Part shown: positions 1-36,749 of the stretch, one piece after another | Numbering within the stretch: position 1 is the stretch's first letter | Layout of the letters: each line of letters opens with the position of its first letter | Source of the DNA: Gammaproteobacteria bacterium | GTDB taxonomy: Bacteria > Pseudomonadota > Gammaproteobacteria > Xanthomonadales > Wenzhouxiangellaceae | Length of the DNA: 36,749 nt | NCBI GenBank assembly: GCA_003560975.1 | Contig: PWJA01000101.1 | Coordinates: forward strand, 1-36,749 | Direction: 5' to 3' | Translations under genes and position numbers: made by a program | The notes under the pieces: model-generated | What the model saw: only the letters and a program-made list of their open reading frames with translations | The model's database searches: none | What the model was told of the DNA's origin: nothing

Positions 1-187
1 CAAGCAGAAAACACCAGAAATAGGGGCCTGGACACACGGGCTAAACGCGCACTGGATCTTCCCGTCATGGCTCAAGGTAATTTGGGTACGAATCCATCGC
101 GGAAGAGCCGATCCTGCAGGACCGGATGACACCCGCCGAATTTCTGGACGATTGATGCCGGAAACAAGGCGACGTTGACAGACCTGG
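1..187. other. Left-edge segment without a supported gene
   Basis: No complete gene is visible here. One forward frame reads YESIAEEPILQDR...EFLDD and stops at 144-152, with codon choice like real genes in this window, but a TAA at 78-80 interrupts it upstream. It may be the 3' remnant of a decayed gene or chance. A GTTGAC/GTCAAC inverted repeat (174-192) overlaps the stop codon of the permease at 188. No T-run follows it, so I do not call a terminator. Confidence 0.3.
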
Positions 188-1102
188 TCAACTGCGGCGC
201 AGGCGGAGACGGTCGGCCTGGTACACCAGTGCTACCCCGACCGCGGTGACGGCCAGGCCGACTACGTCGTTGGTCTGCAGCGTGTCGCCGAGCGCGATCC
301 AGGCCATCAGCATGGTGACCGGCGGGCCCAGGTAGAACAGACTGGCGACCCGGGTGGCGTCCATGCGCTCGATCAGCCGCCACATCAGGGCGTAGGCGCC
401 CAGCGAAACGGCCACGATCAGCCAGCCCAGCACGCCGAAAAACTCGGGTGTCCAGCGCGTGTCCAGGCCCTCCAGGGCAAGTGCGGGCAGCGCGGCGACC
501 ACCGCGGTGGCCAGGGACTGGTAAAACAGCGCCAGGGTCACCGGCACATGATCGGCCGGGTCCTGGACTTCGATCCAGCGCTGCAGCAGGCTGGCAATGG
601 TGAAGGCAACCACCGAACCGAACGGCACCAGGTACAGCAGCGGTGAAGTCGATTCGTCGAGGTGGGCGCGGCTCATCACCGCGATCAGCACGCCGACAAA
701 ACCGATCGCCAGACCGATCCAGCTGGCGGCCGAGGTCGGCTCACCGGTCACCCGGCCGGACAGGGCGCCCACGGTCATCGGCTGCAGGGCCACCACCAGG
801 GCAACAATGCCGGCCGGAATGCCGATTTCCAGGGAGATCATCACGCAGCTCAGCCAGACCCCGTGGGCAAACAGGCCAACCACCGAGGTCAGTCCGGCCG
901 CACGCGCCCCGGGCCAGCGCAGTTGGCCGCGCAGCGCAAGAAAGCCGAGCAGCAAAATTGCCAGCAGCGCGTAGCGCCACCACAGCAGGGTAAACACGCC
1001 GGCGTAGTCCAGGCCGAATTCGGCGCCGACGAAGCCGGAGTTCCACAACAGCACGAAGCCGACGATCAAGAACGCGCTGCTTTGTCGCAGGTTGGTCAGC
1101 AT
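188..1102 (-). CDS. EamA/DMT-family inner-membrane permease
   Basis: This 304-residue protein is almost entirely hydrophobic, with about ten membrane segments arranged as two similar five-helix halves (roughly residues 10-140 and 155-295). That is the layout of EamA (drug/metabolite transporter) permeases. The N-terminal half begins with a helix carrying the LLWNSGFVGAE stretch typical of the first EamA helix, and the second half ends in a helix followed by a short basic tail (DRLRLRRS). Family members export amino acids, nucleotides or other small metabolites, and the substrate cannot be told from sequence. The ATG start at 1102 lacks an obvious ribosome binding site. The gene follows the DUF302 gene in the same direction after 57 bases, in which a 6-bp-arm hairpin (1120-1134, no T-run) is seen. 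Confidence 0.9.
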   Translation of the reverse strand: MLTNLRQSSAFLIVGFVLLWNSGFVGAEFGLDYAGVFTLLWWRYALLAILLLGFLALRGQLRWPGARAAGLTSVVGLFAHGVWLSCVMISLEIGIPAGIVALVVALQPMTVGALSGRVTGEPTSAASWIGLAIGFVGVLIAVMSRAHLDESTSPLLYLVPFGSVVAFTIASLLQRWIEVQDPADHVPVTLALFYQSLATAVVAALPALALEGLDTRWTPEFFGVLGWLIVAVSLGAYALMWRLIERMDATRVASLFYLGPPVTMLMAWIALGDTLQTNDVVGLAVTAVGVALVYQADRLRLRRS

Positions 1103-1159
1103 GAGAAGACACCACCATAGCGGATTCCATCCGCGGCAGCATCCGGAATGTCCTGTGTC

Positions 1160-1546
1160 TTACAGCGCGTCGATGACTCGCTGCAACCGCACCTTCACTT
1201 CGCGCGCAACCTCGCCGAGATCCGGGTTTTCCACCGCCTGCATGGAGGCCTGCGGATCCACCGCGGAGATTTCAACCCTGCCGTCTTCGAGTTCGCGCAC
1301 GATCACGTTGCACGGCAGCATCGTGCCGATCTTCGGCTCCCGGCTCAGCGCCTGCCAGGCCAGCTCCGGACTGCACGCGCCCAGAATCGCGTAGTAACGC
1401 ATGTCGCGATCCAGCTTCTTCTTCATGGTCGCCTGGACGTCGATCTCGGTCAGCACGCCGAAGCCTTCGGCGGTCAGGACTTCCATCACGCGCTCGCGCG
1501 CCTGCTCGGGCGTCGCTTCCAGGGTCTTGCTGATGTCGTAGCTCAT
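1160..1546 (-). CDS. DUF302 family protein
   Basis: This small soluble protein of 128 residues matches the DUF302 family. It begins with a beta-alpha unit containing EATPEQARERVMEVLTAEGFGVLTEID and carries the family hallmark GAC.P..A..AL..EP.IG..LPCNV at about residues 56-82. The biochemical function of DUF302 is not known. Members are short alpha-beta proteins sometimes found near heavy-metal, respiratory or redox genes. No signal peptide is seen, so it is probably cytosolic. A TATACT hexamer on the coding strand (1558-1553) sits so close to the ATG that, if it is the -10 box, the transcript would be nearly leaderless. No convincing -35 accompanies it. Confidence 0.88.
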   Translation of the reverse strand: MSYDISKTLEATPEQARERVMEVLTAEGFGVLTEIDVQATMKKKLDRDMRYYAILGACSPELAWQALSREPKIGTMLPCNVIVRELEDGRVEISAVDPQASMQAVENPDLGEVAREVKVRLQRVIDAL

Positions 1547-1754
1547 GGCTCAAGTATAACCGTCCGATCGCCCGAGTTTCCGTTCGCAAGCGAACGCGGC
1601 TTGCGGGCGACGCGTGGCGGAAGGCGCCGGATTTCCAGTCCACCGCATCGAAGCTGTCGGAATCGGGTGGAAAGAGCACATCGCCAACCCGCTTTTTTCT
1701 TTCAGTAAGTAGCGCTATAGTCGGCTGCAGGCAGGGTATGTGGAGACGTTTGGC
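1547..1754. promoter_or_regulatory. Divergent intergenic region with a possible promoter
   Basis: This gap separates the leftward DUF302 gene from the rightward lipase-like gene. It holds a TATAGT hexamer at 1716-1721, a reasonable forward -10 box, but with only a T-tract at the -35 position. It also holds a GTTCGC-AA-GCGAAC inverted repeat (1582-1595). The assignment as the lipase promoter is an inference from position. Confidence 0.35.
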
Positions 1755-3233
1755 ATGAGCAGGATCAAGGCACCTTTTTATCCGATCATCTATGTGCGCG
1801 GGTACGCGATGACCGCCTCGGAGATCGCGGCGACGACGGCCACGCCGTACATGGGCTTCAACCTGGGGGCGACCAAGATTCGCCAGCGCTGGGACGGCGA
1901 GGTGGTCAAGCACTACTTCGAGTCGCCGCTGATCCGGCTGATGAAGGATTTCGGTTATACCGACGCCTACGCCGAAGGGCGCGAGAAGTCCGGGAACCTG
2001 GACCCCAGGACCATTTTCATCCACCGCTACTACGACGTCGCCGACGAGCATTTCGGCGACGGGGATGCGCCGTCCATCGTCGAGGCCGCTGCGGAGCTGC
2101 GGGCGTTGATTGCGGATGTGCGCGAGCGGGTCGCCGGCGACGACGCGGCCGCGCGCCGGGATTTCCGCGTGTACCTGGTGTCGCATTCCATGGGCGGGCT
2201 GATCTGCCGGTGCCTGCTTCAGAACGACGGGTTCCGCGACAGCGAGGAAGCGCAGCTGGTCGACAAGGTGTTCACCTACGCCACCCCCCACAACGGCATC
2301 GAGATGGCCGGGATGAACGTGCCGGGTTTTCTCGGCGTCTGGGACGTCAACAATTTCAACCGAAAAAAGATGGCCGGCTACCTGAGCGTGGCCGAAGACG
2401 GCGCGGTCAACTCGCTCAACGGCTGCTTTGATCCGAACCGGTTCTTCTGCCTGGTCGGCACCAACTACAAAGATTACAGCGCCGCGGCCGGCATGTCGCG
2501 CCGCCTGGCCGGTGCAAGAAGCGACGGGCTGGTCCGGATCAACAACGCCGTCGTTTCCGGCGCACCGCGGGCCTTTGTCCACCGCAGCCACAGCGGGCCG
2601 TTCGGTATCGTCAATTCCGAGGAGGGCTACCAGAACCTGGCCCGGTTCCTGTTCGGCGATCTTCGGGTGGACGGATTGCTCGAGGTCGAGCACCTGCCGC
2701 TGCCGCCCTCGGTCGCCCAGAGCAAGAAAGAAGGCGAGGCGATCCGGTGCTCGTATTTCTTCGAGGCCACGGTGGCGCCGCGGGGGGCGGCGACCTACAC
2801 CCTGACCGAGCGGCGCAAGGAAACCCACTCGGCGGTGTTCCGAAACTACGATGAAATGTTCAAGCACGACCGGCTCGGACTGGACCGGCCGCGCTGGCCG
2901 TACCTGTTTTCGCTCTACCTCGACACCGACAAGATCACCCACGGCCGCACCGTGGTGTTCAGCATCGAGCTGGTGGTCAGCGCGACCGACTACGAGATTG
3001 GAGGACGCCTGTTTCGCGCGCGCCGGGTGCCGGGCGAGTGCCTGTACCGCGACACGCTCGTCGTTCGCGCCACACCGCAAGCCGACGGCAGCTGGCGCCT
3101 GCGCTACATTGAAAGCGACGAGGCCTGGGCCGAGGGTCGGGGAGGCGATGCCGAGACCGACGACCAGGGCGTGTACATTCCGATTTCCAGCCGCAAGGGG
3201 TTTCGCGCGAAGCTGCGCCTGGCCCTGCGCTAG
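1755..3233 (+). CDS. Lipase/esterase-like alpha/beta hydrolase
   Basis: This is a protein of 492 residues from the ATG at 1755. That start is preferred over the GTG at 1740 because GGAG at 1742-1745 lies nine bases before it. The opening PFYPIIYVRGYAM is the first strand of an alpha/beta hydrolase with its oxyanion-hole turn. The nucleophile elbow is SHSMGG with Ser145. DGLV (Asp257) and the later FVHRSHSG (His276 or His279) are suitable acid and base positions. The last 170 residues form a separate region without a motif I recognise. No signal peptide is visible, which suggests action inside the cell. The substrate is unknown; lipid esters are the usual guess for this fold. A strong intrinsic terminator follows the stop codon, so the gene is probably transcribed alone. 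Confidence 0.8.
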   Translation: MSRIKAPFYPIIYVRGYAMTASEIAATTATPYMGFNLGATKIRQRWDGEVVKHYFESPLIRLMKDFGYTDAYAEGREKSGNLDPRTIFIHRYYDVADEHFGDGDAPSIVEAAAELRALIADVRERVAGDDAAARRDFRVYLVSHSMGGLICRCLLQNDGFRDSEEAQLVDKVFTYATPHNGIEMAGMNVPGFLGVWDVNNFNRKKMAGYLSVAEDGAVNSLNGCFDPNRFFCLVGTNYKDYSAAAGMSRRLAGARSDGLVRINNAVVSGAPRAFVHRSHSGPFGIVNSEEGYQNLARFLFGDLRVDGLLEVEHLPLPPSVAQSKKEGEAIRCSYFFEATVAPRGAATYTLTERRKETHSAVFRNYDEMFKHDRLGLDRPRWPYLFSLYLDTDKITHGRTVVFSIELVVSATDYEIGGRLFRARRVPGECLYRDTLVVRATPQADGSWRLRYIESDEAWAEGRGGDAETDDQGVYIPISSRKGFRAKLRLALR

Positions 3234-3242
3234 CAGGACACG

Positions 3243-3278
3243 CGCCCGGGCCTCAAGAACCGGGCCTGGGCGGTTTTT
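3243..3278 (+). terminator. Intrinsic terminator after the lipase-like gene
   Basis: Arms CGCCCGGGCCT (3243-3253) and GGGCCTGGGCG (3262-3272) pair over eleven positions, two of them G-T, around an 8-base loop. TTTTT follows at 3274-3278. It starts ten bases after the stop codon of the hydrolase gene. Confidence 0.85.
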
Positions 3279-3445
3279 CCGACACGTACAGCAGAATCCG
3301 GCCTTCCACGACCACGGTTCCGTCGCTGCGCTCGGCATAGACGCGCACCGGCACGTCGCCCCTGTGTGTCAACATCCAGTCCACCGGCCGAGCGGCCAGC
3401 GCTCGAAGCGCTGGTACATGTCCAGCAGGTAGTTTTTTTCGGCAT
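3253..3445 (-). pseudogene. Collapsed DUF4442-like (hotdog thioesterase-type) gene remnant
   Basis: On the minus strand an ATG at 3445 opens M-P-K-K and then hits a run of seven A. Reading one frame over gives NYLLDMYQRFERWPLGRW, which resembles the start of DUF4442 proteins. That frame stops at 3369-3371. In a third frame the sequence continues as THRGDVPVRVYAERSDGT, then VVVEGRILLYVSEK, to a stop at 3253-3255, which resembles the C-terminal strands of the same family. The middle of the usual domain (on the order of 80-100 residues) is absent. The simplest reading is one base lost in the A-run plus an internal deletion. The family match is from memory of the fold pattern. The frame switches are seen directly. 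Confidence 0.5.
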
Positions 3446-3489
3446 GGGAATCCGATTGTCAGCCCGGCGCCTTGCCTGGGAAAACCGGC

Positions 3490-4257
3490 TTATCGGTCTT
3501 CGAGCAGGGTCTGGATCGGCGGCGGCCGTTCGAACAGCGCCGGGTCGGGCGCGTCCAGGCTGAATTCGGTCAAGGTCATGACCTGCTCCTGGCCCATGAT
3601 GTACAGACGCGTCACGGTCGGGACCAGAAAGCCCTCCATTTCGCGATACTCGTCGAGCAGGGTGAGCGCCTCCATTTCTCCCATCGGCGATTTCTCGAGG
3701 CTTTGGGTGGCGATCAACAGGCCGGTCTCAAGCGCGTAACAGTCATGGGTCTCGCGGCCGGAGCGCCATTCCAGCCGGACCCGGTAGCAAGCCTGGTCGA
3801 GGAATTCGGCCTGTTCCACCGTGGTCGCCGAGAGGACGTATTCCGGGTCGCGCATCACCGCCGCCGGCACGGTGCTTTCGAGCAAGGAGTCGAATTCCTC
3901 GCCCTCGATCAGCCGCGGACCCATGAACGGGTCGACCGACCAGGCCAGTTCCGGGCTGAAGCCGGTCTGCATTTCGCCCATGCCGGGCAGCTCGATGTGG
4001 ACGACCTGCTCGGCCGGCGGCCGACTGGCCACCATCAGGGTGCCGGTAATGCCCACCGCCGGCATCGAAAACTCACCCTTGGCGGTGCCTTCCGAGTGGG
4101 CCAGTATGGCTTCCCGCCCGCCGAGAGCCTCGATGTGGCGCTCGATCAGCGACCGGGCGTCGGGCAGATCCTGCTCGGTGGCGGTTTCGGCCACGACGCT
4201 GCCCACGGCCAGGGCGAGCGCGGCACAGCCGGCGGCTTTCAGCTTCTTGTTCCACAT
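3490..4257 (-). CDS. Secreted LolA-like/unknown outer-envelope protein
   Basis: This protein of 255 residues starts at the ATG at 4257, which has an excellent AAAGGAG site just upstream. Reading further upstream in frame would run into the protease gene. Residues 1-24 (MWNKKLKAAGCAALALAVGS...) form a Sec signal peptide with a likely cut near VVAE. The mature part begins with DARSLIERHIEALGGREAI, a helix seen in many secreted LolA/LppX-like proteins, then alternates strands with charged loops, which suggests a half-barrel lipid-binding fold. No catalytic motif is seen. The two internal Cys (in QACYRVRL and HDCYAL) could form a disulfide. It lies 28 bases behind the S41 protease gene in the same direction and is probably co-transcribed with it. 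Its function is unknown. Confidence 0.75.
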   Translation of the reverse strand: MWNKKLKAAGCAALALAVGSVVAETATEQDLPDARSLIERHIEALGGREAILAHSEGTAKGEFSMPAVGITGTLMVASRPPAEQVVHIELPGMGEMQTGFSPELAWSVDPFMGPRLIEGEEFDSLLESTVPAAVMRDPEYVLSATTVEQAEFLDQACYRVRLEWRSGRETHDCYALETGLLIATQSLEKSPMGEMEALTLLDEYREMEGFLVPTVTRLYIMGQEQVMTLTEFSLDAPDPALFERPPPIQTLLEDR

Positions 4258-4285
4258 GGTGTTTGCTCCTTTGGATTCGGTTGTT

Positions 4286-5716
4286 TTACGGTGCCAGCTG
4301 GTCGGTGATCCAGTCCAGCCCGGCCTGCAGAACCGGCGAAGGGACGTCGGTGATGTTCTCGGCATCGAGCGGTACCGGCTGATCGGGTTGCACGCCCGCG
4401 CCTTCGATCCGACGGCCGAGGCTGTCCTGGTAGTCGGCAAAGGCATACATCAGGTAATCCCCGCTGGCCAGCGGCAGCATTCGCGACGGCAGCGCCATAC
4501 CGGCCGAACGCTCGCCGAACAGGCGGGCCCGCCCCTGGGCCTGCATGCCTGCAGCGAACATTTCCGAGGTGCTGCCGCTCATGCTGTCGATGAGAACGGC
4601 CACGGGACCGGTGAAGGGGCTCAGGCGCGTGCCGTCCATCGCCACACGGCGCGGAAAGGCGCGAAACTCCAGGCGCGCGTCGCTGCGCAGCAGCGTGCCC
4701 AGCAGGGCGGTCTCTTCGAACAGGTCATTCGCCAGCGTGACCATCGTCGCCAGTACCCCGCCCGGATTGCCGCGCAGGTCCAGGACCAGGGCATCACAGC
4801 CGAAGATCTCGTCCCGACGGCCTTGAAACTCATCGATCAGGGCGGGCACCCAGGTTGAAAACGACAGGACGCTGACGCAGCCAGCCGGAATGTCCAGGCG
4901 CCGCAGCGAGAACTCAAACGTCATCGGCGGCAGATAGCCAATCTGCACCGCACCGTGCTCGAGCGGCCGTCCGCTCAGCGCCGGCCGGCGCTCGTCGCCC
5001 GCCGCATCCAGAAAAACCAGATCCATCTCGTGTTCCGGCCTGGGATAGGTCAGGCGGTACTGCAGGGCGTATTCCAGCCGGGTCCGGGCGCGCCGTCGAT
5101 CGCCCTCATCGGCGATGGCGGCGATTCTTTCCACGGCCGGGTCGATTGCAAACTCATCGACGACAAGCAACGTCCAGCCAGGCTCGATTCCCGCCTCGCT
5201 GGCCGGACTGCGCGCACCGACTTCGGACACTCGAATCGAGCCTTCAACCCATCGAACCGCCAGGCCAGTGGACGCGCGCGGGGCCTCCGGCGCGATTTCC
5301 ACCGCCTCGTCGGCGCCCTCTTCCAGGGCCGCCATCTGCTCAAAGGCTTCGATCGGCAGGATGCCGAAATGAGATTCGCCGATCTGGTCCAGCAGCTCGT
5401 GCAGGACCTCGCGCAAGGCGACCACGTCGGTTGCCTGGGCGGCCCGCGGGCGCAACTGCTCTCGGGCCTGTTCCCAGTCGCTTTCGATTCGCTCGAAATC
5501 GAAATACTGACGGCGTACCTGTTCCCAGACCTGATCGAAGCTGGCCAGGGCGTCCGCCTCGCTCAGGGTCGGCTGGGCCGGCTGCTCTGCTGCCAGAACG
5601 TGCGCGACGCCGCCGACTGCGTTGAGCACCAGGCTGGCCAGGAACGCGCTCAGGACGCGTCGCGGCAGTCTGAAGCGCCCGCCCCGCCGAGGCTGGATGA
5701 TCCGGTTTGATTGCAT
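4286..5716 (-). CDS. Secreted S41-family (C-terminal processing) peptidase
   Basis: This is a 476-residue protein from the ATG at 5716 with AAAAGGAG upstream. The open frame runs far beyond that start on the same strand, but only as the antisense shadow of the phosphorylase gene. A twin-Arg-containing basic N-region and hydrophobic stretch (about 17-42) form a signal peptide. A PDZ-like segment follows (about 150-215, with GLAVRW...VSEVGARSPASEAGIEPGW), then the S41 core with LVLDLRGNPGGVL (about 310-322) and SGSTSE (Ser382 by alignment with Prc/CtpA). The position of the Prc/CtpA general-base lysine, 25 residues on, is Met407 within GERSAGM. It therefore belongs to the lysine-less S41 branch or is catalytically altered. 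It probably acts in the periplasm and shares an operon with the LolA-like gene. Confidence 0.85.
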   Translation of the reverse strand: MQSNRIIQPRRGGRFRLPRRVLSAFLASLVLNAVGGVAHVLAAEQPAQPTLSEADALASFDQVWEQVRRQYFDFERIESDWEQAREQLRPRAAQATDVVALREVLHELLDQIGESHFGILPIEAFEQMAALEEGADEAVEIAPEAPRASTGLAVRWVEGSIRVSEVGARSPASEAGIEPGWTLLVVDEFAIDPAVERIAAIADEGDRRRARTRLEYALQYRLTYPRPEHEMDLVFLDAAGDERRPALSGRPLEHGAVQIGYLPPMTFEFSLRRLDIPAGCVSVLSFSTWVPALIDEFQGRRDEIFGCDALVLDLRGNPGGVLATMVTLANDLFEETALLGTLLRSDARLEFRAFPRRVAMDGTRLSPFTGPVAVLIDSMSGSTSEMFAAGMQAQGRARLFGERSAGMALPSRMLPLASGDYLMYAFADYQDSLGRRIEGAGVQPDQPVPLDAENITDVPSPVLQAGLDWITDQLAP

Positions 5717-5765
5717 GTACAGCTCCTTTTGCGGGTCAGCATACGCCAACCGGAGCAAGCCATTC

Positions 5766-5783
5766 CAGTGACAGAAGTCACTG
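5766..5783. promoter_or_regulatory. Inverted repeat upstream of the S41 protease gene
   Basis: CAGTGAC-AGAA-GTCACTG has perfect 7-bp arms. It lies 50 bases upstream of the leftward protease start codon and 85 bases from the forward glucan promoter. It differs from the LacI-type operator in arm sequence and spacing, so a different regulator would bind. No T-run is adjacent, which argues against a terminator. Confidence 0.4.
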
Positions 5784-5867
5784 TACAGGCCTGCCCCGGA
5801 CGGGACCGCCGACCCCGATCGCCATTCGCGCAGACCCGGTCCTGCACCGCTCAGGGAATGAGAACTG

Positions 5868-5896
5868 CTGACAGCGCTGTCAACATTCACTAGAAT
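5868..5896 (+). promoter_or_regulatory. Promoter with overlapping LacI-type operator, glucan operon
   Basis: The perfect palindrome TGACAGCGCTGTCA (5869-5882) overlaps a -35 box CTGACA (5868-5873). A 17-base spacer leads to TAGAAT (5891-5896). The predicted start of transcription near 5903 leaves a leader of about 93 bases before the phosphorylase. The same layout recurs at 19442-19470 in front of the TonB receptor. A repressor on the palindrome would block the -35 box. Confidence 0.8.
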
Positions 5897-5995
5897 GGAG
5901 ACCCCTTGCCAACCATAACAACGAGACCCGCCGGACCGATGACGGCATCCGCCGGCAGGCACAAGGCCGCGGGGCAACTTCCGGGAGGGAAAGAT

Positions 5996-8900
5996 ATGGA
6001 TGTTCAGCCTGAGACCGCGCTCGAGGATGCAGGCGTGCGCGGTGAGTTCATCGACCTCGACGCAGAGCGCTACTACAAGATCGGCAACGTCGACAAAATG
6101 CCGCCGTTTTTCATCAGCCTGGTCTCCAGCGATGATCACTGGCTGTTCGCCTCCTCGACCGGCGGTTTGACGGCGGGCCGCACCTCTCCGGAGACCGCCC
6201 TGTTTCCGTATGTCCCCGTCGACAAGATTCACGACAGTGCGCTGCACACCGGCAGCAGAACCCTGCTCAGGATTCACACCGCTCAGGGGCCGCAGTACTG
6301 GGAACCCTTTCATCCCGAGCAGATCAGCCGATTCCGGCTGACCCGCAACCTCTACAAGAACACGCTGGGCAACAAGCTTTGTTTCGAAGAGATCCATCAT
6401 GATTTCGGACTGATCTTCCGCTACACCTGGATGACGAGCCGGCGTTTCGGTTTCGTTCGGCACGGCGAGCTGGTCAATACGGGCCGGCACGGGCTGCGGG
6501 TCGAGATGCTGGACGGACTGCAGAACCTGCTGCCGGCGGATACGCCGCTGTTCACGCAGACCAACTTCAGCAACCTGGTTGACGCCTACAAGTGGACGGA
6601 ACTGGACCCGGCCACGGGGCTGGGCATCGTGACGCTGTACTCGACCATCACGGACCGGGCCGAACCCAGTGAATCCCTGAAGGCCAACACCGTGTTCTGT
6701 CTCGGGCTGGACCAGCCGACCATCTTGATCTCCTCTACGCAGATCCCGGATTTTCGACGCGGCGGCGCACTGCGGCGCGAGGCGCACAAGCGCGGGATTC
6801 GCGCTGCCTACCTGGTCAATGCCGAACTCGAACTGCCGGCCGGCGCGAAACGCAGCTGGCGGATCGTCGCCGATACCCAGCAGACCCAAAAGGACGTCGT
6901 TGCCCTGCGCCGGGCGCTTTGCCACCCCGCCAGGCTGGACGAGAAAATCTCCGCGGACGTGGAGGAAGGATCGGACCGGCTGGCGAAGATCCTGGCCAGC
7001 GGAGATGGCTTCCAGGCGACGGCCGAGGAGAACGTGGCCGTGCATCATTACGCCAACGTGCTGTTCAACATCCTCCGCGGCGGCGTCTTTCACGACCAGC
7101 ACCGCGTGACCGCGAAGGACTTCTGCACCACGATCCGTCACTTCAACCGCCCGGTTCATGATCGAAACCAGGCCTTGCTGGACGGACTGCCCGCGCGCGT
7201 GGATTTCCAGGCGCTCAGGGAAAACGTCGCTCGGTCCGGCGATGCGCAGCTGCAGCGTCTGACCGGCGAATACCTGCCCATCACCTTCGGCCGCCGCCAT
7301 GGCGACCCCAGCCGGCCCTGGAACCGGTTCGACATTCGTCTGCGCGACGAGCATGGCGATCAACTGCTTCACTATGCCGGCAACTGGCGCGACATCTTTC
7401 AGAACTGGGAAGCCCTCGCCTTCAGCTTCCCCGAATTCGTCGAGAACATGATCGCCAAGTTCGTCAACGCTTCGACCCTGGATGGGTACAACCCCTACCG
7501 GATCACGAAAACAGGGATCGACTGGGAGGTGGAAGAACCCGACGATCCGTGGAGCTACATCGGTTACTGGGGTGACCATCAGATCATCTACCTGCAAAAA
7601 CTGCTGGAGCTGTCGAGTCGGTTCCACCCGACGCGCCTGCACGAAATGTTGCGGCAAGAGCGGTTCTGCTATGCCAACGTGCCGTACCGCATCAAGCCTT
7701 TCGAGTCCTTGTTGACCGACCCCAAGAACACGGTGCTCTACGACGAGCGCCTGGCCCGGGAGATCGACCGCCGCGTGGCCGACATCGGGGCCGACGGCAA
7801 GCTCGTGCCGGGAGACGACCGGCAGGTCTACCAGGTCACCCTGCTCGAGAAACTGCTGGTGCCCCTGCTGGCCAAACTCGGCAACCTGGTGGTCGACGGC
7901 GGAATCTGGCTCAATACCCAGCGACCGGAATGGAACGACGCCAACAATGCGCTGGTCGGCCACGGGTTGTCGATGGTCACGCTGTGTTACATGCGCCGCT
8001 ACGTGGAGTTCCTGGCCGATCTGATCGCAGACGAAGACGAGCCGTTCACGCTGTCGACCGAGGTCGGGCAGTGGCTGGTCGAGACCGCGCGGGCGCTGGC
8101 GCGACTGGGCGAGAAATCCGGCCGAACCCGGTTCGACGCCGAGACCCGTTACCGGGCCCTTTCCGAACTCGGGCAGGCGGCAAGCCGGTACCGCGCGGCC
8201 GTCTACGAACGCGGCGGCTTTTCGGGCCGGGAGGAACAGTCGGTGGCGGAGGTCCGGCGCATGCTCGCCGATGCGCTGAACGTCATCGACCACAGCATCG
8301 CCAGCAACCAGCGCGACGACGGATTGTTCAATGCCTACAACCTCCTCCACCTCGACGAGAATCGGTGTGAAACCGAGCCGCTGTACCCCATGCTCGAAGG
8401 GCAGGTGGCCGTGCTCAGCTCCGGCGCCATCGCGCCGGCCGCGGCCGTCGGGGTCCTCGAAGCCCTGTTCGAAAGCGAGGTCTATCGTCCGGACCAGCAC
8501 ACCTTCCTGCTCTACCCGGACCGGGCGCTGCCGACCTTTCTGGAAAAAAACCGCATCCGCGCGGAAAAGCTTGCGGGCCTGCCTTTCATTGACCGGATGC
8601 TCGCGCGCGGCGATGAGCGCATCGTGCTGCGCGACGCCGACGACTGCTATCGGTTCAGCGCCGAGTTCAGAAACGTCGGTGACCTGAATGCGCAAATCGA
8701 TCGCCTGGTCCGGGAGTACGGCAGCGAGGCAGAGGCCGCTCGGCTCCCGCTGGCGGCACTGTATGAGGAAGTCTTCAACCACAAGGCATTTACCGGCCGC
8801 TCCGGAACCATGTTTGGTTTCGAGGGGCTGGGCTCGGTGTACTGGCACATGGTGGCCAAGCTGGCGCTGGCCGTGCAGGAGAACTTCTTCCGGGCGCTGG

Positions 8901-9448
8901 AACAAGGCGACCGCGCTACGTCCAGGCGCCTGGGTCGGCTGTATTACCGCGTCCGCGAAGGCCTGGGCTTCAACAAGACGCCGGCCGAGTACGGGGCTTT
9001 TCCTACCGACCCCTACTCGCATACGCCCGGCCACGCCGGGGCGCAGCAACCGGGCATGACCGGTCAGGTCAAGGAAGAAATCCTGACCCGCTTCGGCGAG
9101 CTGGGCGTGCGCGTGGCAAACGGGATCGCAGGTTTCGAGCCGGCCCTGCTGCGGCCGCGCGAATTCGTGGCCGAAACCAGCCGGTTCCGCTACCTGGACG
9201 TCGACGGGGAATGGCAGCACGTCGCCCTACCCGAACACTCCCTGGCATTCACCTGGTGCCAGGTCCCGATCATTTACCGGCTCGACGACACCCAGGCCCC
9301 GAGCCTGACGATCCTGCGCCGTGACGGTAGCCGCGATTCGAGTAGCCGGACCGCCCTGTCCGCGGAATCCAGCGCCGAGCTGTTCCGCCGCAGCGGCACG
9401 ATTCGCCGCCTGGAGCTTTGCTTTCCCCGCGCAGCCTTGTTTTTTTGA
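5996..9448 (+). CDS. GH149-type beta-1,3-oligoglucan phosphorylase
   Basis: This is a large cytosolic enzyme of 1150 residues with no signal peptide. The start is placed at ATG 5996 because GGGAGGGA lies six bases upstream. The TTG at 5906 would sit on the transcription start. The N-terminal third is a beta-sandwich (about 25-330), followed by an alpha/alpha barrel. The motif PEWNDANNALVG puts Asp648 at the place of the catalytic acid of GH94/GH149/GH161 phosphorylases. Length and this motif fit GH149 best; the family is assigned from memory, and GH161 is the main alternative. The reaction would be beta-1,3-oligoglucan plus phosphate giving alpha-glucose-1-phosphate and a shortened chain. Neighbouring GPH, GH3 and GH17 genes support beta-glucan as substrate. 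No phosphoglucomutase gene is in the window. Confidence 0.72.
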   Translation: MDVQPETALEDAGVRGEFIDLDAERYYKIGNVDKMPPFFISLVSSDDHWLFASSTGGLTAGRTSPETALFPYVPVDKIHDSALHTGSRTLLRIHTAQGPQYWEPFHPEQISRFRLTRNLYKNTLGNKLCFEEIHHDFGLIFRYTWMTSRRFGFVRHGELVNTGRHGLRVEMLDGLQNLLPADTPLFTQTNFSNLVDAYKWTELDPATGLGIVTLYSTITDRAEPSESLKANTVFCLGLDQPTILISSTQIPDFRRGGALRREAHKRGIRAAYLVNAELELPAGAKRSWRIVADTQQTQKDVVALRRALCHPARLDEKISADVEEGSDRLAKILASGDGFQATAEENVAVHHYANVLFNILRGGVFHDQHRVTAKDFCTTIRHFNRPVHDRNQALLDGLPARVDFQALRENVARSGDAQLQRLTGEYLPITFGRRHGDPSRPWNRFDIRLRDEHGDQLLHYAGNWRDIFQNWEALAFSFPEFVENMIAKFVNASTLDGYNPYRITKTGIDWEVEEPDDPWSYIGYWGDHQIIYLQKLLELSSRFHPTRLHEMLRQERFCYANVPYRIKPFESLLTDPKNTVLYDERLAREIDRRVADIGADGKLVPGDDRQVYQVTLLEKLLVPLLAKLGNLVVDGGIWLNTQRPEWNDANNALVGHGLSMVTLCYMRRYVEFLADLIADEDEPFTLSTEVGQWLVETARALARLGEKSGRTRFDAETRYRALSELGQAASRYRAAVYERGGFSGREEQSVAEVRRMLADALNVIDHSIASNQRDDGLFNAYNLLHLDENRCETEPLYPMLEGQVAVLSSGAIAPAAAVGVLEALFESEVYRPDQHTFLLYPDRALPTFLEKNRIRAEKLAGLPFIDRMLARGDERIVLRDADDCYRFSAEFRNVGDLNAQIDRLVREYGSEAEAARLPLAALYEEVFNHKAFTGRSGTMFGFEGLGSVYWHMVAKLALAVQENFFRALEQGDRATSRRLGRLYYRVREGLGFNKTPAEYGAFPTDPYSHTPGHAGAQQPGMTGQVKEEILTRFGELGVRVANGIAGFEPALLRPREFVAETSRFRYLDVDGEWQHVALPEHSLAFTWCQVPIIYRLDDTQAPSLTILRRDGSRDSSSRTALSAESSAELFRRSGTIRRLELCFPRAALFF

Positions 9449-9461
9449 CAACGCTATCATT
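9445..9461. promoter_or_regulatory. Second LacI-type operator, before the GPH symporter
   Basis: TTGACAACGCTATCATT differs from the perfect arms at 19442 in the right half only. It overlaps the TGA stop of the phosphorylase (9446-9448). A TTGACA -35 is present, but the hexamer at the 17-base spacing (CAAGCT) is a poor -10. This may therefore be an auxiliary operator looping to 5869 rather than a full promoter. Confidence 0.65.
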
Positions 9462-9553
9462 TTGGACCAAGCTTGACGGCACACCGGAGTCGGGACAGGC
9501 ACATCGAAACTGATCTGGCCCGCCACAAGCCCAAACACCGCAGCGCCTGAAAC

Positions 9554-11032
9554 ATGCCAGCTCCCGTTCATCAGACCGCAGCCGTTGATCGCATTCCCTT
9601 TCAGCAGAAGCTGATCTACGGGGCCGGCGCCTTCGTCAACAACCTGCTGGCCGGCGCGATCGGCGGCATGATGATCGTGCTCAACCTGGCCTACGGCATG
9701 AACCCGGCCCTGGTCGGCCTGCTCGGCGCGCTGCCCCGTCTGACCGACGCGATCACCGATCCGGTCATGGGCTACATCTCGGACAACACCCGTTCGCGCT
9801 GGGGCCGGAGGCGTCCCTATATCTTTCTGGGCGCGATCATTGCCGGGGTGATGTTCATGCTGCTGTGGCAGCTGCCCCCGGGCAAGAGCGAGACCTGGTA
9901 TTTCTGGTACTTCCTGGCCGGCTCGTTCCTGTTCTATCTCGGCTACACCATTTTCGCCACGCCCTGGGTCGCCCTGGGCTACGAGCTCACGCCCGACTAC
10001 CACGAGCGCACCCGGCTGATGGGGGTTCAGAACTTCATCGGCCAATCGGTCTACCTGGTCACGCCGTGGCTGTTGCTGATGATGCAGCACGAGGGCTGGT
10101 TCGACGGCATGGCCCAGGGCGCTGCCGGACTCGCCGTGATCATCGGACTGATCACCATCCTGGTCGGCATCGTCCCGGCGATTTTCCTGCGCGAGCGATT
10201 CCAGGACATCGCCGCCCGGGCGCAGGAATCCGACGAGCCTGTCTCCGCCAGCATGCCCGGCATCGTGGCGCGCAACCTCAGGGAGTTCTTCGCCGGCTTT
10301 CTCACCACGCTTCGCTCCCGGCCGTTCCTGAAGCTGTGCGCAGCAACCTTCCTGGTGTTCAACGGCTTCATCATGGTCGCCGCATTCCAGTTCTACGTCA
10401 TCATCTACTACGTGTTCGGCGGCGATACGGTCGAGGGCGCCCGCTTTGCCGGCTACGCCGGCACCCTGCAGTCGCTGTCCACTTTCGGAGTGATCGTGCT
10501 GGTGACCTGGATGGGCACGCGGATCGGCAAACGGAACGCGTTTTTCGTCGCCATCGCCGTGTCAACGGCAGGGTACGTGCTCAAGTGGTTCTGCTACACC
10601 CCCGACAATCCCTGGCTGGTTCTGCTGCCGGCGCCGCTGATTGCCTTCGGCCTGGGCGGGCTGTTCACCCTGATGCCCTCGATGATTGCCGATGTCGTCG
10701 ATGCCGACGAGCTGGATACGCATGAACGGCGCGAGGGCATGTACGGTTCGATCTTCTGGTGGGTGGTGAAGCTGGGCATGGCCGTCGCCATTGCCGTCGG
10801 CGGGTTGCTCCTCAATGCCACCGGCTTCGACGTGGCCCTGGGCGGTGAGCAAAGCGCCGTCAGCATCCAGATGATGCGTGCCTTCGATGCCTTCCTGCCG
10901 GCCCTGGCGTCGTTGCTGGCAATCTGGGCCATAGCCACTTTCTCGATCGATGAAAGCAAGGCCTACGCAATCCGGGCGGAACTGGAACGCCGGCGCGGTC
11001 GACCGGACCCTTCACTGCCCGAACCCGCTTGA
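9554..11032 (+). CDS. GPH-family glycoside:cation symporter
   Basis: This inner-membrane carrier of 492 residues has about twelve membrane helices. It shows the glycoside-pentoside-hexuronide (melibiose permease-type) signature DAITDPVMGYISDNTRSRWGRRRPYI at about residues 66-92. Another family feature is the aromatic-rich ATPWVALGYELTPDYHERTRL loop at about 138-158. Such carriers bring glucosides or short oligosaccharides into the cytosol with H+ or Na+. Here the expected cargo is beta-glucan oligomers released outside the cytosol, to be used by the cytosolic phosphorylase and GH3 enzyme. The gene lies 105 bases after the phosphorylase, behind the second operator, and 15 bases before the GH3 gene. 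No clear ribosome binding site precedes the ATG. Confidence 0.9.
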   Translation: MPAPVHQTAAVDRIPFQQKLIYGAGAFVNNLLAGAIGGMMIVLNLAYGMNPALVGLLGALPRLTDAITDPVMGYISDNTRSRWGRRRPYIFLGAIIAGVMFMLLWQLPPGKSETWYFWYFLAGSFLFYLGYTIFATPWVALGYELTPDYHERTRLMGVQNFIGQSVYLVTPWLLLMMQHEGWFDGMAQGAAGLAVIIGLITILVGIVPAIFLRERFQDIAARAQESDEPVSASMPGIVARNLREFFAGFLTTLRSRPFLKLCAATFLVFNGFIMVAAFQFYVIIYYVFGGDTVEGARFAGYAGTLQSLSTFGVIVLVTWMGTRIGKRNAFFVAIAVSTAGYVLKWFCYTPDNPWLVLLPAPLIAFGLGGLFTLMPSMIADVVDADELDTHERREGMYGSIFWWVVKLGMAVAIAVGGLLLNATGFDVALGGEQSAVSIQMMRAFDAFLPALASLLAIWAIATFSIDESKAYAIRAELERRRGRPDPSLPEPA

Positions 11033-11047
11033 AGGGTTTTTGAGGAC

Positions 11048-13276
11048 ATGGATCCCTCCCATCAGCGACCCGCAGCCGACCCGCCCAAAGCGCTCGATAT
11101 CCAGGATCGGGTCGCCGCCCTGGTTGCGCGCATGTCGCTGGACGACAAGATCGGGCAGATGGCGCTGGGCCAGCCGGGCACGGCTTCGCCGCCTGAAACT
11201 CTGGGCGACGCGATCCGCGGCGGGCGGATCGGCGCGGTGGTCAACGTGGTGGAGCGCGCTGCGATCAACGAACTTCAGCGCATCGCGGTCGAGGAAAGTC
11301 CGCACGGCATTCCCTTGCTGGTGGGCCGTGACGTCATCCATGGCTTCCAGACGATCCTGCCGATCCCGCTTGGGCAGGCGGCGAGCTGGAATCCGGAGTT
11401 GGTCCGCGCCGGGGCCCGGGTTGCCGCCGAAGAGGCTGCCCGGAGCGGGATCAACTGGACCTTCGCCCCCATGATCGACATCTCGCGGGACCCGCGCTGG
11501 GGCCGCATCGCCGAAAGCCTCGGCGAAGACGTGTTTCTGACCGGCCGGCTGGCCATGGCCATGGTCGAGGGCTTCCAGGGCCGGTCCCTGGCGGATGCCG
11601 GATCGATCGCCGCCTGCGCCAAGCATTTTGCCGGCTATGGCGCCGCCGAAAGCGGCCGCGACTACGCCACCACCAACATCCCCGACAACGAACTGCACAA
11701 CGTCTACCTGCCGCCGTTCAGGGCCGCCGTCGAGGGCGGGGTCGCCAGCCTGATGACCTCGTTCAGCGACCTGGACGGCGTCCCGGCCACGGCCCACGCC
11801 GGTCTGCTGCGCGACGTGCTGCGCGGGCAGTGGTCCTTCGATGGCATCGTGGTCAGCGACTGGGAGTCGATTCCGCAGCTGTCGGTCCACGGCCTGACCG
11901 CGAATGACCGGGAAGCCGCGATCGCCGCCGCCAACGCCGGGGTCGAGGTGGAAATGGCCAGTGCGACCTACGCGCGTCATCTCGCCGACGCCGTGCGCTC
12001 GGGCCGGGTCGACCTCGAGACCATCGATGCGGCCGTGGCCCGGATTCTGACGCTGAAGTTCGAACTGGGGCTGTTCGAGGCCCCGTACACGCAGGCCACC
12101 GACAACCCGCAGGCCAAGCGCGAAACCGCGCTGCAGGTCGCCCGCCAGGCCGCACTGCAAAGCATGGTTCTCCTCAAGAACCACAACGATCTGCTGCCGC
12201 TGGATAGCCAACGGATGGAACGACTGGCGATCCTCGGCCCCCTGGCCGATGCGGCCTACGAACAGCTCGGCACCTGGATTTTCGACGGCGAGGCGGATCG
12301 CAGCGTGAGCGCTCTGGCCGGCATCCGGGCGCGGCTCGGCTCGGATACCGAAATCATCCACCTTCCCGTCCTGGAGACCAGCCGCAGCCGCGAATTCGTC
12401 GACATCGATGCTGCCCTAGCTGCGGTGCGCGCGGCCGATGCCGCGATCCTGTTCCTGGGCGAGGAATCCATTCTGTCCGGAGAGGCGCACTCGCGCGCGA
12501 ACATCGATTTGCCCGGGGCCCAGGCCAAGCTGGTCCAGCGCATCCGCGCAAGCGGCAAACCCGTGGTCGCGGTCATCCTGGCCGGCCGACCGCTGACGCT
12601 TGCAAACATCGTCGACCAGGTCGACGCCATGCTGTACGCCTGGCATCCGGGCAGCATGGGCGGACCTGCCATCGCCGACCTGCTGTTCGGTATCGAGTCA
12701 CCGTCGGGCAAGCTGCCGGTCACGTTCCCGCGCGCGGTCGGCCAGATTCCGCTCTATTACAACGCCAAAAACACCGGCAAGCCGCCGCGTCCCGACACCG
12801 TCACCCGGATCGACGAGATCCCGGTCCAGGCGCCACAGACCTCGCTCGGCATGTCCGCCTTCCACCTCGATATCGATCACACCCCGCTGTTCGCCTTCGG
12901 CCACGGCCTGTCCTACGCGCGCTTCGAGTACTCGGACCTGCGCATCCGCCCGCCGCAGATCGCGCCGGGTGAGTGCGTGCGCATCAGCGTCGAACTGCGC
13001 AACGCGGGACGCCGCGCTGCTGAGGAAATCGCCCAACTCTACGTGCGCGATCCGGTCGCCAGCATCACGCGTCCGGTGCGCGAGCTCAAGGGCTTCCAGC
13101 GGGTTCGGGTGGCGCCCGGCCAGGCGGTTCGGATCGAATTCCGGCTGCACGCCGACGATCTGAGGTTCTATCGTCGTCCGAGCGGCTGGATCCTGGAGCC
13201 CGGCCGTTTCCAGGTGTGGGTGGGCGGTGACTCGAACGCAGACCTGGCCGGAGAATTTCAGCTGATCGATGCCTGA
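11048..13276 (+). CDS. GH3 beta-glucosidase, probably cytosolic
   Basis: This 742-residue enzyme has the BglX-type domain order: a GH3 TIM barrel (about 20-340), an alpha/beta sandwich (about 380-620) and a C-terminal fibronectin III-like domain (about 650-735, with ELKGFQRVRVAPG). KHFAGYG at 192-198 and IVVSDW at 267-272 mark the barrel, with Asp271 as the expected nucleophile. In this family the acid/base lies in the second domain. Unlike BglX there is no signal peptide, which points to hydrolysis of imported oligosaccharides to glucose. GAGG lies just before the ATG, although spacing is tight. It is the third gene of the operon, 15 bases after the symporter and 16 before the GH17 gene (ATG at 13293). 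Confidence 0.93.
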   Translation: MDPSHQRPAADPPKALDIQDRVAALVARMSLDDKIGQMALGQPGTASPPETLGDAIRGGRIGAVVNVVERAAINELQRIAVEESPHGIPLLVGRDVIHGFQTILPIPLGQAASWNPELVRAGARVAAEEAARSGINWTFAPMIDISRDPRWGRIAESLGEDVFLTGRLAMAMVEGFQGRSLADAGSIAACAKHFAGYGAAESGRDYATTNIPDNELHNVYLPPFRAAVEGGVASLMTSFSDLDGVPATAHAGLLRDVLRGQWSFDGIVVSDWESIPQLSVHGLTANDREAAIAAANAGVEVEMASATYARHLADAVRSGRVDLETIDAAVARILTLKFELGLFEAPYTQATDNPQAKRETALQVARQAALQSMVLLKNHNDLLPLDSQRMERLAILGPLADAAYEQLGTWIFDGEADRSVSALAGIRARLGSDTEIIHLPVLETSRSREFVDIDAALAAVRAADAAILFLGEESILSGEAHSRANIDLPGAQAKLVQRIRASGKPVVAVILAGRPLTLANIVDQVDAMLYAWHPGSMGGPAIADLLFGIESPSGKLPVTFPRAVGQIPLYYNAKNTGKPPRPDTVTRIDEIPVQAPQTSLGMSAFHLDIDHTPLFAFGHGLSYARFEYSDLRIRPPQIAPGECVRISVELRNAGRRAAEEIAQLYVRDPVASITRPVRELKGFQRVRVAPGQAVRIEFRLHADDLRFYRRPSGWILEPGRFQVWVGGDSNADLAGEFQLIDA

Positions 13277-13292
13277 CAGGAGGATCCCGAAC

Positions 13293-15524
13293 ATGCCCCA
13301 GCTATCCACGTTGCTTGCCCTGATGATGATCATGATCATGCTTTCCACTGCCGCACCGGCGGCTCCGATCGCGGTGGAAATCGTGCGCGGCGCGGACGGC
13401 TACGAACTGCTGCGCGGCGGCCAGCCCTACGAGATCCGGGGCGCCGGCATGGTGCACGACGATCTGGCCGCCTTCGCGGCCCGCGGCGGAAACTCGATTC
13501 GGACCTGGACGACGCGCTCCGATGAACTCGATCTACCGGGGCTGCTCGACCAGGCCCATGCCCTGGGCGTGAGCGTGGCGCTGAATCTGCCGATGGTGCC
13601 GGAACGACATGGCTTCGACTACGACGACGAGGAAGCGGTGGCCGAGCAGCTCGAAGCGATGCGCCGGGACGTTCTGAACTATCGCGACCACCCCGCACTG
13701 CTGTTCTGGATCATCGGCAACGAGCTCAATCACAGCTACCGCAATCCGCGCGTCTGGGACGCGGTCAACGACGTGGCCCGGATGATCGGCACGCTCGATC
13801 CCCATCACCCCTCGACCACCGCCATTGCCGGGATGCGCGAGGAGGTGGTCAGGGAAGTGCTGGCGCGGGCGCCGGAGCTCGATTTTCTGAGCTTCCAGGC
13901 GTATGGCACCCTGTTCGGGCTGCCCGACACCCTCGACCGGCTTGGTTTCGACCAGCCGTTCATGGTCACCGAGTGGGGCACGATCGGCTGGTGGGAAATG
14001 GAATCGACCACCTGGGGGGCGCCGGTCGAGTTGACCAGCTCGGAAAAGGCCGATGTCTTTCTGCGCGGCTACCGCGAGGTTCTGGACCCTCTGCGGGCAC
14101 AACTGATCGGCTCGTACGCATTCTTCTGGGGCCAGAAGCAGGAACGAACACCCACCTGGTTCGGCCTGCTCACCCCGGAAGGCGCGCAGACCGAGGCGGT
14201 CGACGTACTGGAGTACATGTGGACCGGCGAGCGGCCGGAGCGCACGGCCCCGCGCGTCGACGCACTGCAGCTGGACGGCCGCAGCGCTCGTGACAACGTG
14301 ATCGTGCTCAGCGGGCAGTCCTACCCGGCCCACTTTGTCGTTCGCCAGGACGACAGGGAAAACCTGAGCTACCACTGGGACGTCAAACCCGAAAGCGATG
14401 CCACCGAGGTCGGCGGCGACTACGAAACCTACATTCCCGGGCTGGACGGTGCCATCACCAGCGCCCCCGGACCGCACGCGAGCGTGCGCATCGACGAGCG
14501 CGGCGCCTATCGCCTGTTCGCCCGCGTCGACGACGGCGATGGGCGAGCCGGTCACGCCAACGTCCCGTTTCTGGTCGAAGACGGCTTTGTTCAGTCGCCG
14601 GACCACCGGGTCGCCGGCGAAGTCATGGCGGTGGCGTATTCCGGCTTCCGTTCCGGGCAACATCCCGACCGCGGCGACGGTGCCGTCAACCCCAGCCGTG
14701 AGGAAATTCTCGAAGATCTGAACATCCTGGTCGAACACGGCTTTCGCCTGATCCGGGTCTACGATGCCGGCGCCAACTCGCAGGCCGTGCTGGAACTGAT
14801 CCGCGAACAGGATCTGCCGATTCAGGTCATGCTGGGACTGTGGCTGCGCGCCGAGCTGAGCAATCACGAGGGCTGTCCGTGGCTGGACGAGCCGATTCCC
14901 GAAGACGAACTGGCGGCCAACCGCATCGAAAACGAACGCGAGATCGAGCGCGGCATCGAACTGGCGCGCGCATTCGAAGACGTCGTGGTGTCGGTGAACG
15001 TCGGCAACGAGGCGCTGGTGGACTGGACCGATCACCTGGTGCCGCTGACCCGGGTGATCGACTTTGTCCGGCAGGTCCGCGGCTCCATCTCCCAGTCGGT
15101 GACGGTGGCCGAGAACTACGAGTGGTGGATCCGCGAGGGTGCGCCGCTGGCCGCCGAGCTCGACTTCATTGGCGTGCATACCTACCCGGTCTGGGAGGAG
15201 CGGGACATCGACGAGGGGCTGTCCTACACCGTGGAAAATCTGATGGCGGTGCGTCAGGCCCTGCCGGATGTGCCGATGGCGGTGCTGGAGGCCGGCTGGG
15301 CCACGACCGCCAGCGAGTTTGGCGATCGCGCCAGCGAGGCGGCGCAGGCGCGCTACTTCCGCGAAATCGAGCGGTGGGCCCAGCTTTCCAATACGACGAT
15401 CTTCTTTTTCTCCGCCTTCGACGAACCGTGGAAGGGCGATCCCGACGATCCGCTCGGCGCCGAGAAACACTGGGGCCTGTTCTTCGAGGACCGCAGCCCC
15501 AAAAGCATCATGCGCCGGGACTGA
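13293..15524 (+). CDS. Secreted two-barrel glycosidase: GH2-like TIM barrel plus GH17
   Basis: This protein has 743 residues. The hydrophobic start (LSTLLALMMIMIMLSTAAPA) is a signal peptide. Domain 1 (about 28-312) is a GH2/GH5-like barrel with FWIIGNEL (Glu144) and VTEWG (Glu227), spaced as acid/base and nucleophile. A beta-rich linker domain (about 315-435) follows. Domain 2 (about 443-743) is GH17-like, with VNVGNEAL (Glu573) and AVLEAGW (Glu666) as the expected catalytic pair. GH17 enzymes cut beta-1,3-glucans or transfer beta-1,3-glucosyl chains. Start choice is uncertain: AGGAGG nine bases upstream favours 13293, but the ATG at 13269 (overlapping the end of GH3) would add DRR, the positive charges this signal peptide otherwise lacks. 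The 3' end overlaps the convergent regulator gene by 17 bases. Confidence 0.85.
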   Translation: MPQLSTLLALMMIMIMLSTAAPAAPIAVEIVRGADGYELLRGGQPYEIRGAGMVHDDLAAFAARGGNSIRTWTTRSDELDLPGLLDQAHALGVSVALNLPMVPERHGFDYDDEEAVAEQLEAMRRDVLNYRDHPALLFWIIGNELNHSYRNPRVWDAVNDVARMIGTLDPHHPSTTAIAGMREEVVREVLARAPELDFLSFQAYGTLFGLPDTLDRLGFDQPFMVTEWGTIGWWEMESTTWGAPVELTSSEKADVFLRGYREVLDPLRAQLIGSYAFFWGQKQERTPTWFGLLTPEGAQTEAVDVLEYMWTGERPERTAPRVDALQLDGRSARDNVIVLSGQSYPAHFVVRQDDRENLSYHWDVKPESDATEVGGDYETYIPGLDGAITSAPGPHASVRIDERGAYRLFARVDDGDGRAGHANVPFLVEDGFVQSPDHRVAGEVMAVAYSGFRSGQHPDRGDGAVNPSREEILEDLNILVEHGFRLIRVYDAGANSQAVLELIREQDLPIQVMLGLWLRAELSNHEGCPWLDEPIPEDELAANRIENEREIERGIELARAFEDVVVSVNVGNEALVDWTDHLVPLTRVIDFVRQVRGSISQSVTVAENYEWWIREGAPLAAELDFIGVHTYPVWEERDIDEGLSYTVENLMAVRQALPDVPMAVLEAGWATTASEFGDRASEAAQARYFREIERWAQLSNTTIFFFSAFDEPWKGDPDDPLGAEKHWGLFFEDRSPKSIMRRD

Positions 15525-16572
15525 GACCGACCGCCGACGCATCCGGCGCCGGTCCGGTGGTGCCGCGAATCCGCAAGGCGCCCGGGACGATCACACGGCT
15601 CTTGCGCGAGCCGTTCTCCTCGGTGCCCTTGACCAGCATCAACGCCGCCTGTTCGGCCATGGCCGAGAACGGCTGCCGGATCGTGGTCAGGGGCGGATGG
15701 ACCTGCTCGGCCAGGGTGATGTCGTCGCACCCGGCCACGGACAGCTGCTCCGGAATGCGGATGCCCAGTTCATCGGCCGCCCGCATCACGCCCACCGCCA
15801 TGTCGTCGTTGGCCGCGAAGATCGCCCCGGGCCGGCGCTTGCGCCGAAGCAGTTTCAGGGCGGCCTCGCGACCGGAGTCGAAGGAATTGTCGCCTTCGGC
15901 GACGAGGCGCTGCGAAAAGGGGACGCCGCTGTCTTTCAGGCCGTCCTGGTAGCCAAGGAAGCGCAAACCCACCGCCTTGTGGCGCGGATGACCGCGGACG
16001 AAGGCAATTTCACGGTGGCCGCAGGAAACCAAATAGCGGGTCATTTCCGCGGCAAACTCCCGGTCGTTGGTGGCGACAACACGGTCGCCGACCCGCTTGT
16101 GCCCGGGCGAGAGACGCACCAGCGGTGTGCCGGTGGCGTTGATCGTCCGAACGATCCGCGCCACGCCCGACAGCGGCGCCGCCAGCACGATTCCCGCCGG
16201 TCTGGCGCGGCGGATCAGGGCCTTGAGATCTTCCTCGATATCGGAACGCTGATCGCTGCAAGGATGGATCAGGAGTTCGTATCCATGGCTGCGACAGACC
16301 CGCAGGACCCCCTCCTGCATGCGGATGATGTAGCCCGCCGACGGCAATCGATAGACACTGGGATCGTCGTAGACCAGGCAGATCAGATGGGCGCGTGCGC
16401 TGGCCAGGTCCCGGGCCGACTGGTTCGGCGCATAATCGAGCTCGGCAATCGCGGCCTCGACCCGGGCCCGAGTGGCGTCCCGTACGCCCCCCTCGCGGTT
16501 GACCACGCGGGACACGGTCTTGATGGAAACACCCGCCAGCCCGGCGACGTCGTTGATCGTCGAATTACCCAT
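15508..16572 (-). CDS. LacI-family transcriptional regulator of the glucan locus
   Basis: This is a 354-residue regulator starting at ATG 16572. The open frame extends 27 codons further upstream, but LacI proteins begin directly at the helix-turn-helix. Residues 4-25 (STINDVAGLAGVSIKTVSRV) are the DNA-reading helices and NQSARDLASAR (50-60) the hinge. The rest is a periplasmic-binding-protein-like sugar sensor with AIFAANDDMAVGVMRA and LSVAGCDDI. It lies between the two target units and runs opposite to the GH operon, with tail-to-tail overlap. Sites TGACA(A/G)CGCT(G/A)TCA near 5869, 9446 and 19443 are palindromes of the kind this family binds, so it is the obvious candidate. No such site is seen before its own start. 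The inducer is probably a beta-glucan breakdown product or glucose (inference). Confidence 0.93.
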   Translation of the reverse strand: MGNSTINDVAGLAGVSIKTVSRVVNREGGVRDATRARVEAAIAELDYAPNQSARDLASARAHLICLVYDDPSVYRLPSAGYIIRMQEGVLRVCRSHGYELLIHPCSDQRSDIEEDLKALIRRARPAGIVLAAPLSGVARIVRTINATGTPLVRLSPGHKRVGDRVVATNDREFAAEMTRYLVSCGHREIAFVRGHPRHKAVGLRFLGYQDGLKDSGVPFSQRLVAEGDNSFDSGREAALKLLRRKRRPGAIFAANDDMAVGVMRAADELGIRIPEQLSVAGCDDITLAEQVHPPLTTIRQPFSAMAEQAALMLVKGTEENGSRKSRVIVPGALRIRGTTGPAPDASAVGLSPGA

Positions 16573-16742
16573 GCGGCTGAAGTGTACCCGAGCTTCCCGA
16601 ATCGGCAAACTCTTTCGACGGCCGGCGTGATTTCCCGCTCCGGCACAGCACAACCGATCGCGCCGGGACCCTGAGACCCGGGCACGAGCGGGTATGTGAT
16701 ACTGCCGCCTGAAGGCTCATCGGCAATCAATCGGAGAAGGTC

Positions 16743-17738
16743 ATGGAATATCGTCGCCTGGGAACATCGGGCCTGAAAGTCTCGGCCCTGTCGCTGGGGT
16801 CCTGGGTCACCTTCGGCAAGCAGGTCGGCCTCGACGACGCCAAGGGCCTGCTGCGCATGGCCTACGATGCCGGCGTCAATTTCTTCGACAATGCCGAAGG
16901 CTATGAGGCGGGCGAGTCGGAAAAAATCATGGGCGCGGCGATCCGCGAGCTGGGCCTGCCGCGCGACACCTTCATCGTCTCCTCCAAGGTGTTCTGGGGC
17001 GGCGAAAAGCCAACCCAGCTGGGGCTGTCGGCCAAGCACATCCGCGAAGCCTGCGACCAAGCCCTGCAGCGCCTCCGGCTCGACTACCTGGACCTGTTTT
17101 TCTGTCATCGGCCAGACGTCGATTGCCCGGTCGAAGAGACCGTGCGCGCCATGCATCAACTGATCATGCAGGGCAAGATCCTGTATTGGGGAACCTCCGA
17201 GTGGGGCGCCCAGCGGATCACGGAAGCCCACCGGGTGGCTCGTCAGGAACACCTGACGCCCCCGGTCGTCGAGCAGCCGCAGTACAACCTGTTCGAACGG
17301 GAACGGGTCGAGGCAGAGTATCGACCGCTGTACGAGACCTACGGCCTCGGCATCACCACGTGGTCGCCTCTGGCATCCGGCCTGTTGACCGGCAAATACC
17401 TGGAGGGTGTGCCGGAAGACAGCCGCCTGGGCCTGCCCGGATACGAATGGCTGCGTGATCTCCTGCTCGACGAGCAGGGGCAGAACAAGCTCGACGCCGT
17501 GCGCGAGCTCAAACCGCTTGCCGAAGAACTGGACATCAGCCTGGCTCAGCTTGCCATCGCCTGGTGCCTCAACAATCCCGACGTCAGCACCGTCATTCTT
17601 GGTGCATCCCGTCCAGGTCAACTGGAGGAGAACCTGGACGCGCTCGCCGCCGTCGCGAAACTGGATCCGCCGGTCATGGAGCGAATCGACCGGATCCTGG
17701 GGAATCGCCCGGACGAACCGGAACGATTCGGGCAATGA
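16743..17738 (+). CDS. Aldo/keto reductase (Kv-beta/YghZ type)
   Basis: This 331-residue NADPH-dependent oxidoreductase is of the aldo/keto reductase superfamily, subgroup of potassium-channel beta subunits and YghZ-like glyceraldehyde-3-phosphate reductases. The catalytic tetrad is complete: Asp49 and Tyr54 (FFDNAEGYE), Lys82 (VSSKVFWGG) and His122 (FFCHRPD). The C-terminal VSTVILGASRPGQLEENL (about 281-298) binds the cofactor phosphate. GGAGAAGG lies six bases before the ATG. It is transcribed away from the LacI gene and converges on the sugar porter. A role in reducing sugar-derived aldehydes is plausible in this setting, but the substrate is not shown by sequence. The 170 bases upstream hold no copy of the LacI-type operator. 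Confidence 0.9.
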   Translation: MEYRRLGTSGLKVSALSLGSWVTFGKQVGLDDAKGLLRMAYDAGVNFFDNAEGYEAGESEKIMGAAIRELGLPRDTFIVSSKVFWGGEKPTQLGLSAKHIREACDQALQRLRLDYLDLFFCHRPDVDCPVEETVRAMHQLIMQGKILYWGTSEWGAQRITEAHRVARQEHLTPPVVEQPQYNLFERERVEAEYRPLYETYGLGITTWSPLASGLLTGKYLEGVPEDSRLGLPGYEWLRDLLLDEQGQNKLDAVRELKPLAEELDISLAQLAIAWCLNNPDVSTVILGASRPGQLEENLDALAAVAKLDPPVMERIDRILGNRPDEPERFGQ

Positions 17739-17746
17739 GCACGGGG

Positions 17747-17769
17747 GCGAAGCGAGGTCATCGCTTCGC
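17747..17769. terminator. Hairpin between convergent genes, possible bidirectional terminator
   Basis: GCGAAGCGA and TCGCTTCGC form a perfect 9-bp stem around GGTCA. It lies nine bases after the aldo/keto reductase stop and covers the stop codon of the opposing sugar porter gene. No T-run follows on either strand, so termination strength is doubtful. Confidence 0.4.
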
Positions 17770-19392
17770 GATCGTCAGCTCGACCTCCAGTTCTTCCAGC
17801 GACCGGTTCTTCGTCTCCGGCACCACCTTCCAGATGAACAGCAACCCGATCGCTGCGAACAGCCCGTAGATCAGAAACGTGATGCTGTTGCCCAGCGTTG
17901 CCATCTCCCACGGGAAGACCAGCTGGACCAGGAAGCTCACCCCCGAGTTGATGAACCCGGCAAAGGAAATCGCCAGTCCGCGAACACGCAGCGGGAACAG
18001 CTCGGAAAACATCACCCACATCACCGGCCCGATGGAAACGGCGAACGAGGCCACGAAGAACAGAATGCCGAACAGGATCAGGCCGGGGTTGATGTCTATG
18101 GCCGTTGCAATGATGTCGGATTCGTGGCTCCGGGCATTTTCTTCGCCCAGCGTTTCCACCAGCGCTTGCCGGAAACTGACATCATTCGAGTAGGAGATGC
18201 CCTGCATGTCGGACAAGGCAACAACCACGGCCGCTGGAAGCTCGAGCGTTCGGATACCGTCGTCCGACAACTCGTACGTGGCCGACCCGAAACCATAAGC
18301 CAGCAGCATCATCGACAGTGCGATCCCGGTCATGCCGCCCAGCAACAAGGGGCGACGGCCCAGCTTGTCGATCAAGAGCATGGCAACCACGGTGAATGCC
18401 AGATTGGTCAGGCCAACCAGGACGGCCTGCATGAAGGCGGCATCGGCACCAATGCCCGACTGCTCGAAAATCATGGGTGCATAGAAAAACACCGCGTTGA
18501 TTCCCGTGATCTGTTGCAGCACGGCCAGCACCACGCCGGTCACCAGCACCAGGCGCAGCGCCGGATGAAAGAGATCCGCAAGTGCCAGCTTTTCCCGCCC
18601 TGCATCGGCTTTCAGATTTCGTTGGATATCGGCAATCTGTCGATCCGTTTCCGCCGGCTCGAAAATTCGATTCAGCGTGACCGCCGCTTGCTCATGCATT
18701 CCTTTCATGATCAGCCAGCGCGGACTTTGCGGTACCCGGGTCAGACCGATGAGAAAGAAGAAGGCCGGCACGGTTTCCACGGCCAGCATCCAGCGCCAGG
18801 CGTGAGCATCCATCAGGAGAACCTGGACCCATGCCGCGTCCGACTGTGACCACTGCAGGATGAGGTAATTGCTGAAGAAGGCGGCCGAGATACCCACCAC
18901 GATATTGAGCTGGTTGAGGCTGACCAGCCGGCCCCGGCTTGCCGGCGGTGCAATTTCGGCAATGTACATGGGCGCGACGATGAGCGATGCCCCAACGCCC
19001 AGACCGCCGACCATGCGGGCGATCACGAAGCTCAAAAAGTCCGGCGCCAGAGCGGAACCGATGGCGGACACCGCATACAGGATGGCGGCCACCATCAGAA
19101 TGGCACGGCGCCCGAATCGGTCGCTGAGGGGTCCGGCAGTGAGCATGGCCAGGGTGGCAGTCAGGGTGAGCGAACCGACAGCCCATCCGACCTGCAGGCT
19201 GGTCAATCCGAATTCCGGACCGATGAAGCGCACCACGCCGGATATGACCGATGCATCAAAGCCCATCAGAAAACCGCCGAGGGCAACAATCAGCGCAACA
19301 CGAACAACATAAAAGCGCTTGTCATTCACAGTCCCGAGTTCTCCATCGCTCGTTGTATCCGTCCGCGAGAACGAATACTTGGTGCATTGCAC
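17758..19392 (-). CDS. MFS sugar porter (hexose transporter)
   Basis: This 544-residue inner-membrane protein has twelve predicted helices and the sugar porter signatures: GPLSDRFGRRAIL (loop 2-3), VPQSPRWLI (before the central loop), QQITGINAVFFYAP (helix 7) and PETKNRSLEELE (C-terminus). A polar insertion of roughly 60 residues (about 385-445, ELSDDGIRT... to ESDIIATAID) separates two of the late helices, as in some proteobacterial members. The probable cargo is glucose or another hexose by H+ symport, feeding the glucokinase encoded downstream. The GTG start at 19392 has AAGGA seven bases upstream. A GTG 21 codons further in is the alternative. It is divergent from the TonB receptor, and the operator at 19442 lies between them and could control both. 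Confidence 0.9.
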   Translation of the reverse strand: MQCTKYSFSRTDTTSDGELGTVNDKRFYVVRVALIVALGGFLMGFDASVISGVVRFIGPEFGLTSLQVGWAVGSLTLTATLAMLTAGPLSDRFGRRAILMVAAILYAVSAIGSALAPDFLSFVIARMVGGLGVGASLIVAPMYIAEIAPPASRGRLVSLNQLNIVVGISAAFFSNYLILQWSQSDAAWVQVLLMDAHAWRWMLAVETVPAFFFLIGLTRVPQSPRWLIMKGMHEQAAVTLNRIFEPAETDRQIADIQRNLKADAGREKLALADLFHPALRLVLVTGVVLAVLQQITGINAVFFYAPMIFEQSGIGADAAFMQAVLVGLTNLAFTVVAMLLIDKLGRRPLLLGGMTGIALSMMLLAYGFGSATYELSDDGIRTLELPAAVVVALSDMQGISYSNDVSFRQALVETLGEENARSHESDIIATAIDINPGLILFGILFFVASFAVSIGPVMWVMFSELFPLRVRGLAISFAGFINSGVSFLVQLVFPWEMATLGNSITFLIYGLFAAIGLLFIWKVVPETKNRSLEELEVELTIAKR

Positions 19393-19441
19393 AGTTCCGT
19401 CCTTGCCATTTCTGCGCTCACACTACTCTTTCTGACGACGG

Positions 19442-19470
19442 TTGACAACGCTGTCAACATTCTTTATAAG
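19442..19470 (+). promoter_or_regulatory. Promoter with overlapping LacI-type operator, TonB receptor
   Basis: TTGACA (19442-19447), a 17-base spacer and TATAAG (19465-19470) make an almost consensus sigma70 promoter. The operator TGACAACGCTGTCA (19443-19456) covers the -35 box and the first half of the spacer. Transcription would begin near 19477, giving a leader of about 124 bases. It is 50 bases from the start of the divergent sugar porter, which may share the repressor. Confidence 0.85.
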
Positions 19471-19478
19471 AACCAAAC

Positions 19479-19492
19479 TGATTGCGCTGTCA
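19479..19492. promoter_or_regulatory. Weaker second operator half-match at the receptor promoter
   Basis: TGATTGCGCTGTCA matches the main operator at 11 of 14 positions, with an intact right half. Its centre is 36 bases downstream of the main site, at the predicted transcription start. It could be an auxiliary site or chance. Confidence 0.4.
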
Positions 19493-19600
19493 TGACCCGA
19501 CCACTTGCTTTGTGCGCTGCAGTATGAACCGGGTCGACACAACGACAACCACACATAATTTGCCGGATCACGGCATCAGATCGAGGAGAGGGAGAGTTCG

Positions 19601-22600
19601 ATGCATCCACATACATACCGCAAGACTCCGCTGGCTGCGGCAGTCGCCCTGGCGCTAGGCACGTGCTTCCTTTCGCCGCTTCACGCCAAGCAGGCCGACG
19701 AGACCGTAGAAGAGGAAGAAGGCACTCAGGAAACATCGGACTATTTCGTCGATGATCGGATTCAGGTCGTCGGCGTCAGGGCAAGCCTGATGCGATCGAT
19801 GGACCGCAAGCGCGACGCGATCGGTCTGGTCGACGCCATCACCGCCGAAGACATCGGCAAGTTTCCCGATCAGAACCTGGCCGAAGCGCTGCAGCGCATT
19901 CCCGGCATCTCGATCAGCCGCACCAATAACGAAGGCTCGCAGATCACCGTGCGCGGCTTCGGACCGGAATTCAACCTGGTCACTTTCAACGGCCGATCCA
20001 TGCCGACGCAGGGCGGACGGTCCTTTGATTTCGGCGACATCGCTTCTACCGGAATCACCGCGGTCGAGGTCATCAAGACCGGCCGCGCCTCGCTGCCGAC
20101 CGGCGGCATCGGCGCCACGGTCAACATCATCACGCCCAAGCCGCTGGAAAACCCCGGCATGCGCGGCGCCCTGATCGGCAAGGCGGTCCACGAGACCTCG
20201 GCCTCGGACGGCGACCTGGGCAACCTGAACGAAATCACGCCGGAAATCGCCGGCATCTACAGCAACACCTTCGCCAACGACACCTTCGGCATCGCGATCA
20301 CGGGCTCCTACGAGGAGCGTGACAACCGCGAGGAATTCGCCGCCGTCGACAGCTGGATTCCGAACTACGGGCTGGAGGGCGGCACCGTCAACGACAACAA
20401 TCAGCGCGCTGACGGCATCTGGTGGCATCCGCAGGATGCAGGCTACGGTTTTGCCGACATCTCGCGCACCCGCACCAACGGCCAGTTGACCCTGCAGTGG
20501 GCGCCGAGCAATCGGGTCCGAATGACGCTGGACTACACTTATTCCGAACTGGAGTTCGAAGCCGACCGCAACAGTTTCGGTGTCTGGTTCGCCAATCCCA
20601 ACGTCTCTGCGACCATCAACGAGCGCGGCACCGTCACCGACGTCCGCCAGGTCGGCGGCGACTACGCGATCAACGTGGCGCGCGACAACACCGTCAAGAC
20701 CAATGATTCCCTGGGCTTCAACGTCGACTTCCGCGCCACCGACAACCTGTTTTTGAACTTCGACGTTCACGATTCCAGCTCCCGGCTCAAGGGCGGTGGG
20801 CTGGGCGATGGCCGTCCGGGCAGCTCGGCCAACCTGATCGTAGGCAACACTTTCTGCGACTGGTGCGGGTTCGTTCCGGGCGCCGGCCCGTTCACGGCCA
20901 GTATCGACGAGAAGTTCGCCTCCTACTCGAGCGGCGGCATTCCGATCTGGGGGGCAACCTTCCGTGACACCGAAACCGGTGAACCCCTGGATTTCCTGCG
21001 CCGCAGCGACATGGGGTCGCTGTTCGGACAGGCCTTCGATCTGCGCAACCGAAACGACATTCTCCAGGTGCAGCTGGACGGAGCCTGGAGCAACCCCGGC
21101 AGCGGGGCCATCACGGGGCTTGATTTCGGCCTCAGTTACACCGAGCAGGAGTTCGTCAATCGCAACGCGTTCTCCGGCCTGCTCCCGGGCGGGTTCTGGC
21201 TGACTTCGGCCCAGTACTGGCCGGACGAGCTGTGGGAGGACGCCAGATTCCAGGGCTTGCTGTCGGACTTTTCCGGCGGCGGCGACTTCCCGCTGGACCG
21301 CTATTTCGTGCTGCCGTTCAACACCATCGTCGATATCTACGAGTCGCTGGACTGCGTCTCGACCGGCGACCCGCTGTGCAACGACGTGTACTGGCCTTCC
21401 TGGGGCCCGGAGTTCCAGGATCCATCGGGTTCGCGCGGCTTTTTCTGGCCCGGTCCGCTCGGCAACGCCAGCGGCGGCGGCGTGCAGGAAGACATCACCG
21501 CCGCCTTCTTCCAGCTGAACATCCAGGATCGGATCGCCGGCCTGCCGTTCAACGCTCGGGTCGGGCTGCGCATCGAAGATACCGAGGTCACGTCTTCGGG
21601 CGATGAAGTGCCGGCCGAGGCCGTGGTCTGGGTGGGCGGCGACGAATTCGTGACCGAATTCGGCGAGTCGACCTTCGTCACCTCCAAAAACAGCAATACG
21701 GAATTCCTGCCCAGCCTCGATTTCGATCTGACCTGGCGCGACGACCTGATTTCCAGATTCTCCTACAGCCGCACGTTGGCCCGGCCGCCGATCGGGGCCT
21801 TGAGCCCGGTGCGTTCGTTCGTCGGCAACCCCAACCCGCAGAATCGCGAAGCCAGTTCCGGCAACCCCGGCCTGCTGCCCTACGTCTCCGACAACTTCGA
21901 CCTGTCGCTGGAGTGGTACTACGGCCCCGGCAGCTACGCCTCGGTCGCCTACTTCCGCAAGCATGTCGACAACTTCCTGGTCGGAACCACGGTGCGCGAA
22001 ACCTTCGACGGGCTGCTGGATCCGTTCCGCGGCGCCCAGGCCGAGCTGGCCCGCGAGCAGCTGGCGGCCGAGGGCATTCCGCTGAGCAACGCCAACATCT
22101 TCGCCCGGATCAACGAAAACCTGGGCCGGCCGTCCACCACGCCGGTTCGCGCCGAGCCCGGCGACCCGCTGATCGAGTGGAATGTCTCGACCACCGACAA
22201 CGCCGAGCAAGGTCGCATCTGGGGCTGGGAGTTCCAGGTCCAGCACATGTTTGGCTACACCGGCTTCGGTGTACAGGCCAACGCCACCCTGGTCAGCGGC
22301 GATGTAAAGGTCGACCGCAACGTGATCGATCGGCAGTTCGCGCTGCCCGGGCTGAGCGACTCGTACAACCTGATCGGCTTCTACGAGAACGAGCACATCT
22401 CGGCGCGCCTGGCCTGGAACTGGCGCGACGAGTTCCTGGCCGGCTTCGATCAGTTCGACTCGCCGATCTTCGTTGAAGACTACGGTCAGCTCGACGTCAA
22501 CCTGTCCTGGTTTGCCCGACCGAACCTGACCATCTTCCTTGAAGGGCTCAACGTGACCCAGGAAACGCAGCGGGTCTACGTGCGTTATCCCGAGCAACTG

Positions 22601-22657
22601 ATTCGCGGCAACCAGTATGGCGCGCGCTACAATATCGGCGCGCGGTGGACCTTCTGA
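19601..22657 (+). CDS. TonB-dependent outer-membrane receptor (SusC-like glycan importer type)
   Basis: This outer-membrane protein has 1018 residues. Residues 1-29 form a signal peptide ending LHA. A TonB-box-like IQVVGV lies at about 54-59. A plug domain (about 70-180) carries AITAEDIGKFPDQNLAEALQRIPGISISR and VRGFGPEFNLVTFNGR, and a long beta-barrel ends in a terminal Phe. This plug wording is typical of the large receptors that Xanthomonadales, Alteromonadales and Caulobacter place in carbohydrate-use loci. Two Cys pairs (FCDWCG and DCVSTGDPLCND) lie in extended loops and may be disulfides. The ATG follows a GAGAGGGAGAG purine tract. Expression should be relieved by glucan through the operator-promoter at 19442. 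An intrinsic terminator lies just after the stop, and an ExbBD-like pair at 34698 could energise it. Confidence 0.95.
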   Translation: MHPHTYRKTPLAAAVALALGTCFLSPLHAKQADETVEEEEGTQETSDYFVDDRIQVVGVRASLMRSMDRKRDAIGLVDAITAEDIGKFPDQNLAEALQRIPGISISRTNNEGSQITVRGFGPEFNLVTFNGRSMPTQGGRSFDFGDIASTGITAVEVIKTGRASLPTGGIGATVNIITPKPLENPGMRGALIGKAVHETSASDGDLGNLNEITPEIAGIYSNTFANDTFGIAITGSYEERDNREEFAAVDSWIPNYGLEGGTVNDNNQRADGIWWHPQDAGYGFADISRTRTNGQLTLQWAPSNRVRMTLDYTYSELEFEADRNSFGVWFANPNVSATINERGTVTDVRQVGGDYAINVARDNTVKTNDSLGFNVDFRATDNLFLNFDVHDSSSRLKGGGLGDGRPGSSANLIVGNTFCDWCGFVPGAGPFTASIDEKFASYSSGGIPIWGATFRDTETGEPLDFLRRSDMGSLFGQAFDLRNRNDILQVQLDGAWSNPGSGAITGLDFGLSYTEQEFVNRNAFSGLLPGGFWLTSAQYWPDELWEDARFQGLLSDFSGGGDFPLDRYFVLPFNTIVDIYESLDCVSTGDPLCNDVYWPSWGPEFQDPSGSRGFFWPGPLGNASGGGVQEDITAAFFQLNIQDRIAGLPFNARVGLRIEDTEVTSSGDEVPAEAVVWVGGDEFVTEFGESTFVTSKNSNTEFLPSLDFDLTWRDDLISRFSYSRTLARPPIGALSPVRSFVGNPNPQNREASSGNPGLLPYVSDNFDLSLEWYYGPGSYASVAYFRKHVDNFLVGTTVRETFDGLLDPFRGAQAELAREQLAAEGIPLSNANIFARINENLGRPSTTPVRAEPGDPLIEWNVSTTDNAEQGRIWGWEFQVQHMFGYTGFGVQANATLVSGDVKVDRNVIDRQFALPGLSDSYNLIGFYENEHISARLAWNWRDEFLAGFDQFDSPIFVEDYGQLDVNLSWFARPNLTIFLEGLNVTQETQRVYVRYPEQLIRGNQYGARYNIGARWTF

Positions 22658-22681
22658 TCAGCGCCAGCGATGGCTGATGCC

Positions 22682-22711
22682 AAGCCGCTGGCAACAGCGG
22701 CTTGTTTTTTT
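22682..22711 (+). terminator. Intrinsic terminator/attenuator between receptor and halogenase
   Basis: AAGCCGCT and AGCGGCTT form a perfect 8-bp stem (22682-22689, 22696-22703) around GGCAAC. G and TTTTTTT follow (22705-22711). The T-run ends at 22711 and the preferred halogenase ATG begins at 22712. It should stop most receptor transcripts and set a lower level for the downstream genes. Confidence 0.85.
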
Positions 22712-24307
22712 ATGGACAACCGGCACACCCACAGCATCAGGAACATCGTGATCGTCGGCGGAGGCAGCGCGGGCTGGATCACTGCCGGCCTGCTGGCCAG
22801 CGCGTATCCACCCGCCTCCGACAACGGCATCCGCGTGACCCTGATCGAATCCCCGGACGTGCGCACCATCGGCGTCGGCGAAGGGACCTGGCCGACCATG
22901 CGCGCTACCCTGCAGAAGATCGGTCTGCCCGAGCATGAATTCCTGCGCACCTGCTCGGCATCGCTGAAGCAGGGAACCCGTTTCCGCGGCTGGGTGACCG
23001 GGGCCTGCGACGATGTCTACTACCATCCGTTTTCGGTCCCGGCCGGCTACCCCGGGACCAGCATCGTTCCGTTCTGGCAGGAACATCGCGACAAGGTCAG
23101 CTTCGCCAATGCCGTCACGGCCCAGGGCCGGGTCTGCGATCGGCGACTGGCGCCCAAGCAGTCGTCCACCCCGGAATACGCCCACGTCCTGAACTACGGC
23201 TATCATCTCGACGCCGGCAAGTTTGCCGCGTTGCTCAAGCAGCACTGCATCGAGACCCTCAAGGTCCGGCACGTGATCGACCACGTCACCGCCATCGCGG
23301 GCTCGCCGGACGAGGACATCCGTGCCCTGCAGACCGCGCGCAACGGCGAGCTCGAAGCCGACCTGTTCGTTGACTGCACCGGCCAGGCCGCGCTGCTGAT
23401 CGGCCGGCACTATGGCGTCGGCTACGTCGGCAAGGATCAGGTCCTGTTCAACGACCGCGCCCTGGCCGCCCAGGTCCCGTATGCCGACCCGATGAGTCCG
23501 ATCGAGTCTCAGACCAACTCCACCGCCCAGGATGGCGGCTGGGTCTGGGACATTGGCCTGACCTCGCGCCGCGGCATCGGCTACGTCTATTCCAGCCGCC
23601 ACAGCAGCGATGAGCATGCCCGGGGTGTGTTCCGGAAGTATCTTGAGGCCCATACCGCGATCGACCCGAATACCGTCGAACCGCGTCAGCTCGTGTTCGA
23701 GCCGGGCTATCGCGAACGATTCTGGCACCGCAACTGCGTCGCCGTGGGCATGTCGGCCGGCTTCATCGAGCCGCTCGAAGCCAGCGCGCTGGTGATGATC
23801 GAACTGGCCGCCGGCATGATCACCGACGAGTTGCCGGCCACGAGGGCCAGCATGGACCTCGTCGCGCGGCGCTTCAACGACCGCTTCCACTATCGCTGGG
23901 AACGCATCATCGATTTTCTCAAGCTTCACTACGTGCTCAGCCGTCGGCAGGACTCCGCGTACTGGCTGGACAATCGCAGCGCCGACTCGATCCCGGCTCG
24001 CCTGCAAGAGCTGCTGGAGCTCTGGCAGCACCAGACCCCGGGCCCCCGGGACTTTCCCCAGATCGACGAAATCTTCTCCGCCGCCAGTTACCAGTACGTG
24101 CTCTACGGCATGGGGTTCGAGACCCGACCCCGCCCGCGGGCGAACGCCGAAGCCGAACGGGCCAGAGCGCACGACCTGTTTCGGGACGTCGAACGGATCG
24201 GCCATCGTCTGCTCAGGCAACTGCCGGACAACCGCAGCCTGCTGAGCGGCACGGCGAGCGGGCCGGCCGCCGGACACGACCGTTGCGCCCCCGCATCGGC
24301 CACCTAG
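22712..24307 (+). CDS. Flavin-dependent tryptophan halogenase-like protein 1
   Basis: This protein of 531 residues is of the FAD-dependent halogenase (PrnA/RebH-like) family. The FAD-binding GGGSAGW is at 16-22, IGVGEGTWPT at 53-62, the conserved lysine that holds the hypohalite is Lys86 in SLKQGTRFRGW, and FIEPLEAS carries the active-site region. The W-x-W-x-I-P hallmark reads WVWDIGL, so the proline is replaced. Such relatives sit beside TonB receptors in many glycan loci, and some from Xanthomonas brominate indoles, but their natural substrate is unknown. The start is put at 22712 because the homologous N-terminus begins there. The ATG at 22670 would translate through the terminator. No ribosome binding site precedes either. 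The C-terminus (about 470-531) is rich in Arg, Ala and Ser. Confidence 0.85.
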   Translation: MDNRHTHSIRNIVIVGGGSAGWITAGLLASAYPPASDNGIRVTLIESPDVRTIGVGEGTWPTMRATLQKIGLPEHEFLRTCSASLKQGTRFRGWVTGACDDVYYHPFSVPAGYPGTSIVPFWQEHRDKVSFANAVTAQGRVCDRRLAPKQSSTPEYAHVLNYGYHLDAGKFAALLKQHCIETLKVRHVIDHVTAIAGSPDEDIRALQTARNGELEADLFVDCTGQAALLIGRHYGVGYVGKDQVLFNDRALAAQVPYADPMSPIESQTNSTAQDGGWVWDIGLTSRRGIGYVYSSRHSSDEHARGVFRKYLEAHTAIDPNTVEPRQLVFEPGYRERFWHRNCVAVGMSAGFIEPLEASALVMIELAAGMITDELPATRASMDLVARRFNDRFHYRWERIIDFLKLHYVLSRRQDSAYWLDNRSADSIPARLQELLELWQHQTPGPRDFPQIDEIFSAASYQYVLYGMGFETRPRPRANAEAERARAHDLFRDVERIGHRLLRQLPDNRSLLSGTASGPAAGHDRCAPASAT

Positions 24308-24328
24308 ACCCAAAGACGGAAATCCGCG

Positions 24329-25069
24329 ATGGCGCGCCACGAACTGCTCGACAACGTCACCCACAAGGACCTGCGGGTCGACCGGCGCTTCAGCCCCGGG
24401 CATGGCTATGACCATCAGCTGGCCCGGGTCTTTCCGACCGAGCTGGGCGTCCTGCAGGCCGAGTACCCGCTGTTTTTCGCCCGCAACGCCGACAGCGGTC
24501 ACCATGACCTGGTCGCCCTGCTGGGCTTTGAGGCCTCCGAGAATCTCTATCTCGGCGATGCGCAGTGGCTGGCCCGCACTCTGCCGCTGAGCGTCGAGCG
24601 CCAACCCTTTCTGATCGGCTTTCAGGAACGCAGCGAGCACGGGGTACCCACCTCCGTGCCGGTGGTGCATGTCGACCTGGACCATCCGGCCATCTGCACA
24701 TCCGGGGGCGAGCCGGTGTTCCTGCCCCACGGCGGCGAGAGTCCGCTGCTCGAGCGGGTCAACGCGGTGCTGGCCGCGGTTCATGAAGGGCATCAGAGCA
24801 GCGCGGAATTTTCGCGCCTGCTGACCGGTCTGGACCTGATCGAGTCGCTCAACCTGGAAGTCGAGTTCGACAACGGCATCCGCCACAGCCTGCAGGGGCT
24901 GTCCACCATCAACGAAGACCGGCTGAGGCAGCTCAACCGCGACAGCCTGGCCGTGCTGCACGAAAAGGGCTACCTGCAGCACATCTACATGATGCTGGCT
25001 TCCATGCCCCAGCTGGCCGTGCTGATCGAGCGCAAGAATCGGCGGCTGGCCGAAGCCGGGGAGGCATAG
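24329..25069 (+). CDS. SapC family protein
   Basis: This 246-residue soluble protein has no signal peptide. It matches the SapC family in its order of motifs: VFPTELGVLQAEYPLFF near the start, FEASENLYL, then QPFLIGFQ and a late LDLIESLNLEVEFDNG, and a C-terminal LHEKGYLQHIYMMLASM. SapC was named for a link to a surface-array protein in Campylobacter. In proteobacterial glycan loci it travels with halogenases and TonB receptors, and its function there is not known. It lies 21 bases after halogenase 1 and 5 bases before the cupin-like gene, so all are likely co-expressed. A weak GGAA precedes the ATG. No catalytic residues can be suggested. Confidence 0.85.
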   Translation: MARHELLDNVTHKDLRVDRRFSPGHGYDHQLARVFPTELGVLQAEYPLFFARNADSGHHDLVALLGFEASENLYLGDAQWLARTLPLSVERQPFLIGFQERSEHGVPTSVPVVHVDLDHPAICTSGGEPVFLPHGGESPLLERVNAVLAAVHEGHQSSAEFSRLLTGLDLIESLNLEVEFDNGIRHSLQGLSTINEDRLRQLNRDSLAVLHEKGYLQHIYMMLASMPQLAVLIERKNRRLAEAGEA

Positions 25070-25074
25070 CGCCC

Positions 25075-26088
25075 GTGCGGCCCGCCGTCTCAGCGCTGCA
25101 GGAAGTCGAAGGCATCGCGGCCGATGACGTCTTCGCGCGCCTGGCCGACGAAGAGCAACCGCTGGTGCTGCGTGGCCTGGCCGCCGACTGGCCGCTGGTG
25201 GTGGCTGCCCGCCAGTCGGCCGAGCAGGCCGCCGCCTACCTGCGCCAGTTCGATTCCGGAAAGCCGGTCACCGCGTTCATCGGCGAGGCCGAAACGCAGG
25301 GCCGGATTTTCTACAACGAGAACCTGAGCGCGACCAATTTCACCCCGTCCCAAGTCGAATTCTCGCGCATCCTGGATGAATTGCTGGCGCAGGCAGACAA
25401 CGCGCAGCCGCCAACGATCTACGTTGGCTCATCGTCCATCGACCTGTGCCTGCCGGGGCTGGGCGAAAACAATCGTCTGCCCGAGGGCGCCCACCGCGCC
25501 TCCGTGCGCATCTGGCTGGGCAACCGCACCCGGGTCGCGGCCCACTACGACGCCCTGGAGAACGTCGCCTGCGTGTGCGCCGGACGCCGCCGCTTCACCC
25601 TGTTTCCGCCGGACCAGCTGGCCAACCTGTACGTTGGCCCGATGGAACTGACCCCGGCCGGCCAGCAGATCAGCCTGGTCGACTTCGAGGATCCGGACTT
25701 CGAGCGCCATCCGCGCTACGCCCAGGCCCTGGAGCAGGCCCGCTCCGCCATCCTGGAGCCGGGGGACGCGATTTACATCCCGAGCATGTGGTGGCACCAG
25801 GTCGACGGACTGGACCCGTTCAACATTCTGATCAACCACTGGTGGCGCGAAGTGCCGGAACACATGGGTGCGCCCAACGACGCGCTGCTGCTGGCGATCC
25901 TCAACATCCGCGATCTGCCGGCAGCACAGCGCAGAGCGTGGCAGGGCCTGTTCGAGCACTACGTGTTCAACGCTGACGAACGCACGGTCGAGCACATCCC
26001 GGAACCCAGTCGCGGGGTCCTCGGCACGCTCGACGAAACCACGGCGCGCCGTCTCCGCACCCTCTTGCGCAACAAACTCAACCGATGA
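25075..26088 (+). CDS. Cupin-8/JmjC-like Fe(II) 2-oxoglutarate oxygenase candidate
   Basis: This protein of 337 residues starts at a GTG five bases after SapC. The jelly-roll core is recognisable by AHYDALENVACVCAGRRRFTLFPP (156-179) and AIYIPSMWWHQVDG (232-245). His157, Asp159 and His241 form the HxD...H set that binds iron in JmjC and factor-inhibiting-HIF-like hydroxylases. RRFTLFPPDQLANLYVGP is typical of the cupin-8 branch. Members hydroxylate protein side chains or small molecules, and the target here is unknown. The gene overlaps the second halogenase by four bases (ATGA), which implies coupled translation. Its constant company with halogenases and SapC suggests a joint modification step rather than sugar breakdown as such (inference). 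Confidence 0.85.
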   Translation: MRPAVSALQEVEGIAADDVFARLADEEQPLVLRGLAADWPLVVAARQSAEQAAAYLRQFDSGKPVTAFIGEAETQGRIFYNENLSATNFTPSQVEFSRILDELLAQADNAQPPTIYVGSSSIDLCLPGLGENNRLPEGAHRASVRIWLGNRTRVAAHYDALENVACVCAGRRRFTLFPPDQLANLYVGPMELTPAGQQISLVDFEDPDFERHPRYAQALEQARSAILEPGDAIYIPSMWWHQVDGLDPFNILINHWWREVPEHMGAPNDALLLAILNIRDLPAAQRRAWQGLFEHYVFNADERTVEHIPEPSRGVLGTLDETTARRLRTLLRNKLNR

Positions 26089-27605
26089 GTGCCATGACCG
26101 ACAGCAACGACTTCCCGCGCATCGTCATCGTCGGCGGCGGTACCGCCGGCTGGATGGCGGCCGCCGCCCTGGCCAAGACCTTCGGCACGACCAAGCAGAT
26201 CGAACTGATCGAGTCCGACGAAATCGGCACGGTCGGTGTGGGTGAAGCCACGATTCCGGCGATCAAGCATTTCCACCTGCTGCTGGAGCTGGACGAGGCC
26301 GAGTTTCTGAACGCGGTCAACGGCACCTTCAAGCTGGGCATCGAATTTGAAAACTGGGGCCAGGTCGGTGACCGCTATTTCCACCCTTTCGGCCCGCCAG
26401 GGGCCGATGCCTGGGCCGCCCAGTTTCATCACTACTGGCTGAAAAGCCGCCGCCTGGGCGAGACCGGCAGCCTGAACGACTTCAGTTTCGAGTCCACCCT
26501 GGCCCGGGCCGGCCGCTTCGGAATGAACGGTTCGCCCCATCCGAACTATGCCTACCACTTCGATGCCGGCCTGTATGCGCGCCTGCTGCGCCGCTACAGC
26601 GAAGCGCGCGGCGTGCGCCGAACCGAGGGCCGGGTGGTCGACGTCAATCTCCATGGCGAGAGCGGCCTGATCGAGTCGGTGACCCTGGCAACCGGCCAGG
26701 TCGTGGCCGGCGACTTTTTCATCGACTGCAGCGGTTTCCGCGGCCTGCTCATCGAGCAGACCCTGGCCACCGGCTGGGAGGACTGGTCGCAGTGGCTGCG
26801 CTCGGACTCGGCCGTGGCCGTGCAGAGCGAATCGGTTGCCCCGCCGATCCCGTACACCCGTGCCACGGCGCGCAGCGCCGGCTGGCAGTGGAAGATTCCG
26901 CTGCAGCACCGGGTCGGCAACGGCATCGTGTTCAGCTCGCGCTACCTGGGCGAAGACCAGGCCTGCAAGCTGCTGCTCGACAACATCGACGGCCAGCCCA
27001 TCACCGAGCCGCGCCGCATCCGCTTTCGCACCGGCCGGCGCCTGCGCCAGTGGAACCGCAACTGCCTGGCCCTGGGCCTGGCCAGCGGCTTCCTCGAGCC
27101 GCTGGAGTCGACCAGCATCCACATGATCCAGAACAGCCTGATCCGCTTCATCAAGCTGTTCCCGACCCGGCAGATCGAGCCGGCCGAAGTCGACCAGTTC
27201 AACCGCGACGTTCAGCTCGAGTCCGAATACATCCGCGATTTCATCATCCTGCACTACCACGTCAACCAGCGCACCGATTCCGATTTCTGGGTCGACTGCC
27301 GCGAAATGACCGTTCCGGACACGCTCCAGCACAAGATCGAGTTGTTTCGCAGCAACGCGCGCGTCTTCCGCGACCAGTACGAACTGTTTGCCGAGCAGTC
27401 CTGGGTCGCGGTCATGACCGGACAGGGCATCCAGCCGGCCGGCTATCACCCCTTCGTCAACAACCTGCCCGATTCCGAGCTGATGCAACTGATGACCGAA
27501 ACCCGATCCAGAATCGGTGCCCACGTTCGGCGCCAGCCGACTCATCAGGAGTATCTGGCCGGCCTCCAGTCCGCCCCGGCGCGGGTCGCCGAGGAAGCTC
27601 GATGA
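26085..27605 (+). CDS. Flavin-dependent tryptophan halogenase-like protein 2
   Basis: This second halogenase, of 506 residues, is closer to the classical enzymes. It has GGGTAGWM at 17-24, VGVGEATIP at 50-58, the catalytic lysine Lys83 in NGTFKLGIEFENW, and a full W-x-W-x-I-P motif (WQWKIPLQHRVGNG). FLEPLESTSIHMIQ holds the active-site glutamate region. All positions needed for FADH2-driven halogenation are present. A flavin reductase, which such enzymes need, is not in the window. The ATG overlaps the cupin stop, and its own TGA overlaps the zwf ATG, so it is tied by coupled translation to genes on both sides. It is distinct from halogenase 1 in sequence, which suggests two different substrates or a recent loss of function in one. 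Confidence 0.9.
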   Translation: MSAMTDSNDFPRIVIVGGGTAGWMAAAALAKTFGTTKQIELIESDEIGTVGVGEATIPAIKHFHLLLELDEAEFLNAVNGTFKLGIEFENWGQVGDRYFHPFGPPGADAWAAQFHHYWLKSRRLGETGSLNDFSFESTLARAGRFGMNGSPHPNYAYHFDAGLYARLLRRYSEARGVRRTEGRVVDVNLHGESGLIESVTLATGQVVAGDFFIDCSGFRGLLIEQTLATGWEDWSQWLRSDSAVAVQSESVAPPIPYTRATARSAGWQWKIPLQHRVGNGIVFSSRYLGEDQACKLLLDNIDGQPITEPRRIRFRTGRRLRQWNRNCLALGLASGFLEPLESTSIHMIQNSLIRFIKLFPTRQIEPAEVDQFNRDVQLESEYIRDFIILHYHVNQRTDSDFWVDCREMTVPDTLQHKIELFRSNARVFRDQYELFAEQSWVAVMTGQGIQPAGYHPFVNNLPDSELMQLMTETRSRIGAHVRRQPTHQEYLAGLQSAPARVAEEAR

Positions 27606-29056
27606 GTGCGGCCACCGCCAGGCTGCTGGTCATCTTCGGCGCCACCGGCGACCTGGCCCAGCGCATGCTGCTGCCGGCCCTGCTCGGGCTGGAGGTCGAC
27701 GGTCTGCTGCCGGACAAACTGCGCATCCTGTGCTGCGCGCGCAGCGAGTTCGACAGCGACGGATTCCGCCGGCAGGCGGCTCAGTCGCTGCGCGGGGGCG
27801 ATCCTGTCGATGAAACCGTGGTTGGCCGCCTGCTCGAGCGCATCGAATACCTGAGCGTCGATCTCGGCCAGGCCGGCGCCTTCGAGCGTCTGGCCGCGTC
27901 CGTTCGGCGCTTGCGCGACGGCCACGTTCTGTACCACCTGTCGACCGCACCGAGCTGGTACGCCGCCATCTGTGACGGGCTGGAACGCAGCGGGCTGATC
28001 GACGAAGACTGCCGCGTCATGCTGGAAAAGCCGATCGGACATGATCTGCCCAGCTCGCGCGAAATCAACGACGGTACCGGCCGCGTCTTTTCCGAAAACC
28101 AGATCTACCGGGTCGATCACTACCTCGGCAAGGACGGTGTCCAGAACCTGCTGGCGCTGCGTTTCGGCAACGCGCTGCTCGAGCCGCTGTGGAACGCGCA
28201 GCACATCGAGCAGGTCCAGATCACCGTGGCCGAAACCGTGGGCGTGGAAGGCCGGGCCAGTTATTACGATCACTACGGCGCCATGCGCGACATGGTCCAG
28301 AACCACCTCCTGCAGCTGCTATGCCTGACCGCGATGGAACCGCCGTCGCAGTTCGACGCCTCGGCCGTGCGCAATGAGAAGATCAAGGTCGTGCAGTCGC
28401 TGCGGCCCATCGGCGAGCAAGAGGCAGCCGGGCACAGCGTGGCCGGACAGTACAGCGCCGGGGCCATCGACGGCGAAGCGGTGCGCGGCTACAGCGACGA
28501 AGTGGGCCACGATTCGCACACCGAAACCTTCGTTGCCCTGCGCGCCCATATCGACAACTGGCGCTGGTCCGGCGTGCCGTTCTACCTGCGCACCGGCAAA
28601 CGCATGCCGCGCCGCGTGACCGAGATCTACCTGCAGCTCAAGCGCGTGCCGCATTCGATCTTTCCGTCGGCCGCCGCGCAGATGCAGCCGAATGCGCTGG
28701 TCATCCGCCTCCAGCCCGAAGAGCGCATCGCCCTGAGTCTGATGAACAAGACCCCGGGCCTGGACCGCAACGGGGTCAAGCTCAGCCAGGTGTCGCTGGA
28801 CCTGGACCTGCACGATGCCTTCGAAGACAAGCGCCACCGCAGCGCCTACGAGCGCCTGTACCTCGATGCCCTGGAGGGCAACGGTACGCTGTTCGTGCGG
28901 CGCGACGAAGTGGAGGCCGCCTGGCACTGGGTCGACCGGATCATTGCCGGCTGGCAGGCCAGCGGGATGCAGCCGAAGCGCTATCCCGCCGGTACCTGGG
29001 GCCCGAGTTCGGCCGTGGCCCTGACCGAGCGCCACGGCCACAGCTGGCGCGAGTAG
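27602..29056 (+). CDS. zwf: Glucose-6-phosphate 1-dehydrogenase
   Basis: This 484-residue protein is of normal family length. The N-terminal IFGATGDLAQRMLLPAL (11-27) binds NADP, EKPIGHDL (142-149) belongs to the active-site region, and YRVDHYLGK (169-177) is the G6PD signature with catalytic His173. It oxidises glucose-6-phosphate to 6-phosphogluconolactone with NADP, the first step of the Entner-Doudoroff and pentose phosphate routes. The start is the ATG inside the halogenase stop (ATGA overlap). The open frame continues upstream, but only through the halogenase in another frame. It begins a five-gene sugar-acid set with gaps of at most 14 bases. Expression together with the halogenase module is implied. 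Confidence 0.97.
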   Translation: MSAATARLLVIFGATGDLAQRMLLPALLGLEVDGLLPDKLRILCCARSEFDSDGFRRQAAQSLRGGDPVDETVVGRLLERIEYLSVDLGQAGAFERLAASVRRLRDGHVLYHLSTAPSWYAAICDGLERSGLIDEDCRVMLEKPIGHDLPSSREINDGTGRVFSENQIYRVDHYLGKDGVQNLLALRFGNALLEPLWNAQHIEQVQITVAETVGVEGRASYYDHYGAMRDMVQNHLLQLLCLTAMEPPSQFDASAVRNEKIKVVQSLRPIGEQEAAGHSVAGQYSAGAIDGEAVRGYSDEVGHDSHTETFVALRAHIDNWRWSGVPFYLRTGKRMPRRVTEIYLQLKRVPHSIFPSAAAQMQPNALVIRLQPEERIALSLMNKTPGLDRNGVKLSQVSLDLDLHDAFEDKRHRSAYERLYLDALEGNGTLFVRRDEVEAAWHWVDRIIAGWQASGMQPKRYPAGTWGPSSAVALTERHGHSWRE

Positions 29057-29070
29057 CGCGGAGCGGTGGG

Positions 29071-29772
29071 ATGCTGAACTGGAACGAATTCGACGATCGC
29101 GACGCGCTGATCGACGGCGTGAGCCGGCGTCTGCATGAGCGCCTCGGCGCGGCCCTGAAGGCCCGTCGCGAAGCCTGGATCGCGCTGGCCGGCGGCAGCA
29201 CGCCGATGCCGATCTATGCCCGTCTGGCCGGCATGGAACTGGACTGGACGCGGGTGACCGCCGTGGCCACCGACGAGCGCTGGGTGCCGGCCGATCACGA
29301 AGCCAGCAATGGCCACCAGATTCGCCGGCGCTTTGCCGGGACCGGCCTGCGCGTGGCAAGCCTGGTCCCCGACGATGCCCGCGGCGCGGCAAACGTCGAC
29401 CACGCCGATCAGACCCTGGCCGCGCTGACCGGTCCGTTCGACGTGGTGGTGCTCGGCATGGGCAACGATGCCCACTTCGCCTCGCTGTTTCCGCACTCCC
29501 CGGCGCTCCCGGCCGGACTGGACCCGCATGCCTCGGACAACGCCCTGGTCGTTGTCCCCGATCCGCTGCCGCCGGAGGCGCCGTTTGCCCGCGTGTCCCT
29601 GACCCTGGCGAAACTGCTGGCCACGCGCAGCCTGATGCTGGTCATCGCCGGCCAGGCCAAACGCGAGGCGTTGGAGCAGGCCGCACGAGCCGAGGCCGAT
29701 CCGCACCGGCTTCCGGCTGCCGCCCTGCTGCGCGCGGCCGGCAAGAAACTCGAAATTTTCTGGAGTCCGTAA
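29071..29772 (+). CDS. pgl: 6-phosphogluconolactonase
   Basis: This 233-residue protein is of the NagB/DevB fold. ALAGGSTPMPIYARL (about 34-48) is the phosphate-binding start, ATDERWVP (about 66-73) carries conserved acidic and Arg residues, and GMGNDAHFASLFP (129-141) is the active-site loop, here with A-H-F in place of the more common G-H-T. It hydrolyses 6-phosphogluconolactone made by Zwf. It lies 14 bases after zwf and 6 before edd, the gene order zwf-pgl-edd known from other proteobacteria such as Caulobacter. A GGAG/GGTGGG purine tract precedes the ATG. Confidence 0.94.
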   Translation: MLNWNEFDDRDALIDGVSRRLHERLGAALKARREAWIALAGGSTPMPIYARLAGMELDWTRVTAVATDERWVPADHEASNGHQIRRRFAGTGLRVASLVPDDARGAANVDHADQTLAALTGPFDVVVLGMGNDAHFASLFPHSPALPAGLDPHASDNALVVVPDPLPPEAPFARVSLTLAKLLATRSLMLVIAGQAKREALEQAARAEADPHRLPAAALLRAAGKKLEIFWSP

Positions 29773-29778
29773 AAACCG

Positions 29779-31605
29779 ATGCTTGACCCCATCATCGAAA
29801 AAGTCACGAAACGCATCGCCCGCCGCAGCGCCGAGACGCGCCAGGCCTACCTGGACCGGATCGACCAGGCGCGCGACGGCGGCACCGCACGCAGCCGGAT
29901 CAGCTGCGGCAACCTGGCCCATGCCTTTGCCGCTTCGGGCGACGACAAGCCCGTGCTCAGGGGCCTGCAGCGGCCCAACATCGGCATCGTTTCGGCCTAC
30001 AACGACATGCTCTCGGCCCACCAGCCGCTGGAGAAATTTCCCGGCCTGATCAAGCTCGCAGCCCAGGCCAGGGGCTGCACGGCCCAGTTTGCCGGCGGCG
30101 TGCCGGCGATGTGCGACGGGGTGACCCAGGGCCAGGCCGGCATGGAGCTGTCGCTGTTCTCGCGCGACGTGATCGCCCAGGCCACCGCCGTGGCCCTCTC
30201 GCACAACACCTTCGATGCCGCGGTCATGCTGGGGGTATGCGACAAGATCGTGCCGGGACTTCTGATCGGTGCGCTGGCCTTCGGCCATCTGCCGGTCATC
30301 CTGATCCCGGGCGGGCCCATGCCGTCCGGCCTGCCCAACCGCGAAAAAGCGCGCATCCGCAAGCTCCACGCCGAAGGCAAGGCCAGCCGCGAGGAGTTGC
30401 TGGAAGCCGAGTCGGCCTCGTACCATGGCCCCGGCACCTGCACCTTCTACGGCACCGCCAATTCCAACCAGATGCTGATGGAAGTGATGGGCCTGCACCT
30501 GCCCGGCGCGGCCTTCGTCCACCCCAACACTCCGCTGCGCGATGCCCTGACCCTGGCCGCAGCCGAACGGGCCTGCGAGATCACCGCCGCCGGCGAGCAC
30601 TACACGCCGATCGGCCGGACGGTGGATGAAAAGGCCATGGTCAACGCCATGGTCGGCCTGGCCGCCACCGGCGGGTCGACCAACCACGCCATCCACCTGG
30701 TGGCCATCGCCCGGGCCGCCGGGCTGATCATCGACTGGGACGACCTCGACACGATCTCCCGGGCGACGCCGCTGCTGACCCGGATCTACCCGAACGGCCA
30801 GGCCGACGTGAACCATTTTCAGGCCGCCGGCGGGCTCGGACTGGTCATGCGCGAACTGCTCGGAGCCGGTCTGCTGCACCCGGACATCCGCTGCGTGCAC
30901 GGCGGCGATCTCTACGCCCAGGCTCGGGAACCGGTGCTGGAGAATGAGCGCCTGAGCTGGGGCCCGGCCGTCGATGCCTCGCTGGACACCGACATCGTCC
31001 GGCCGGTGGCCGAGCCGTTCTTTCCCGAAGGCGGCATCCGCCTGCTGCGGGGACGGCTCGGCCGGGCCATCGTCAAGATCTCGGCGGTCGATCCCGGCCA
31101 CCGCCGCATCGAGGCGCCGGCCCGCGTGTTCGATTCGCAGGATGAACTGCTCGAGGCCTTTGCCAGGAACGAATTGAGCGGTGACTTCATCGCCGTCATT
31201 CGCGGTCAGGGGCCGCGGGCCAACGGCATGCCGGAACTGCACAAGCTCACCCCCACCCTGCAGGTACTGCAGGACCGTGGCCAGCGCGTGGCGCTGTTGA
31301 CCGACGGGCGCATGTCCGGGGCATCCGGCAGCGTTCTGGCCGCCATCCACGTCGTACCCGAGGCGGTCTCCGGGGGCGTGATCGGCCGACTGATCGACGG
31401 TGACCAGGTCGTGATCGACGCCGAGCAGGGCCTGCTGGACGTCCCCCTGGACGACAGCATCCTGGCCGAACGGACGGCCTGGACCGGGCCGGGAGCGGCC
31501 GCCGGCTTCGGTTGCGGACGCGAGCTGTTCGCCGGCGCCCGGGCCGTGGTCGGCGATGCCGAGCAGGGTGCCAGCATCCTGTTTACCGAGGCGGCGACGA
31601 GCTGA
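29779..31605 (+). CDS. edd: Phosphogluconate dehydratase
   Basis: This 608-residue protein has the full length of Edd in the IlvD/Edd family. Cluster-binding cysteines are expected at Cys154 (GVCDKIVPG) and Cys221 ([13 protein letters not shown]). [15 protein letters not shown] (111-125) and DGRMSGASG near the C-terminus are further family signatures. It converts 6-phosphogluconate to 2-keto-3-deoxy-6-phosphogluconate and marks the Entner-Doudoroff pathway rather than glycolysis as the route for the incoming glucose. Its iron-sulfur cluster makes it oxygen-sensitive in other bacteria. It sits between pgl and glk; the next start codon follows its stop by one base. Confidence 0.97.
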
Positions 31606-31606
31606 C

Positions 31607-32605
31607 ATGAACGCCCCATCACTGGTCGGCGACATCGGCGGCACCAACGCCCGCTTCGCGCTGGTCGAACCGGGGATGGAACGGCCTGTTCTGCGCGATA
31701 TCCGCCTGCTGCCCACGGCGGAGTTTGCCGGCCTGGAGCAGGCCGCCCGCAACTACCTCGCGCAAGTAGCCGTCCAGCCGGCGCGCGCGGCACTGGCCGT
31801 CGCCTGCCCGGCGCGCGGCGACGACATCCGTCTGATCAATCGCGCCTGGGCCTTCAACCGCCGCGAGCTGGCCGCAGCGCTGGGCCTGGAGGAACTGATC
31901 CTCCTCAATGACTTCGGGGCGGCCGCCCTGGGGGTGAGCGCGCTTGCACCGGCGGAATCGGAGCTTCTGTACGGCCAGCCGGGACCGGCTCTGGCCGATC
32001 CGGTCAGCGTGATCGGGCCGGGCACGGGCATGGGTGTTGCGTTGCTGGTACGCGGCGCCAGCGGGCAATGGCAGGTGATCGAGACCGAGGGCGGGCACGT
32101 CAGTTTCGCCGCACTGGACGCGGAGGAGCGGCACATCCACGACTGGCTGTCCACACGCCACGGCCGCGCGTCGATCGAACGTGCGCTTTGCGGGCGCGGG
32201 CTGTCCGAGATCCACGCCGCCCTGACCGACCGACCACCGTCCAGGCGCAGCACGCCCGATGCGGCCCTGCGCCCGCCCGCCGAGATTCTCGGCGCCGCGC
32301 TGAGCGGCGAGGATCGGGCTGCGCGAGCGACGCTGGCGCGCTTCTGCGCCATTCTGGGCAGCGTGGCCGGCGATGCCGCCCTGTTCCACGGCGCGCGCAC
32401 GGTCGCGATCGCCGGGGGCATCGTGCCGCGGTTCATCCCGTTTCTCAAATCGAGCGCCTTCCGCGAGCGCTTCCTCGACAAGGGCCGTTTTGCCGCCCAT
32501 CTCGAGGCGGTCAAGGTCCAGGTCGTGACCCACCCGGAACCGGGTCTGCTGGGCGCCGCCCTGAAACTGGAACCGCCTTTGTTCATCGATGGAACCCCAC
32601 CATGA
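31607..32605 (+). CDS. glk: Glucokinase
   Basis: This 332-residue protein is of the bacterial glucokinase (Glk, ROK-unrelated) family. LVGDIGGTNARFAL at the start binds ATP phosphate, ILLNDFGAAALG (about 102-113) contains the catalytic Asp, GPGTGMGVALL (about 137-147) and ETEGGHVSFA (about 160-169) line the glucose site. It phosphorylates free glucose from GH3 action and from the sugar porter to glucose-6-phosphate for Zwf. The ATG at 31607 follows edd by one base. A longer frame begins within edd, but it would add residues before the invariant N-terminus. The stop overlaps the eda start (ATGA). Confidence 0.95.
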   Translation: MNAPSLVGDIGGTNARFALVEPGMERPVLRDIRLLPTAEFAGLEQAARNYLAQVAVQPARAALAVACPARGDDIRLINRAWAFNRRELAAALGLEELILLNDFGAAALGVSALAPAESELLYGQPGPALADPVSVIGPGTGMGVALLVRGASGQWQVIETEGGHVSFAALDAEERHIHDWLSTRHGRASIERALCGRGLSEIHAALTDRPPSRRSTPDAALRPPAEILGAALSGEDRAARATLARFCAILGSVAGDAALFHGARTVAIAGGIVPRFIPFLKSSAFRERFLDKGRFAAHLEAVKVQVVTHPEPGLLGAALKLEPPLFIDGTPP

Positions 32606-33228
32606 ACCACCTCGATTTCACCGCTTGCCCGGTCGTACCGGTCATTCGGATCGACTCCGCCGAACAGGCGGTCGGTCTGGCGCGCACCCTGGTCGACGCC
32701 GGGCTGCCGACCATCGAGATCACGCTGCGAACGCCGGTGGCCTGTTCGGCCATCGAGCGCATCGTTGCCGAAGTGCCGGCAGCGGTCGTCGGTGCCGGCA
32801 CGGTGCTCAATGCCGAAGACCTGCGGCGCGTGGTCGCCGCCGGCGCACGATTCGCCATCGCGCCGGGCTGTACCGACGCGCTGTACCGGGCCGCGGCCCA
32901 GACTTCGCTGGCGCTGCTGCCCGGCGTGGCCACGGCCTCGGAGATCATGCGCGGGCTCGAATACGGCCATCAGACATTCAAGTTCTTCCCGGCCGAGCCG
33001 GCCGGCGGATCGGCGCTGCTCAAGGCCTGGGCCGGGCCGTTCGCGAACGTTCGCTTCATCCCGACCGGCGGCATCACCATCGCCAACGCGCCGAAGTACC
33101 TGGCCCTGCCCAATGTCATCGCGGTCGGCGGATCGTGGATGGCGCCGCAAGACGCCGTCGTTGCCGGCGACTGGCCGAGGATTGCTCAACTGGCGCGCAG
33201 CTGCCAGACTCTGAACAACCGCGCCTGA
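32602..33228 (+). CDS. eda: KDPG aldolase
   Basis: This 208-residue protein is a typical KDPG/KHG aldolase. Glu39 (IEITLRT) and the Schiff-base lysine Lys127 (FKFFPAEPAGG) match the catalytic residues of E. coli Eda, and FIPTGGI plus AVGGSWM bind phosphate. It splits 2-keto-3-deoxy-6-phosphogluconate into pyruvate and glyceraldehyde-3-phosphate, completing the pathway begun by zwf. The ATG overlaps the glk stop by four bases, implying coupled translation. It is the last gene of the tightly packed run. The next gene begins 49 bases later with unrelated function. I see no strong terminator in that gap. Confidence 0.96.
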   Translation: MNHLDFTACPVVPVIRIDSAEQAVGLARTLVDAGLPTIEITLRTPVACSAIERIVAEVPAAVVGAGTVLNAEDLRRVVAAGARFAIAPGCTDALYRAAAQTSLALLPGVATASEIMRGLEYGHQTFKFFPAEPAGGSALLKAWAGPFANVRFIPTGGITIANAPKYLALPNVIAVGGSWMAPQDAVVAGDWPRIAQLARSCQTLNNRA

Positions 33229-33277
33229 TGCGTCCGGAAGCCAGCACCCATCCCTCCCGGCCGAAGCCACCCACCTC

Positions 33278-34492
33278 GTGACCGTCACCGAAAAAATGCT
33301 GCTGGCCATGATCATCATCCTGGCCCTGCCCTACCTGATCTGGCGCCTGGGACGCACGGAACGCTGGGCGCCGCTGGTGGTGGTCCAGATTCTCACCGGG
33401 ATTGCGCTGGGCCCGGGGTTGCTCGGGGCCGCTTTCCCGACCGCCTACCAGGCCGTCTTCACGCCCGAGGTCACCCTGATGCTGGGCGGCATCGCCACCT
33501 GGGGCGTCATCCTGTTCGTCTGGGTGGCCGGGCTGGAGCTGGACTTGTCGCAGGCCTGGGCCAACCGGCGCGACAGTGCGGTGACGGCCTCCCTGGCCCT
33601 GCTCACCCCGCTGCTGTTGGGTGCCATCGTCGGCAGCCTCGCCCTCTGGCATGACCCGGCCTGGATGGGCAGCGCCGCGCTACCCTGGCAGTTCGTGGCC
33701 GCGATCGGCATGGCCTGCGCGGTCACCGCCCTTCCAATCCTGATGCTGTTCATGGAGAAACTGGACATTCTGCGCCGTCCGCTGGGCCAGCGCGTGCTGC
33801 GCTACGCCAGCCTGGACGACATCGCCATCTGGGCCGTGCTGGCCCTGATTCTGATCGACTTCGAGCGCCTGGGCAAACAGCTCGTGTTCGTCAGTCTTTT
33901 CGTGACCGCCGCGGTGGCGCTACGTCGGGGCCTGCCGCGCCTGCCGGAGTCGGACCGCTGGTTCATCGCCCTGATCTGGCTGGCCGCCTGTGCGCTGGCG
34001 GCCGACTGGGCCGGACTTCACTCCATGGTCGGCGCATTCCTGGCCGGCGCGGTGATGGAAAGCCGCTGGCTGGGCGAGAAGCGCCTGGACCGCCTGCGCC
34101 ACGTCCTGCTGCTGATCATGATGCCGGTCTTCTTCCTGTCCACGGGCCTGCGCACCGAATGGGAAATGGGCAGCGCGGCGGTGCTGCTGGTCGCTGCCGC
34201 CCTGCTGCTGGCGGCGGTCTCGGGCAAGCTTCTGGGGGTTCACCTGGCCGGCCGCCTGCTGGGCTGGGAAGCCGGCGAGGCCCGCGTGGTCGGCTGGTTG
34301 CTGCAGACCAAGGCGCTGATCCTGATCATCTTCGCCAACATCCTGCTCGACCAGCACATCATTTCGGCCGAGATCTTCACGGCAATGATCCTCATGGCGG
34401 CGGCCAGCACCATGCTGACCATTCCCATGGTCGGTCGGCACCTGGCCCGGGCCGCTCCGACGCCCGCCCGGGAGGCCCCGAGCACGAAGTGA
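33278..34492 (+). CDS. CPA2-type sodium(or potassium)/proton antiporter, membrane part only
   Basis: This 404-residue membrane protein has about twelve helices and the fold of Kef/NapA-type exchangers: QILTGIALGPGLLG near residues 37-50, VWVAGLELDL about 80-89, ACAVTALPILM about 147-157 and YASLDDIAIWAVLAL about 174-188, where the adjacent acidic residues are likely ion ligands. MMPVFFLSTGLRTE lies near residue 285. Kef proteins carry a cytosolic nucleotide-binding (TrkA-N/RCK) domain after the membrane part. None is present here, so NapA-like Na+/H+ exchange is more likely. The GTG start at 33278 is tentative; ATG at 33296 is an alternative. It follows eda by 49 bases and may be a read-through passenger. 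Confidence 0.85.
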   Translation: MTVTEKMLLAMIIILALPYLIWRLGRTERWAPLVVVQILTGIALGPGLLGAAFPTAYQAVFTPEVTLMLGGIATWGVILFVWVAGLELDLSQAWANRRDSAVTASLALLTPLLLGAIVGSLALWHDPAWMGSAALPWQFVAAIGMACAVTALPILMLFMEKLDILRRPLGQRVLRYASLDDIAIWAVLALILIDFERLGKQLVFVSLFVTAAVALRRGLPRLPESDRWFIALIWLAACALAADWAGLHSMVGAFLAGAVMESRWLGEKRLDRLRHVLLLIMMPVFFLSTGLRTEWEMGSAAVLLVAAALLLAAVSGKLLGVHLAGRLLGWEAGEARVVGWLLQTKALILIIFANILLDQHIISAEIFTAMILMAAASTMLTIPMVGRHLARAAPTPAREAPSTK

Positions 34493-34697
34493 TCATGCGC
34501 TGATCGCGCGTTTTCGACCGGGACTTTGGCCAGCGCTTCCAGGCAACTCCGATGGCTCTCCGACAAATCGCGCCTTGGCTCTCCGATGTCCCTGGGCAGT
34601 TCCTGGATTTCGTCATCGATTGCAGCGGCCAACCATTCGGCAGGCATGCCGATTGCGGTATCCTGATCCGGACGAGCCTTGCCTTTCCGAGTCAAGC
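34493..34697 (+). other. Gap before exbB with a possible weak promoter
   Basis: This 205-base gap holds no gene I can support, though both strands have open frames. A TATCCT hexamer about 40 bases before the exbB start is a candidate -10 box, but the hexamer at the -35 position (TTCGGC) is poor. Transcription could also come from upstream. Confidence 0.3.
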
Positions 34698-35423
34698 ATG
34701 GAGCCTGCATCACCCGCCGCCATTGCCGCTGCCGGTCCCGGCACCAGCGTCGTCGCCTATTTCGCCCTATCCAACACCGCCGGACAGGTCATCGTTGCGG
34801 TGCTGATCCTCTTGAGCCTGGTCGCCTGGACCATCATGGTCGGCAAGTTTCGCGATCTGCGCCAGCTCCAGGCCAGGAACAGCCACTACGAACAGCTGCT
34901 CGCCGGGCAGCGGAATCTGCTCGACCTGGACCCGGACTTGCCCGCTGAGGGCCCCTATAGCGCACTGGTCCAGAACGCGCTGGAGGCGTTCTACCACTAC
35001 GGCGCCGACCTGAGGGACCCCGATACCCACCGTGCCGCGCTGCGCATGGGCCATGTCGAAAACGCGATGCAGCGCGCGGTGGCCAATCAGACCGTGCGCT
35101 ACGAGTCAAAAATGGTGCTGCTGGGTTCGATCGTCACCGGCGCGCCGTTTCTCGGCCTGCTGGGCACCGTGTGGGGGGTGATGGATGCCTTCGGGGCCAT
35201 GGCCGGCACCGGCAGCGCAAGCCTTCAGGCGCTGGCTCCGGGCGTGTCCGGGGCGCTGTTGACCACCGTCGCCGGGCTGCTGGTCGCCATTCCGGCGGCC
35301 TTCGGCTACAACTACCTGGTGCAGAAGTCCAGGATCGCCGTCGTCGAGCTGGAAAACTTCGCCAGCTGGATTGCCGATCGAATCGAGATGGAGGCCCAGG
35401 CCGCCTCTGCCGGCTTTCTTTGA
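34698..35423 (+). CDS. exbB: ExbB/TolQ-type proton channel subunit
   Basis: This 241-residue protein is of the MotA/TolQ/ExbB family, with three membrane helices: about 29-48, then after a long cytosolic helix region the pair about 135-160 and 178-203. KMVLLGSIVTGAPFLGLLGTVWGVMDAF and ALLTTVAGLLVAIPAAFGYN are the family core. The partner ExbD is encoded 38 bases later. The pair turns proton flow into force on TonB, to open receptors such as the one at 19601. The start at ATG 34698 is preferred because the 41 upstream codons of the open frame do not resemble the family. TolQ cannot be fully excluded, but no tolA, tolB or pal is nearby, and tonB is also absent from the window. Confidence 0.9.
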   Translation: MEPASPAAIAAAGPGTSVVAYFALSNTAGQVIVAVLILLSLVAWTIMVGKFRDLRQLQARNSHYEQLLAGQRNLLDLDPDLPAEGPYSALVQNALEAFYHYGADLRDPDTHRAALRMGHVENAMQRAVANQTVRYESKMVLLGSIVTGAPFLGLLGTVWGVMDAFGAMAGTGSASLQALAPGVSGALLTTVAGLLVAIPAAFGYNYLVQKSRIAVVELENFASWIADRIEMEAQAASAGFL

Positions 35424-35461
35424 TGCGTCCGCCCCCAGCAACCAGACCGGTGTACTGAATC

Positions 35462-35875
35462 ATGGCCCGCCGCTTTCAAAGCCGGAACCGGCTCTCCGCG
35501 CTGACCGAGATCAACGTGACCCCGCTGATCGACATGGCGTTCGCGCTGCTGATCATCTTCATGATCACGACCCCGTTGCTCGAGCAGGCCATCGACATCG
35601 ATCTGCCGGTGGAAAGCGAACAGATCCAGCCGGACCGGCCGACGCGCTACCACGTCATCGCCATCGATCATCACGGCAACTATTTCTGGGACGACGAGGC
35701 GGTTTCGTCTCAGCTGCTGGGCGTGCTGCTTGACCGGCTCGCCGCCGAGCCGGATCCGGCATTGCTGAGCATTCGTGCCGACGCCGCCCTGCCCTACCAG
35801 GAGGTCATCACGCTGCTCGATTCGATCCGCCGGCGCGGTTTGTCGCGAATCAACCTCGAGACCCGGGTGGAATGA
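35462..35875 (+). CDS. exbD: ExbD/TolR-type transport energiser
   Basis: This 137-residue protein has a single membrane anchor. The N-terminal cytosolic RRFQSRNRLSALTEINVTPLID leads into one helix (about 22-38) carrying Asp24, the proton-path residue that matches Asp25 of E. coli ExbD. The rest is a periplasmic domain with YHVIAIDHHGNYFWDDEAV and LLSIRADAALPYQEVITLLD, as in ExbD/TolR. It forms the motor with ExbB. No strong ribosome binding site is seen 38 bases after exbB. It converges on the sodium symporter gene with only ten bases between the two stop codons. Confidence 0.92.
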   Translation: MARRFQSRNRLSALTEINVTPLIDMAFALLIIFMITTPLLEQAIDIDLPVESEQIQPDRPTRYHVIAIDHHGNYFWDDEAVSSQLLGVLLDRLAAEPDPALLSIRADAALPYQEVITLLDSIRRRGLSRINLETRVE

Positions 35876-35885
35876 CGCCCGGTCG

Positions 35886-36749
35886 TCATCCCCACAGCTG
35901 CCAGATCGCGAATCCGGCGGCGACAAACGGCAGGCTGCGCCCGACGATGAAGATCCGGCACTCCCACCAGCGGCTCTTCGCTCCAAGGGCATAGGCGATT
36001 TTCGGGCGCGGCACCAACCAGCAGAACAGCCCCGCGCCGAGCACGCCCGAGGTCACGACCACGTTCGTACCCCCGAACTGGTCGACAAAGTCCAGAAACG
36101 GCATGCCCATCACCTCCAGACCGACCGGGCTGAAGCTCAGCGCCGAGGGCAGGCCGAGAAACAGCATCAAGACTCCGACGGCGATGACGGCGCGATGGTC
36201 GCGCATGCCGAACTCTTCGGCGGTCGCGGCAATGATGACCTTCAGGCCGGCCAGGCACGAGCTGAACGCGGCCGCGAAGAACAGGAAGAAAAACGCCATC
36301 GCCACCCAGGCGCCTCCGGCCATTTCGTCGAATACGCGCGGCAGGGTGTCGAAGGCCAGCTGGCTGCCGGCGCCGGGATCGAAGCCGTAGGTGAACACGA
36401 ACGGAAAAATCATCGCCCCGGCCAGCAGGGCGATCGAGGTCTCGGTTGCCGCCACGACCAGGCAGGCCCGCGGTACGTGGGTGCGGCGCGGGATGTAGCT
36501 GCCGTAGGTCATCAGGTAACCCTGGCCGATGGCCAGCGTGTAAAAGGCCTGGCCGAAGGCGAAAAACCACAGGCGTCCGTCGGACAGGCGCGAAAAATCC
36601 GCCGTAAACAGGAACGAACGCGACTCGGCCCAGCCGTCCATGCGAACCCCGGCGATGACCAGGCCGATGATGACCAGCACCAGCACCGGCATCAAAAACT
36701 TCGAGAACTTCTCGATTGCGCTGACGCCGCGAATCAGCAGCAGGGTTGC
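35886..36749 (-). CDS. NSS-type sodium-dependent transporter, 3' part (cut by window end)
   Basis: The frame is open from the window edge (ATLLLIRGVSAIEKFSKFLMP) to the stop at 35886, 287 residues. The start lies outside. GVSAIEKFSKFLMPVLVLVIIGL is the typical helix 5 entry of prokaryotic neurotransmitter:sodium symporters, and FFAFGQAFYTLAIGQGYLMTYGSY plus the later AFFFLFFAAAFSSCLAGLKVI are family helices 6 and 8. Such carriers take up amino acids or related amines with Na+. The TTG at 36695 would be an internal codon, not a start. No tie to the glucan system is seen. Confidence 0.9.
   Translation of the reverse strand, partial: ATLLLIRGVSAIEKFSKFLMPVLVLVIIGLVIAGVRMDGWAESRSFLFTADFSRLSDGRLWFFAFGQAFYTLAIGQGYLMTYGSYIPRRTHVPRACLVVAATETSIALLAGAMIFPFVFTYGFDPGAGSQLAFDTLPRVFDEMAGGAWVAMAFFFLFFAAAFSSCLAGLKVIIAATAEEFGMRDHRAVIAVGVLMLFLGLPSALSFSPVGLEVMGMPFLDFVDQFGGTNVVVTSGVLGAGLFCWLVPRPKIAYALGAKSRWWECRIFIVGRSLPFVAAGFAIWQLWG

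Follow-up and report, generated by a model that had tools for sequence, protein, structure and literature searches.

A putative exported GH158-GH17 fusion protein pairs two known beta-1,3-glucanase families in Gammaproteobacteria

Laminarin-type beta-1,3-glucan is a major algal carbon store, and how branching restricts its degradation is a question of practical importance. In family GH158, BuGH158 has been reported to be active on beta-1,3-glucan, with a pocket accepting a branch; residues N136, E137 and E220 are essential, and a C-terminal Ig-like domain packs on the barrel and extends over the cleft (PMC7157763). BuGH158 has been called strict in one study and broad in another, the latter describing a close variant with a broad range that includes curdlan and lichenin (PMC7553746). 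The assayed GH158 enzymes are reported to be endo-acting on beta-1,3-glucans, one of them also on mixed-linkage lichenin (PMC7157763, PMC7553746). A metagenome paper groups GH158 with xylan-active families, the available passages of that paper holding no assay (PMC13228077).

Characterised bacterial GH17 enzymes include endo-laminarinases and transferases. FbGH17A is reported to prefer debranched laminarin, modelling having suggested that it requires three or more unbranched units (PMC6246565); MlGH17A reportedly tolerates branches (PMC13188888). In the transferase RmBgt17A, Tyr102, Trp157 and Glu158 are reported to be essential for transfer, replacement of the Tyr by Ala abolishing it (PMC11005184). 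The endo-laminarinase MlGH17A is reported to carry a Val at the position of this Tyr, and a long beta3-alpha3 loop has been described as a mark of bacterial endo-laminarinases (PMC13188888). Among Gammaproteobacteria, descriptions of laminarin loci from Woeseiaceae (PMC12175321) and SAR92 (PMC10108472) mention both GH17 and GH158.

We analysed a stretch of 36,749 nucleotides from a member of the Wenzhouxiangellaceae (hereafter the window), in which one open frame on the + strand starts at 13269 or 13293 and ends with the stop codon at 15524. An AGGAGG box of the ribosome-binding type (13278 to 13283, +), whose function is presumed, precedes the ATG at 13293 by 9 nt, and for this reason we prefer that start, which a first-pass annotation had used, to 13269. 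The resulting gene (13293 to 15524, +) would encode 743 amino acids; it is defined by this frame, by matches to GH158 and GH17 and by 10 complete homologous fusions. Residues are numbered here from the ATG at 13269, and subtracting 8 gives the numbering from 13293. Long antisense open reading frames over the gene (13533-15542 and others) were regarded as a side effect of GC-rich coding sequence.

The protein was modelled with AlphaFold2, using an input alignment of 59 sequences (the window protein and part of the 80 loci described below). The model (mean pLDDT 90.6, pTM 0.85) contains two TIM barrels separated by a beta domain, and structural matches were found for each half, in agreement with the first-pass annotation, which had described two complete TIM barrels in one chain. 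The catalytic Glu pairs that it had read at 144/227 and 573/666 also stood: they are E152/E235 and E581/E674 in our numbering, sit in the motifs GNE, TEWG, VGNEAL and LEAGWA, and are invariant in the aligned rows. Both barrels are intact and are probably active. We found neither a failure of the two halves to be conserved together nor a catalytically dead GH17-associated module, the latter being ruled out by the invariance of the four Glu.

The first barrel (13374 to 14234, +) had been annotated as GH2-like. A phmmer search against solved structures instead matched residues 31-437, approximately, to GH158(Pro) (9oro, E 2.5e-79) and BuGH158 (6pal, E 1.1e-63), a similarity to characterised members that covers the full domain. 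Superposition of the model with VIA-align gave a Z of 50.5 to 9p26 (rmsd 1.6, 392 aligned residues, residues 31-437) and of 46.4 to 6pal. The model has the TIM barrel followed by a C-terminal Ig-like domain that is typical of the family (392-394 residues aligned), and the alignment to BuGH158 shows the arrangement of clan GH-A, with an Asn-Glu acid/base after beta4 and a Glu nucleophile after beta7. The putative acid/base E152 (E144 from 13293; 13722 to 13724, +) lies in the GNE motif and corresponds to BuGH158 E137, and the putative nucleophile E235 (E227 from 13293; 13971 to 13973, +) lies in the TEWG motif and corresponds to E220; N151, E152 and E235 are invariant in all 29 aligned rows with a letter there. 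The beta-rich domain (14250 to 14579, +), previously seen as a joint between the barrels, falls inside the alignments to 9oro and 6pal, which reach residue 437, and agrees with the description of BuGH158: it is GH158's own Ig-like domain. By sequence and model, the N-terminal barrel with its beta-rich domain is a complete predicted GH158 endo-beta-glucanase, not a GH2 enzyme.

The Pfam model GH2_C scored 18.3 bits with the whole protein and 19.3 bits with its N-terminal half, below the cut-off of 21, and no GH2 N-terminal domain was present among the Pfam matches of the window protein. GH2_C alone cannot separate GH158 from GH2, since L029, a stand-alone GH158 relative, exceeds the same cut-off (36.6 versus 21 bits), which also makes the GH2-like guess understandable. 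These observations bear on the idea that the first barrel is a debranching enzyme or acts on another linkage, as a beta-1,6-active enzyme or a GH2-type exo-glycosidase. The weak GH2_C match (18.3 bits), weak NCBIfam GalA/GalB matches and the score of L029 could be read in its favour, but the GH158 match runs over the full length including the Ig-like domain, GH2_C stays under 21 bits, and the GH158 members assayed so far are reported to be endo-acting. We regard this idea as highly improbable. The earlier proposal that this barrel removes branches or cuts another linkage thus found no support, the assayed GH158 enzymes being endo-acting on beta-1,3-glucans and none being described as debranching in the passages concerned (PMC7157763, PMC7553746).

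The second barrel (14601 to 15521, +) had been assigned to GH17, and this assignment was borne out. By phmmer its nearest matches were FbGH17A (6fcg, E 3.7e-25) and the transferase RmBgt17A (4wtp, E 1.3e-11), both characterised members, and VIA-align placed the model on 6fcg_A with a Z of 31.9 (rmsd 2.6 over 289 residues, 26% identity) and on 4wtp with a Z of 27.8. The domain is a (beta/alpha)8 barrel with a catalytic Glu pair, namely the putative acid/base E581 (E573 from 13293; 15009 to 15011, +) and the putative nucleophile E674 (E666 from 13293; 15288 to 15290, +), each present in 41/41 rows with a letter at that position. The Pfam GH17 score was below the cut-off of 28.2 (21.3 bits for the whole protein, 22.5 for the C-terminal half); this cut-off was also missed by the stand-alone L018 and L053 and by the b-type gene of L037, and was passed by the c-type gene of L037. 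GH53 was considered for the second barrel and rejected, the Pfam score of the C-terminal half being 11.2 bits against a cut-off of 24. The stand-alone relative L018 lies narrowly above the GH53 cut-off (25.5 versus 24) while below that of GH17, and every PDB structure that it matches belongs to GH17, 8akp among them being named only as a catalytic domain.

Does this GH17 half hydrolyse or transfer? At the position of the transfer-essential Tyr of RmBgt17A, as read from the alignment, all 41 rows have Val (Val584 here). Trp642-Glu643, equivalent to Trp157-Glu158 of RmBgt17A, is likewise invariant (41/41). With Val in place of Tyr, the domain lacks the full set of Tyr, Trp and Glu aglycone residues that marks the GH17 transglycosylase subgroup (RmBgt17A, MlGH17B). 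In the model and the alignment the beta3-alpha3 loop is long (residues 525-544), and in the alignment the beta1-alpha1 loop is longer than that of FbGH17A. Our best guess from these residues is that the GH17 half is a hydrolase, more likely an endo-acting one. The subsite is mixed, with Val present and Trp-Glu kept, so the endo mode is uncertain and exo action or transfer has to be weighed. An exo-acting or transferring GH17 half would trim the ends of, or rebuild, oligosaccharides released by an endo-acting GH158. It would account for the invariant Trp-Glu, which is kept in RmBgt17A, MlGH17B and the exo-acting FbGH17B, and for the longer beta1-alpha1 loop; it is at odds, however, with the replacement of the Tyr by Val in every row, with the long beta3-alpha3 loop reported for bacterial endo-laminarinases and with the endo enzyme FbGH17A being the nearest in sequence and fold. 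We consider it unlikely.

The window domain belongs to a GH17 clade whose aligned members (30 rows) are 56-73% identical to it and which includes the stand-alone proteins of L018, L019, L026, L036, L057, L060, L074 and others. Its records are titled Gammaproteobacteria, Planctomycetota, Acidobacteriota, Gemmatimonadota, Myxococcota or Ignavibacteriota. The locus thereby draws attention to a clade of which we know no assayed or characterised member. Three loci (L008, L037 and L054) each hold three different GH17 genes, of types a, b and c; in L037, type c is nearest to the transferase RmBgt17A and type b to FbGH17A.

To place the fusion among its relatives, genome contigs were scanned; 152 relatives were found, and the best 80 loci were kept and classed by tblastn. 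Among these 80, the window apart, 10 complete fusions were present (L002-L011), three fused frames were cut by a contig end (L012-L014, L013 just inside GH17) and one fusion (L016) was interrupted by a frame change near masked bases. Adjacent but separate GH158 and GH17 genes occurred in three loci, L052 and L053 keeping the order of the fusion and L029 reversing it; L042 had both genes further apart, and L031 had a remnant of the Ig domain only, before GH17. Within the stretch covered, GH158 was alone in 14 of the 80 loci and GH17 in 47, some of them cut by contig ends. By title, the complete fusions come from Wenzhouxiangella (3), Woeseiaceae (4) and records named only as Gammaproteobacteria (3). 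The recurrence of the full-length architecture in 10 other complete loci from separate records rules out chance and assembly artefact, and the two halves are conserved together, as the first-pass annotation would lead one to expect.

Within the family of the window, 9/43 genomes had a clear GH158 match, with a complete fused frame in 6 and a frame cut by a contig end in 3; a tenth match, in G034, was weak (2.0e-4). In the genus, 8/30 genomes matched the GH17 half and 22/30 were without a match. Five of the eight had the full domain, always fused, two were cut by contig ends, and in the last, G001, the match was to a remote paralogue, the fused frame of this genome being truncated just inside GH17. 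In the class sample, 46/369 genomes matched the query somewhere; among the matches listed for these 369 genomes (at most two candidates per genome), none besides the window's own spanned both halves.

The junction from the end of the Ig domain to the YSGFR motif measures 16-25 residues, and 20 in 8 of the 10 chains measured (L010 excluded). A similar stretch precedes YSGFR in stand-alone GH17 proteins; the N-termini of these are mostly signal-peptide-like by eye. In six pairs with the window, dN/dS was 0.15-0.35 for the GH158 barrel, 0.27-0.50 for the Ig domain and 0.10-0.17 for GH17. Both barrels are under purifying selection.

The history of the fusion was followed in trees of each half. In the GH158 tree, the 15 fused rows fell in one starred set of 17, together with the stand-alone L015 and L017. 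The GH17 tree was built after 17 of 73 rows had been dropped (8 b-type, 8 far and one copy of the window's own domain); its 12 fused rows need at least four changes, and a single clade was not rejected (p-AU 0.265, with L054 and L042, cut by contig ends, uncounted). One fusion followed by losses would be the simplest reading of these trees. In L031, the remnant of the GH158 Ig domain (8809-9243, with some masked bases inside) stands before a stand-alone GH17, as though left by a decayed GH158 gene.

The window protein starts with a probable signal peptide (13293 to 13370, +; end approximate), a hydrophobic stretch with a modelled helix at 11-25 and without a lipobox pattern. This pattern is absent from 6/15 fused N-termini (window, L002, L003, L012-L014), and a lipobox-like pattern is present in the other 9/15 (L004-L011, L016). 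From the hydrophobic N-terminus of the window protein and the lipobox pattern of the nine, we infer that the fusion protein is probably exported. The enzyme of the window's subgroup would probably be released into the periplasm or outside the cell, and those bearing a lipobox are probably lipid-anchored; one lineage seems to have lost, or gained, a lipid anchor.

The neighbouring genes have predicted roles in sugar uptake and catabolism. Upstream lie a GPH/MFS_2 sugar symporter gene (9554 to 11032, +; Pfam MFS_2, E 4.1e-66) and a GH3 beta-glucosidase gene of the BglX type (11048 to 13276, +; Pfam GH3, E 4.1e-72; NCBIfam BglX, 673.6 bits, cut-off 666); by eye, no signal peptide was seen at the N-terminus of this GH3. 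Downstream, a convergent gene for a LacI-family regulator (15508 to 16653, -; Pfam LacI and Peripla_BP_3) overlaps the 3' end of the fusion gene by 17 nt and is followed by a sugar transporter gene (MFS Sugar_tr; 17758 to 19392, -; Pfam E 2.6e-104) and a TonB-dependent receptor gene (TonB-Xanth-Caul; 19601 to 22657, +; NCBIfam TIGR01782, 613 bits, cut-off 310). Further on, the window holds G6PD, 6-phosphogluconolactonase (6PGL), Entner-Doudoroff dehydratase (EDD) and glucokinase. Together, the genes for transport, GH3 and glucose catabolism fit a locus for taking up and breaking down a glucose polymer. GH3 upstream and LacI downstream were found in 10/10 complete fused loci; in L008, a sugar transporter separates GH3 from the fusion, with LacI about 4 kb away. 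The GPH gene is on the opposite strand in L007-L011. Elsewhere in the window's own genome, there was one GH16 match and, by the Pfam model, no second GH17.

Other genes of the window recur near related loci. Immediately after the TonB receptor come SapC and cupin_8, flanked by two tryptophan-halogenase-like genes (22670-27605); in L004 and L005 the receptor is followed by the same set, and in L002, which is cut, by part of it. A gene for a tricorn-type S41 peptidase occupies 4286-9220 (-), and relatives 33-41% identical are found near the GH17 locus in L007-L011, L016, L029, L031 and others. The open reading frame 5906-9448 (+) had no Pfam match, and the overlapping frame on the - strand encodes this peptidase.

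Gene order also bears on whether the fusion serves a purpose. The two activities could be as proposed below and the fusion itself neutral, a read-through between two genes lying side by side, with one signal peptide saved. Such an origin would predict neighbouring unfused genes in the order of the fusion, as seen in L052 and L053, and GH17 alone lies directly behind GH3 in L019, L023, L044 and L048. (L018 has GH3, then a sugar transporter, then GH17 alone.) Against a neutral fusion, the fused state occurs in two lineages and is unsplit in all 9 family genomes with GH158, 3 of which are cut by contig ends. We find a neutral fusion somewhat doubtful, though a serious contender, and persistence of the fusion does not by itself demonstrate cooperation.

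The reading we favour, and hold to be likely, is that the gene encodes a probably exported bicatalytic beta-1,3-glucanase, a complete GH158 fused to a complete bacterial GH17 hydrolase with a division of labour between them. It would probably serve in digesting an algal storage sugar such as laminarin. Both retaining barrels would hydrolyse beta-1,3-glucan, the GH158 cutting at a -1 sugar that bears a single beta-1,6-glucose and the GH17 cutting unbranched stretches. Because BuGH158 and FbGH17A differ in branch tolerance, labour would be divided by branch tolerance and not by linkage; with GH158 tolerating and GH17 avoiding branches, one chain could handle both kinds of stretch and yield short oligosaccharides. 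The GPH symporter would then import these to a cytoplasmic GH3 beta-glucosidase, and the glucose released would pass through glucokinase to the Entner-Doudoroff genes of the same window, with the TonB receptor serving uptake and the LacI protein control. Several points count against the favoured reading: the 26% identity to FbGH17A, the Pfam GH17 score below cut-off, the GH53 score of L018, the retention of Trp-Glu, found on the transferase/exo side, the branch tolerance reported for MlGH17A, the conflicting accounts of BuGH158 as strict or broad, and the grouping of GH158 with xylan-active families.

A more far-reaching version, which we put forward tentatively and think rather unlikely, has the two barrels working as one rigid machine on a single branched chain, GH158 opening the branched stretches and GH17 at once cutting the unbranched ones, with the GH17 clade and its mixed endo/transferase subsites forming a distinct functional subgroup. 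Whichever applies, a natural chain in which one glucanase probably tolerates branches and the other probably avoids them, together with relatives that carry the two domains apart, offers a test of whether fusion brings a benefit.

Compared with known systems, the N-terminal half resembles GH158(Pro) (9oro/9p26) and BuGH158 (6pal) in its barrel, Ig-like domain and catalytic Glu pair, with 38% and 33% identity, respectively, over 392-394 aligned residues, whereas the solved GH158 chains (404-430 residues) are without a second catalytic barrel. The C-terminal half shares the GH17 fold, the catalytic pair and the long beta3-alpha3 loop with FbGH17A (Formosa, 6fcg), MlGH17A, FaGH17A and VbGH17A. 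It differs from FbGH17A, to which it is 26% identical, by loop insertions and by Trp-Glu where FbGH17A has His-Asp; in MlGH17A, His and Asn are reported there (PMC13188888). No GH158 partner for FbGH17A-type enzymes is reported in the literature passages covered. The first-pass view of GH17 as a domain found mostly by itself or beside binding modules was too narrow, chains of GH17 with MFS and with GT2 having been published (PMC6246565, PMC10108472, PMC11005184). Like those FbGH17B-type and Glt-type fusions, the present protein joins GH17 to another activity of glucan metabolism in one chain, but the partner there is a transporter or a glycosyltransferase and here a second glycoside hydrolase. 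The passages on the Woeseiaceae and SAR92 laminarin loci mention no GH158-GH17 chain, and neither such a chain nor an assay of one was met with in the passages of the GH158 literature, although supplements, CAZy or subscription papers may list the architecture. The kinds of enzyme are known; the fusion is real and conserved, and this way of joining two known beta-1,3-glucanase families is apparently new and undescribed.
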